The notes below the pieces were generated by a model, which saw only the letters and a program-made list of their open reading frames with translations, was not told where the DNA came from and ran no database searches. 64,000 bases of DNA from Paracyclopina nana (Eukaryota; Arthropoda; Copepoda; Cyclopoida; Cyclopettidae): positions 6,701,001 through 6,765,000 of the forward strand of contig JAGUCH010000008.1 of NCBI GenBank assembly GCA_019096065.1, written 5' to 3'. Below, one piece after another: positions 1 to 64,000 of the stretch. The position numbers and the translations under genes were made by a program. Positions within the stretch are counted from its first letter, which is position 1. Each line of letters starts with the position of its first letter.

Positions 1-366
1 GAAGTCAAAGACTTCAAGCCCTGGAACTTGAAAAACTCAGCAATGGCTCTTGAAAGACTAGACGCTTTATTCGCTGATCAAAAAGGCAGCGACCCGGGAT
101 GAATCCCTCAATGACTGTCCAATCTGCAATAAAAATAGTCACAAATTATACCAATGCAGAACTTTCTTCTGTCTGCCAAAGACAAGTATGCAAAATGCAT
201 CGAAAAAGGAGTCTGCATGCAGTGCTTGGACTCTAAACACAGACATGTCTCTTGCAAAGCCAAAAAGTGTAAATGCGGCAACCCGCATCACAGCATAATG
301 CACAGAGCTTTTGACAAGAAAAAAGAAAACAAGTCTACTCAAGACTTAAATAAAAAACTAGAGTAA
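1..366 (+). pseudogene. Bel/Pao gag end with zinc-knuckle region, frameshifted
   Basis: This is the C-terminal end of a Bel/Pao-type gag region running in from outside the window. Reading from about 112, one frame gives a Cys-Pro-Ile-Cys, His, Cys cluster. The frame then shifts near 165 and continues to 366 with CMQCLDSKHRHVSC and CKCGNPHHSIMH, the Cys/His-rich pattern typical of Bel/Pao gag just before the protease. Such knuckles bind nucleic acid in the particle. The stop after KKLE and the frameshift mark it as decayed. The following ORF carries the protease, which fits the gag-pro-RT order. The assignment rests on motif pattern and gene order, not on a database match. Confidence 0.7.
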
Positions 367-526
367 CTCGAGTCAACACTCAACACTGTCCTGGAAAAAG
401 CAAGTTTTTTAGAACAGAGCCCCCAGACAGCGACTCAAACGTAGCATTAAATATGCCAAAAGAAGTTGCCATGCAAATGATCGAAATCAAAAGACAACTC
501 AAGCTACCAAAAAAGTCAGCACAAAA

Positions 527-1315
527 ATGCTTTTTAGAGTAGTTCCTGTCATTGTCACTAATGGCGACAAGCAAGTACATACAAATATGGTCCTCGATGA
601 AGCATCGAGTAATACTTTCATCAGCACTAGCCTCTTTAAAGCTCTGAACATTGCAGGACAAAAAGTCCAATACGATGTTTCAACTATAAATGACAAAGTG
701 CAAAGAATGAAAAGTTACAAATGCCAAATTAACATCAAGCCGACCCATGCAACAAAGCAAAACTTTGACATCAGCGCATATACATCTTACGGCATCAACA
801 AGCTCATAAAGTTGTCAAATTACGAGAAGCTGAAGCGAAAATTTCCGTTCATGAGAGACATAGACTTTCCAAAGCTACATAACGGCCCAGTTGAAATACT
901 GCTAGGGATTAACTATCCAGCCTTACATACAAGCTTTAAAGACTTGTCTTCCAGCGATCCAAACTCGCCCCTTGTAAGGGAAACAGTCTTTGGCTACACA
1001 GCCACTAATTCCAATCCGGATTCATCGTCAAAAGGCGAGACAACACTACTGACTAATGAAATCATACAAAATGAATGTCCAGAACTTAAGCAAATCATAT
1101 GCGCATTATTTGATGATGACAGTCAGGGACTAAAACTAGTAGAAAGCTCTGAATTCCTCACAGCTGATGAAATAAAAGCTAAAGAGATCATACAGAACTC
1201 CATCCACACTAATGCCAAAGGCAATAAAGAAATGGATTTTCCATGGTACTCATACCCCGATCCACCACCTCTTCCTAATAACTACTATCAAGTATATACC
1301 TTTGAAAAGAAATAA
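527..1315 (+). pseudogene. Bel/Pao retropepsin-like protease and linker
   Basis: This frame encodes an aspartic-protease-like domain of the Pao type. Residues 22-36 read MVLDEASSNTFIS, matching the Pao active-site layout (L-D-x-G-S-x-x-x-F-I) but with the usual Gly replaced by Ala. The N-terminal half (RVVPVIVTNGDKQVHTNMVLDE) has the alternating strands of a retropepsin, and ILLGINY further on fits the second conserved strand. A retroviral-type protease would cleave the polyprotein; the altered DEAS motif makes activity doubtful. The frame ends at a TAA at 1313. Because the same frame continues with RT-like sequence after this stop and a TGA at 1439, the stops look like later point mutations in a once continuous pol. 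Confidence 0.7.
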
Positions 1316-2213
1316 GAGGACAAACTTGGATCAGAAAACATGAAACAAGTAGACAAAGCCATTGATGACATGGTCAAGCATGGCGCTTTACGATTACTTC
1401 GAGACGATGAAGACAAGCTCGTAGGCTTCTACATACCTTGAGTAATGGTAGTCAAACTTGACAGACTGACAATGAAAGTCAGAGTCTGCATGGATGCAGC
1501 TAGGCCTTTTCAAAAAGACAAGGTCTCACTAAATTCTCAGGTCATGACTGGCCAAAAATTACAAGGAGACATCTGGTCTATCTGGCTACACTTCCAGATG
1601 GGCCTAAAAGGTTATATAGCAGACACTGAAAAGGTGTTTTTAAACGTACATCTTAGTGAAAAAGACAAAAAATTCCACAGACTCATTCACAGAGGCCAAG
1701 CTTATCAGTTTGAGTCCTGGGTCTTTGGAAATGCAGCCTCTCCTTATGCTGTTTTGTATACTATGAAGGAAATTTCAAAGGAGGGCAAATTACACCCCTT
1801 AACAGAATATGTATTCAACGAATGCCTCTACATGGACGATATTTTGATCAGCTGCAATGACACGAAAGATGCTCTTGCAGTCTATCAAGACATCAAAAAA
1901 GTCCACGCCAAGTCAAAAATGGTCTTAAAAGAGTGGGTCAGTAATGACAAAGAATTAATGGCTCAAGTAAACACAGAAGACTGGCATCCAACGTTTGACT
2001 TGCAGTCCAAAACTCCAGATGTCAAAGCTCTGGGCATCAAATGGATCTCAAGCAATGACACTATACAATTTCAAGCGTTGAAAACGAAGTTTAAAGAAGA
2101 AGACTTGAACCTGGTCACGAGGCGATATATCGCTTCAATAGTTGCACAAATATTTGACCCACATGACTTGCTTGCTCCATTCACACTTTGAGGTAGACTC
2201 ATAGCCCAAGAAG
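1316..2213 (+). pseudogene. Bel/Pao reverse transcriptase, N-terminal and palm parts
   Basis: This is the reverse transcriptase of the Pao element, in the same frame as the protease. From about 1330 the translation runs ENMKQVDKAIDDMVKHGALR and GFYIP, then a TGA at 1439, then VKLDRLTMKVRVCMDAARPF, matching the Pao RT entry motif. The catalytic YMDD box is encoded at 1829-1840 (CLYMDDILIS), so two of the catalytic aspartates are intact. The downstream palm and thumb follow (ALGIKWISSND, LLAPFTL). A third stop at 2189 and the insertion of a DNA transposon at 2214 disable it. The RT copies genomic RNA into DNA in cytoplasmic particles; this copy cannot do so. Confidence 0.85.
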
Positions 2214-3343
2214 GGTATACTGCCTAAAGGCACCAGGGGCAAAGGCATTATGATGAAAGGCTCCCTGATAAAAAGCGCGCTGATGAAAGGCATAATGGGC
2301 AAAGGCAACATTGGCTAATGGCACAAATCGTCAAAGGCAAGATGATCTATAATGTAAGGTGACCCCTTATCTCAGCTGTACTTCTACACTTCATCTGACT
2401 ATGCTATGGAAGGGCTTCTGACGAAAAAAGTAGAGTTCTATGAATCGTGAGTTTCACGAAAAAGCTGTCAGATGAGAGAAAATGCCATATTTAAGCAATT
2501 CTTGAAGTAAAAATTCCATGTCTGGTAAAGCTGATTAACAGGCTCCTCCCACTCGAGCACTAAAAAATTGGCGCTAAAATCTAAATTTGAATTTCCCGCT
2601 TTTTCATTGAAGCAAGCAGCATAAGCGCCACCGCACAAATGACGAAAGAACTAAAATAAGTTTAGTGAATTAACTTGCATACTTCCGTCTAGAATTGTCA
2701 TAGTGGATGGCCCTGGTCAAAGGCACATTTAAGCAATAAAAATTAATGCCACTTTACCACATTTGTTCCTTGTAATTATATGGATATGTTGCTGAGTCAC
2801 TCATAATGAATAGGTGGGGAAGATGAGCGTGTGCGTTATTACTATTGCGGAAAATCAGGGAAACTTTAGGCGGCAAAACAGTGCTTTTTTCCGCATTTTT
2901 GTATGTTTTTGTCAGTTGGACTTACTGCTGTGCAAGAGAATGTCTTCCTCAGAAGTTATTCCTGATCATGAATTTTTGATACTTTTTATAATGAACCAAG
3001 ATTCCTTAATCCCCATTTCCAAAGCATACATCAAATTGCATCAAATTCACCCGCAACTGAGAGCACTTAAAATAGTAAGCTTAAGCGCAAAAATCGAGAT
3101 CTTTCATACATTGACCAATCAAATATCATTTCCCAAAAACGTTGACGTAAATGCTAATTCTGCTGTCAGATTTTTTACAAACAGACAAATAAATTTGTGA
3201 TACCATTTCTTTTAGTGCCATTTTAATTAAGTTGCCTTTTATCAGTGTTGCTTTTGCCCACTATGCCTTTATGCAGCGTGCTTTTTATCAGGGAGCCTTT
3301 AATCGTGATGCCTTTGCCCCTGGTGCCTTTACCCAGTAGAGCC
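2214..3343. mobile_element. Non-autonomous Mutator-like element nested in Pao pol
   Basis: A 1,130-bp element interrupts the Pao RT/RNase H frame. The 9-bp sequence CCCAAGAAG occurs immediately before (2205-2213) and after (3344-3352) it, a target-site duplication of the size typical of Mutator-like elements. Removing the element and one duplicate restores the Pao frame (...IAQE then VWGF...), which independently fixes the borders. The arms are long inverted repeats of about 110-125 bp: 2214-2335 pairs with 3220-3343, both carrying AAAGGCACCAGGGGCAAAGG. Each arm reiterates a short AAAGGC phrase about every 15 bp. Inside is an unrecognised 128-codon ORF (2814-3200, +) with no transposase motif, so it is probably non-autonomous. 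Confidence 0.85.
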
Positions 3344-4488
3344 CCCAAGAAGTATGGGGCTTTAATGACACGCTAAAGCTTAACTGGGACGACAAACTGA
3401 TCGATTACGAGTCAAAAGATGATCGTATCAAACCAATCCTTGATGCATTCATGCAATTCACAAATGAAGCCACACGTATTGACCAAGATATGCCTCCATT
3501 CCGGAGAATCAAGTCATCCCAAGAGAACTTCATGCTTTTTGAGATGCTTCTTAAAAAGCTTACTGAGTAGCAGTTTACCTCCACATCATCTATACAGATG
3601 AACGCGGGGAACAAAGGGCTGAGGCCAACTTAATAACTGCTAAAAAGAAGCTCATATCATTCACTGGCCGATCAATTCCAAAAGCTGAACTGATGGGAGC
3701 AGTCTGCGCTGCTCAAATAGTGCCAAATGTTCTAAATAATCTAGCACTAATAAACTGCATTATAAGTGACGAAAACATCTTCTACTATCTAGATTCACAG
3801 TGCACTTTGCAGTGGATCAAATACTGCTCGAGAAGACTCGAGCAATTCATAGCTACAAGGCTTTCACTAATTAGAACCACAACAAATAAAAGTCAATGGA
3901 ACTATGTCAAAACTGACAAAAATCCAGCTGATAAAGGCACTCGCAGTCTTTCACTGGATGAATTCTTCAAGGACTCTAATAGCTGGTTCAAAGGTTATAA
4001 CCTAAACTCTCTAGACTACAGAATCGATGATGAGAACTTAAATGACATGCCAAATGACGAAAAAGACGAGTTAAGAAACTCTGTGGCTAGAATTTGTCTG
4101 TTCAGCCATCTAAAACTGCATAACTACCATCCATTGATGTCATTTGACAAAATCCGGAATCTATTAAAACTGGACACAAAATGGGCTGAAAAACAGCCTG
4201 CTGGCTTACACTCTTTTATGAACAAAAGACCTCTACTTTATACAAATGAATTTGTAAAACATCATTTCACAACTTTGGACAATCTACTAAAAAGTATGAG
4301 TCGACTATTACGTATTCGTAAAGTGCTAACTGAAAAAGCTCTAGCAAACCCTAGAAACCCAGCTCATACTCAGAAACTCCGAGAAGGCTTAAACCTAAAG
4401 GAAAAGCAATACGAAAACCAAGTTTTTTACAAAAAGAAACTTGCACTTTTTTCCTCATTAGAGAAGCTCAAAAAGAAGCATTTCTGAG
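3344..4488 (+). pseudogene. Bel/Pao RT connection, RNase H and integrase start
   Basis: The Pao pol resumes after the nested transposon with WGFNDTLKLNWDDKL, the Pao region after the RT palm. A stop and a frameshift lie around 3567-3600. The RNase H-like domain follows in another frame (from about 3590: ERGEQRAEANLITAKKKL, then PKAELMGAVCAAQ, FYYLDSQCTLQWI, ATRLSLIR and KNPADKGTRS), which matches the Pao RNase H order of conserved blocks including the Asp of YLDS and the NPAD motif. The 264-codon frame 3693-4487 then runs into the start of the integrase region and stops at 4488. RNase H removes template RNA during reverse transcription. The domain is recognisable but frameshifted. Confidence 0.8.
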
Positions 4489-4711
4489 TTCCAATTCTAA
4501 TCTAAAGAAAGAATTGGTCAGCTTTAAAGCTAGATTAGAGGTTGAAGGCATCATTAGAGCAGACTCTAGAATTGATGACTTCAGCACTATTTCAGGGCAA
4601 AGACTGCACAGCCAGCTTACAGATGCAAGCAAAACTTATATGAGAATCCCATGAACATGAGAACATAGAACAAAGCTGTCACTAACTGTGAGAAAAGCTT
4701 TTTTGAGATCA
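4489..4711 (+). pseudogene. Bel/Pao integrase N-terminal fragment, broken at the minisatellite
   Basis: After the stop at 4488 another frame continues the Pao integrase: SFKARLEVEGIIRADSRIDD corresponds to the conserved GLIRVGGR-like block, and EHRTKLSLTVRKAFLRSMY to the His-containing region before the zinc-binding cysteines. The homology ends at about 4711, where the 18-bp minisatellite begins. Roughly 50-60 residues (the C-x-x-C half of the zinc-binding domain up to the start of the catalytic core) are missing before the Pao resumes at 23362. The frame assignment is by eye, so the exact last Pao base is uncertain by a few bases. Confidence 0.6.
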
Positions 4712-4910
4712 ATGTACACAACGTGATTATTGCGCACAACGCGATCATTGTGCACAATGTGAACAATGCGATCATTGTGCACAACGCGACCATTGTGCAC
4801 AACGCGATCATTGTGCACAAGGCGATCATTGTGCACAACAGGATCATTGTGCACAACGCGATCATTGTGCACAACGTGATCATTGTGCAAAACGCGATCA
4901 TTGTGCACTA
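4712..4910. repeat. 18-bp minisatellite, short left array (inverted to the 21.9-23.4 kb array)
   Basis: About ten imperfect copies of an 18-bp unit, consensus GCGATCATTGTGCACAAC on the + strand. It is the reverse complement of the unit in the large array at 21927-23357. Each unit contains the perfect 10-bp palindrome TTGTGCACAA. Because the period is a multiple of three and the unit lacks stops in most frames, it is open in several frames and reads VHNDRV-like hexapeptides on the minus strand, where it fuses onto the end of the P-loop ORF. Confidence 0.9.
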
Positions 4911-4911
4911 C

Positions 4912-6450
4912 TTCAAAAAGAGCCTTAGGAGGGTCAATAGACTTGATGAAATTTTCAATTTTCTTCAAACAATCCATCTTAGTGGAATCGCCTTGAATGG
5001 AAATGCCTTTCAGCTTTTGACAATTGGCAGCTAGGATAGCTTGAAGGACACGAGGAATGGCAATTTTCCCATGGGTGAATTGATTTCTGAGCTCATCAGG
5101 AATCTTCATGGTGGCAAGAATCATGCATAAGGCAGTTGCATTTTCAGCAGCAATGCTTAAAATTCTTATAAACTGCCTGAAGAACTTATCCGAAAGTTCT
5201 GGGCAATGTTCTTGCACCAAAGTTTTGATTTCCCGCTTCACAGTGGGTACCTTCTCATCAAAAACTTTGAAGTCAGGGTTCAAGACAAAGTTACGGAAAA
5301 GAGGAGAAAACGTAAAGCTTTTTTCTGCAAAAACTCTACCAGCTTGCCTTCTCTCATCTTCATTGATAGCTGCATCACACTCCAGTAGGATGAAAAGTGA
5401 TTTGCTAAGGTGGCTTTCACTTTGTATCTTTTCAAGGAGAATTTCGCCTGGCCAAACTAGCATTAGACCAGTGAGAAAACGGTCATTGATCAGCCAGTTT
5501 TTGTTCACGTTGTTGGCGCCAACATTGTCCTCGAATACAGCATCTGACAATGGGCCATACTCTTTTTTGGCAGCAATGTCGGGAGGATCTTGGCTGATGA
5601 AGGGATGGCCAGATGAACAAAGTTGGATCTTGAGCAGTGCAATGGAGAGCACTTGGTTCTTCATTACTCCTGTGCTTCCGTTTGCAAACTTCTGATGTGG
5701 CATCAAACTTTGAATATGATTATTCAGGGATGTCTTTCCAGAGCCATTAGGACCTAAAATTTGATTTTATTATTTCTTCAACTTGAGATCAATAAAGTGT
5801 AGAATATACCTAACAGTTGGCAAGATGGCAATTTGATTCCATGTTGTGCAAAAGCCCTTTTGTTGGTTACACAATATGCCCATGCTAGGCAAGACAAACT
5901 AGCGCCAAAATTCTTGTCACCATGAAACTGCTTCAGTGCAGTTAAGGCGTCCATTGACAACTTAGAGCCATTTTTGTCGTCATCTGGAAAATTGGCCACA
6001 TCAAAAGTCAACAGACTTTTTTCACCAACATAGACAACATCAGCTTCATAATCCTTTGTTTGCTCCTTGGTTGACAAGACTTTGTCTGGATTGACAAAGT
6101 AAAATTCGTCTCCACTTTGTTGAGCAATGAAATGGCCAAGATGTGTGATGACTTCCACCTTTTGCTGCCTTCTTGGGTCGTCGTCATAGGCCTCCACATC
6201 TTTCAAAAGGTAGAGATTCAACTCCGCTTTTTTGGCCAATGAATGGTTTATCCAGAAATCCTTATTGCCGAAGCTTCGGAATTTGGATATAAACTCTTCA
6301 GTGGTTGTCAAATCGTCCATCACGAGCGGAAGGTGAACCTTTTTTTGGCCATCTAAATACTTGCTTACCAAGAATGAGTTTTTTTTAAAAAAAAACTTGA
6401 AAGCGGCCATCTTTCATGCGGATCTCATAGTTTTCTAAAGAATCCCCCAT
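4912..6450 (-). CDS. Two-exon P-loop NTPase-like gene of unknown function, frameshifted
   Basis: Exon 1 runs from an ATG at 6450 (MGDSLENYEIRMKDGRF...) to 5810, and exon 2 from 5753 to about 4912. The intron (5809-5754, 56 bp) begins GTATAT and ends TTTTAG. The exons join in phase, and the junction creates QLLGPNGSGKTSL, a textbook Walker A loop (GxxxxGKT). A run of 9 T then 8 A on the coding strand (6395-6379) puts the first 20 codons out of frame with the rest, so this copy has an indel or needs frameshifting. The product is about 490 residues before the minus-strand frame reads into the 18-bp minisatellite. I see no convincing Walker B or signature motif and do not recognise the family. 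A diverged ATPase or an endogenised viral structural protein with a chance P-loop are both possible. Confidence 0.5.
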
Positions 6451-8570
6451 TTTGAAAGTTGAAATTCTGGCGGCACCGACTGGACAAGTCTTAACTTGAA
6501 ATGTTGTTTTCAAATAAAGAAGGATCGAAAAAAACGTCAAACCTACCCTGGAATTATTAGTGTAAGCATGACAAAACATAAAACGCATAAATTTTAATAG
6601 TGTTGCTATTGGTACATAAAAAACATAAAATTCAGCAGTAAAATAAGTACTCGGATTCTTCCGGCATTACAGCCTTGGATTTTGCCGGCAAAACAGCCCA
6701 GCCTCAGGATTCGGCCGGCAAAACAGCCTTGGATTCGGCTGGCAAATCAGCCCAGCCTCGAAACCAAGCCACCCAGAGATAACGCAGAGGAGGCGCTCAC
6801 CTCACACGAGCCAAAGGCTCAAGGAGCCGCTTGGGATACCAGCAAGTGATGTCTACCGAAAAGTGTAGCTGTACTTTCTAAGGTTTGCAGACTGTTGACC
6901 AGGAGTGTCAAAGATATCAATAAAGCAGCTCATTGAACAATAAAACAATGGTTTTAGTTAAAAGACTTCATCTAAAGTTGGGCCTTAGAACCCAAGCTGT
7001 TCAATATGCCGCAGACTTGAAGCCTCAGCTCCAGAGTCTAGTCTTCGGATTTGGAAGTGCAGAGACGCTATAGAGCCCCAAGGGCCGACCAGGACTGTCG
7101 CACTTACAGTCAACGAGAAGACCACGTGGTAGACTATAGCAATAAAAGCTGTTCATCTAAAAGGAGGTTTAAGTCCAGCTAAGTGCAGAGTACTTATCTA
7201 GGCCTATAGCCTCGACCTTTCCAACCCCTTTCAAGACTCAAATGCAATGCAAAGTGCTAGGATATCTACATTTCCACATGATACAAAGTGCTCTGACATA
7301 CTTTCTTGTGATAGTACAATTCACTATGATGTGATTCACCATGATACATTTACCAATGATACAAAGTAAAAGTTCTGATAAAATATGTGCTTATAACTGT
7401 GAAGGCAAATCTGTGACACTCTGTTTTGTGGGTTTTGACTATTATCCCTTTTTCATGGAGCTGGACACATTCGTGTAACCCCATTATGGGCTTAACATGT
7501 AGCCTTAGCTCAAACTCTGGTCAGTTTGGCATCATATCCACGTGGTCACAGGAACTTTTGACTACTTTATTGCAGTAAGTTCGGCTAGTTAATCAGCTCT
7601 TTTTTCTGCATTGTTGGGCTCTATTGATGCCAAGGCGTTGTCGCCTACTTTTTGACGTATGATAATGACCTGCTAAATACTTTCTTGCCTGAGGTCGAGG
7701 TCAAGGACGAGGACGAGGTCGAGGTCAAGGTTGGCGATGACGATGCAAGAAAGGGACGAATTCAAGGGAGATATTTGGCCTGAGTGGCGGCGCAGCGGGC
7801 TGCAGGAGCTCTTACTTTTGCACTGACTCTAATAAAGGCCTGAAGGCCTAAGTCTGAGAAAATGACTTCTTGCTGCAATGGCGGACAAAACTATATTGAG
7901 CATATTCTTAGTAATTGAGACAAAAAGCTGAATAGTGTGCGATACAAGGTAGGTAGAGAGAGGTAGTGCTACGCAAAATAGAGGTGTGCATCAAGTAATT
8001 TACTAATTAACCAAAAATATCAAATCCAACTAATAATAAAATTTGAGAAATGGTAATTGGCAAAGTTGCAAAAATGTTGATTTTGAGGCACTTCCACTCA
8101 TAAAAAATCCTTGGATGAAGTTAAGTTTTTTTAGTTAGGCCTAGTTTTGAACTCTGGGACTTAGCTTTTGGGCAATGAGGCCATGGCAAATTATGGGTTG
8201 CTTACCTTTAGAAGTTCCTGGAAGCATTGTGGGTAGTAGTGTCTCACAACATCACATTTGAAAAGATGAATCACCTCAAATGGAAGTATAGCAGTTCATT
8301 GGCATCACATTTGAGTTGAGGTAACTGATGAGCACATTTGTTCATGTTGAGCACTAATTGAAAGCATCAATTAATGTTTAAAGACTGATGAATGAAAAGG
8401 TTATGTTACACAAGAAGAACACTAGCTTTTGCAAAGTCAGGCACTATCCTGTTCAACCTTGCATAGCAATTCCTTATAGCTTGGTCTTCATTTCAAAGCA
8501 AATGGTAGAATTTCGAGATTGCTTCAGCATATGTCATCCTTTCAGGCTTTGAAGTGTCACTGTCTTTATA
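6451..8570. other. Non-coding stretch with short imperfect repeats
   Basis: No convincing coding frame. At 6650-6760 a roughly 30-bp phrase recurs (GCCGGCAAAACAGCC with CTTGGATTC variants), giving three to four imperfect copies. At 7690-7735 there is a GAGGTCGAGGTCAAGG-type hexamer run. At 7260-7370 CATGATACAAAGT-like phrases recur in both orientations. The rest is unremarkable AT-rich sequence. Confidence 0.5.
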
Positions 8571-8645
8571 ATTACATAAGTGCTTCTCGAGCCATCCTTG
8601 GGATGCACGCTGCAGGCACACTGTTCTTTTCCAGCTGGATTTTTT

Positions 8646-9626
8646 TTATATTATTCCAAGAACTTCCTTCTTGGTACGAGTTTCTATGCTGAGATGAGGC
8701 CTCAAGAACAGGTTCGAGCTCAAAATTTCCCTCTTTCTTTCTTCGAACACTTTTGAAAGGCACTTGGTAACATGCACTCTATAAGTTTTTTTTGTTTTGT
8801 CATCTGTTCTTAAAAGTTTGGCATCAAGAAAGCCCCTTGAAATAACTTCACATTGAACTTCTGGACAAACCTGTTGCAGTTTCTTGCTAAGATTTTCTAT
8901 GTTGCTGTCATTTTCATCGAATTCTGTTTTTGGAAGTTTAATGATGTAGGTGCATCGATTTCGCATGTTGTTTTTCTTCTCTTTATTTTTCAAGTCATGA
9001 TGGAGGCCAAGTTGAATTCCTATTACATGACGGTGAGATTTAGTTTCAGAATTGAGTTCATGAATAATTTCTTGATGAGCATGTTGCTGAACAAATTCAC
9101 CGTCCCACATATAGGGATCTTCATCAGATGGCATTTCATTAGTCACTGATGCCTCCAATTGCTCCTCTTGATTTTGTATTAGCTTTGGCAAGTCAGTTGG
9201 CAAATTATCCAATGTTGGGTACATCTGAACCCTTGAGACGCTGGATTCAAGAGCATCTTTCACTCCAACACATTGACTCTTTTTATTTTGTGGGCTGAAA
9301 GTCTCTTCTTGGTAGTGACCACTCACATTTTGTTTCTTCCTGTGCTTGATTTTTTTTCTCTTCTTCTTGAAGCAATGCTTGACACAAGCATCAAGCTCTT
9401 TAAACCCCTGATGAGCCTGAGGCTGAGGATTAGCAAACTTTTCCAGAAAAGAAATCCTCTGATGGAGTGTTTCTAAGCTCCCAGACAAGACTTTTACTGT
9501 TTCTTGGAGCTTCAATTGCTCTTCTTTCAAAGCTTCTCTTTCAGCAGTAATTTGCTCAATTTTTTCAATTAGGCTTATGCTAGTTCTTTTACTAGTCTTG
9601 GATTTAGACTTCTTTCGTAAACCCAT
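8646..9626 (-). CDS. Coiled-coil, LINE ORF1-like protein
   Basis: A 326-codon frame on the minus strand starts MGLRKKSKSKTSKRTS. Residues about 18-65 form a strong heptad pattern (IEKIEQITAEREALKEEQLKL...LETLHQRISFLEKF), followed by a basic stretch (KHCFKKKRKKIKHRKKQN) and a C-terminal third with KTYRVHVTKCLSKVFEERKREILSS and LSIETRTKKE. Coiled coil, then an RNA-binding-like fold, then a basic tail is the layout of ORF1 proteins of some non-LTR retrotransposons, and the final Arg/Lys-rich helix resembles that group. No reverse transcriptase or endonuclease frame lies next to it, so it could be a 5' fragment or a host gene. The frame ends at 8646 while similar composition continues in another frame to 8572, hinting at a frameshift. 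The call is structural, not by homology. Confidence 0.4.
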   Translation of the reverse strand: MGLRKKSKSKTSKRTSISLIEKIEQITAEREALKEEQLKLQETVKVLSGSLETLHQRISFLEKFANPQPQAHQGFKELDACVKHCFKKKRKKIKHRKKQNVSGHYQEETFSPQNKKSQCVGVKDALESSVSRVQMYPTLDNLPTDLPKLIQNQEEQLEASVTNEMPSDEDPYMWDGEFVQQHAHQEIIHELNSETKSHRHVIGIQLGLHHDLKNKEKKNNMRNRCTYIIKLPKTEFDENDSNIENLSKKLQQVCPEVQCEVISRGFLDAKLLRTDDKTKKTYRVHVTKCLSKVFEERKREILSSNLFLRPHLSIETRTKKEVLGII

Positions 9627-10957
9627 TCTCCCACATTGATTATCACTTCAATGGAATCAAACTGAGTACCACAACAAAAAGCTTTATACTGAGGTTACGA
9701 TCCATCAAAATGGCATCATGATTGTAAAAGTGGGCGGAGCTGAGAAGAAGAGTTGACGCAAATGCTACATCCTATCCATTTTTCATAATTACCAGCAAAA
9801 TAAAAAAGATTTAAGTGTCCACAATGTGGACAGCAGGGAGTAATAAAAGTCCTTACCTTGACTGAAAGCGCTACATTGGCTAATATTCAAGTTAATTCAA
9901 TACCAAATTGCCATTGAAGCGAAGTTCAAAATGAACAATTATCTGTAGGCAATAAGTACAGCCAGTTTAGCACTATGAGCCATTCATCTCTAATTATTTA
10001 TGCATGGGCTTTAATCAAGGCCAATGCTGATTTGCTCAGTCGAATAGTAAATGCAGCCACTGAAAGGTTCAAACTATTTTTTCTTCTTTGAATCCTGGCC
10101 TCTCAAGGCCGTTTTGGCCTTTACCAAGCCCATATGGTCTTTGCAAGGCCAGCTAGGACAATGGAGGCTTTGCCAATATGTTGCATGGGCTTTAATCAAG
10201 GCCAATGCTGATTTGCTCAGCTCAGTTTGAGTTAACTTTACTCAAATTATGAGGTAAAGTCAAACTTTGGACTTATTGAGAGTTCGAAAGAGTGAAAGCT
10301 TATGGTACGAATTGTGTTATACTTATATTATATGTAATTGCTAATAAAACTCAAATTCTTTGAGTAAAAATGTCTGTTGCAGCTGAAAGTTTGAGTCAAC
10401 TCCCGTAGCAATTTATTACATATATCAAAACTTTGAGATCTGCACTTAGCATTGTTCATTCAATTAGCTGCAGATGTTCTCAGGCCAAAATTTTTTCAAT
10501 AACAGTTTTAGAAGATGATAGACACTGGTATAATTTAAATATAGCCATGTCTCAGGAAATGATGGGAAGGAATGTACCGGTTCAGCTTTCATAAATTGGT
10601 GATGATCTTAAGATACAGCTTCAAGATGTTTCATGGTCTCAGACCCCATTCAATCATAAGTTAAGGCTGCTCCTACATGGTCTTGAATATAAGGTGACCC
10701 ACTATCACATTTGTACTCCTGCACTTAGTCGGATGATTCCAAGCAGTACATTCAAAAGCAATGGCTTGGTAGAATGTCTCCAGAAAATCTGTCAGTTTTA
10801 TGAACAGAAAACTGAACAAACAATTGTGCAACCATGACTTCTATTTTTTTTTTGTTTTACTTAAGGGGAGAAAACAAATGAATTAATATGACTGAAAGCA
10901 GTTTTTCAGAGTATTTATAATTCAGTCTCAGTTTATTCATCTACACATGTATAATAG
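9627..10957. other. Non-coding, with one dispersed direct repeat
   Basis: No coding frame is supported. A segment of about 38 bp (GCATGGGCTTTAATCAAGGC and onward to TTTGCTCAG) occurs at 10003-10041 and again at 10183-10221 in the same orientation, with diverged sequence between. AT-rich otherwise. Confidence 0.5.
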
Positions 10958-11148
10958 TTATTTATTTCAAGCTGGGGCACGTAAAGTAGGGTCATTAAAT
11001 AGCTGAGCAAGGATTTTAAAATGGGAAAACTCGAAGTACAGCATTACTAGCTTGCGAGGGCTGTAATTGTACGAGTGTTTTTCCATTTTAAAATCCGAGA
11101 TCAGCTATTTAATGACCCGATTTTATGTGCCCCAGCTCGAAATATACA
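10958..11148. mobile_element. Foldback (palindromic) MITE-like element
   Basis: About 75 bp at 10958-11040 (TATTTCAAGCTGGGGCAC, GGGTCATTAAATAGCTGA, GGATTTTAAAATGG) are repeated in inverted orientation at 11075-11148. A short loop contains a smaller inverted repeat (GTACAGCATTAC / CTGTAATTGTAC). The whole could fold into one long hairpin. It has no coding capacity and no clear target duplication. Confidence 0.75.
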
Positions 11149-12496
11149 ATTTTATATTCTGTAAAACGATTTTTGTGTGTTTTAATGAAGTTACCAGGCT
11201 GCCCCCTGCCCTAGAAAATACTGCTCGGTTTTTAGTTTTTAGTTTTACATCTGAATTTATTTTGAGGGCTGAATTCCCTGAAATTCTATCTTTTCCTCAA
11301 ATTCCAGGCTGGCCTTTGGCCTGGTGCATGGGCAAGCTAGAGAGCTAATTAAAATTGTATCCAGACTGACACTTTTTTACAAGAGGAAGCTAGATTTTTT
11401 GGCTTTTTAAAATTACTGATGACGTCAAACAAATGGGCTGTAATTTGAAGAATGCCAAAAATTGACATTACCTAGATAAATCCCATTCTAAATTATATGA
11501 AAGTCATTCTAAAGCTTGAGAAATGTAAAGAAATTAGGTTTTATGCATCCAGCCTTAATGGATCGAAAACATCCAAATTTTAATAGAAATAGCCACAAGT
11601 TTGGTTTGCAAAAACTCCTCCAAATCTTATAAGAATGCAGATATATGAATACAACTAAGGCAATAAAGTATTCCAAGGAGTCTTACTGTAGTTTAAGGAA
11701 AGTATCGTTGAGGAATGCTGAATTCCAAGGGATCTAGGCACATTTTTTTCTGATTTTCTTGCAGCCTTTTGGCATAGAGTTTCATTGACAAAATCTGAGT
11801 TTTATATAATGAAATCTCAAAAGATAACATTTTAGTTGCCCAAAATATCAAGGAAGTCAATTTTGAAGTATTAGCATTAATCAAGAGCCGAATTAGTGAT
11901 ATCTTTTGGCCTTTTTTGCTAAAGTTTCAATGAAAATTATGCAACTTTTTTGTTAGGAGCGACCCTTCTCTGAACTGGCTCCAAAAAAGCTTCAACTTTG
12001 TAATCCCATTATCATTTGGATCTCAAAATTTCAACCTTATTTCCATTCTCCTCACAAATTAAAAAGGAACAGATTAATATACACAGAGCTTTGTAGCAGC
12101 AACATGCAATTACAGGGCTATTGCTGGCCACCTATCTTGGCATATTTGGGTAAATGGCCTATAACACTTGCTTTCTTTGCTCCTTATTTTTACATTTTAC
12201 CTTACAACTTTGGGTATTTAGTTGGAACTCAGCTACATAGTAGATTTCACTATTTCTTTGAAAAGAGTGTCTGGGGGTACTTCCTTAATAAACATTTTTT
12301 TCAGATTTACATGAGACTGTTGATTGACGCAGGGACAAACCCTGGATATAGCTAAATTGCTGACTCATTAGCAATGATGTGTGCACATAAATGAATTCAG
12401 TTTTATTCCATGATGTAATTGGATTATATAATACAAATAAAGGATCAATTCAAAATGATGTTATTATTTTCATAAGTCTAATATTTCTTTTTATAG

Positions 12497-12563
12497 CCAT
12501 GGAAAATCACATCTCGGATCTGAAGAATGAGGGCCAAAACCAAAGTTCACTCGTATTTGAAAA
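12497..12563 (+). CDS. C2H2-TET-like gene, exon 1 (start codon)
   Basis: A short exon is bounded by an acceptor (TTTTTATAG) and a donor (AAAA/GTAAGA). The ATG at 12499 opens MENHISDLKNEGQNQSSLVF and the exon ends two bases into a codon. The next exon at 14399 begins with exactly the one base needed, giving an uninterrupted frame into the zinc fingers; that phase agreement is the reason for linking them. The acceptor upstream of the ATG implies a 5' UTR exon further left, which I could not identify. The intron that follows is 1,835 bp and hosts a 604-bp transposon. A transcript would be decisive. Confidence 0.55.
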
Positions 12564-12594
12564 GTAAGATTACAAATTAAGAAGAAATGTTTTT

Positions 12595-13657
12595 AATTAG
12601 CCTTGCATTTGAGCGTAGGAAAATATAGAGGGAGCTCATTTCCTGCGTTTCTGAAAATTCCTCCGCTGATCTTAGGCCTCTGAATGCAGCACCTTTTCCA
12701 TGGGTGCCGTCACTAAGGCCTAAAATGAGGTGGGTTTTAGGATCTAAAATATTGGTGGATTTTAAGATCTAGCAAAGTGGGTTTTAAAGCCTACACTTTT
12801 CTGGATCTGGGTACTAAGATCTAAGTTGGAAAAGTAGTTTGAGTTTTACCTGGGTTTTACGATCTAAAGAAAAGGGTTTTAAGATCTAACAGTCACAAAA
12901 ATAGAAAGCTGCAAGGAATTGCACGTATCATTAGTTTTCAAAACTACCTGTTAAGTGGCTCTACACATTTTGAAGAAAAAATACATATATTTACGGAGAA
13001 AGTTAAAATATCAGGTTCCTACGAGTTTTCTTCTGTAAGTCACTTTTAATTATGAAACTAACTTTTCAGAGCTTAAAGATCTTGAAAAACAGTCAACTTG
13101 ATTTAAAAAGCTAAGTATAAAGAGGTGATGTTTTTCAATGTAGATCTTGAAACCCAGATGGTTAGATCTTAACATCCAACTATTAGGCTTTAGTATCCAA
13201 ACCTTTAGATCTTAATACCCAGAGTAAAAAAAGTGTAGGCTTTAAAACCCTTTATGATTTTAGATCCTAAAACCTACCCCTATTTTAGGCCTTAATGACT
13301 TCTCCCCTTTTCCATTTGCTTTCATATAAAAACTGATGATATTGTAGCATAAAACCAAAACATGAGCAGTCATTTGAAGACATTTGCAAAATGTTAGTGT
13401 TTTCAGAGAATTTTCTTTTTGCCAAAAGCATAGTTCCAATTGATATTGAGTTCTTGGGTGAATATGCCATGCACAAACAGAGATTTTTTACCGAAATTGT
13501 TGTTGATAAAAATACTAATAAGTTTACTTTCATCATTTTCGAAAATACTCCATAGGTCTCAAGAAAAACTCAAAAATCCTTATTTCCCTTTGCTTCGCAG
13601 CTGCGTTGATACTAGCTCTGTTTTCACAATAGGGGGCGCTATTTACCCTCGACGGCA
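12595..13657 (-). repeat. Dispersed repeat copy (filled site), inverted relative to 43874-44345
   Basis: Outside the inserted element, 12595-12701 and 13306-13657 match 44345-43874 in reverse complement. Shared blocks include AATAGGGGGCGCTATTTACC, AACTGATGATATTGTAGCAT and GAGGGAGCTCATTTCC, with moderate divergence. The family is not identified and no ORF spans it. Its importance is that the other copy lacks the transposon and so shows the pre-insertion state. Confidence 0.85.
12702..13305. mobile_element. Non-autonomous Mutator-like element in TET-like intron 1
   Basis: A 604-bp element with inverted arms: 12709-12830 (GTCACTAAGGCCTAAAAT, GGTTTTAGGATCTAAAAT) pairs with 13150-13299 in reverse complement (GTCATTAAGGCCTAAAAT). 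Each arm reiterates GATCTAAA/AAGATCTA and AAAGCCTA phrases every 20-25 bp. Flanks carry CCTTTTCCAT at 12692-12701 and 13306-13315, a 9-10 bp duplication. The paralogous site at about 44235 has a single related copy (AGGAAAAGG in reverse orientation) and no insert, confirming insertion. No transposase frame. Confidence 0.85.
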
Positions 13658-14398
13658 GGGGCTATTCCTGAAAGATAATTCAATTTAGACCTGATTAACT
13701 TATACATAGCTACAGTGGATCAAAAAGCCAGGCAATAGCAAAATAGCCTATGTGGAACTTAGCTGTTGAATTTTAACGTAGAGGATGCTTCAGTTGCTCA
13801 TTGGGCAGTCTGAAAAAGAACTTATTTGTAATTAACAAAAAAAATTTCAATTATTTTAGTTTTTTAAAACCCACTGAAACTCTTGAATTACGAAAATAAT
13901 CTGCCCTAGTGTAGCTCATAGCACCATCTACCTTAGGAATAATCCCGACTCAAAGCTGATGTTTCACTAAGGCCATTCTTTCAATTCACAAATTTTAATT
14001 ACCACCTATGTTCAGTTTCTAATTTATATGGCTTCTAGGCTAATTAAGAAATGCAAATTAGCATTAATTGAAAGAAAATGATTCAAACTTTGACCAGAAT
14101 TTTTTTTTTCACAAAACTTATTCTTGTTGAATTCAGTAGCACAGCAATTATGCACAAATTCCAAATACTACAAAGTCAGGGAGGTCAAACAAGTAGTGCA
14201 GTATGGTTATTCATCAAATTTGGCTTTGTTACTTACTTTTCTGAGTGCTAACATGCAATATTTTTGGCCTATCATACATAGCCTATCATACAGAGATTCT
14301 ACAATAATTGTAAGATCTTTTCCGTACAAGACAGAGTCAAATTCGGCAAATTAACCCACTGTGATATTACAATAATAACAACTACCAATATCTTTCAG

Positions 14399-15166
14399 TG
14401 GCCAACAGAAGCAAAAAGCTGGTCGAAAACCACTTTTAAGGTGCCATCATTGCTCATTCAAGACAAAGTATAAGTGCTCAATGACTGTTCATGCCCAAAG
14501 AGCCCACATCGATCGCCATTCCCAAAGTGGCCGTGCAACAAAGTTAAAAGAGTATTCAGGAGCTTTCAAGTGTGATAAGTGTGACTTTGCTTCTGAATAT
14601 GCTGTAGCGTTAAAGAGACATGAAAAAATTGAACATGTTAACAAGTGCAGCTCGTGTAACTTCCGTAGTACCATCAATAGTTCGGTGACAAACCACATTG
14701 CTTTCAAGCATGACTTAAAAGACATTGAATGCTGTGGTAAGGACTACGAGAGTGAGAGGAGCCACTCAATTCACTGTGGCCGAAAACACAAGGAGACTGC
14801 ACCTGCAGTTTTAGAAGAAGGTGGCGTAAGTGACGCTCCGATGATGTCTCCTCCAATTGCCTCACCTGAAGAGTCATCAGTGACAGAAGAAGGCCAAAGC
14901 AATTTTCAAATGCCTTTGAGTCAGTATAGGCCAGATTGTATGTGCAAGGTCAAGGCCGACCATTTCTACACCCACTTAGGGTGTTTCAACTCTGTGGCAA
15001 GGCTTCAGCATGAAATGAAAGAGCGATGCCAAGTCCCAATGGGCCAAATCCCCTTCATTGAAGTAATCCATGCACCAACCAGTCCAAAAAAGCCATCAGC
15101 TTGTCCAGTGGCGACAAATATTTTGCGTAGACAAGGGGAATCCTTCCTCATCTTGTATAGGAAAAG
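14399..15166 (+). CDS. C2H2-TET-like gene, exon 2: zinc fingers and start of TET Cys-rich domain
   Basis: The exon is bounded by ATCTTTCAG and AAAAG/GTAAAT. It encodes three good C2H2 fingers: CHHCSFKTKYKCSMTVH followed by RAH, CDKCDFASEYAVALKRH..H, and CSSCNFRSTINSSVTNH..H. A degenerate fourth unit (CCGKDYES...HCGRKH) follows, then an acidic Ser/Pro linker. It then enters the first part of a TET cysteine-rich domain: CMCKVKADHFYTHLG corresponds to the family's C-x-C...YYTHLG, ARLQHEMKERC to AAIREIMEERxG, IEVIHAP to the IEIVxYTG strand, and ACPVATNILRR to GCPIAKWVIRR. The last codons (ESFLILYRKR) continue into exon 3. TET enzymes oxidise 5-methylcytosine in the nucleus. C2H2 fingers in the position usually held by a CXXC finger are unusual. 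Confidence 0.85.
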
Positions 15167-15665
15167 GTAAATTTACTGTATCTTCACTTATTTAAGCCCT
15201 GTCTTTTCCTAAAAGACATCTGTTAACATGTTGGATCAAGCTTAGGTATGAAGAATTACCGTACCTGCTCAAATTTACGTCAAACTTCAGCCATAGTGTA
15301 GGACACCCTCATGGTGCAGCTATCTTAGGACAGTTTTCTCAGTGCTGACAGTTTTGATAATCTTCAGTTTTACTAACTTGACTTCGACTATTACGTAGGT
15401 TGCTCAGTAAAAATCAGAAATATTTAATGTCACATTGCTGAGCAGATTGCAAAGGTTGATAGTCTGGTCAGCAACATGGGTAGCATAATTTATAAGAAAT
15501 TCGTCACACCACCTAGCTAAGAACATAAGATCAACTGCCTGTGCAAATTTTGAAGGACTTGCATTTATCTCAGCTATCTTTGTTCCAGTCCCTATTGTCC
15601 TTTCTAAAATTTTGTCAATTGTTATCATGAAATAATACGGAATGACATTAGAAATCAAATTTTAG

Positions 15666-15891
15666 GAACGGACACACCTGTCAGTACAAGGTTATTGTGA
15701 TAGCTGTAATTGTATGGGAGGCAATCACCAACGCAAAAGCAAAACAGTGCTACCAGATATTGTCAAGAATAACTGGCCATTATGGTAAACATGGTCAAAG
15801 ACGCTGCCAAGCCAACAACCAAAGAGATTGTCAATGCCTGCAAAATGGTGGCAGTTTCTCTTTCGGATGCTCATACCAGTTCCATTTAGGG
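15666..15891 (+). CDS. C2H2-TET-like gene, exon 3: rest of TET Cys-rich domain
   Basis: The exon starts after AAATTTTAG and ends at a GTAAGT donor. It joins exon 2 in phase to read LYRKR-NGHTCQYKVIVIAVIVW, matching the TET block LVRxRxGHxCxxAVIVILIxxW. It continues with YGKHGQRRC, RDCQC and NGGSFSFGCSYQFHLG, the family's RRCxxNxxRTCxCQ and GASFSFGCSWSMYFNG. The zinc-binding Cys and His positions of this subdomain are kept. The 499-bp intron before it has no other signal. The next residue expected is the Cys of GCKFAR. I do not see a convincing following exon before the inverted-repeat element at 16725, so the middle of the catalytic domain is missing or unrecognised. Confidence 0.85.
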
Positions 15892-16724
15892 GTAAGTTTT
15901 TTTAAGCTTTGGATCAATATAATATATAAAAATATATAATATATAAATATCAATGCACGAGGCCATTGGCTTGAGTCAGCCAGAACTCTTCGAAGACATA
16001 CGCAGCTCATACCAGGCACCTGTCAATATCACGATCCAGGTTCTCCAATAAGGCCTACCGCAGTGCATTTTTCAAGACAAGTCATACATCGTCCTGATAG
16101 TCGAGAATAAGAGGGTCCTGATAGCTCTTAATAATCCAGTGTCAATATCATATTTCTCCCAAGGCAGGCTCCATAAAAATCACAAATGCACCACTACTAC
16201 GTTTACCCCAACCACCTCACCTCATGCAACCACAGTGCCCTTGAAGTCCCTGATGGAAGTAGGAGCTACACCTGGACAACAAGTGTCCCAGGTGCATACT
16301 GCTATGCCCTGGCAATGGCTGCCACCTACTTGTCATGAGGACCCTACCAGTCCTCAGTAGGGGGAAGTTGTATCAGAAAAAGGGGTCCACTTGCCCTATC
16401 GAGCTTCTGCTGTCATGGTGGAATCTCATGTTCAAAGATGACAGTAAATACACGACTATGCTTGAGTAAAGATTTCTATTGTATCACTTCATAAGAGCGT
16501 CAAGTGTCACCCTCGGGGAGTATTTGAACCCCAAAACATTAGACAGGGGAGAATGTCCAAAAATTCTAACTTCCATTTGGGCCAACCCTAACAGGCCAAT
16601 GGGGCAAGGAGAACAATTAAAGGGGCAAATAGCCATGGCAAAAGCTATCGACACTGTTGTTGAGGTCAAATTATCTAATAAATATGTCATAAGTTTTTTG
16701 TTCTAGTTTGCATTATTTGAAAAT
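15892..16724. other. Intergenic or intronic stretch after TET-like exon 3; possible decayed exon
   Basis: An open stretch at about 15953-16042 reads GLSQPELFEDIRSSYQAPVN before a stop, and another frame is open to 16360. Weak resemblance to the TET segment after the Cys-rich domain (a helix then a tyrosine and an APxAY-like motif) is suggestive only. No acceptor with the expected Cys codon is present. A frame at 16479-16706 is also open without recognisable content. Confidence 0.3.
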
Positions 16725-18894
16725 AAAGGCGGTGTAACCTTTCGCGCTACAACTCTACAAAATTGAGACGTTGCTTTTTTTCACTAATAGGTGCCCAATT
16801 TTTTGTTGCTCGGTGCATCACTAGTCCCATGGGATCGCCAAAACACCCAAGTTTTTTTCTCTGCGTAGCCGGGAAGTGCCTCAAAATCAAGGTTTTTTCC
16901 AGCCTTGCGATCCGCCATTTCGCGATTTTTATTATTAATCGGATTTAATATTTTCCGTCAAATTGTCGTGCGCTAACTACGTACCGCTAGCAAAGCAGTG
17001 TGACGTCACTCAGTTGCAACAGCTGCATGCCTGGATGCGCGCCGAATTCTTAACAAGCCGAAAAGTGGGCCGAATTTCTCTAGAAAAACAGGCAGTGATT
17101 CTGGATAAAAACAGGCCATGATTCTCGTAAAAAAGGCTTATTTTTCGAAATTCGAAATAAAGAGCCGAGCCTTGCCATGGAAACACGCCGAATTCTGGTG
17201 CAAAACAGGCCACGATTCCCGTACAAAAATGCCGGAAGGAAGGAGCCAATCTTGCTACAGAAAACAAGTATGAACAAGTGGAGGACAAGTATTTCTTACC
17301 GGCCCCGCCCTCGGCTTCATAGGCATACCACAGGCTTGGCTGCCAGCTCTGGAGTAAAGTGAAAACGCGAGAGAGACCTGCCATTGAAGATGTGGTCTTC
17401 AAATCCATGGCCAAGTTCCCCTGGGCTGGCTCAAGGTTCTGGAGGACAAGTATTTCTTCCCAGCCCCGCCCTCGGCTTCCTGGGCATACCTCAGCTTGGC
17501 TGCTAGCTTTGCAGTAAAGTGGAAACGCGAGACGTGCCATTGAAGACATTGGCGGGGCCCAGACACAGCTTCAAACCCATGGCCAAGTTCCCCTGGGCTG
17601 GCTCCAGGCTCCGGAGGACAAGTTTTTAAATATATGGAATATGAGTCGTATGATCTTTATGTAGCTGCGCTAATAGCAATGCTTAATGATCCTTCAATCT
17701 ATTCAAATAATCTATCGCCTATGACAATGCTTTTCTCCACATTTACCATGCTGTCAATAATGCACAGATTCCATCATTAGGCTGAGGCAAGTCTTTCAAC
17801 CTTGTGTGATCACATTGAGAGATTGACCGCATTGACCACAAAAATGATACCATTCCTGCAGCAAGCCAGCATGAATTCCTTGTACTGTTTCTCACCTGTA
17901 CAAGCCTCAAGTTTTCAATGCCATGGCCTAAAAAGAAGATTTTGTGCACGTTCAGAATGGAAAGCTTATAAGGATGCTAGCTCACTCACTTGTTGGTAGT
18001 TGAATGCTAGTCACTTATGTTTCGTATGAACTTTGCCTCAGATTGGCAATTTTCTGCTCAGGTTTATTTTGGCATGAATCCGCATTTTGGTCTAAAAAAT
18101 TGATGCTGCTTTGGACAAATTATGGCTTGTTTTTCACGAGAATTTCGGCTTGCTGCTACGACCAAATTCACCACTTTAGGCATTGCTTTGTGACATCAAA
18201 ATCTTCCTCTTTTTGCATGAGAATTTTGCGTTGTTTTTCTTGGGAAATTCGGCTCACTTTTCGGCGCGCATCCAGCATGATCCACGCTCTTGGCGTGTTT
18301 TTCACGGGAGCTTCGGCTCGCTGCTACGGCTGAATTCACCACTTTTGGCACTGACATCATTGATCCAAGTGTAAGCGGCAGTCTTGGCTCCTTATTCCAG
18401 CAGTTTGGCATTTTTTTCACGGGAATCGTGGCCTGTTTTGCACCAGAATTCGGCGTGTTTTCACGTCAAGGCGAAAATTATGCCTTTGTTACGAGATTCG
18501 TGGCATGTTTTTACCAGAATCATAGTATTTTTCTACGGAAATTCGGCTCACTTTTCGGCTTGTTTAGAAATCGGCGCCACGCGGCGCGCATCCAGGCATG
18601 CAGCTGATGCAACTGAGTGACGTCACACTGGTTCGCTACGTAATTAACGCGCGACAATTTGACGAAAAATATTAAATCAGAAGAATAAATAAATCGCGAA
18701 ATGGCGGATGGCAAGGCAGATAAAATCCTCGAATTTGAGGCACTTCCCGTCCACGCAGTGAAAAAATCTTAAGTATTTTGGCAACCCCATGGGACCAGTG
18801 ATGCACCGAGCAACAAAAAATTGGGCACCTATTAGTGAAAAAAAGCAACGTCTCAATTTTGTAAAGTTGTAGCGCGAAAGGTTACACCGCCTTT
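16725..18894. mobile_element. Large inverted-repeat (foldback-like) element between TET-like exons
   Basis: A 2.17-kb element begins AAAGGCGGTGTAACC and ends in its reverse complement. The outer ~330 bp (16725-17060) are repeated inverted at 18545-18894 with high identity, including TAGGTGCCCAATTTTTTGTT and GATGCACCGAGC. Further inward the arms reiterate a GAATTCGGC...TGTTTTT phrase in opposite orientations (17040-17250 and 18110-18580). Two direct ~165-bp copies (GGAGGACAAGTATTTCTT) sit at 17279-17440 and 17441-17625. The long frames over the arms are repeat artefacts. I found no target duplication and no transposase. Confidence 0.75.
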
Positions 18895-18949
18895 CAATCA
18901 TTACCAAATAGGCGTGAACTTGCTGATAAGGGTTAAATGGGGTCAGTAC

Positions 18950-19715
18950 ACTCAGTTCATCAGTGATACACTATTCAGAAATATCAGACTCCAACACTTG
19001 GATCGACACTGCGGAAAGTCTACATGAACCAGACTTGGAGAGATAAAACAAATCCTCTTTGGATCGACTATGAGAACACACAGTCTTCAGATAGACTAGG
19101 AATGTCTGTATTTGGAAAGATTTGAAAAGCTAACTTTACCTGGGTATACAAGACAAACTGTCCTTGGGTCGACTATGATAATGCACAGTCCTTGGATCAA
19201 CAAAATAAATCATCCTTAGATACACATAATGACTTTCTAGGTACCAACCTATTTTACAAAGCTGATAAAATAAGGCCTGGTTCACCCGCACATTATGTAA
19301 ATAATATATAGTAATATTTTTATTATTTTTATAGTTCAATTATTAATGCTTGACAACTCGCATTAGTAAGTTTGGCTTAGTAAGTACAAGGGTAGTTATG
19401 CTCTATCCATGGTCTGCTTTTTGAAACAGTCAATCCATGGGCAATCCATTTTTCATTGCTTTCTACTTGTCCAATTAAGTGGATCAAAAAAGCCGATTTG
19501 ACAAGCAGCAGTTTTGTACAAATTGAGCAAAAATGGAATCTTCCATAACTTTTACTTCCAAAGGAATTTCAATTAAGTGACCAAGTCAGGGAAGTCAAAC
19601 TTATAGCAAAAAAAAAGGACAGTCCCATATTGTTGATCAAAGGAAAGTGTGTTCTTTTTGTCTATCCAGGGATAATATGTTCTAGTTGATCCAAGAATGT
19701 TTGCCCCTGATATTG
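18950..19715. mobile_element. Probable degenerate inverted-arm element with CTTGGATC phrases
   Basis: From 18990 to 19225 the phrase YTTGGATCRAC..A recurs about every 40-90 bp, with CACACAGTC-like tails. At 19635-19705 the same phrase occurs in the opposite orientation (GTTGATCCAAG, CTATCCAGG, GTTGATCAAAGG). This resembles the phrase-iterated arms of the other elements, but the borders and target duplication are not resolved. Confidence 0.35.
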
Positions 19716-19776
19716 TAAAGGGAGTTGTTATAGCTGGTGAACCATGTCTTAAATACATATTTTTCTATTATTACAG

Positions 19777-19828
19777 ATGTAAACAATATGGTTGGTGGAG
19801 TGACAACTGTACTGACTCAAGCCAGAAG
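19777..19828 (+). CDS. C2H2-TET-like gene, candidate catalytic-core exon
   Basis: A 52-bp exon lies between TATTATTACAG and a GTACGT donor. Read with a G from the previous exon it gives D-VNNMVGGVTTVLTQARR, resembling the TET segment just after the iron-binding H-x-D, where the family shows HxDxxNMxxGxTxVxTLTxxxxR. If right, the Asp codon is split by the intron. The exon is on the same strand and in the right order. The alternative frame (CKQYGWWSDNCTDSS) is also open, so this is a moderate call. The exon that should carry the His of H-x-D was not found; it may lie in, or have been displaced by, the 16.7-18.9 kb element. Confidence 0.45.
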
Positions 19829-19933
19829 GTACGTTTTATGGATGTTTTTTTAACTGCAGAGTTTCTCATGACTCAATCGGTATTATTTCAGATCAAACTG
19901 AAAAAGCAGAACGACAATGTGAGCTCCAATAAA
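19829..19933 (+). other. Possible 3' end of the TET-like gene with AATAAA
   Basis: After the GTACGT donor two acceptors are possible. One at 19859 gives a 31-bp intron and 23 in-frame codons (VSHDSIGIISDQTEKAERQC and three more) to a TAA at 19930. The other at 19891 gives a 63-bp intron and an immediate stop. AATAAA at 19928-19933 could end the transcript. Either way the second half of the double-stranded beta-helix (third iron ligand and 2-oxoglutarate Arg) is absent here. Confidence 0.3.
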
Positions 19934-20204
19934 AAATAACATGTTTTTCAATAATTAACAATTGCATTCAGAAGGGTCAAAAGGTCCTTCGAGCCGGATC
20001 CACTTCGATCCACCCCTAATCTACTCGGGCTTGGAACCCTGTCCCCACCAAAGTGACCTTCAAGAGGCTGCCACCTTTTGTTCATCCATGTCATCTGGCG
20101 GCCGCATTTGGGCCATCTACTGGACCTGGCGATGTTTTGAGCATCCGATTACGACTCCAGCATCTGGCCGCAACTCCTTCAACCGGCAATACTCCCGCAC
20201 ACGG

Positions 20205-21345
20205 CTGCGACTCCCGCACTTGGCCGCCCGCGACTCCCGCACTTGGCCATGATTCCCTCACATGGAGTTCATCCCGGAGATGGTGTACGAGGTGGCGCGG
20301 CAGTACGCGGCTGCCCTTGACTCCCGCACTTGGCCGCCCGAGACTCCGGCACTTGGCCGCCCATGACTCCCGCACTTGGCCGTCCGTGACTCCTGCACTT
20401 GGCTGCCCGTGACTCCCGCACTTAGCCGCCCATGACTCCCGCACTTGGCCGCCTGTGACTCCCGCACTTGGCCGCCCGAGACTCCGGCACTTGGCCGCCC
20501 GTGACTCCCGCACTTGGCCGTCCGTGACTTTCGCACTTGGCCGCCCGTGACTCCCGCACTTGGCCGCCCGTGACTCCCGCACTTGGCCGTCCGTGACTCC
20601 CGCACTTGGCCGTCCGTGACTCCCGCACTTGGCCGTCCGTGACTCCCGCACTTGGCTGCCCGTGACTCCGGCACTTGGCCGCCCGTGACTCCCGCACTTG
20701 GCCGTCCGTGACTCCTGCACTTGGCTGCCCGTGACTCCCGCACTTAGCCACCCATGACTCCCGCACTTGGCCGCCCGTGACTTCCGCACTTGGCCGCCCA
20801 TGACTCCCGCACTTGGCCGCCCGTGACTCCCGCACTTGGCCGCCCGTGACTCCCGCACTTGGCCGTCCGTGACTCCCGCACTTGGCCGTCCGTGACTCCC
20901 GCACTTGGCCGTCCTTTACTCCCGCACTTGGCTGCCCGTGACTCCCGCACTTGGCCGCCCGTGACTCCCGCACTTGGCCGTCCGTGACTCCTGCACTTGG
21001 CTGCCCGTGACTCCCGCACTTAGCTGCCCATGACTCCCGCACTTGGCCGCCCGTGACTCCCGCACTTGGCCGCCCGAGACTCCGGCACTTGGCCGCCCGT
21101 GACACCCGCAATTGGCCACCGAAGACTCCGGCACTTGGCTGCCCGTGACTCCCACACTTGGCCGTCCGTGACTCCCGCACTTGGCTGCCCGTGACTCCGG
21201 CACTTGGCCGCCCGTGACTCCCGCACTTGGCCGCCCATGACTCCCGCACTTGGCCGTCCGTGACTCCCACACTTGGCCGTCCGTGACTCCCGCACTTGGC
21301 TGCCAGTGACTCCCACACTTAGCCGCCCATGACTCCCGCACGATT
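20205..21345. repeat. 23-bp GC-rich minisatellite
   Basis: About 44 copies of a 23-bp unit, consensus TGACTCCCGCACTTGGCCGCC plus CG, run from 20324 to 21345. A short lead-in block lies at 20205-20248, separated by 75 bp of non-repeat sequence. Variants alternate GCC/GTC and CGTG/CGAG/CATG. All three minus-strand frames are open because 23 is not a multiple of three, giving a 23-residue period. It is far more GC-rich than its surroundings. Confidence 0.95.
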
Positions 21346-21926
21346 GCCACATTACCAATGAACAAGGGGGGTTGAGAGGGCAAGTTCTACTTCAAATGCC
21401 ATCCTGAATGAAAACTGGACAAGGACCGCACTTGGAACAACATTTGGTTTGGGCGCCTGCAATATCTTGGGAGTTAAACCCTTCCTTGCGGGTTTAAAAG
21501 GGGGTTTAGACCAGAATTGCGCGTCTACTTAGCTGCAGAACTATCTAGTTTGCTCAGTCAGCATTGAGATGCTCCATGTTTTCCTTATTGCTCAACCTTC
21601 TGCAGTTTCTCACTTGCTACCTTACTTCTGAACCAATAAGAACTACCTTGATACTTTGGATTTACTGTCCTATAATTTGCCTATTTGTTAACGTGTACCA
21701 TAACTACCATTTATCTACCATGATGTGTTCTTGTATTCTACATTGAGTCCATCTGACTCTCCCTATCGGGATGATAAGGTGGCAAGTCATATCGGGTCTA
21801 TCTGACCCTGGTCAATCCGACCAATCTGGCTCTTCAGCCATGTATTTTGCCTGCTACAGCAGCAGCTCACCAATGTATTTAGCGTCAGCTAAGGGGGCAT
21901 TTCCAGCCAAAACAACAATGATCCCA
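21346..21926. other. Spacer between minisatellites
   Basis: No coding frame or repeat structure recognised. The last ~40 bp lead into the 18-bp array. Confidence 0.4.
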
Positions 21927-23357
21927 ATGTGCACAATGATCATGTTGTGCACAATGATCGCGTTGTGCACAATGATCACGTTGTGCACAATGATCGAATT
22001 GTGCACAATCATCACGTTGTGCACAATGGTCGTGTTGTTCACAATGATCGCGTTGTGCACAATGGTCGCGTTGTGCACAATGATCCCAATGTGCACAATG
22101 GTCACATTGTGCACAATGGTCGCGTTGTGCACAATGGTCGCGTTGTGCACAATGATCCCAATGTGCACAATGATCGCGTTGTGCACAATGGTCGCGTTGT
22201 GCACAATGATCACATTGCGCACAATGATCGCATTGTTCACAATGATCGCGTTGTTTACAATGATCCCGGTGTGCACAATGATCGCGTTGTGCACAATGAT
22301 CGCGTTGTGCACAATGATCGTATTGTGCACAATGATCACATTGCGCACAATGATCGCATTGTTCACAATGATCGCGTTGTGCACAATGATCGATTTGTGT
22401 ACAATGGTCGCCTTGTTCACAATGATCCCGTTGTGCACAATGGTCGCGTTGTGCACAATGATCACGTAGTGCACAATGGTCACGTTGTTCCCAATGATCC
22501 CGTTGTCCACAATGATCGCGTTGTGCTCAATGGTCACGTTGTTCACAATGATCGAGTTGTGCACAATAGTCACATTGTTCACAATGATCCCGTTGTGCAC
22601 AATGATCGCATTGTTCACATTGTGCACAATGATCGCGTTTTACACAATGGTCGCGTTGTGCACAATGATCCCAATGTGCACATTGTGCACAATGATCGCG
22701 TTGTATACAATGGTCACGTTGTTCACAGTAATTGCGTAGTGCACAATGATCCCAATGTGCACAATGATCGCGTTGTGCACAATGATCCTGTTGTGCACAA
22801 TGATCCCGTTGTGCACAATGATCCCAATGTGCACAATGGTCCCGTTGTGCACAATGGTCGCGTTGTGCACAATGGTCGCGTTGTGCACAATGATCCCAAT
22901 GTGCACAATGATCACGTTGTGCACAATTGTCGCGTTGTGCACAATGATCGCGTTGTGCACAATGGTCGCGTTGTGCACAAAGATCCCAATGTGCACAATG
23001 ATCCCAATGTGCACAATGATCGCGTTGTGCACAATGATCCCAATGTGCACAATGATCGCGTTGTGCACAATGATCCTGTTGTGCACAATGGTCGTGTTGT
23101 TCACAATGATCGCGTTGTGCACAATGGTCGCGTTGTGCACAATGATCCTAATGTGCACAATGGTCACATTGTGCACAATGGTCGCGTTGTGCACAATGAT
23201 CCCAATGTGCACAATGATTGCGTTGTGCACAATGGTCGCGTTGTGCACAATGATCGCGTTGTGCACAATGATCGCGTTGTGCACAATGATCGTGTTGTGC
23301 ACAATGATCGCGTTGTGCACAATGGTCGCGTTGTGCACAATGATCGCGTTGTGCACA
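21927..23357. repeat. 18-bp minisatellite, large right array
   Basis: Roughly 80 copies of CACAATGATCGCGTTGTG with point variants (GATCGC/GGTCGC/GATCCCAAT). It is the reverse complement of the short array at 4712-4910. Units carry the TTGTGCACAA palindrome across the junction. The length-18 period makes many frames open on both strands (VHNDRV, CTMIAL and others); these are not genes. Higher-order patterning is visible, with CCCAATGTG units recurring every few copies. Confidence 0.97.
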
Positions 23358-23361
23358 ATGC

Positions 23362-23621
23362 ACTTCGCAGGAACACTAAAAGTGATATTTGGCAGAGGTA
23401 CTAAAAAGTACATCTCCTAATAATTGTCTGCTTACAGACTCACACATTCCACATGGAATTGTGTGAAACTATGGCAACAGAGCATGTATTAACTTCGCAG
23501 GAACACTAAAAGTGATATTTGGCAGAGGTACTAAAAAGTACATCTCCTAATAATTGTCTGCTTACAGACTCACGCATTCCACATGGAATTGTGTGAAACT
23601 ATGGCAACAGAGCATGTATTA
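23362..23621 (+). repeat. 130-bp direct tandem duplication at the Pao integrase core
   Basis: ACTTCGCAGGAACACTAAAA and the following sequence occur at 23362-23491 and again at 23492-23621 with almost no differences (CACAC/CACGC). The unit encodes the start of the Pao integrase catalytic core (FAGTLKV...KYIS...CLQTHAFHMEL). The duplication is recent and disrupts the core. Confidence 0.9.
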
Positions 23622-24390
23622 ACTGCTTTTCAAAGGTTTGCGAGCAAGTGCAGAATACCCAAACTGGTGAGATCTGACAATGCTGCGCAATTCAAAGCTG
23701 CCAAAAACTTGGTCTTACCTGACATAGAAAGTCTCCAGTCCAACTTGAACATTGAAAAATGGGAGTTCTCTCCAGTTTACAGACCCCCGAGAACAATGGA
23801 TTGGCTGAACGGATGGTAGGACTAGCAAAGGCAAGACTGCCATGTCTGGAATTCACATAATTCACTTTGGACAGCCTCCTCACGAGCATTAACATGATCA
23901 CTGACCTGATAAACACTTGTCCAATTGAATACTCAAATACAAGCAAAGTAGAAGGCATACTTTGCATCAATGACATAATCAAATGCAGCATTAACTTTGA
24001 CGAAAGTCAGCTTCACATCAAAGCCGAGAACAAATTCTCACAGCTCTACTTGACAGTTCGAGCTTTAATTGACAATTTCTGGCAACAATGGACCACGGCC
24101 ATCCTTGACGAGCTGAAAAAATTCCCTAAATGGACACAATTCAGAGACAATCCAAAACTGGGCGAAATTTGCATCTTAATGCCAACATCCACCAGCAAAA
24201 AGATTGAAAAAATCCACGAAACGAATGGAAATAGGGACGCATCAACTCGCTCATCAAAGACTCAGACAAAGTCATTAGAAAATGCAAAGTCCTCATCGCC
24301 TCAGATCAAACTAAAACTGAAAAATACAAAATAAAACCTGCTAAGAGAGAAATATACTCAATTAGACAAATAATTCTGCTTAATATCCTC
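23492..24390 (+). pseudogene. Bel/Pao integrase catalytic core and C-terminus
   Basis: The frame 23583-23819 reads MELCETMATEHVLTAFQRF and then IPKLVRSDNAAQFKAAKN, the Pao integrase strand bearing the second catalytic Asp (SDNA..F). After a frameshift near 23805, the ERMVG-type block with the catalytic Glu lies at about 23806-23830. The frame 23867-24334 gives ELKKFPKWTQFRDNPKLGEICIL, the conserved integrase C-terminal extension (W..W..~N...G.iVLi). A final frame ends LLNIL directly before the gypsy insertion. Integrase inserts the cDNA; this copy is disrupted by shifts and duplication. Confidence 0.8.
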
Positions 24391-24605
24391 AGTGGCTCCT
24401 GGAACCGCGATACAAAATGGCCTAGTCTCTGCGAATCTCTAAATATAACTAGTTGCTTTATTTGAAGAACCAAGCATATTTATAGACTCAAACAGGAAAG
24501 TGTAATGATAAAGGCAGCTTAACAGTGGAAGGGTTGCTATGCAGAATCGAAGGTTGCAAGGAAGTAGGAAGACGCCTTGATCATCTTTAGAGTGTGCAAA
24601 TCAAT
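24391..24605 (-). repeat. Gypsy A long terminal repeat (3' LTR)
   Basis: The ~185 bp starting AGTGGCTCCTGGAACCGCG at 24391 match 33685-33870 in the same orientation with few differences. The copy then continues into TGTGCAAATC after a short insertion. All genes between the two repeats are on the minus strand, so this is the downstream LTR. Boundaries are approximate at its right end. Confidence 0.85.
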
Positions 24606-24911
24606 GGGGTGGTACGTCGCATTGCCAATGCTGGTGATTAATTGATGGATTTGGCTGTTGTCCGCTTCCAATCTTTGTGCCCAGTGATCAATTTTTCCCG
24701 TATAGACTCGTTGAGGTACCATTGTCGTAAAGTCGGTAATCGGGAAGAGAACAAAGTTAGTTCAATCGACAAAACATTTATCGGGTGCTTGGACTTTGGA
24801 GGAGCGGGTAAAGCCTTGATGTCAACGGATCCGTCTTGACATGTGACTCTCAAGTTGTTGTCATTTGCCGTGTACACCTTGTCCTTGGATTGGTCTGCCA
24901 GTGGTAGTAAT

Positions 24912-26574
24912 TAAGGGTACCAGTACTTTGATCTAAAAAGGGGGTCCGTTTTAAAATCTACATGTTAATGCCTACTAGCGTCTGTTTTATGATCTACTGG
25001 CGTCTTTTTAAGGTCTATGTTGTTGTTTTTGGTAACATTTTTACCTGAGTACTTTGATCTACACACCTGTGTGTTTCGATCTACGGAATATCTGAGTCAG
25101 ATGCTCATTCAACAGCTGCAAATTCTTGCATTTATCAATGCAATGGGTACCTATACACATAAAATCCTTGAGAGGGGCCTCAATTGAGAGGCGAGGCCTC
25201 TTAGCAAAGTCTCCCATAATGCTACAAAAAGTGAAATTATGATTTTTTCAATTTTTCCAAACTTTTGTGAATGTCTTACCTATTCAACAGTCAACAGGTG
25301 AACAAAAAGTGAGACAAGTATCTGATACCAAAATCAGGTTTTGGTAAGCTAAAGTCCAATATGAGAACGCCCTACTAAAACGAAACGAATCCTAAAACTA
25401 GCATTTTGCTCTAAGAGTCATTTAAACGGATGTACTGTAAAAAGTCAGCGATGTGAAATGTCCAGATAAAAAAGTCCGGATGCAAAAAGTCCAAATACTA
25501 AAAGTCCGCTCATTTAAAGACCAGATATCAAAAGTCCTTTTATGTGAACAAAGGATGTCATAAGTCCCAATTTTTACAAGAATAAAAATAGAGAGGGCTC
25601 TTGCAATGATAAGTCTAAAGATCTCCATCGCCAAATGGCAAGACCAGAAAGAGTCAATTTGTAATTTCTCTTAATTACTAATTTCTCAGCAAGCGCGTGC
25701 GCGCATTCCTATGTAGTATGGGGAATATCTATTTATATATGTAAACAATTTATTTCTTTGACAATATCATGGTATCACAGTGTTCCTGGTAAGGTTTTAA
25801 CCTAAACTTTCTTGACCAACTTTCACTCTCATTTTGTAAGGAAGAGAAAAAATGCGCTTTATTTACCCCCTCTGAAATTGGAAAATGAACATAATATATT
25901 TTATACAAAATATTGAATTTGGACTTAATTCTTAAGTTACACTGTACTTATAATATTACGATCATTTGGAAGATGAGAAAAGGTTGTTATTTAGCATAGT
26001 GCAGTTACTTCGAAACCATGGCAGATATCAAAAACTTTTTTACCGGCAATTATGATAGAATTTTATTAGCCAACTTTTACTTTTTCTTAATCAAATTAGT
26101 TAATATTAGTAAACAAACAGTGGCCAATCTAAGATTACTTTGACCCATCCATTCACCTTTCTGGTCTTGATGTAAGTCAATTAATGGAGATCTTTAGATA
26201 AGTCAAACATTACTCAATAAAAGCAGTGTCCGTAATTTTGTTTCATACATGAAATACATGCCTTAATATTTTATCAAACAATTATTGATATTTGTAAAAA
26301 GAATAGTCTTTGCAGAGCGTAATTTTTTACATCAGGACTTTTTACATTTGGACTTCATATATCAGGACTTTTTACATGAGGATTTTATATATCAGGACTT
26401 TTGACATTGCGGACTTTTTACAGTATTCCCCTTAAAACAGACGCCAATAGATATTAAAACTCAGGTATAAAATGGTCTCCAGCCACTCCGCGCTAGATCT
26501 TAAAAATGACGCCGTAGATCGTAAAACGTAAACAACATGTAGTCCTTAAAACGTAGATCAAAGTACGGTTTCCC
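24912..26574. mobile_element. Non-autonomous Mutator-like element in the gypsy A env
   Basis: Arms: 24912-25090 (GGGTACCAGTACTTTGATCTA, GATCTACTGGCGTC) pairs with 26430-26574 in reverse complement (GGGAAACCGTACTTTGATCTA). The arms reiterate GATCTA with TTTTA tails. The flanks GTAGTAAT (24904-24911) and GTACATAAT (26575-26583) are a degenerate 8-9 bp duplication. Excising the element with one copy keeps the env frame open across the junction, which supports these borders. It contains a second nested element at 25428-26429 and, at 25340-25370, a CAATATGAGAACGCCCTA end shared with the small element at 59137-59289. Confidence 0.7.
25428..26429. mobile_element. Inner non-autonomous element with AAAAGTCC arms
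   Basis: A 1,002-bp element lies inside the previous one. The left arm 25428-25570 (ACTGTAAAAAGTCAGC, then AAAAGTCCGGATGCAAAAAG) is matched inverted at 26320-26429 (CTGTAAAAAGTCCGC). AAAAGTCC recurs about every 15-18 bp in each arm. Flanks CATTTAAAC (25419-25427) and CCTTAAAAC (26430-26438) differ at two of nine positions, fitting a Mutator-like duplication. The middle is AT-rich and includes a TATTTATATATGTAAACAAT segment also present at 47885. Confidence 0.65.
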
Positions 26575-28063
26575 GTACATAATCCCCGGGATACTTGGTC
26601 ACTTCTAATTTACATAAGTTGAACGCTTTTTCATAGTCATTTGCAAATAGGGCCATTAAACAGTTGGGCATGGTTGCCTTGTAAAGAAAAGTGATGGAGG
26701 GGCACAAATAGTAATTATGGACATGGTGACATAAAGTTACATCTAGATTGCTTAATACAAAATAAGTCATGCTTTTGGGGTTAAAGGCTAGAACATCGTT
26801 TTCAGGCTTAATTTGGTAAAACTGCATTACGCCATTTGCATCAGGGAGTTGAAAAGGGAAGCTAGAATACTTCCACAAATCTAACAACATTTCAGAATTT
26901 GTAACTGGGACATGAGTCATAATTATAAATCCATATTCAGTGAATAATATACTAGATTCAAGCTGGAACAATTGTTGGGGGTCATCTATCAGAACATTTA
27001 AGTTGTGAGTTGCAGCCATTGCATGAGCATTTGCTAAAGCTTCAGCAGCCTCTTCATACGATAACAAGCCAAATGAGTCTGTGGGTTCTAGCTTGTTGTA
27101 CTGCTGACACATAAACATCAATTTTCTGGTTGAGGGAGGAAATAACATGCTGAGTATATATTGCCAAAATGCTCGCTTCAATTGCTAGTGCGTTTCTAGA
27201 GACCATGGATTCCACTTTGTCTAATACCTTAGTAATCCGTTTAATGTTGTGACTATTTGTGCGGATATTGTTGTCAAGTCCCTCGATAAGATGGATCATC
27301 TTTTGCTGTCTGAATCTCAAATCTTCTATACCATTTGCCAATGCTTGTAGTTTTCCATTTTCAAATAATCCAAAAAGTGTGGCTCCTCCAACCATACCAG
27401 CAAGGCCTGCTAACAGAATTCCAATGAATCGTTTCTCTCTGGTGGCTATTGGGTTGGTGCCAGTTTTCTTCAAGTAGTAGTTGGTCACATCCATGTACTT
27501 TGACTCAAGCTGAGTGTACTCTTCCATAGTTGCACCTGCCAAATGTGTTAGGTCCGCATTGGTTGGGTGTGCTGCGCTTGCTCGCTGTAGTATGGAAGCC
27601 AGTCTTTTTGCCCCAAGTATATACGTAGCCAAGTCCGTGATATTTACAGGTGTCAGTATGTGGGCGTAGTTCAGTGACAAGACAGCTGTTCCCAAATGGT
27701 GAAAGCCGTATTGGGCTCCGGCAGTGTCGTCCGTCACAATGTTATCATCCGTAAGGCACTGCATGTAAAACAGATTTAGTGCGCAGTAAAATGTTATTAA
27801 CCTGATCCAATTTAGTGGAGACATCTTCCTGTTACTTCTTCTTCTTAGTATAAGGCTTATAGGCAGGGTCTCTTGTTGGCCTTTGCTGCTGCTCTCCTTG
27901 TAACTTGGGTTCCCGTGGAACTGCTGGCAGGCTTAGGATTCTGCTTTGTTGGTTCTGGTCGGTCAGGGTTTGGATATATAGGGGCTGCTAGGTCTCCTAG
28001 TGTGAAATCCTTAAAAGGTGATAACAAGTCTCTAACTTTGCCGCTTAGAGAGGTTGGCTTTGG

Positions 28064-29930
28064 CTACAGAGTTGGGCTAGGTGGGCTTTGTGGTTCCACC
28101 TTGATGGGGGTTTGATCTGTAATAGACTGAGGCTGCTGTTCCTCTGACTCCTTTTTATAAGGGATCGGTAAAGGAGTTGGGTCTTGGGGATTTAAGATGT
28201 GAATGTCATCAGGCAAAACTGTAATATAACCTGAATTCCCCTCCCCATGTTTGCCGGGACACAGTGGATTTGCAGATGCTGCATTGTCATTTTTGCAAAC
28301 TTGGCAACTTGCATTTTTACTTAACTCACTGTTCTTTGTTGTCTCTGGCTCCTTGTGCAATTCTGTTGCCAAGTAAGGCCGCAGTCTGTTCACATGCACG
28401 AATCGGGTTTTCTTTGTAAGATAATTCTGGATAAGTGCATTCGTGTCGTCTCTCATGGTCAAAATTAAGTGCGGTCCTGTCCATTCACTTGAGATTTTTG
28501 GGTTGATTTTTCTTAGTTCTGGTTGGTGTAGCCATACTTGCATTCCTTCTGTAAAAACCAAGTTAGGCCTATTTTTGTTGTACTGTGCTGAGTAGTCAAT
28601 TTTATAGCTTAGATTAGACTCCCTGGCTGCTTTTCTTGCCAACATTAGCCGTCGTTTTATCTCTGATGCATAGTCATCACCATAATAGATTCAATCTGGC
28701 AGATTTGGGTCCATCAAATTTGATCTGGGGTGTACTCCAAACATAAGATAGTAAGGTGAGTACCGAGTAGCTTTAGACACACCACTATTGTAGGTTAATT
28801 GCATGGCTGGTAACATCGCTTCCCATTCCAGTGTATTGGAGTCAATCATTTTCTTGAGATAAGTGGCAATGTGCTTGTTGATAACTTCCGCTGCACTGTT
28901 ACATGCTGGGTGGTACGCCGATGTTTGCCTCTTATCAATTTCCATGTATTCGTATAGGGCCTTGCTCAAGTTTGACGTGAATTCCTTTCCTTGGTCTGTT
29001 ACAAATACAAAAGGGGGTCCAAATCTACAGATCCAGTGATTGAACAGTGCGTGGGCCACAGTCTCTGGAGTTTTGTCCGGGAGTGCCACAAATTCAGCAA
29101 ATTTGGTGAATGCATCTGTAATCACTAAAATAAACTTTTTGTTTGCCTCACTTGTATGTAGTGGACCCATCCAATCCGCATGAACCCGCTCAAATGGTCC
29201 TCGAGGTTGTGCATGTGGTTGCAAGTGGGCATTGGGTTTGAAGGGCCGGGGTTTATTTTTGTCACATTTCCAGCATTGGGATATGTAATCCTCAACATCC
29301 TTTTGCATTCTAGGCCAGTAAAATTCTTCTTTAAGTCTTTCCAAGGTTTTGTATATTGCCTTGTGACCCACAGCAGCATGGGCAGACGCCACCAAATCAG
29401 CATGTGTGATGGCGGGCGCCAATATTACCTTTTTTCCTAGGGGTCCATCTTTGTAAAATAATATTCCATCCAATAGTTCGCAGTGTGATCCAATTTTCTC
29501 AGCTAGTTTTCTTAAATCCATGGACATTGTCTTCATGTCTTCTTTTCGTAACCATTTGATAATTGCATTGCATAAGCCATCATCTTTTTGCAGTTCAAAC
29601 AAATCCATATTGTCTTCTTTTGCCTCATGTGCGTAAACTTCTTCACTTTTGAGGCCTTTGCTCTTTTCCATGAGCTCTGGTACATTTCGGGAGAAATAAT
29701 CTGCTAGGTTAGCCTTACCTGGCCAGTGACGTACCACAAAGTCGTATTGACGCATTTGATATTGAAGCCTGTTCAGTGTCCTGGTGTGTTGTTTTCCCAA
29801 ATTTTACAGTGGCTTGTGATCCATGTAAAATCCTATTACTATTAGCTGCTCCCCAACATTTCAAGCATTGGCTATAATTGAATTTATGAGAGTTTTTTAG
29901 GCTTGTTTTTTGCAAAATATGCCTTAAATT
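28064..29930 (-). pseudogene. Gypsy A RNase H end and integrase
   Basis: The pol frame resumes at about 29930 with DHKPL (RNase H), then LNRLQYQMRQYDFVVRHWPG and NLADYFSRN, which end the RNase H domain. Integrase follows: H2C2 zinc motif (AHAAVGHKAIYKTLERL...CWKC), catalytic Asp in VHADWMGPL, Asp in FVTDQGKEF and Glu in SAAEVINKH, all present. A TGA at 28691-28693 splits the frame. The C-terminal part (28645-28064) has the GPY/F-type module (KISSEWTGPHLIL, VHVNRLRPY). The gypsy integrase inserts cDNA in the nucleus. Apart from the stop the core looks complete, so decay is fairly recent. Confidence 0.88.
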
Positions 29931-30076
29931 TTGCGGTTCGCTTTATTGCAGATAGCGAGCGTGAGCTCATCAAAGCTGACCCAGCGGTCTAGCCTTCAAC
30001 ATGCGCCTGTTGCCATTGCGTCTTGCGAACATTCCGCGCCAGCTCATTTGGCCATGTTTTTTTCAGCGCTCGCTAG

Positions 30077-30520
30077 TAGTGATGGAACGAGCCGGAAATT
30101 TTCAGCTTGATCAAGCTTCAAGCTTTTAGAAATGTGTTCGAGTGATCCCAAGCTTTTGAAAATAGTTATCAAGCTTTTTCACACTCAAAATTTAACATTT
30201 CAAGCTTTTCACTTTTTTAGTACTTAAAGATAAAAAATGGCAATTAGTCACCAGATTTGACCAAAATACACACAAAACGTAAAAAATGACAGAAATAGCT
30301 TTAACTTTGATTAAGTAATATGTTCCCTGAAGTATTTGTTAATTTTAAAATCAGCCCTTTTTTCTTTTGATTAAAATGGATTAAGTCTTGAAATTTTTTG
30401 GTGTCAAGCTTTTTCAAGCTTTTCATTTTGGGCTTCAAGCTTTTCATAATTTGCTTATGTAGCTCAAGCTGAGTTTTAGTTTCAAGCTTTCAAGCCAAGC
30501 TGAAACTCGTTCCATCACTA
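30077..30520. mobile_element. hAT-like MITE with reiterated CAAGCTTTT
   Basis: A 444-bp element begins TAGTGATGGAACGAG and ends with its exact reverse complement. The terminal TAGTGATGG resembles hAT termini. Flanking octamers CTCGCTAG (30069-30076) and TTTGCTAG (30521-30528) agree at six of eight positions, the duplication length of hAT. CAAGCTTTT phrases recur toward both ends in opposite orientation. Non-coding. Confidence 0.75.
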
Positions 30521-30574
30521 TTTGCTAGTCGCCAGTTTAGTATTATAGCTATTTCGCCCAGCTGTTTATGTAAT

Positions 30575-30660
30575 CCAATTGATGGCTCAGTGGTAGAGCG
30601 TCGGCACACTACCCGGGTGACCGGGGTTCGATCCTAACTACCTCCTTCCTTTTTTTCTTT
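30575..30660 (+). repeat. tRNA-derived SINE head (pol III A and B boxes)
   Basis: TGGCTCAGTGG (30583-30593) fits an A box and GGTTCGATCC (30625-30634) a B box, 42 bp apart start to start as in a tRNA. A T-rich run at 30649-30657 could terminate pol III. The T-stem and acceptor stem do not pair (the bases after the B box are TAACTACC), so this is not an intact tRNA gene. More likely it is the 5' part of a tRNA-related SINE. Confidence 0.6.
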
Positions 30661-30839
30661 GATATTCAAATAAAATAGATGGCGCAAGGATCAAGTGAGG
30701 TATAATGATCATTATTCACTTGTAGATGCATAATGTTTATTATCCTCCTCTGGATCAAACAGCAATGAAAAATCATAGAAATTGTATGGTCGGAGCTTAT
30801 GTACTGCTCAGTCATCTCAGCTAATAGTAATATTTTTGT

Positions 30840-32593
30840 ACCAGCTAGATAAGTGGAGTAATAATTGATGGCCCAAGTGGCTGCCAGTAATTCCAGTAAG
30901 TAAGGTGTGTAATTTGCTTCATGCTTTAGCAGGCTTCTTGAAGCATAGCGATGGCTGTAGGCTTTCCATTTTGGTATTGCATTAGAACTGCTCCCAATCC
31001 TCCATTGTTTAACCCCATGTTGCCTTGGGCTGCGTCAACAAACAGATGGTAAGGGAGTTTTGGATTAGGATACCCTAGAACTGGTTGGTCACACAAGGCT
31101 TTCACTAATGAGTTGAAAGCTTGAAGAGCTTCAGAAGGTAAGGTTCCTCTTGTCCATTCCAAATTTTTGCAAGCTAGAGCAGTCAATGGTTTAGCCAATT
31201 GGCTGAAATGCGGAATACAGCTGCGGAAGAAATTACACATACCAAGGAAAGCCCTGATGTCCTTCACCGTTTGAGGTGGTTTTGCATTCTTAATCGCCGC
31301 CAGTTTTCTTTTGTTTGGCCCATATCCATCAGGACCAAGCTCAAAACCTAGATACGTACATTTTGGCATACCAAACCCACATTTTGATAGGTTGAGCTTG
31401 AGATTTGCTTGGCGTAGTCTTTTGAAACACTCCCTTAGTCCTTGTAGCATGTCTTTATGATCCGTTGCTTTCACCAGGATATCATCGAGGTATAGTAGCA
31501 CTCTAGTTGGTGTAAGTCCATCAAAAATTCTGTTCATCATCTTCTGAAAGCTGAGTGGCATTGCAGAAAGCCCAAAAGGTGCTCTTTTGAATTGGTAGTG
31601 CCCCAAGCCTGGCACATTAAAAGCTGTCACTGGTCTAGACTCGGGTGCCATTTCCATTTGGTGAAATCCCCACCTAAGGTCTTATTGTGAAAACAACTTA
31701 GTACCTGACCTGCCTATGTCATCGAGGCATTCATTGATGAGAGGAAGACGGTAATTGGAAGGTTTGGTGACTGCGTTGATTTGTCTATAATCCACCACTG
31801 GATGATAACCTGTAGATCCGTCTCCTAGTTTCTTTGGGACACAAAAAATGGGCGATGAATATTCGCTGGTACTTTTCTCAATTACTCCGACTTTTAACCA
31901 CTGTTTGACACTGTCCTGAATAGTTTCCAAATGGGCTTGGGGAATAGGAAATTGCTTCTGATAAACTTTTAGCAGCTCGATATGGTGCTTGCCAAAGGTA
32001 CTTCTTCCCAAGTCGTATTCTGACATGGAGATAACATCAGCATTCTTCAAAAGTAACTTGACATAGGCTTTTCGTTCGTCCTCATCGCAAATATTTCTCA
32101 AACATTTTGAGTCTTCTATGAGTTGTAAAAGTGTCTTTTCCTCATAGGCTAACGGTGCCACCTTTTGTTGTGGTCTTACCTTTACGCTGGAATCCCCATT
32201 TTGTCCTCCAGGTCTTATACCTAGTGTGCCTGGGATTGCATTCAGTTTTTGCTGTGCCTTTGCACTCAGCAACTCGCAGACTTCCATAAGGTTGTCGCAG
32301 GGGAACACTTCGCCAATTATAGTACCTTTCTTTAATTGTACTAGTTCCAGACAGTAGTTTACCACATTGATCCAAGTTGTTCCATCCTCACCAGGTGTCA
32401 CTACAAAGTCATTATTACAGATGGTTTCTGTTGGTATTCGGAGGGCCACTCCCACGTCCTTTTTATAGTAGTAAAGGGGTGCCTTAATCGATGTCATTGA
32501 CGCAGAACTCTGAGGTACATAGAGATCATGCATGAGGCACACTTGTTGAGGCTCTGAAATGAACACTTTATCAGTCACTGCATCATAAGCCAA
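30840..32593 (-). pseudogene. Gypsy A reverse transcriptase and RNase H start
   Basis: The frame 32593-31682 holds a linker then the RT fingers (YSSPIFCVPKKLGDGS, DYRQINAVTKPSNYRLPLI). A TAA at 31682-31684 falls between LFSQ and DLRWGFHQM, in the strand bearing the first catalytic Asp. The frame is otherwise unbroken into 31657-30926 with FNVPGLGHYQFKRAPFGL, the YLDD catalytic box (RVLLYLDDILVKA), the thumb (FLGMCNFFRSCIPHFSQLAK) and the RNase H opening (YHLFVDAAQG). A frameshift near 30930 precedes LLKHEANYTPYLLELLAATW. No D-T/S-G protease motif is visible upstream, so the protease is missing or too diverged. Only point lesions separate this from an open pol. Confidence 0.88.
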
Positions 32594-32639
32594 TTTGTGA
32601 GTAGCGGCTTTTAGGGGTTTGGAAGCCGCCTACAAGTTT

Positions 32640-33578
32640 TTAATAATAAGATTCCCCTTGATTCTGATCATAATCCAAAGCCAAGATTTGCTTTTGCTGA
32701 GCTTCTCTGGACCATTTGCTCCATTGAGCAGGTTGATTCAATCCTTGTTGATTGTCCCTTGTCTTTTGTCTGCACTCAGAGGAGATGTGGTTAGGCTTGT
32801 TGCAGTAGTAGCAGACAACACTGGTGTTCTGTCTAGTTCCTCCACGGCCTCGACCACGTGCTCCTCCACCATGGCCACGAAATCCTCCTCCAGATGACCT
32901 CAATCCTTTAATAAGGTTCACCAATTCGTCCATCTTGTCCAATTTCTCATCCTTGTTGCCTGGATAGAGTGGATTTCTGGTGAGGGAACTTTAGGTTTTA
33001 CCTTTTTGTCGACAGCTTCGTTGGCCTTCTCTGCACTGATTGCGCTATGGACCAATTCGTCAAGGTTCTTTGGGTCTCGTGCGATGACAGCTTGTTTGAT
33101 GTTGTCCCTCAATCCTTGGAGAAATTGTGTTCTGGAGTGTCCACTAGTAAACTGCAGTTTCATGGATGTTGTTGATGTTTTGGATAAAACGTCCAACTTC
33201 TGTGTTGACCAAGGAGCTGCTGACGATGGGCACTTTTGGCAGGGCGGGCAGGCCGGTTGTTAGGTTTTTGCTACCTGTAACACACCTGTCATAGAATCTT
33301 TTTACCTTCTCATCTGCCTTTTGAGTCAGATCTTGGATGATTGCTGCCAATTGGTACCATACACCAGCCGACCCTCGTAGAGCCATGCCGGCATATTGGG
33401 CTGTCAGCTGGGAATTCCATTTTCCTATTTTCTTACAGATGTTGATGCGTTGAGTCCACCCTCTGGCACCGAGTTGATCAATTTCAGGGTCACCGTTACA
33501 ATTAGGGATGTCAATCCCTTTTATGCTCCTTCTCTCAATTGCAGTAGGGGTAGTCGTCGGGGAATCATTCGTGGCCAT
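32640..33578 (-). pseudogene. Gypsy A gag
   Basis: Three overlapping minus-strand frames (33578-33144, 33196-32918, 32942-32640) together form a gag. The N-terminal capsid-like part contains TQRINICKKIGKWNSQLTAQ, ALRGSAGVWYQL and QFLQGLRDNIKQAV. A Gly/Arg-rich stretch (GGGFRGHGGGARGRGRGG) then leads to a CCHC knuckle, CYYCNKPNHISSEC. Gag packages genomic RNA in cytoplasmic particles. Two frameshifts break it. The start ATG at 33578 follows the LTR and a short leader, as expected. Confidence 0.8.
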
Positions 33579-33684
33579 TTTGGAACTAGTTATTTAATTT
33601 CTGTTTGTGGTTCAAATACTTATGTATATTCCCTCCCAAGGAAAGTGAGGTGTGGAAGTTCGTGTAAAACCGCTGCCACCAAAT

Positions 33685-33892
33685 AGTGGCTCCTGGAACC
33701 GCGATACAAAATGGCCTAGTCTCTGCGAATCTCTGAATATAACTAGTTGCTTTATTTGAAGGACCAAGCATATTTATAGACTCAAACAGGGAAGTGTAAT
33801 GATAAAGGAGCTTTACGGTGGAAGGGTTGCTATGCAGAATTGAAGGTTGCAAGGAAGTAGGAAGACGCAATGTGCAAGTCCATTTTGCACAT
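33685..33892 (-). repeat. Gypsy A long terminal repeat (5' LTR)
   Basis: It matches 24391-24605. On the minus strand it ends ...GGAGCCACT, followed by ATTTGGTGGCAGCGG, which could serve as a primer-binding site. The outer flank reads TATCCTC at 33893-33899, the same seven bases that precede the other LTR at 24384-24390, so the pair marks the insertion site. Confidence 0.85.
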
Positions 33893-34228
33893 TATCCTCT
33901 AAACGGGGGGAACTTTGAATCAAGCGACCTCGAGAATTCAAAACAAAAACAAAAGACTCAAAACAAACTATGAAGCTAAAGTTTCAAACGAGTCTATGTG
34001 ACGTCACAAATTATCGCAAAACTCAAGAATTGCGGGGAAAGCTCAACAGCGAATTGCGCAGTGATCACCCGTAGCAAAAGAATTCTCACTTTTGCTCCTC
34101 AGCAATCATAACAAAGGTCAAAAAGACTAATATGATTAACGAAGTTATTCAAGCAAAAGACAAGTACAAAAAGCTGACATAGCATGTAAAGATGAGATGC
34201 ATGTAAGGTTGAGAACTCTCAATCACGG
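33893..34228 (+). mobile_element. Bel/Pao stop codon, polypurine tract and probable 3' LTR start
   Basis: Joining the left flank (…LLNIL) to this flank gives the stop TAA at 33900-33902, immediately followed by AAACGGGGGGAAC, a good polypurine tract. The LTR should begin at about 33914. Its far end is not defined: the other Pao LTR is outside the window, so no copy is available for comparison. Confidence 0.55.
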
Positions 34229-34242
34229 GGAGGCATATAAAG
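34229..34242 (+). promoter_or_regulatory. TATA-box promoter candidate
   Basis: GGCATATAAAG at 34232-34242 lies 73 bp before an ATG at 34315 and downstream of the probable Pao LTR start. It could be the LTR promoter or the promoter of the decayed gene that follows. Confidence 0.45.
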
Positions 34243-34314
34243 CCCACGAGGCACCCACCCCGATCACTTCATGTATGAACTTTCTCGGGTAAACCCATCT
34301 TTAAAAGACTCAAA

Positions 34315-36391
34315 ATGACTCACCAACTCAACGCGGTCAAAAGACCAGCTTTTGAACACAAGTTCAATAAGCCAACATTCTTCAGTAAATTGAAGAAAAA
34401 GGGGGTTGGCATCGCCGAAGTCCTGCTTAACCTGAAGGATCAAATCCTCGGCTCCAAGTCCCAGGAGGGGCATATAAAGAAGGTCCCCATCAAACACCTG
34501 AAAAAGAGGTTAGACTGGTCAACCTGGATAGCCTTAGGCTCCTCCACCTCAGCAGAGGAGAGGTATATGAAGCAATTCACGGATATCGGGATTTGGCTTT
34601 CGCTTTTGAATCGGCATTGTATGACGGCAATCTCCCCTCCCCTTATTTGACTTACAAAGCTCTGCAAACAGATGAGACTCGTCGCTTGGCTCGCTGTAAC
34701 CATCTAGAGCTCCAAAGGGAGGTAAATGGCATCGATGATATTGTGAGGCTTGAAAGCGAAGGTATAAACACCGCTCCAATGCCAGCTCCTTGAAATGATC
34801 GCAAACGATCTCACAGGAGCTTGGCTTCGTCTAGGACTAGAGGTGATGAGATGACTGCGAACTTTCCTCTCCAGTAACATTAAGGGACCCCAGGACGGAT
34901 CCAAAAGTGTTGAGCACTATAACTAGTGACAAACTTATTTTGGTCTCCGTCAGCGCCCTAAGCAGGGTTGTGGATCGAAATCCACACATAGCCATGGATG
35001 ACTTCTTCCGTCATAATAATGACTTCATTAGACCGGATCGTAAATAAGAGCTGCACAAATGCAAGACTGACTTTGTTGACTACCTTAGAAGGAGCCCCGG
35101 CATCCGGACCCCGTCCTCGTCATTGGCATCAGCATCGTCATCGGCTGCATCTATGGCAGCTTCAGACGAGTCATATCTGCCCAACAATATCACTTAAAAG
35201 TTTGGTTCTTGATAGCAACTTTATACCAAAATGGATGGCAACATGAACACAAGCTCTCCCAATCATTCAGACGATGACAATCGCCAGAGACGTTGGAAAC
35301 TTGTATACAAAGAACTTGAAGCGGACTTGCAAGGCATTCAAGCTCAATATGACGAATGGCACAAAATCATGCCAGACGTCATGAAAAGATATATCAAGCC
35401 TTATATGAAAAAGCTCAAAGAGCTCAGGCCAAAGATCTCCCACCTCCACAAGGAAGTTGAAGCTTTCGAGGAAGACACGGACTTCATTGATGGAGAGGAT
35501 GGTGAGGCCAGAGACGAGGCTTTCATTGTCTGAAGAGAAAAAATGGAAATGATCCTCATAAGGAAACGAGGCTGGTTTGCATGATTCTGCAGATACCTCA
35601 CTGAATTCGAACGAGAGAACCCCGATGCATCAAAAATATCGGCCAACAAGTCCTCATATGTAATGCCTTTCCCAGAGGATTTGAACCTTTCCAAAATTTC
35701 AAAAACGAGCGTGAATACATGCCAAAACTTACTTGAAAAACGAGAAATTCTACGCTCAGACGAGCAAGAAGACAAAAGTGACAGAAACAAGGAAGTCTCC
35801 AAAAACAGCGAACCAGACTGGAATGCCCCAGAAAACAGCTTCAGACAAGTCATATCGGCCCAGCAGTAGCGGTGAGACATCCATGTCTTCATCCACCACC
35901 TCTTTGGAGCCAGGCTCAGAGCCCTCCATGACCTCGGGTTCTACCACGTCTGTCACAGACGTCGACCTTGACTTGGCGCTTCAGATCTGGAAGAGATGAA
36001 GTAGAAAATACTTCCGTTTGCCCACGTGATGCTAAAATCAGACTCACCCCTGTTAACAGCCACCACCTCGGCCTCAACTCTGGCCTCAACCTCAAATGAA
36101 CCTCACACCGTCCACCTCATTGATTTGGACTCAGTGGCGACGGCGCCAAAAATAGTACAAACGGAAGCCAAAGAAGAAATTGCGCCGCCGGCGGATCTAA
36201 AGCCGAACCAGGTCACGCAACCCCTGCAATTGTAAGACGCCCACCAACCCCAATTCCAGCTCCATCAGGGGCTTTGGCGGTCCCGTTCCCAGTGGGAGAT
36301 GTGGAATACCTTCTGAAGCAAGAAGACGGCAAAGTGGATGACCTTGACTATGAGATGGACGAGATGATTTTACGGGAAAATGATTAATAAA
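34315..36391 (+). pseudogene. Decayed gene of unknown function (possible gag-like)
   Basis: A chain of plus-strand frames looks coding but is broken. 34315-34590 reads MTHQLNAVKRPAFEHKFNKP and on to DWSTWIALG. After a shift, ESALYDGNLPSPYLTYKALQ continues to 34793. 35231-35533 reads a charged, heptad-rich segment (WKLVYKELEADLQGIQAQYD, YMKKLKELRPKISHLHKEVE). Frames at 35663-35999 and 36026-36235 are Ser/Pro/Thr-rich, and 36240-36385 ends DLDYEMDEMILREND before a stop and AATAAA at 36386-36391. The position just after a Pao LTR and the coiled-coil character would fit a gag of a tandem Pao copy, but no zinc knuckle or conserved motif supports that. A host or viral-derived gene is equally possible. 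Confidence 0.35.
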
Positions 36392-36613
36392 TGTAAGGCC
36401 CTTTCATTTAGCGGAGAATGTTTGAATTTTCCTGCTTCCCTCCCCATCATCTCATTAGTCATCTAGTAAATAAACAAAGGCAGTTACGTTCCACCGTTCA
36501 CCCTAACCAGTTGTTCATCAAGATATTTATTCTCCAGTTTCATACTTAAAAGTATTACTTCGTAAAGTCATCGGCAATTTTGTCCAAGGACTTAGTATCC
36601 AGGTAGCAAATGC

Positions 36614-37597
36614 TTACAATGATGAACAACTTTTGCTTATGTCACTAGTGTATCTTACCATCTTGAAAATCCAAGGCCAACCACTGAAGGTGTCCACAAC
36701 TATTAAATAGTCTGCCCCTTCATGATGACCCAAATCCATTGCAATACTCTGCATTGGGGCCGTTGGTACCATGTTCTCGCCTTCTTCATCATGCGGTAAA
36801 GAGGCCATGTACTTTTGGCACATTTCGCACTCTTCTACTGATTGTCTGATATCCTTGGTCATACCACTCCAATAGTAGAATTGTCTGGCCGTAGCCAGGC
36901 TCTTCGTTTGCCCAGGATGCGCAATATGAAGAGTCCTCAAGATGAATGGACGTGCTTCCTTTGGTACGAAGACACGTTTCCCATCAATGACAACCATTCC
37001 ATCTTGGACTGAAAGCTGCCCCCAAAGGTTTTGGGGCACCAGCTTTAATGCATGAATGGCCACACCCTTCTTCTTATGATGATGAAGGTCTTCCTGGATG
37101 GCCTCAATTAGATCCTGATACTCCTTGTCAGCTCTTGCTGCATCATGGATTTCTTGGAATGCAGGATCTTCTTGTGCTGAGACAGAGAGGGCTGAGATTA
37201 CGCTGATCTTTGAGTTCTTCAAAGTTTCTGTTTCTTCAGCGTCTGGGTGGTCATCTGAGAAGTTAATGGGATGTCTTGACAAGGCATCTGCAATGAAGTT
37301 TAACTTCCCCTCAAGGTAGACCAAATCGAAGTTGAATGGTAGTAGCCTCTCTCTAAGCCTCAAGAGTCTGGAGTTAGTGATCTCTGCCATGTCCTTGTTC
37401 ATAATACCAAGTAAAGGCTTGTGGTCAGTCTTCACCAAAATTTTTGGGCAGCCATGCAGAAAATGCGAGCTCTTCTCACATCCATAGACTATTCCCAGCA
37501 ACTCCAGCTCAATAGTTGCATAATTCTTCTCAGCAGCGGAGTTGACCTTGGACCCACAGGTAATCAGGTAGCTCCTGTCCGAGTCTTTTGGGTCATA
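36614..37597 (-). pseudogene. Gypsy B RNase H end and truncated integrase
   Basis: It continues the 1,085-codon frame after a single TAG. RNase H blocks YDPKDSDRSYLITCGSKV, YATIELELLGIVYGCEK, VKTDHKPLLGI and FIADALSRHP are intact. Integrase begins with an H2C2 motif (HIAHPGQTKSLATARQF and CEMC) and the first catalytic Asp (SIAMDLGHHEGADYLIVV, DTFSGWPW). Homology ends at about 36620 inside the catalytic core, so the second Asp, the Glu and the 3' LTR are missing. The element is 3'-truncated where the 34-36 kb unknown region abuts it. Confidence 0.85.
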
Positions 37598-40500
37598 CTA
37601 AGTTAGAATGTAGCCGATGCCATATAACCTGCTGGCATCCGTTGTCAACACTGTGGTCTTGTTGACATCAAAATGCTTCACCAACAAAGGTCCGGTCAGG
37701 ATCTTCTTCAGCTGGTTGAAGTCTTCTTCGTGTCTTGGTAACCACTGAAACTGAACTTTGGCCTTGGTTAGCTCCCTCAATGAAGCTGACATGTGGGCCA
37801 AATCAGGCAAGAAACTTCCTAAAGTTTGAGCCAATCCCAAAAAGCTTCGCACATCCGACTGGTTGGCTGGCCTTGGGTACTCCCTGATTGCTTTCAAGTT
37901 GTCATCGTGTGGTTCTACACCATTCTTGCTGACCATGAATCCAGCAAACTTGACACGTTCACCCATGTGCAGCTTTTTGGGTGATAAGCTGACACCATAG
38001 GTTTTGCAGTTGCTGAGGAGGACATCCAGATTGTGCAGGGCTTCCTGCTCTGTTTCTCCCCAGATGAGGACATCATCGACCAATTTGACTCCCTTTCCGT
38101 TCAGGCCAGTCATGATCATGTCACTCCTGCAGCACCACTCATCGCTGGAAGATGTGAGCCCCATGGGAGCTCTCACATAACGGAATCTTCCCTGTGGTAG
38201 CAAAAATGTAGTCAAGTAGGATGACTTTTCTTCCAACTTGATCTGGTGGTATCCCTGCGCACAGTCTCCGACCACAAACCACTGAGCCTTTGCAGGGATG
38301 CTCTTCAACAAATGGAATGCAGACGTAAAGGGGTGGGTTGGTCTCTTCACGTACTTGTTCAGCTGAACAAAATCCGTAACCAACCTGACTGATTTGCCAT
38401 CAGACTTGATGACAAAGAAGCCTCTAGAGGTCCAGTCTGTCATCTCCCCTGGCTTCAGCTTCTTGACAATGTCGGCATCCTCCAAATCCTTAATGCACTT
38501 ATCCGCCGCTGCTTTGAGATGCACCGGTATGGCATTGGTTGAAGAGATCCTCATAGGTTTTATGTCCCCATCCACTAGGTGGATCTTCATGGGTTCACCC
38601 TTCATAAACCTGGTTTTGTCAAGCTTGTCTGCAAAGACTTCTGCATATTTGAGCTTCAAGCTCTCCAGAGTCATATCCATTGTGGTTGCTGCGATTGCCG
38701 TGGAGTTAATGTTTAGGCCAACCACGCCTAATATCTCCAGAGTCTGCCAATCGACAATCACCTCTTCTTCGTCACCAAGTGAAGCGACCACTGCATTGGT
38801 TACTACAACCACTTTCATGCCACGTGATATTGCAATCTCACATGTTCTGCTCGTCTTCACTTCGGTGCCATCAACGCTCCTGACGGTCTCCGGATTGGGA
38901 TATATTGGCATCCCCATCTCCGCTGCAACTTTCTCATCAACCACAGTAATGGTTGCTCCAGTATCTGGCAGGCAATACGTAGAGAAAGCAGACCCTACCT
39001 CAGGGCAAAATAATAGCTTGGCCTTGGGAGTTGGCCTTGATGACGTGACCCTGGTAGCATTGGGTAGGCATGAGGGCCGCAGCCCGCTCACTGCCTTGGA
39101 GATCTTCTGCTGCATCTCCTTCTTTTTTCTGCTCTTGGTCTTCGCCATCTTGATAACCCCTGCCCCTCCGTCATCTTCCTCCATCCTCTTGATGCGACTC
39201 TGAAAAATGAACGGCAGAGAGTATCTATCTTTTGATTTTTTCATAATGCGTATTGCCTCATTGCAAGCAATAGCGTTTTTACACTCCAACGTGCTAGAAA
39301 AATCAAAACTCAAAGGCAACTTAACTGTGAATTTTTTAATGGCTTTCGTCGGGTTCCCATTCGGCTTCTTCTCGCCACCCTCGCCCTTGCCTTTCTTCTT
39401 GAAGCATTTGTCCGCCCCATGACCCTTCTTCTTGCAAAATTGACAGGTTGGTGCCTTCGGACAATTTGGTCGGAGGTGCTCTTTACTTCCGCATTCAAAG
39501 CAACCTCCATGCTTCTTCTTCTGGCTTGAACCTGCGGCCTCAGCCCCAGCATTCGAGCCCATGGCCTTTTTCTTGCGATAAGCAGTAGGCCCAGCCTTCT
39601 TCACGGTAGGGTTCTCGTAACCCTCTTCGGTGGCTGTATTAACATCATACATATTGCCAGCCGATTTGAGCTCATCCATCGTTGCTTTGCCGCCAGCTAA
39701 GTTGTCGGCCTTGATAAGCTCTTTCCGTAAGGCTTTATTAGCTAGAGAGCTCATATAGAGGTACTTCATTACCGTCTCTATGTCCATGCTCTCGAACTCG
39801 GCTGCTTTGCATTTCAGCTCAAATGCAGCCCAACTCGTTCCATGCAGCTCGCTTGGGTTTGTACTTTTGTGACGAAAGCACTCCAGTCTTCTCTTAGACA
39901 ATGGAAACGCCAGCTGGAACTCGTTTACTACGATCCTCTCCATTGAAAGGATCCAAGGAGTGCCCACATTTTCATCTTGTATGAAAAGGGGCGATTCCGC
40001 ACTCAACTTTGCTGAAATCTTGGCTGATAGATTGGCATCAAATAATACCAGACTGTAAGTGTGCTGGGCATCGATGGACTTCTTCTGGATCTCCGACTCT
40101 TGAACGTAGGTCTTCCAAGTCCTCAAAAAAACCTGCAGCTCAATGGCTGTAGCACCAGTCTTCAGCGTTTTCGGCTTCAAATTTGCATCCGGCTTGACAA
40201 TTTTTCTGTCCTCTGATGCCGGTGCATTTGATGCCGATATGGCAGTTGGGTTGGCCTTTTCGTACCGGCCTGTGATTGCCAGTGCTTTCAATTCCAGGGC
40301 ATCCTTTCTCTCGAACATCTCCTTGACCTTGTCAGCTTGAGTGACTCGGGTCTCGTCCGGCAGGTTATTTAAAATCTGCATGATGCTATTCTCCTGGTCG
40401 ACCAACTTTTGTTTCAGCTTCTGGAGCTCTTTTGCTTCTGAAACTGAAATGTCCTTCTGCCTTTCCAGGGCCTCGCATAGCTTCTCTCCGGCATTCATGT

Positions 40501-40855
40501 GCCTGGACAGCCAACTCTTGTGTCCATTGAGACTATGTATTTGTTTGGTGAGGTCCTCGAGTGCTCTTGCACCTCTGGCTTCGGAAAGCTTTCCGATTGC
40601 CAATTGCAAGTCAGTTGGAATCTCCTTCTCGGTCATCGCTAAATTTGCTCTGACCGCACTTGTGTCAAATGTGTCCTCGTCACTATTTGTGGCTGCCAAA
40701 AGCGTATCTTCGGGGCCCTCCGCTTCTTCTTTGGCTTCTTCTAAGGCTTTCACTTGCCTTTGAAGTGCTGCAAATACGTTCTGATCTGCAGTATGCCACT
40801 CTTCTTCGCCAGCACTTTTAATTGAGTCCTGGCTCATGGACACTTTTGTTGACAC
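37598..40855 (-). CDS. Gypsy B gag-protease-reverse transcriptase polyprotein, near intact
   Basis: One uninterrupted 1,085-codon frame starts MSTKVSMSQDSIKSAGEEEW. Residues about 28-190 are a long coiled coil (QRQVKALEEAKEEAEG, LQKLKQKLVDQENSI), and 230-430 a capsid-like region. Two CCHC knuckles sit at about 456-485 (CFECGSKEHLRPNC, CQFCKKKGHGADKC). The protease active site is YCLPDTGATITVV near 660. RT spans about 790-1010: VRLVTDFVQLNKYV, the first catalytic Asp in VVGDCAQGYHQIKL, FRYVRAPMGL, and LVDDVLIW (VDD in place of YxDD). RNase H starts TTDASRLYGIGYILT and meets a TAG at 37598-37600 that is the only break before the next frame. It is the best-preserved retrotransposon ORF in the window, suggesting recent insertion or stop-codon readthrough. 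Confidence 0.9.
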   Translation of the reverse strand: MSTKVSMSQDSIKSAGEEEWHTADQNVFAALQRQVKALEEAKEEAEGPEDTLLAATNSDEDTFDTSAVRANLAMTEKEIPTDLQLAIGKLSEARGARALEDLTKQIHSLNGHKSWLSRHMNAGEKLCEALERQKDISVSEAKELQKLKQKLVDQENSIMQILNNLPDETRVTQADKVKEMFERKDALELKALAITGRYEKANPTAISASNAPASEDRKIVKPDANLKPKTLKTGATAIELQVFLRTWKTYVQESEIQKKSIDAQHTYSLVLFDANLSAKISAKLSAESPLFIQDENVGTPWILSMERIVVNEFQLAFPLSKRRLECFRHKSTNPSELHGTSWAAFELKCKAAEFESMDIETVMKYLYMSSLANKALRKELIKADNLAGGKATMDELKSAGNMYDVNTATEEGYENPTVKKAGPTAYRKKKAMGSNAGAEAAGSSQKKKHGGCFECGSKEHLRPNCPKAPTCQFCKKKGHGADKCFKKKGKGEGGEKKPNGNPTKAIKKFTVKLPLSFDFSSTLECKNAIACNEAIRIMKKSKDRYSLPFIFQSRIKRMEEDDGGAGVIKMAKTKSRKKKEMQQKISKAVSGLRPSCLPNATRVTSSRPTPKAKLLFCPEVGSAFSTYCLPDTGATITVVDEKVAAEMGMPIYPNPETVRSVDGTEVKTSRTCEIAISRGMKVVVVTNAVVASLGDEEEVIVDWQTLEILGVVGLNINSTAIAATTMDMTLESLKLKYAEVFADKLDKTRFMKGEPMKIHLVDGDIKPMRISSTNAIPVHLKAAADKCIKDLEDADIVKKLKPGEMTDWTSRGFFVIKSDGKSVRLVTDFVQLNKYVKRPTHPFTSAFHLLKSIPAKAQWFVVGDCAQGYHQIKLEEKSSYLTTFLLPQGRFRYVRAPMGLTSSSDEWCCRSDMIMTGLNGKGVKLVDDVLIWGETEQEALHNLDVLLSNCKTYGVSLSPKKLHMGERVKFAGFMVSKNGVEPHDDNLKAIREYPRPANQSDVRSFLGLAQTLGSFLPDLAHMSASLRELTKAKVQFQWLPRHEEDFNQLKKILTGPLLVKHFDVNKTTVLTTDASRLYGIGYILT

Positions 40856-41340
40856 TTTTTTGTTGTGATGCTGCCAAGGGTGGCGGAACTTTCACAATTC
40901 CACTCACGAAACCTTCTCCGGCTGCCTCTCACACTTTGTTGTCGTGATGCTGCCAAGGGTGGCGGAAATTTTCCACTCACTAACCTTCTTCGGCTGCTTC
41001 TCAAACCTTCCCTCTTCTAGGAAAGGGCCTCTTATGCAAAGAGACTGAGAACTGACGCCATGGTTGGTCCCGACCTCGTGGGTGACATTTAAGGCACTAC
41101 TACTCGAGCTACGTCGGTTGGATCCCTGGTCTTGTACCAGGAAACCGTGAGCACTACTACGCCGAGATTTACCAGATCGAGGCGAACGTATCCACTTTGA
41201 TACGAGATGAGTACAGAGTATAATACAGTGCAAGGTGAAGCAAAACACAAAGAAGTCAAGCATGCACAAGCGAGAAGGGAGTATCTACTATAGCTATAAT
41301 ACACGTGAGAGTCAATATAGGGAAGTATGCTTCAACATGA
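40856..41340 (-). mobile_element. Gypsy B 5' region with leader duplication and possible LTR
   Basis: Upstream of the gag ATG the phrase GTGATGCTGCCAAGGGTGGC occurs twice (about 40865 and 40941), a ~76-bp tandem duplication in the leader. Further out, on the minus strand, sequence beginning TGTTGAAGCATACTTCCC at about 41335 and running to about 41040 could be the 5' LTR. The 3' LTR is missing, so the call cannot be confirmed by pairing. Confidence 0.4.
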
Positions 41341-41342
41341 TA

Positions 41343-41600
41343 CAACATGAATATTGTTGAACATTGTTGAATGTTGTTGAATGTTGTTGAAAGTTGTTGA
41401 AAGTTGTTGAAAGTTGTTGAAAGTTGTTGAATACTGTTGAATGTTGTTGAATGTTGTTACATGTTGTTGAATGTTGTTGAGCATTGTTGAATGTTGTAGA
41501 ATGCTGTTCAAAATTGTTGAACATTGTTGAAAATGGTTGAAAGCTGTTAAATGTTTCAAACATTGGTTTAATTCTGTTGAACTGTTTAACAGTGTTAACA
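41343..41600. repeat. Decamer array (TGTTGAATGT type)
   Basis: About 25 imperfect copies of a 10-bp unit TGTTGAAWGT. The opposite-orientation version (TTCAACAACA) fills 41645-41995, so the two can pair as a long hairpin with a ~45-bp loop. Confidence 0.9.
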
Positions 41601-41644
41601 ATATTCAATCTAATCTAAGTTCATCAATGATGAACAGCATTTTA

Positions 41645-41995
41645 CAACGTTAATCAACGTTCAACAACGTTCAACAACATTCAACAACATTCAACAACAT
41701 TCAACAACATTCAACAATGCTTAACAACATTTAACAATTGTCAACAACAATCAATAATGTTTAGCATCATTCAACAACATTTAACAATTGTCAACAACAA
41801 TCAATAATGTTTAGCATCATTCAACAACATTCAACAACATTCAACAACATTCAACAACGTTCAACAACGTTCAACAACATTCAACAACATTCAACAATGT
41901 TCAACAACGTTCAACAACAATCAACAACTTACAACAACTTACAACAACATTTAGCAACATTCAACAACATTCAACAACATTTAGCAACATTTTCA
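41645..41995. repeat. Decamer array (TTCAACAACA type), inverted to its neighbour
   Basis: About 33 imperfect 10-bp units. It contains a ~60-bp internal direct duplication (TTTAACAATTGTCAACAACA and following) at about 41727 and 41778. Confidence 0.9.
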
Positions 41996-42030
41996 ACTTG
42001 CTTTGTTAAGATTTGTTAGATAAATTTGAG

Positions 42031-42730
42031 TGTTGTTGACTGTTGTTGACTGTTGTTGACTGTTGTTGACTGTTGTTGACTGTTGTTGACTGTTGTTGAC
42101 TGTTGTTGACTGTTGTTGACTGTTGTTGACTGTTGTTGACTGTTGTTGACTGTTGTTGACTGTTGTTGACTGTTGTTGACTGTTGTTGACTGTTGTTGAC
42201 TGTTGTTGACTGTTGTTGACTGTTGTTGACTGTTGTTGACTGTTGTTGACTGTTGTTGACTGTTGTTGACTGTTGTTGACTGTTGTTGACTGTTGTTGAC
42301 TGTTGTTGACTGTTGTTGACTGTTGTTGACTGTTGTTGACTGTTGTTGACTGTTGTTGACTGTTGTTGACTGTTGTTGACTGTTGTTGACTGTTGTTGAC
42401 TGTTGTTGACTGTTGTTGACTGTTGTTGACTGTTGTTGACTGTTGTTGACTGTTGTTGACTGTTGTTGACTGTTGTTGACTGTTGTTGACTGTTGTTGAC
42501 TGTTGTTGACTGTTGTTGACTGTTGTTGACTGTTGTTGACTGTTGTTGACTGTTGTTGACTGTTGTTGACTGTTGTTGACTGTTGTTGACTGTTGTTGAC
42601 TGTTGTTGACTGTTGTTGACTGTTGTTGACTGTTGTTGACTGTTGTTGACTGTTGTTGACTGTTGTTGACTGTTGTTGACTGTTGTTGACTGTTGTTGAC
42701 TGTTGTTGACTGTTGTTGACTGTTGTTGAC
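42031..42730. repeat. Seventy perfect copies of TGTTGTTGAC
   Basis: From 42031 to 42730 the decamer TGTTGTTGAC repeats exactly 70 times with no variant visible. The related arrays immediately to the left are diverged, so this block is much younger or strongly homogenised. The 244-codon minus-strand frame (QQSTTVNNSQ repeats) is a by-product of the repeat. Confidence 0.98.
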
Positions 42731-42839
42731 TGTGCAGCACTTTTTGAGGTGTTGTTCTAGATGTCAGATCTCGTTGCCTTGCTCCTGGCTTATGCCATTG
42801 ACATGCTAAGGGACTACAAGCTGGACCCCACCATCAGGC

Positions 42840-43765
42840 ATCAGGGTCCTCAATGACCTGAAAGCTGCTCTGGCCTACCTCCATGGCCTGGAAGGTCAGG
42901 TCCAGTGGCTTGTTTTTACCAGCCTACTAGCACTGGGCTTGGCCTTCATAGACCGAACCATGGCCTTCAGGTCCATCAGAGGCCATAATGGTATGTCTGT
43001 GGACTTGGTCCGGGCCTCTGAGGCTGGCCTTGAGGAGGACTCTTCTTGTGGGGGCCTTCCTCTGGAACTTGTTGGTTTTTGGGGTTGAGGCCTGTCTGGG
43101 GGGTCTCACACTATACCTGGCGGCCTCCAGAAGGATGGAGGATGAGCTAGGGGTTCTCAAGAATGAGGTGGCGGCCTATTGGGCCCGTTTGGTGGGTGTC
43201 CTCGGGTTTGAGGCCCTTTGGTGGACCCTGGTTCCTCAGGTACATGGGTACCTCACCATGGCATTTCTGGTTTTTGCCACTTATTGGGCATTCTTTTGTA
43301 AGATTTTCTTTTCTTCATGGCCTTAATTTGTTTACCCTTCATTTTCTTATGCAGCATATTCGTTTCTTCTGGGTGGACCTTGTCCTTAAGGTACTGGCTG
43401 CCCTGATATACCCAATAACCTTGTGGGTTTTCTCTGTGGTCCTGATCCGCATCCCTCCCGATTCCGGATATGATCGGCCCCCAACAATGACTCGTTTGAC
43501 CCGTGAGACGGAAATTCCTAGTTCCACTGCCCGAGTTCGGCCAAGCCGTATTTCTTGCCATACAGCCTGTGTCACTCCTTTAAACGACTTCGAGATCCAA
43601 GATGCTCATTTTGCCGCTACGATTTGCCTCCCTCCAGTGGTTCCTCCACAAATCCCACCGCTTGGAGACACTGCGACCTCATCTACGTCACGGCCCTTTC
43701 TGGCAGGCAGCTATGGCGTCCTCAGCCCATGCTGCCCAAACCTTCGAGAAACCCGGTTCCGCTGA
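42840..43765 (+). pseudogene. Hydrophobic membrane-protein-like ORF region, frameshifted
   Basis: The frame from about 42853 reads LNDLKAALAYLHGLEGQVQW and a hydrophobic run (LVFTSLLALGLAFI). The frame 42988-43326 continues with several membrane-like stretches (LLVGAFLWNLLVFGV, GYLTMAFLVFATYWAFF). A possible intron 43298-43354 (GTAAGA to TTATGCAG) leads to HIRFFWVDLVLKVLAALIYP and a Ser/Thr/Pro-rich tail to 43765, but the phase matches only the other upstream frame. Base composition is more GC-rich than the surroundings. I do not recognise it. Confidence 0.3.
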
Positions 43766-43873
43766 GGACTCGGAGTAGGCACCTTATTCGCCCAAGGCCC
43801 TACTTGATTGACGATTCCTGGGCTCTATTAATTTTGTTTGTTTTGGTGGCTCATTTTAATTATTTAGCCAATA

Positions 43874-44345
43874 ATAATAGTCCCTGTCGTCAAAGGTAAA
43901 CAGCGCCCCCTATTGTGAAAATAGAGCTAGTATCAACGCAGCGGCGTAGCAATGGGAAATCACGTTTTTTGACTTTTTCTTGAAACCTATGCAGTATTTT
44001 CAAAAATGATGAAAATAAACTCACAAGTATTTTTATCAACAGCAATTTTAGTGAAAAAATCACCTTTTGTGTATGTCATATTGACCCAAGAACTCAATAT
44101 CCATCGGAACTATGTTTGTGGCAAAGAGAAGATTCTCTGAAATCAGGAACATTTTGTAAATGTCTTCAAATGATAGCTCATATTTTGGTTTTATGTTACA
44201 ATATCATCAGTTTTTGTATAAAGTTGTAGGAAAAGGTGCTGCATTCAGGGGCCTAAGATCAGCGGAGGAATTTTCTGAAATGCCGGAAATGAGCTCCCTC
44301 TATAGTTTCTTACGCTCAAATGCAAGGCTTATTGTTCATGTTCTC
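43874..44345 (+). repeat. Dispersed repeat copy, empty site
   Basis: It is the reverse complement of the host repeat at 12595-13657 but without the 604-bp element. At about 44235 GTATAAAGTTGTAGGAAAAG runs straight into GTGCTGCATTC, where the other copy carries the insertion between duplicated CCTTTTCCAT. No coding capacity is recognised. Confidence 0.85.
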
Positions 44346-45576
44346 GGCTAGCCACATTTGTCATCTTAGCTTGGTTTGTTTACATTAGTATCAGTCAACT
44401 GTGGTTGTTTGATTTTTTTCATTGCTTGAATTCCTGAGCAGTGGAGGTTTGTTCATGTCTGCCTTTACATGGTGCTCAGGTGTTGTTTTTTGATGGGACG
44501 CTCGTGTCCACCTTTACATGGTTTTCATTATCGGTGCTGTTGCATGCGTTGTTGTAATCATTGTTGCGCGCGTGTTGTGGCGCGTGTGTTGTTGCGCGCT
44601 AGTGTTGTTGTGGCGCGCACTATGACTTTTCAGCTTTACTGGAGCTATCTCGCGTTGGTGGACGGCTTTGCGTGCTATCGACAGTTGGGTGCGGGCAATA
44701 CGCTACGACTTTTTACAAAGCAGCTGGTGCCCTCTCACGTTGCTGGACTGCTACACGTGCTTACAAAAGATGGGTGCGGGCCGTACACTACGACCTTTGC
44801 AGTAAAGAGCCATCTCACGTCAGTGGACGGCTTTACCTGTTATTGAAAGCTAGGTGCGGGCCGGCTCGCATATCTGTAAGGGTGATGCTGATGGTGCGCC
44901 GTCCTTTGAAGTGGACGACTATACGTGTTATCGGCCGCTGGGAGCTTGCCGAATTTGAATGAACCGAGACATTTCAGCGTGGATTACTCAGGTGTATGGC
45001 TACACATATTATCGGCCACGGGGAGCGGGCCGAATTTGAACCTGTTTCTTGCATGTAGTTGCACCTAACCTACGTGATGTTTATAGCTAGGTGCGAGCCA
45101 GTCCATTATTGATTTTGCAAAATGACATGGTTGCATCTACTTCAATGCCAGCTTACTGCTAATTACTGCTGCTGCTGTTTCATCATGGGGCCTTCGCTCG
45201 CTCCGAGATAATGCTCTTACATGAATTCATATGACATTTTTAATTTTTTGTTGTTTCAATCTTAAGTTTTTCATTGACTGGTTGTAGCTTATATAGCGTA
45301 CTGAGGGCGGGCCTACGCCGCCGTCTCACCCCCAAAGGCAAGAAAAGAAAGAGGGAAAAAAATTTCTTTCGTTGTAAGTGGTTTGATGCCTTCTCTTAGT
45401 TCGTATTCCCCATAATAGATGTGGGGGCGGGCCTTCGTTCGCCCTGAAAATCGCGTTTTTGCTCGTTTTTTCACAATTTCATATCTGAATGATGTGACAA
45501 CTTTGGATTTCGTATTTTATCCAGTTTTTGATTCTTTTTGGTTTAATGTATTTTACAAATCCAAAATGTCCTTTTG
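44346..45576. repeat. GC-rich region with ~85-bp imperfect tandem repeat
   Basis: At 44645-45085 a phrase (TCTCGCGTTGGTGGACGGC, then GTGCTAT...GGGTGCGGGC) recurs about five times at 80-90 bp intervals with decay. At 44545-44620 TTGTTGCGCGCG-like runs occur. The remainder is AT-rich and empty. Confidence 0.6.
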
Positions 45577-45870
45577 TTATTTATTAATTATCAAGTCATG
45601 AAAATCAAGCAGGGTTATTTTTAAGCAGCACAGCAGATATTTCATTAAAATCAATATTAAACAGGTTTGTTTTTCTCCTCCTTCTTTGTACTTATGAGCT
45701 TTTTCTTGAGATCCATGTAGAGTTGTCTTCCAGCTTGCATGACCCATGTCATCAGCTTTCTCCTTCATTTTCTCCATGTCAATCTTTGGAGGACGAATTC
45801 TTCCAGATTCTTCATCCACATAAGTATGTAATTCCTGTGGTGTCCACATACAATCCTCAGAGCATTGTGT
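45577..45870 (-). CDS. Small hypothetical exon or ORF
   Basis: The minus-strand frame reads NPEITQCSEDCMWTPQELHT, YVDEESGRIRPPKIDMEKMK and SQEKAHKYKEGGEKQTCLI, with codon-like composition, then a hydrophobic tail into AT-rich sequence. It could be an internal or terminal exon; the tail after QTCL is probably not coding. No family recognised. Confidence 0.3.
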   Translation of the reverse strand, partial: TQCSEDCMWTPQELHTYVDEESGRIRPPKIDMEKMKEKADDMGHASWKTTLHGSQEKAHKYKEGGEKQTCLILILMKYLLCCLKITLLDFHDLIINK

Positions 45871-48780
45871 GATTTCGGGATTTTTGTGCGCTGGTTATCT
45901 GGCCAATGCTGAAACTCCCATAAATATTAATTTATATTATTGCAAGCAAGAAAAGTATTTTTGATTAAAATAGAATATTAAATATTCACAGCAACAGGTA
46001 CGACCACGACTGTTCTCACGATGTTAAGTGAATATTTTGAAAATTGAGCCGAGAGTAGACTCAAATGCAGGCAAGTGATGTAGAGACAGGCTGGTATTTT
46101 CTTCATCCATGGTCAGCGTTGTATTCTCCCATAATAATATCGAACCAAGGTTTGCCTGGAAAAAGAAATGTTTCAAGAATTGTTGGAAAGTCAAGAGAAA
46201 AGGGATGAGATGAGATAAGAGGACTTGGCTCAGAAGAAACAAGCCTGCATGGAGTGCATATGCTCGAGGAGACGTCCTTGTGCAGAGGTTGCCAACCCCG
46301 TCGTGGTACAAAGAAAAATAAGACACTAAATACTTTTAGCTAAAATGAGATAAAAGATTGTTCAAACTATCGCGCAAGCATTTTTTTCTTTTTTTGCATT
46401 GGGCTAAAATACGAGTTTATGAAATAAGAGCGAATCCGGATTTTAGCAAAAGTTGGACTGATTCACCAAATGATCTCATTTACGAGTAACCTCTCCACTT
46501 TAAGCCATCCCTACTTCTCCGAGGATGGCCAGAGTTTCTTTCGAGGCATGGCTGCTATGGCTTCATCAAAGCTCCACAAGCCTTGCGGCTGAAGGCCTCT
46601 CTGGGCAAGTTTTGCTTAGCAAGACTTCCTCTTAGCTCTTGTTTGGAAGTCTTGCTTAGTCACATTCACCCAAGGAATTCCCTCAAAATATATTTAGCAT
46701 AAGAAGAAAATATGTAACTTCAATAGTTCCAGGTACGATCTGTTTAATCAATCAGTAGCAACATGTACGATGCGTTTTGTTTGATCCGTCGCAGTAGTTC
46801 CAAGTACGATGCGTTCTAATAGGACCAGGTATAAGGTTTCCCGTTAATGTCACTCTTGATTGTGATCCGGATGGCTAAATCTTTTACTTTTTAGAGTCCG
46901 GATGCTTTTATAGGCAGGAAATAAAGCTCGCTAAGAAATGCCGAAAGTTTTATTCTGCAACCTTTTTTCAATCCTTGTCAAAATATCGGATTTTTTACAG
47001 TGCAGAATTGCTCCAGTGAATGTTGCGAATCACCAACTGACCTTACTTGCCATTCTTGGCTTAGAGATGTCTTTGATTCTAATGCGAAGAAACACTGAAG
47101 CAAGGCTCATGAATGGCTCAGCAAATATTTACCTATTTTGCATAATGGATAATGGGTTGCGGAGCAAATAGGGACTCCAAAATTAGAGATCCGGATTGAA
47201 CTAATCAATGAAAAATGGCGCGTCAAATGAATTGAGAGCATTCAAGATAATCAACTCCAGGCTAAAATTAGGGTGTCTGAGCCCAAGCATGGTTCCAAAC
47301 AATAACAAGTTCAAGATAATCTTTACTAATAAGGTGAGTTCTTGTCACTGCTCTACCAAAGCATGCAGTCTGACTGAGCTGTGGTAGGCTTCAAGCCAAA
47401 ATTTTCATAGAATTCTGTGGATTTCACTTCTAAAAAAATAACCCACCTAAAAATAGCAAAAAGTGCCTAAATTGCATACTTTTAGAAAAAAAAACAGAAC
47501 TTATCTGACAAGGCGAGCGATTAGCCCGCTCGCTTTTATGACTGACACGTCACTTGAGCTCAAGCGCTATGTAGTAAGAAAGTCTACTATCGCCACCGCA
47601 GCTAAGACAAACAGATTTGGGGATTTTAGCAGTTTTGCGTCAAAAACTCATTTACGAGACCCCCCTAAATAAGTTATAAATGGGGTTCAATGTGACCACT
47701 TAGACATTAAAGGTGGTTTTCAATCGAGTGCAAACAGAAGTTATGGCAAGATAAAAACAGGCTGAAAGTTGTGGGACATACCGTCAAAAGATTTTTAACC
47801 CTAGGGTAAAAAGTTCAGATGTATGAGTGAAGCAAAAAGCTGTCCTTTACTTTTTCACTAGCTCATGTCACTCATAAGAGTGAGTATATCTATTTATATA
47901 TGTAAACAATTTATAAAACAAGCTAATAAAATAGCTGAGCAAATGATGTAAAATAAAAATGGCAAGTGGCAACTTTGCGGGCTCGAGCTTGTGAGAGCCA
48001 AATGATGCTATGTGATGTTGGAACCCAATGCAATTAAGCTATTAGAGCTAAAAAGTAGCTAATACATCATTACATGACATTCAATTGTAATAAGTCACGC
48101 ATGAATGTCCTAACATAATACAAGATGATCAATACACAATGGTCGCGATGTCAATTTCGCAACTTAAATTAAATCAGTGTGCAAGGTTCAAATCCAATCT
48201 GGCTTAATATGATTACCTAAGTGCCATTTCAGTTCCATCTTGGAATCATGGGTTATTTTATCAAAGGTCTTGGACCAGTCCGGAATGAAAATCCACTCAG
48301 ATTTTTATTTAGCCGCAAAGTCGTAATTCAAGCTTAAAATGCGACTCTGAAATCCTGGACTGTTTTGGACACAAAATCCAGCTTGATTTCAATACAGCCA
48401 CAGGAGTTATTTCAGCTCGATCTGGAAACTCTGGGGATTTGTCTCTTAAATCGAGTACCATTCCGAAAAGAAATTGGCCCAACGCCAGGTGGTTACTTTT
48501 AAGTTTTATCAACAAAATTTGGGTCTATATCTGACTTGAAATCCACCAAGAATTTGATATGGTAACCAGAACCCCTCTTACGAATCCAGTTAATAAATTA
48601 TCATGACGAGTCATGTTTAGGTCTTAATAAATTACGTTTCCGGAACGACTATTTGCGGGGCAACATAGAAATTCAATAAAGGAAAGTCCTATTTATTTCA
48701 GGTACAAGTCAAGTGCAAGAAAGCCCAAACTTCACACCTTGGGTTTCGCAATGCTGTAGTACCTGGCAAGATTGGAAATA
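45871..48780. other. Gene-poor AT-rich stretch
   Basis: No supported gene. GTACGATGCGTT-type phrases recur at 46735-46850. ATCCGGAT palindromes occur at about 46434, 46866 and 47191. A 28-bp segment (ATCTATTTATATATGTAAAC and on) at 47885 matches 25724. Confidence 0.5.
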
Positions 48781-48785
48781 CAATT

Positions 48786-49331
48786 ATGGGGAAATCTGAC
48801 GGCAACAGATCCGGATCAAAGGCACCAAAGGCAAAAGTGAGAGAAAACAAATCAAACACGAGCAAACCAAAGAAGAAATCTACTGAAAACGAAGGCAAAA
48901 AGTCAACTCCAGCTAAAAAATGTCGCATAGAAATCCCTGAAAAGCCGAAAAGGTCCAAAAGTACTGACTGCATGCCAAGAGTAACTTTTAACAAAGAGGA
49001 AAACGCAGATGAAAAGATAGAAATTTGTCACCGCAGAAACCGCAGCTTAAATAATGAAAAAACTAGCATCTCTTTAAAGATATCAACGAGACATGTCTTT
49101 TCACGGCACAAAAGAGCTCCCAAAAAAGCTCCCAAAAAAGCTCAATCAGACGTTCAAGACTCTTCTATGTTGTATCCAATTTGCCACGAACGCAAACTAC
49201 CGAAGATTGATGCTGTCAACGTGGAGAAGCCGAGGGTGAATGAACCAGATGTGGCAGCCAATGTTGAAGACAAATGGCCACAATCCTTATCGTTTCTAGT
49301 CAATAATTGCTTATGTTTTTGCCTGAAATAA
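48786..49331 (+). CDS. Lysine-rich hypothetical protein
   Basis: A 181-codon frame starts MGKSDGNRSGSKAPKAKVRE. The first half is Lys/Ser/Asn-rich and likely disordered with nuclear-localisation-like clusters (KPKKKSTENEGKK, PEKPKRSK). A short duplicated KKAPKKA motif follows, and the tail ends SFLVNNCLCFCLK. Length and composition exceed chance expectation in AT-rich DNA, but I see no domain. It is bounded on both sides by gene-poor sequence. Confidence 0.35.
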   Translation: MGKSDGNRSGSKAPKAKVRENKSNTSKPKKKSTENEGKKSTPAKKCRIEIPEKPKRSKSTDCMPRVTFNKEENADEKIEICHRRNRSLNNEKTSISLKISTRHVFSRHKRAPKKAPKKAQSDVQDSSMLYPICHERKLPKIDAVNVEKPRVNEPDVAANVEDKWPQSLSFLVNNCLCFCLK

Positions 49332-50385
49332 AAAAGGATTTTTGACCATTTGGTTTTTGATGACCTTACAATATCCGCTTAACTTCTCTATGATTGGAAA
49401 AAATCCGGATTGGTAAGTTCACTTCTAACTCCGGACAGAAGCTTTAAAACAGAAATCTAATAGAAAGTAGTAAACTCAAGCTTCACATTGCACTTTGGTT
49501 CGAAATCATGTGTACTCATTATTATCCTGAAAAGTTACAAAATCAATGGGGCATCTTCTCTTTTAGCGGCTGCAGGTTTTCTGTGCCCTAATTCCGCAAC
49601 TTTCGGCAACCAATATTAATTCATCAGAAAAAAAGATTCTTATTTATGTCTTCCTGTGCGTTTAGAATCAACATTTAATTCACGATTATTTCGAATCGCA
49701 AGGCAACTTGCAGCACAATCTCTGCTTTTTACGAGCTTAGCAAAAAAAACGGTATCTCCTTAGAATAGATCCATTGACAGAAGCACATTGATTTTAGCAC
49801 GATAAAAGAGAATTTCGACAGACAAAATGCTGAAAATCCGGACGTCGAATCCTTAGAAGTTTTCAATGTAGGATCAGCAAGTGCAGCAACGAAACTTGAC
49901 CTGCTCAAATATCTTGTGCCGAAAACACTTGAAGATGACTTGCATTAGATGGAGGTTATTAATCCAGCTCCTAAAAAATCCGGATTTTATTCAAACGATG
50001 CAATGTCAACTAATGTCCGGATTGAACTAAGTTCCGCGAGGATTCAAAGCTTCAACAAAGAAACGTGAATGCTCCCATTTGAAAAAGCATAGAAATAGTT
50101 TTGAAGCTAAAGCTAATTAAATCCTGATTTTATGCATAATTCAACTGCTAACTTTTGCATAAATGCAGGACACACAAAATTCTCCCCAAACAAGCCCCCC
50201 CAAAAAAGTATCCTCCTAAGCAAAGAACGATTTGACAATCAATGTGTACAAAAATTTGCCAAATGAAATTAGAATAATAATTAACTTTCTTACTTTATAT
50301 TCAAAGATACAATTTCCTCGTGTCATAATTCAGTTAAGCAATGTCCAATTTTGATTTTTTTGTTTTTAACCCAACAAATGCAATT
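49332..50385. other. AT-rich, no gene seen
   Basis: Only short open frames. Contains several ATCCGGAT-like palindromes (49407, 49838, 49978, 50015). Confidence 0.5.
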
Positions 50386-53300
50386 CCTACTTAAAAGATG
50401 AGACTTTTTACTTAGAGCCCTTTCTTAACTGTTTGTTGTGAATTTTTCTGTTTTAAGGCAGCAAATGCAAATTCTGCTTGATAGACGAGACTTTTTACAG
50501 TTTGTTGATTACATCAGGCATTTTTCTTTTTTATGCCAGCAAATAAAATTTCTGCTTAAAAGACGAGACCATTTAATATTCCACATTTATGCTTTAGGAA
50601 TTGCACATTTTTCGCTTTTAAGCCAACAATCAATAATCTATTCATAATTCAATACCTTTTACGTTTTGATGCAGAAATCACGCATTTTTCGTTTTAAAGC
50701 CCAAATGCAATTTCTGCTTGAAAGATAAGACATTTTAATTTTAGTTGCTGAAATTGGGCATTAATTGCATTTGGACTTTTGAGCCAACAAATACAATTTC
50801 TGTTTAAAAGACGAGAGTTTTTAATTCTTACGGCTGAAATTTTTTGTTCTTCAGTCCAAATGCAATTTCTGCTAGAGAGATGAGACTTTAATTTTCGTTG
50901 CTGGTATGCACATTTTTGGTATTTTAGCCAGCAAAAGCAATTTCTGCTTGAAAGACGAGGTATTTTAATTTTTTGTTGCTGAAATTTCTTGTTCTTAAGT
51001 CTCAATGCAATTTCTGCTTGAAAGGCAAGACCAATTATTTTTCTACGCTTTTGTTTAGGGAATTTCACACTTTTGGTATTTTAGTCATCAAATGAAATTT
51101 CTGCTTGAAAGACAAGACTTTTTAATTTTTGTTGCGGAAATCACGCATTAAACCTATTGAGGCCTACAATTGAACTTTCTGCTACAAAGACGATATTTAT
51201 TACTTTTCTCCATTTTGTTTCAGGAATTGCACATTTTTGGTATTTTAGCCAGCAAATGCAATTTCTGCTTGAAAGACGAGGTATTTTAATTTTTTGTTGC
51301 TGAAATTTCTTGTTCTTAAGTATCAATGCAATTTCTGCTTGAAAGGCAAAACCAATAATTTTTGTAGCTGAAATCGCGCTTTAATCTTATTTAGGCCTAC
51401 AATTGCACTTTCTGCTTGAAAGATGAGACCAATTAATTTTCTATGATTTTGTTTTGGGAATTTCACACTTTTGGTATTTTAGCCAGCAAAAGCAATTTTT
51501 GCAAGAAAGACAAGACTTTTTAATTTTTGGAGCTGAAATTGCGCTTTCATCATATTTAGGCCTCCAATTGCACTTTCTGCTTGCAAGACAAGACCAATTA
51601 ATTTTCTACGCTTTTGTTTAGGGAATTGCACATTTTTGGTATTTTAGCCATCAAATGAAATTTCTGCTTGAAAGACGAGACTTTTTAATTTTTGTTGCGG
51701 AAATCACGCATTAAACCTATTGAGGCCTACAATTGAACTTTCTGCTACAAAGACGATATTTATTACTTTTCTCCATTTTGTTTCAGGAATTGCACATTTT
51801 TGGTATTTTAGCCAGCAAATGCAATTTCTGCTTGAAAGACGAGGTATTTTAATTTTTTGTTGCTGAAATTTCTTGTTCTTAAGTATCAATGCAATTTCTG
51901 CTTGAAAGGCAAAACCAATAATTTTTGTAGCTGAAATCGCGCTTTAATCTTATTTAGGCCTACAATTGCACTTTCTGCTTGAAAGATGAGACCAATTAAT
52001 TTTCTATGATTTTGTTTTGGGAATTTCACACTTTTGGTATTTTAGCCAGCAAAAGCAATTTTTGCAAGAAAGACAAGACTTTTTAATTTTTGGAGCTGAA
52101 ATTGCGCTTTCATCATATTTAGGCCTCCAATTGCACTTTCTGCTTGCAAGACAAGACCAATTAATTTTCTACGCTTTTGTTTAGGGAATTGCACATTTTT
52201 GGTATTTTAGCCATCAAATGAAATTTCTGCTTGAAAGACGAGACTTTTTAATTTTTGTTGCGGAAATCACGCATTAAACCTATTGAGGCCTACAATTGAA
52301 CTTTCTGCTACAAAGACGATATTTATTACTTTTCTCCATTTTGTTTCAGGAATTGCACATTTTTGGTATTTTAGCCAGCAAATGCAATATCTGCTTGAAA
52401 GACGAGGTATTTTAATTTTTTGTTGCTAAAAGTTTCTTGTTCTTAAGTATCAATGCAATTTCTGCTTGAAAGGCAAGACCAATTAATTTTTGTAGCTGAA
52501 ATCGCGCTTTAATCATATTTAGGCCTACAATTGCACTTTCTGCTTGCAAGACAAGACCAATTAATTTTCTATGATTTTGTTTTGGGAATTTCACACTTTT
52601 GGTATTTTAGCCAGCAAAAGCAATTTTTGCTAGAAAGACGAGACTTTTTAATTTTTGAAGATGAAATCGCGCTTTAATCATATTTAGGCCTCCAATTGCA
52701 CTTTCTGCTTGCAAGACGAGACCAATTAATTTTCTACGTTTTTGTTTTGGGAATTGCACATTTTTGGTACTTTAGCCATCAAATGCAATTAGGCCTACAA
52801 TTGCACTTTCTGCTTGCAAGACAAGACCAATTAATTTTCTATGATTTTGTTTTGGGAATTTCACACTTTTGGTATTTTAGCCAGCAAAAGCAATTTTTGC
52901 TAGAAAGACGAGACTTTTTAATTTTTGAAGATGAAATCGCGCTTTCATCATATTTAGGCCTCCAATTGCACTTTCTGCTTGCAAGACGAGACCAATTAAT
53001 TTTCTATGTTTTTGTTTTGGGAATTGCACATTTTTGGTACTTTAGCCATCAAATGCAATTTCTGCTTGAAAGATGAGGTATTTTAATTTTTTGTTGCTGA
53101 AATTTCTTGTTTTTAAGTATCAATGCAATTTCTGCTTGAAAGGCAAGACCAATTAATTTTTTTAGCTGAAATCGCGCTTTAATCATATTTAGGCCTACAA
53201 TTCCACTTTCTGCTTGCAAGACAAGACCAATTAATTTTCTACGTTTTTGTTTTGGGAATTTCACACTTTTGGTATTTTAGCTAGCAAAAGCAATTTTTGC

Positions 53301-55010
53301 TAGAAAGACGAGACTGTTTAAGTTTTGGAGCTGAAATCGCGCTTTAATCATATTTAGGCCTACAATTGCACTTTCTGCTTGAAAGACGAGACCAATTAAT
53401 TTTCTACGCTTTTGTTTAGGGAATTGCACATTTTTGGTATTTTAGCCATCAAATGAAATTTCTGCTTGAAAGACGAGACTTTTTGATTTTTGGAGCTGAA
53501 ATCGCGCTTTAACCATATTTAGGCCTATAATTGCACTTTCTGCTTGAAAGATGAGACCATTTAATTTTCTACGCTTTTGTTTTGGGAATTGCACATTTTT
53601 GGCATTTTAGCCAGCAAATGCAATATCTGCTTGAAAGACGAGGTATTTTAATTTTTTGTTGCTGAAATTTCTTGTTCTTAAGTATCAATGCAATTTCTGC
53701 TTGAAAGGCAAGAACAATTAATTTTTGTAGCTGAAATCACGCTTTAATCAAATTTAGGCCTACAATTGCACTTTCTACTTGCAAGACAAGACCAATTAAT
53801 TTTCTATGGTTTTGTTTTGGAAATTTCACACTTTTGGTATTTTAGCCAGCAAAAGCAATTTTTGCTAGAAAGACGAGACTTTTTGATTTTTGGAGCTGAA
53901 ATCGCGCTTTAACCATATTTAGGCTTATAATTGCACTTTCTGCTTGAAAGACGAGACCAATTAATTTTCTACGCTTTTGTTTTGGGAATTGCACATTTTT
54001 GGTACTTTAGCCATCAAATGCAATTTCTGCTTGAAAGATGAGGTATTTTAATTTTTGTTTTGGAAATCAGGCATTAAACCTTTTGAGGCCTACAATTGCA
54101 CTTTCTGCTTGAAAGACGATATTTATTACTTTTCTCCATTTTGTTTCAGGAATTGCATATTTTTTGGTATTTTAGCCAGCAAATGCAATTTCTTCTTGAA
54201 AGATGAGGTTTTTTAATTTTTTGTTGCTGAAATTTCTTGTTCTTAAGTATCAATGCAATTTCTGCTTGAAAGGCAAAACCAATTAATTTTTGTAGCTGAA
54301 ATTGCGCTTAAATCATATTTAGGCCTACAATTGCACTTTCTGCTTGCAAGAAAAGACCAATTAATTTTCTACGCTTTTGTTTTGGGAATTTCACACTTTT
54401 GGTATTTTAGCCAGCGAAAGCAATTTTTGCTAGAAAGACGAGACTTTTTGATTTTTGGAGCTGAAATTGCGCTTTAACCATATTTAGGCCTCCAATTGCA
54501 CTTTCTGCTTGAAAGACGATATTTATTACTTTTCTCCATTTTGTTTCAGGAATTGCAAATTTTTTGGTATTTTAGCTAGCAAAAGCAATTTCTGCTTGAA
54601 AGACGAGGTATTTTAATTTTTTGTTGCTGAAATTTCTTGTTCTTAAGTATCAAGAAAACCTATTGAGGCCTACGAGACTTTTTAATTTTTGTATCTGAAA
54701 TCGCGCTTCAACCATATTTAGGCCTATAATTGCACTTTCCGCTTGAAAGACGAGACCAATTAATTTTCTACGCTTTTGTATAGGGCATTGCACTTTTTTG
54801 GTATTTTAGCCATCAAATGAAATTTCTGCTTGAAAGACGAGATTTTTTAATTTTTGTTGCGGAAATCACGCATTAAACCTATTGAGGCCTACAATTGAAC
54901 TTTCTGCTTGAAAGACGAGACCAATTAATTTTCTACGCTCTTGTTTTGGGAATTGCACATTTTTGGTATTTTAGCCAGCAAATGCAATTTCTGCTTGAAA
55001 GACGAAACTT
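50386..55010. repeat. Complex satellite with 563-bp higher-order repeat
   Basis: Monomers of about 70-90 bp share the core GCAATTTCTGCTTGAAAGAC and alternate with variants (GCACTTTCTGCTTGCAAGAC, GCAATTTTTGCTAGAAAGAC). A 563-bp block is repeated almost exactly (51062-51624 and 51625-52187) and a third copy starts at 52188 before diverging. Short open frames in both orientations (LLERRDQLIFYAFVLGIAHF) repeat with it and are not genes. Confidence 0.92.
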
Positions 55011-55119
55011 ATTGTGCGATAAAATACGCGCAACAAAATTTCAAGTCATTCATCTCGTTAGTGTGGGAAGAATGAGAATATTAATTTTTTGAACGATAAG
55101 CAGTGGATTTTTTTTTTTT

Positions 55120-55850
55120 TTTGAATTTTGTTTATTGCGTGTCTGTATGAGGAGAAAAATAACATACGATCCCCTCTGAGAGAAAAAAAACCGCACTCCT
55201 AACCTTGTGTTGTAAGTTCACAAACCGGCCCGAGATGCGAGAAAAAGCCGTTACAAATGAGTGCGAGAGCGGCCAAAATGTACGAGCGCACCTGAGTGCG
55301 AGAAAAACCGCACTCCCAACCCTGCGTGAAAAGTTTACCCAGCGGCCCAAGAAGCGAGAAACAGCCGATACGATTGAGTGCAAGTTTGGCCAAAATTTAC
55401 GAGCGCTTCTAGGTGCGAGAAAATGCGCGCTCGTGTAAGTGCGAGAAAAATCGCGCTCCTGTAAGTGCAAGGGTAACGAAAAGGAACGAGCGCCTCTCCC
55501 CTCGAGAAAAAGCGCGCTCCTAATTATGCGATGGCCACAGGTTGCGAGGGTTGAAAAGCGCGCAGTGCAGAGCGAGTCTGGAAGAGCAAGTGCGAGAAAA
55601 AGCGCGCTCATTCAAATGTGATGGCGGCAAAAGTGGGCGAGTGCCACAGGTTGTGAGAAAACCAACGCTGGTAGAGCGAGTGCGAGAAAAAGCGCACCGT
55701 TTTCAGTGCGAGGGCGGCTAAAATGTCCGAGCGCTACTGAGTGCGAGAAATAACGCTCTCGTCCAAATGGGTCGGACACGGTCACTTCGGAAATAATTGG
55801 AAGCTAAGCGAGTGCGAGAAAAACCGGCCAGATCACCTACGAGCACAATA
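55120..55850. repeat. GC-rich tandem repeat with GTGCGAGAAAAA phrase
   Basis: GTGCGAGAAAAAGCGCGCTC-like phrases recur throughout. Two adjacent ~122-bp units (GCGGCCAAAATGTACGAGCG with flanks) occupy about 55180-55425, followed by more diverged copies to 55830. Confidence 0.8.
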
Positions 55851-55949
55851 TAACAACCAGATCGTCACAGACACACAATTAGCACACAGTTCGTTTTTGA
55901 GCAAAAAAATGACATCGGCTCGTCAGATAAATCACGCGCACGATTAAGT

Positions 55950-57650
55950 TTTTGCGAAGCGGATTAATGGCCCGTTCACTCGTAAACTATGGAGCCGTGT
56001 TAATGCGAGCGCTCTAAACATGAAAAGCGGCCGTGACGACGTGAGCTTTCTGTGGCGCGTAAAATAGCGTGCTCCTGCGTGCACGCTGAAATTAAATTCA
56101 CGTGTTACCTTACGAGCGCGCGAACCCCAAAATTCACGAGCTACCTTAGCACGTAAAAGCGAGCTCCTCAGGCTTGCCAAACCCCAAAATTCACGTGCTA
56201 CCCGTTTTTCCAAAATTGGCGTGATCTTGCGAGGGCGTCGATAAATTAATTCCCGAGCGCCTTAAGCGCGCCAAAAACAAAATAACAAACTAACCCTGTC
56301 ACGCTAAGTCTCGTTATCCAATGCTGGAGGTCTGTGGCGCCTAATTTTCATGCACCTAGGAGCACGGCAAAAAATAATTTTTTACGAGCCGCCTAAGGCA
56401 CGCAGAAAAACGCGCACGAAACTGAAATTCATGAGCTCAATGTGGCGCGTGAAATATCGTGCACCAAGAAGCGCGCCAAAAACTAAAATTCACGAGCTAA
56501 CTGTAGTGCGCAAAATAGCGTGATTTGACGAGAGCGCTGAAAACAAAAATTCACGAGCTACCTGCGGTGCGCAAAATAGCGTGCTTTTGCGAGCGCGCTG
56601 AAAACAAAAATTCATGAGCTACCTGTGGTGAGCAAAATAGCGTTCTTTGACGAGCGCGCCGAAAACTGAAATTCACGAGCTTTGCGTGGCGCGTGAAATA
56701 GCGTGCACCAAGGAGCGCGCCGAAAACTAAAATTCACGAGCTCTATGTGGCGCGCAAAATAGCGTACACCAAGGAGCGCGCCAAAAACTTATATTCACGA
56801 GCTACCTGTGGTGCGCAAAATAGCGTGCTTTTAAGAGCGTGCCAAAAAACCAAAATTCACGAGCTTCCTGTGGTGCGCAAAATATCGTGCTTTTGCGAGG
56901 GCGCTGAAAACAAAATTCACGAGCTACCCGAGGTGCGCCAAATAGCGTGCTCTAATGAGCGTGCCAAAAAACAAAAATTCACGAGCTTCCTGTGGTGCGC
57001 AAATTAGCGTGCTTTTGCGAGGGCGCTGAAAACATGAAATAACGAGCCCTCTGTACCGAGTAAAATGGTGCGCTTTATTTGCGCGCCGAAAACTCTCAAG
57101 TTCACGAGATACATGGTGCGCAAAATAGCGTGTACTAACGTGCGCGCAAAAAACGTGGAGAAACGAGCTCGGCGAGCAAAATGAAAATTTGCGGGCTACC
57201 CGTGACACGGAAAATAGCGCGCTCCGAAACGCGCGCCGATCCCGAAATTTCTCGGGGTGCCGGAGGTGCGTGAAATCCCGTGCTCTTACTGGTGCGCCGA
57301 CCACGGAGATTCTCGAGCTTCCTCTTGCGCGTAAAATGGCGAGCTGCAAAAGCGCGCCGATACCAAAACTACGCGAGCTAGATGTGGCACGTAAAATGGC
57401 GTGCTCTAAAACGTGCGACGATCAAGAAAATTCACGGGGTACCCGAGGTGCGTGAAATCTCGTGCTATTACGGGTGCGCCGACGACAAAGATTCTCGAGC
57501 TACCTCTCGCGCGTAAAATGGCGTGCTACCGCTAGCTCGCTTAATTTCAAACATACGAGGGCACGTTTGACCGAGATTGCGCGCTAAGTCTCCGCGACTT
57601 GCAGCTCGATGTTCATCGGACAACGGCGAGTCCGTGAAATTTCTTTTATC
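55950..57650. repeat. ~62-bp GC-rich tandem repeat
   Basis: About 25 diverged copies of a unit like AAAATTCACGAGCTACCTG, then TGGTGCGCAAAATAGCGTG, then CTTTTGCGAGCGCGCTGA. The central copies (56480-57010) are most similar. It shares GAGCGCG and GCGAAAA words with the preceding array. Frames across it are repeat artefacts. Confidence 0.85.
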
Positions 57651-59136
57651 CACGCTCTCATGAAAATCTACGAGGCGCGCTTAACCGGAATTGAGGGCTA
57701 AAACCGGTCAATTTCGAGCACGTTATTTTACGAAAGGCGGCTTTTGCGATGCAATCCAAATCGACGAGGTGCTTCAAACCTACATTGAGAGAGGCATTCA
57801 CTGTCGAGAAACTTTCATGTTTCCTTAAGGCGAAAAAATCTTGCAAGTCTTCCTGAAATTAAGCTTTTTCCGCTGGATTTATCAGGTGGAAAAAATACGA
57901 AAATTCTGGAGAAATGAGCAAATTGGCAATTTCTTAAATAAGTTTTTATGGCTTTAAACTTGTTTTAAACAAGAATTAGAAGCTTAAGAAAATTAATTCG
58001 AATTAATTTTGGCTCTCAGCACCGCCGAAGCCGCCATCACATAGCGTACTGCTACTGCGTGTCGTTGTTGTCATAAATGTCAACAAGAATTGATTTATGG
58101 CGGACTTCAAAGACGCCGACATTCCTCACTGACCACAGCGATAACAGCACTAACATCGTTATCTTCTAACTACGCGATTGTGAAACATTTTTTCGATTTG
58201 GGGTATTTGCATTTTTAAATTAGAAAAAAAAAATTGCGATTGCTCAATTGAAAAAAAACCAGTGTAATCAGAAAAACCTTATGTCACCGTGACACAAAAT
58301 TAATTAAAAGTTCGGTTTTAAGAAAAATCCAGATGTATTTGTTAAGCGGACCATCACTCCGGATAATCAATTCCAAATAAAATGGCCGGTTGTCAACTTG
58401 CGAGAAACGAAATTCTAAAAAGCAACCCAATTTTCAACATAAAATCTGCCAAACCGCACAATTGATAAACATGAAAGCAGAAAGCTCAGATTACAGAGGA
58501 GTTGAATTACTAGTAACACTTTTTTACATTCACGTTGGCTGAACTTGAATGCACTTTGGGAATTCCGGAAACGCCAAACTGCAAGTTTTCGCTTTTATTT
58601 TAGCGTGAATAGCCAAAACATGCAGTAAGATCCACAAATCTTTCATCACGAGACGAACGCAAGTTGGAAAATAGCAAGCATTGGATAACAAAAAGATCGA
58701 CAATCCTTTTGGAAGACAAACTCCGGATTAACCGGATTAAAAGCACCTGAAAGGGCTCAAAATCCGACAGAAAATTGAAGAATTAGATAAAATATCCGGA
58801 AAAATGCCCCATAGAACTTCTCTCTGAAAAAAGAGCCATATCAGAAGAAATGACAAATCATGTCTCGCTGAATTGAGCTAGAATACAACTCCGCATCACG
58901 AAGATTCAATGAAAGCAAGGACAACAAAATTTCAGCTGAACTCATTCATGAAAGAAGGCCAAAAACCCTATACGGACTCGTCATCAGGACATGACAGAAT
59001 TGGTTCATTTTCCAGGAATATTTCGTGAGCACCCAAATAATATTTAAATAATATTTTAAGCATTGAACAAAAATCCAAGTTCAAGCCTAAAAAAAGAATA
59101 GTCATAAGTATTTCACAAGATGAGGTAACCAAAACA
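57651..59136. other. AT-rich, no gene seen
   Basis: Nothing coding recognised. TCCGGAT words occur at 58356, 58721 and 58793. Confidence 0.5.
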
Positions 59137-59289
59137 GCATTCTCATATCGCAGTTTGGTCTAACCAAAACTGATTTTAGTTAAACCACACTGATTCTGGT
59201 TAAACTAAACACTACAAGAATGCTGACAAAAGTCAGTTGGGTCTAGCCAGTATCACTTTTGGTTAAACTAAAATGCAATATGAGAACGC
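59137..59289. mobile_element. Small palindromic MITE with TTTGGTTAAAC phrases
   Basis: GCATTCTCATATCGCAGTTT at 59137 is matched inverted at the right end (GCAATATGAGAACGC). TAACCAAAA/TTTGGTTAAAC phrases recur in both arms. The same terminal sequence (CAATATGAGAACGCCCTA) occurs at about 25352-25369 inside the env-inserted element. Confidence 0.65.
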
Positions 59290-60349
59290 CCTATTACTTG
59301 ATTTTTATCCACATAGCAAGATATCGTTATTTAACTGTAATTCACGTCCTAGAATTTTGAAAAAAAATTGATTCCGGATCTACTAGACTCGACGCACATA
59401 ACATAAAAAGGGCTCTTTTTCTCGCTAAAGTTGAATGCCAGGTATTTTAAAAAACCTCATTCAAGCGCACTCCTTTCGTTCAAGTTCTCCCATGAATAGC
59501 TAGAGTGTCACTCAATAAAAAGCTAGTTTGGCGCGCAGCTCGACTTTTCTGTGCATCAAGGGAAGAATGAAACAAGATCTTTGGCACGCGTGGCCTCAAA
59601 ATCAAGCTAATTTAATCATAGGATGGAGAGCTGGAAAAACGCTTTCTTTATCCAGCGCTACATGCTTAACTATCATAGCCTAAATTGTATGAGTTGGTAC
59701 GCGAAAAAATCAAAAACTTTAAAATTAAAGCTTACTGCCAGTTCAACCATGATGCTTTTTTAATCGTCTATTGCTCCACAAAGTCAAGAAGCTTTGTGTT
59801 TTGGCTTTCTTATCAGTTACGACTTCATAGGACTTGAAATTCAGCATGATAAATGTACACAACAATTGTAATGTCTCTTAACCTATCAAATAGCGAAGAA
59901 TCCGGATTAGAATTATTAAACAAATTCGATTGGAAGGTAAGAGGAAAGAAAAACGAAATTGAGTCAACGACGTTAAAAAATGAGAGAAGAGTAAATGGTG
60001 CAAATAACAACAAGCACAACTAGTAAAAGAAGAGGAGGTTGGAATTGTAGATTTTCTCTCTGAAAATGATTAAGTAATAACTGGAAGCGCTATTTAACAA
60101 CGCTCAATTAGCTTATCTTCACAACAAAAGGTGATATACGAGTGGCAACAAAAGAGCCGCCCTTCAATCACTGTTACTCAAATAACAGTCGAGTAGGGGC
60201 GGCCATTCCTAGCAATAAAACTCGCATCTAAATGAAATACCCAGAAAAGTGATTGTTTCTTTAAGTTGCTTGCCATGATTACACACATGCAACAAAAGAA
60301 ACAAGGAGAAATTGCAAAAATCTTGCCAAAAGCTGCCTTATTGGGCTTG
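59290..60349. other. AT-rich; dispersed repeat copy
   Basis: At 60145-60232 sequence with GAGCCGCCCTTCAATCACT, then GGGGCGGCCATTCCTAGCAA and TAAAACTCGCATCT, recurs at 63065-63150. GCCGCCC and GGGGCGGC are inverted to each other. No gene is seen. Confidence 0.5.
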
Positions 60350-60820
60350 TGAGACACTGATCTCAGAAAAGTGAATCGAGATACACGAAATGACAAATAC
60401 CTCTTTTATTAGCTAGTTAATTGACCTTGATGGCTGAAATTGGCATTCCGGAAACTCAAAGCCAATTTGCATTAGCGTCAGCGTGATAAAACGAGGAATC
60501 GCCGATCTGCCAAAATATTCACCTAGACCCAAAAGACTTCCTGGATGAAACAAATTCAAGTTGAAAAATCATATCGAAAATCGTATGAGTGGCCGGAAAG
60601 GCGAATCGCTCAGATAGGTACATGAAATGACAGATAACCCTTTTATTAGCCAATTGATTGACCTTGATGGCTATTTGGCATTCCGGAAACTCAAACCGTG
60701 ACAAAACGAGGAATCGCCGATCAGCCAAACAAAAGATTCAGCTTGACCCATTAAACTTCCTGAATGAGACGAATTGAACTTGTAAGAGCATAATGACAAT
60801 CGTATGAGTGGGCGCTTCAG
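60350..60820. repeat. ~230-bp direct tandem duplication
   Basis: Two copies share CATTCCGGAAACTCAAA, AAAACGAGGAATCGCCGAT, CTTTTATTAGCYA and TTGACCTTGATGGCT in the same order. Moderately diverged, not clearly coding. Confidence 0.7.
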
Positions 60821-62348
60821 ATGAACCAAACGGACAATATAGCACAAATACACCTGAACCAATAGGCGTGGAATAAATGAATTACAATTCCGAGGAAAGT
60901 ACCACTTTGAATTCCTAACATAAGGAACATTCTTACTTGAAAAAATGTTGAACTCACTCTATTAGCTTGGTGACCACTCCATAGATCGAATTTAAGAAAA
61001 AAAAGAGAGAGAAAAAAAAATGTCGGAGCTGAAGTTTTTCGAAAACGTCTATAACTAAATCGGAATGACGCTTAAGACGCTAAAGGCAGCACACCCAATT
61101 GGACTGCTAGTACCAAACTTAACGAGATTAACATAAAAACAGATAAAATGTGAATAATCAAAATGATCGTCGGGTACTTAATTGAGGGCTCTTTAAGAGG
61201 GCATTTTGCCAAAAAGCTATCTACATCAAAAGTCAATTATTTGGACTCATGAGCGCCATACAGAATATTTGACACATGGTGGAATTTTCATTACTTTTTT
61301 GTATAGCTCGAATTTAAGTCTGTTAAGTGTTTTGCAAGCACGTTTACGACATCGAAAACCACTAAAAATCTGATGATATATCTGGATATTGGAGCGATAA
61401 GCTAAGGATATTGTCCTCATTGAGTATCAATAAATAATTGATTCCGGATCTAAACTTGGAAGTAAAAAAGCCCGGTTTGTTAAGATACGTGGTATAGCAA
61501 AAAATGATCTTACTTTAACGATTCGCAGGCTACTTGGCCAAGGAAAAAAATTCAAAAAATTGTCATCCAAGTAAGAGTATGCAAGTGGCCGTGAAAAGGT
61601 CACAAGAACGGAATATTAAGATTAAAATCACTATAGGATTTTAAAGTCAATGCTTTTTCGGAGACTAGGCACTACAGTTGAAAGAAAAGGGAAGAAACCC
61701 GAATGGTTCATGGATACATAGAAAAAAGTCGAAACACACAAAATCCCTTCTAAACGCGCACAGGGAAAAACCGCGAAATCGTCGGGCTCAATTTTCATAG
61801 GACTGTAAGCCGAAAATTGACTTTCAGAGCTCCCAAGTTATCAGCCAATTTTGATGAAAAATTATAAAATGAGATCCGATTACGAGCTTAGCCATTATAT
61901 GTAAATGTCATTTGATGCCAAACACAAGTTATGGTATCCGGAAAGCAGGCAAATTTGGCCGTTGTACTGTTTTCCCTTACGGAAACTTTTTTCGACGAAT
62001 TTTGATTTCGTAGCTAAATTTCAACCTTTCTCAATCAATTTGCACAAGAAATTATCCAGATTAAAAATTGGAGGAAAACGAAAAATTGGCAATTTGGTTT
62101 TCGCGGTATTTCCCATGAGCGTGAAAGCGGCTTTTTTCAGCCACCGTTGAATAATAGATAACCTGCATGATTTGGGATCGCATAACGCAGACAATCGAGG
62201 AGATGCCTGATCAAGGACCTTCAAGTTTAACTCACTAGAAACTATAAATTTTGCATTCGTGCGTCAAGCAGCAAAATAAACAGCCAGCCTCAACATACGC
62301 CGAAGATTTGCCTTAAACCTACAATTCAGTGTTCGCAGCGATTGTACT
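60821..62348. other. AT-rich, no gene seen
   Basis: Only short chance frames; the 81-codon frame at 61905 has no supporting features. Confidence 0.5.
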
Positions 62349-62720
62349 GTTCAAGTTCGAATCCGCAAAATATCGAAAGGTAAAAGTTCGAAAAGTGAAA
62401 TTTCGATCCGCAAAACTTCGATAGGTAAAACTTCGAAGAGCAAAAAAATCTTGGAACTGATTTGTAAAATATAAATATAAAAGTAATTTACTTAAAGCTA
62501 TCAAGAGTGAGTAAAAATGATCAGTACTAAAATAGGAGGCTTAAGTAAAACATAATTTTGCGGAAGGAAAAAATTTCCTTTATAGACACAGCATTAGTAG
62601 AAGTTGCAACAATGATCGAATTTTTGCGGATTGGAACTTTGCCTTTCGAACTTTAAACCTATCGAACTTATGCGGATTCGAACTTTAACCTGTCGAACTT
62701 TTGCGGATTCGAAGCTGAAC
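62349..62720. mobile_element. Small inverted-arm element reiterating GTTCGAATCCGCAAAA
   Basis: The left arm 62349-62445 (GTTCAAGTTCGAATCCGCAA, then CGAAAGGTAAAAGTTCGAA) is matched inverted at 62615-62720 (TTCGAATCCGCAAAAGTTCG on the minus strand). TTCGAA recurs about every 20 bp. Flanks GATTGTACT and GATATACCT are only weakly similar, so a target duplication is doubtful. Confidence 0.7.
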
Positions 62721-63185
62721 AGATATACCTTCGCAGCAAAAACTGGGACGTTTCAGATTGATGCAAAGGCTAATTAATGCTAATAAGCTTTAATAGGCAT
62801 TTACTTGGAGCCAAAGCGTGGCAAAAAATAAGCAGCCGATTAGCATCAGGTAAGCGTGCTTGGAAGACAAAATCGTGCAAAGTAACATCACTTAGCTAGA
62901 GTAGAATCCGGATATGTAACACATCAACTGAAAACTGCTGCTAATAAAGGAAGGATTTCCTAGCTAAAAATGGGGAAGCAACAACTGAAATTTGAAGATT
63001 GCAGCAATTCCATAATATCTAATTAGCTCCTCATTCAGCAAGAGAAACACGAGACGGGAACAAAGGAGCCGCCCTTCAATTACTTCTACTCGAATGATAT
63101 AATATTTGATTGTGGGCGGTCATTCGTGCCAATAAAACTCACATCTTATTTGAAGTTGTCAAACTCCGATGGGCATAAAATCGGC
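62721..63185. other. AT-rich; second copy of the GCCGCCC dispersed repeat
   Basis: 63065-63150 matches 60145-60232 in the same orientation. No gene seen. Confidence 0.5.
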
Positions 63186-63341
63186 ACCAATTCTGTGCAT
63201 CAGATTGAAAGAAAACAAATTTGGCAAGGCAATTAAAAACTCGATCAAAGACGATTACGAAAGAACAATGAAAATATTTGACAAGGTTGCACAGTACGAA
63301 GACTTTTATCGCAGAATAACGATAGTTTGACAGGACCTACC

Positions 63342-63446
63342 TTGATATCCTGCAGATGATTCCACTTTTGCTGAGTAACGTACGAGGTTTCTTGGCCGCA
63401 ATCACGTTCAAGACGAACGTCCAATCGATTTTGCTCAGGACTCACC
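63342..63446 (-). CDS. Candidate duplicated exon (copy 1) of an unknown minus-strand gene
   Basis: Between an acceptor (AAATTTGCAG) and a donor (ATCAAG/GTAGGT) on the minus strand, this 105-bp exon reads VSPEQNRLDVRLERDCGQET and SYVTQQKWNHLQDIK. A close copy lies at 63876-63977 with the same acceptor but a 4-bp deletion that changes the end of the frame. Family unknown. Confidence 0.4.
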
Positions 63447-63599
63447 TGCAAATTTGTGCATTAGATTGTAAGAAAGCTAATTTGGCAAGGCAAATAGAAA
63501 CTCAATCAAAGAAGATTACGAAAGAACAATGAAAATATTCTGACAAGCTTGCACAGTAAGAAGGCTTTAAACGCAGAATATTGAGTAGGACACTTTCTT

Positions 63600-63800
63600 C
63601 GCTAAATCGAGGCCAAGGCTGAAACGGAGGCTGCGACAGAGGCCGCACCCAAAAAGCCTGGCTATAAAACCTTTCTTGACAGTACACTCGCTCCCACTCA
63701 CTCAAAACACCCATTTCTGGACCATCTGGAAGCAAATAAATACTCCGACTAGCAACACTCGTTTTACCCTCATTTGGCGGTAGAAACCTCGCAAAGAGAC
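63600..63800 (-). CDS. Candidate exon of the same unknown gene
   Basis: After GTTATAG on the minus strand the frame reads FARFLPPNEGKTSVASRSIY, LLPDGPEMGVLSEWERVYCQ and SQAFWVRPLSQPPFQPW, with protein-like composition rich in Trp, Pro and Arg. It lies between the two copies of the duplicated exon. The frame stays open to 63502, but after LLNI it enters sequence that is repeated at 63190-63320 and is probably intronic. Confidence 0.4.
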
Positions 63801-63875
63801 CCTATAACACAAGTGGCCTCGACGGAGCGTAGAAAGTGTCCCTACACAATAGCGATAGTTTGAAATGAATTACCT

Positions 63876-63977
63876 TTTTATCCTTCGGATAATTCCACTT
63901 TTGCTGACTAACGAGGTTTCTTGGCCGCAATCACGCTCAAGACGAACATCCAATCGATTTTGCTCCGGACTCACCTG
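63876..63977 (-). CDS. Candidate duplicated exon (copy 2)
   Basis: Minus-strand copy of the 63342-63446 exon: acceptor TTTGCAG, reading VSPEQNRLDVRLERDCGQET and then, because of a 4-bp deletion, a different C-terminus before GTAATT. Together with 63190-63560 this indicates a ~530-bp tandem duplication at the window edge, and more copies may lie beyond it. Confidence 0.4.
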
Positions 63978-64000
63978 CAAACGTAAGACGCGATTTTCAA

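Follow-up and report, generated by a model that had tools for sequence, protein, structure and literature searches.

The locus lies in a window of 64,000 nucleotides (G000:C8:6701001-6765000), the whole stretch analysed here, whose sequence is without N and in which Rfam and tRNA scans found nothing; the genome searched comprises 92 Mb in 10 contigs. As the earlier note on this DNA had proposed, three exons with a start codon join in phase, giving 353 codons from the ATG at 12499 without a stop, and their splice borders are exact (AG|12497...12563|GTAAGA, AG|14399...15166|GTAAAT and AG|15666...15891|GTAAGT). The coding features are as follows.

12499..12563, + strand: coding portion of exon 1, starting at the ATG; its end is in phase 2 and joins in phase, with AG before 12497 and GT after 12563
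14399..15166, + strand: exon 2, one open frame with the C2H2 array, a linker and the N-terminal half of the TET cysteine-rich domain
14442..14507, + strand: finger 1, C-x2-C-x12-H-x4-H, read from the translation
14571..14636, + strand: finger 2, C-x2-C-x12-H-x4-H, read from the translation, with weak C2H2 profile matches
14646..14711, + strand: finger 3, C-x2-C-x12-H-x4-H, matched by the zf-H2C2_5 profile
14730..14789, + strand: finger 4, a variant with adjacent cysteines that is common to four aligned arrays and also present in a decayed copy (L028)
14937..15166, + strand: first half of the TET cysteine-rich domain (CMC ... YTHLG ... ACPVA ... YRKR), by the TET2 match and conserved columns
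15666..15891, + strand: exon 3, second half of the TET cysteine-rich domain (GHTC ... RRC ... DCQC ... FGCS), by the TET2 match and 69.8 bits to an HMM of the paralogues

A search for homologues of exon 1 (12499..12563) found none. Exon 2 is the heart of the locus: an open frame of 263 codons (14379-15170) extends from the fingers across the linker through the first half of the cysteine-rich domain, and to that extent the fusion does not depend on any assumed splicing. The central claim of the earlier note, that a C2H2 array is fused to a TET cysteine-rich domain, holds.

Zinc fingers and cysteine-rich domain

When the translation is read by eye, the ligands of the tandem C2H2 fingers are in place, three fingers with the canonical spacing and a fourth, described before as degenerate, whose cysteines are adjacent, likewise in the three other arrays aligned with it. 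A check of the product against zf-C2H2 profiles, recommended together with the original description, gave a divided answer: over the 353 residues none of the C2H2 families of Pfam exceeds its cut-off, while exon 2 alone matches zf-H2C2_5 with a marginal 27.3 bits against a cut-off of 27. TGEKP linkers are absent and the residues at the base-reading positions of the fingers are unusual, both again by eye. No CXXC finger matches within the 353 residues up to an E of 1, and the structure predicted for exon 2 from the single sequence has a mean pLDDT of 38, too low to be informative.

The closest finger array in the genome is an open frame on another contig (L027, C3:5891095-5891721), with 37% identity. 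Like the array of the window, it has three fingers followed by an adjacent-cysteine fourth, and a GRK motif before finger 1, but unlike the window it has no TET sequence that could be found in the 20 kb fetched around it. The two arrays differ at 49, 39 and 74 of 126 codons in the first, second and third codon positions, respectively, a pattern that would be expected if they diverged while coding. The corresponding numbers between the window and the decayed copy are 14, 19 and 26 of 47 codons and 25, 23 and 33 of 68 codons, with a smaller excess at the third position than in the comparison with L027. Two further arrays with an adjacent-cysteine finger lie within 1.4 kb of each other elsewhere (L029 4476-5835, - strand).

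That the second part of the protein is a conserved TET cysteine-rich domain, as had been claimed, is borne out by several observations. Residues 208-351 match human TET2 (9hxv) with an E of 1.5e-23, and identity to the genome's own TETs is 31-42% over 64-75 aligned codons. For the alignment and tree of this domain 18 rows were intended and P0006 and P0026 were left out; in the resulting 16 rows, a column was called conserved when at least 80% of the 15 rows other than the window have Cys or His. Ten of the eleven such columns are kept in the window, and the eleventh (GCK) lies beyond exon 3. The conserved Cys and His residues of the TET cysteine-rich domain are metal ligands. In the other columns the window has the commonest residue in only 47 of 142, and the retention of ten out of ten Cys or His columns present in spite of this suggests that the domain was under constraint until recently or still is. 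Between 15166 and 15666 an intron splits the domain after ...R and before xGHxC. The four catalytic-domain TETs of the genome (T1-T4, see below) have an intron at this position, so that the locus is a genomic descendant of a TET gene and not a retrocopy. In the tree of the 16 rows the branch of the window is the longest and its placement is unsupported, and thus no origin among T1-T4 is claimed for it.

It is to be noted that Pfam Tet_JBP (PF12851) does not match the 353 residues, nor does it match at the window locus in a genome search. By the wording of the earlier note, which took the lack of a significant TET profile match to speak against its finding, this counts against it, yet the TET assignment is secured by the TET2 match, the identity to the paralogues and the Cys and His columns. 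In paralogue T1, the Tet_JBP model starts where exon 3 of the window ends.

The catalytic half and what lies in its place

An HMM built from the four paralogues with a catalytic domain was run over the six frames of the window. Besides exon 3 (69.8 bits), it found a match antisense to a retroelement at 11.5 bits and one at 19734-19850 with 8.6 bits, and the next reached 3.9 bits. The former (39742-39894), although it scores higher than the latter, was rejected because it is antisense to a reverse-transcriptase frame at 37601-40891. Behind exon 3 the following features are found.

15953..16042, no strand assigned: dispersed repeat just behind exon 3, present at no fewer than 39 other places in the genome (at least 39) with 81-88% identity
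16725..18894, no strand assigned: foldback element in the gap where the catalytic exons are expected, with outer arms of 204 nt that are 91% complementary
19777..19828, + strand: 52-nt relic of the catalytic HxD exon (HMM 8.6 bits), which reads VNNMVGGVTTVLT and in which the HxD residues are absent
19892..19939, + strand: last exon, IKLKKQNDNVSSNKK followed by a stop, in frame with exon 3; 94% identity to L058 over 104 nt (19881-19982)

The relic lies downstream of exon 3, likewise on the + strand, with AG before it and GT after it, and its donor is at the site used in another TET fragment (L057). Its 3' end resembles the next TET residues only in another frame. One of 200 dinucleotide shuffles of 15937-20000 reached its score on either strand, and none of 200 on the + strand. 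Used as a query, 19760-19965 has a match at one other place in the genome, L058, and at no third; since the matching sequence of L058 follows a TET exon encoding the catalytic end, 19892-19939 is read as the last exon of the gene. It begins only 63 nt behind the relic. Under predicted splicing, exon 3 would join the last exon in frame to give a product of 368 residues, and exon 3 spliced to the relic at 19777 would run into a stop after one codon.

The two other pieces of the core, namely the exon starting at GCK and the one encoding HV...GLVFYQH, were found neither by the T1-T4 HMM in six frames of the window nor by a protein search of the whole genome. Whole-genome protein searches at E <= 10, which included the last 60 kb of the contig, gave no TET piece on the contig besides T4, 5.7 Mb away. 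Of a double-stranded beta-helix with HxD...H and the 2-oxoglutarate arginine, then, there is only the relic without HxD, and no later catalytic exon in the window or, by protein search, near it. What had been called a TET-like dioxygenase retains of its catalytic beta-helix nothing in the window but the 52-nt relic and the last exon, and the name does not fit: as assembled, the locus is shown by its coding content to be unable to oxidise 5-methylcytosine.

Tandem arrays with units of 23, 18 and 10 nt occupy 20309-21341, 21915-23360 and 42026-42733, respectively, and long open frames run through them in several reading frames; arrays of the 18-nt type flank the TET exon of L058 as well. Retroelement frames lie at 413-4484 (+ strand, Pao-type peptidase and reverse transcriptase), 28694-29803 (- strand, integrase) and 37601-40891 (- strand, 1097 codons, with protease and reverse-transcriptase matches).

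Relatives in the genome and in other organisms

TET copies or fragments occur at eight places in the genome, the window included, and four of them have a catalytic domain. Those outside the window, together with a partial match beside T1, are listed here.

C2:1.73 Mb (C2:1731k): T1 (L001), catalytic domain present
C4:4.58 Mb (C4:4578k): T2 (L002), catalytic domain present
C4:5.08 Mb (C4:5084k): T3 (L003), catalytic domain present
C8:1.00 Mb (C8:1004k): T4 (L004), catalytic domain present
C3:3518.7 kb: L028, decayed copy in which finger and cysteine-rich sequence lie next to each other; it is spread over three frames, is interrupted by stops and has its end at the same TET splice site
C3:6185.3-6188.7 kb: L057, exons 4-6, with a stop in exon 6 and shifted frames in exons 4 and 5
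C2:15012.4 kb: L058, only the last two TET exons
C2:1729.7 kb: partial C-terminal TET match with a stop, beside T1

The fusion is not unique to the window, since L028, though decayed, has it as well. An exon-4-like match of 10.7 bits on the minus strand of that copy was reached by none of 200 shuffles, which can be taken as a hint only. No finger array lies beside T1-T4 among the 38 genome matches of the window protein, the nearest being about 180 kb from T4. The related fragments have many small exons and large, repeat-filled introns. In L057, the exon that starts with GCKW and the donor behind the HxD exon correspond to the ends of exon 3 and of the relic in the window, with the GCKW site offset by one glycine codon. 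The window, L057 and L058 probably represent a TET subfamily with an intron pattern of its own, which would have been duplicated and would now be decaying. Upstream of the TET fragment of L057 there is an open frame of 521 codons (L057 373-1938, + strand).

How does this gene compare with TETs known from animals? TET1/2/3 and invertebrate TET have in common with the window the cysteine-rich domain (human TET2 being the match cited above), and the genome's other TETs have the intron in the same place, but the window differs from animal TETs in having no catalytic beta-helix and in having an N-terminal C2H2 array. A CXXC finger is present in other TETs, and known animal TETs are targeted by it or by partners. 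Annelid and other spiralian TETs are reported to be without CXXC (PMC11292947). With T1 as the query, 194 proteins came up at E <= 0.001, and among the best 120 of the 194 no C2H2 family appears in the Pfam column. These listed matches include stick insects (Timema) and barnacles, and one of them, P0054, carries PF02008. Two of the T1 matches from eukprot are, by their labels, presumably copepods. TETs do gain modules other than CXXC: P0006 (1040 aa) has SAND and Tet_JBP and P0106 (457 aa) has PWWP and Tet_JBP, with SAND and PWWP over the Pfam cut-offs. Both resemble the window in carrying a module of DNA- or chromatin-binding type within the TET polypeptide, and differ from it in that the modules are others and the full Tet_JBP match is kept.

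In a search for orthologues with the 353 residues as query, none of 363 candidate proteins reached E <= 0.001. When a longer query was scored on these residues, three of 722 candidates came out at E <= 10 (Crotalus, Gallus and Cryptolaemus), and for all three Tet_JBP is the one Pfam domain listed. Because these searches require shared 5-residue words, they are weak evidence of absence. The same fusion, which it had been proposed to look for in related genomes, was met within this genome, as the decayed copy, and not in the protein searches, with the limit just given. Engineered zinc-finger-TET1 demethylation tools also join zinc fingers to TET sequence, but unlike the window they have an active catalytic domain and are man-made. 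Zinc fingers are named among the platforms, and TET1 among the effectors, in PMC10003136. A natural TET with a C2H2 array was found neither in a literature search that excluded most subscription journals nor in the protein searches, in line with the earlier remark that no such TET was known to its author. The copy of the fusion in the window is, as assembled, catalytically dead.

Origin and fate of the locus

The locus is most probably a partly decayed gene, in which the 5' half of a TET with an N-terminal C2H2 array survives and catalysis is lost. A TET gene would have acquired the array at its N-terminus, and the product of the resulting ancestor most likely had all three parts, the fingers, the cysteine-rich domain and the catalytic beta-helix, so that a C2H2 module of its own would have stood in the place of the CXXC, or of nothing, in other TETs. 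Since no locus with fingers and catalytic domain together was found anywhere in the genome, this full-length ancestor is inferred. The window copy would then have lost most of its catalytic core, and mobile elements now lie in the gap. The 353 codons that are left stay open and, to judge by the frame, could be spliced to the old last exon, with a predicted product of 368 residues made up of fingers and cysteine-rich domain. The order of the remains favours partial decay, because the relic and then the last exon follow exon 3 on the same strand as they do in TET; the intact 353-codon frame and the shortness of the relic, with its 8.6 bits, speak against it.

Alternatively, the 368-residue protein may be made and used in a repurposed, non-catalytic role, for instance occupying DNA or competing with or recruiting other TETs, which we consider unlikely though worth weighing. 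It would explain why exons 1-3 are open, in phase and bordered by AG and GT, why the Cys and His columns are kept, and why exon 3 joins the last exon in frame. Moreover, when mutation without constraint is simulated to an assumed divergence of 3%, exons 1-3 remain open in 17.9% of 1500 runs if there are no indels, in 3.8% with 0.05 indels per substitution and in 0.9% with 0.1; as the divergence since the loss is an assumption, the simulation does not decide between use and decay. Against such a role stand the stop one codon after a splice from exon 3 to the relic, the decay of the related fragments, the loss of the core with mobile elements in the gap, and the lack of an orthologue in the protein searches. 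In addition, the cysteine-rich domain of TET2 packs on the catalytic domain, so that the domain of the window may not fold alone. For the window copy, decay is more likely than repurposing.

With the catalytic core missing, sequence-specific targeting of 5mC oxidation, which the earlier note had inferred for the fingers, can be proposed only for the ancestral full-length gene and no longer for the window locus. A bolder and rather improbable proposal is that a natural zinc-finger TET, guiding 5mC oxidation to selected sequences, evolved in this lineage and persists intact in a relative; the window copy would be a derivative repurposed without catalysis, whose fingers keep the active TETs off the same sites.

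Might an intact zinc-finger TET have been missed because its catalytic exons lie at a distance, belong to a different haplotype or dropped out of the assembly? The small exons and large repeat-filled introns of the related fragments make this conceivable, as do the repeats in the gaps of the window, which are hard to assemble; but the last exon follows only 63 nt behind the relic, the window is free of N, and T4 is the sole TET piece that the protein searches at E <= 10 detect on the contig, so that we regard it as quite improbable. Finally, that a finger gene and a TET fragment are separate and lie together by chance is hardly credible, for even though the intact paralogous array at L027, with no TET sequence in its 20 kb, shows that the two parts can exist apart, both lie here in one open exon of 263 codons and the same adjacency recurs in the decayed copy at C3:3518.7k.

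A C2H2 array within a TET polypeptide would be the natural counterpart of engineered zinc-finger demethylases, and a natural zinc-finger TET would permit a direct test of sequence-targeted 5mC oxidation. The window locus is no working example, yet it is evident from the genome that such a fusion came about and was duplicated, and relatives of this animal are the place to look. The locus also shows duplication and loss of TET in a genome that retains DNMT1. Seven PF00145 matches fall in three loci, and in this one search no DNMT3 was among the seven. L041 (C2:16349k) and L040 (C2:4446k) match DNMT1 with E of 3.2e-81 and 8.9e-42, respectively, and L039 (C2:8153k) matches DNMT2 with an E of 6.5e-52; it is plausible that 5mC is available as a substrate for the other TETs of this genome.
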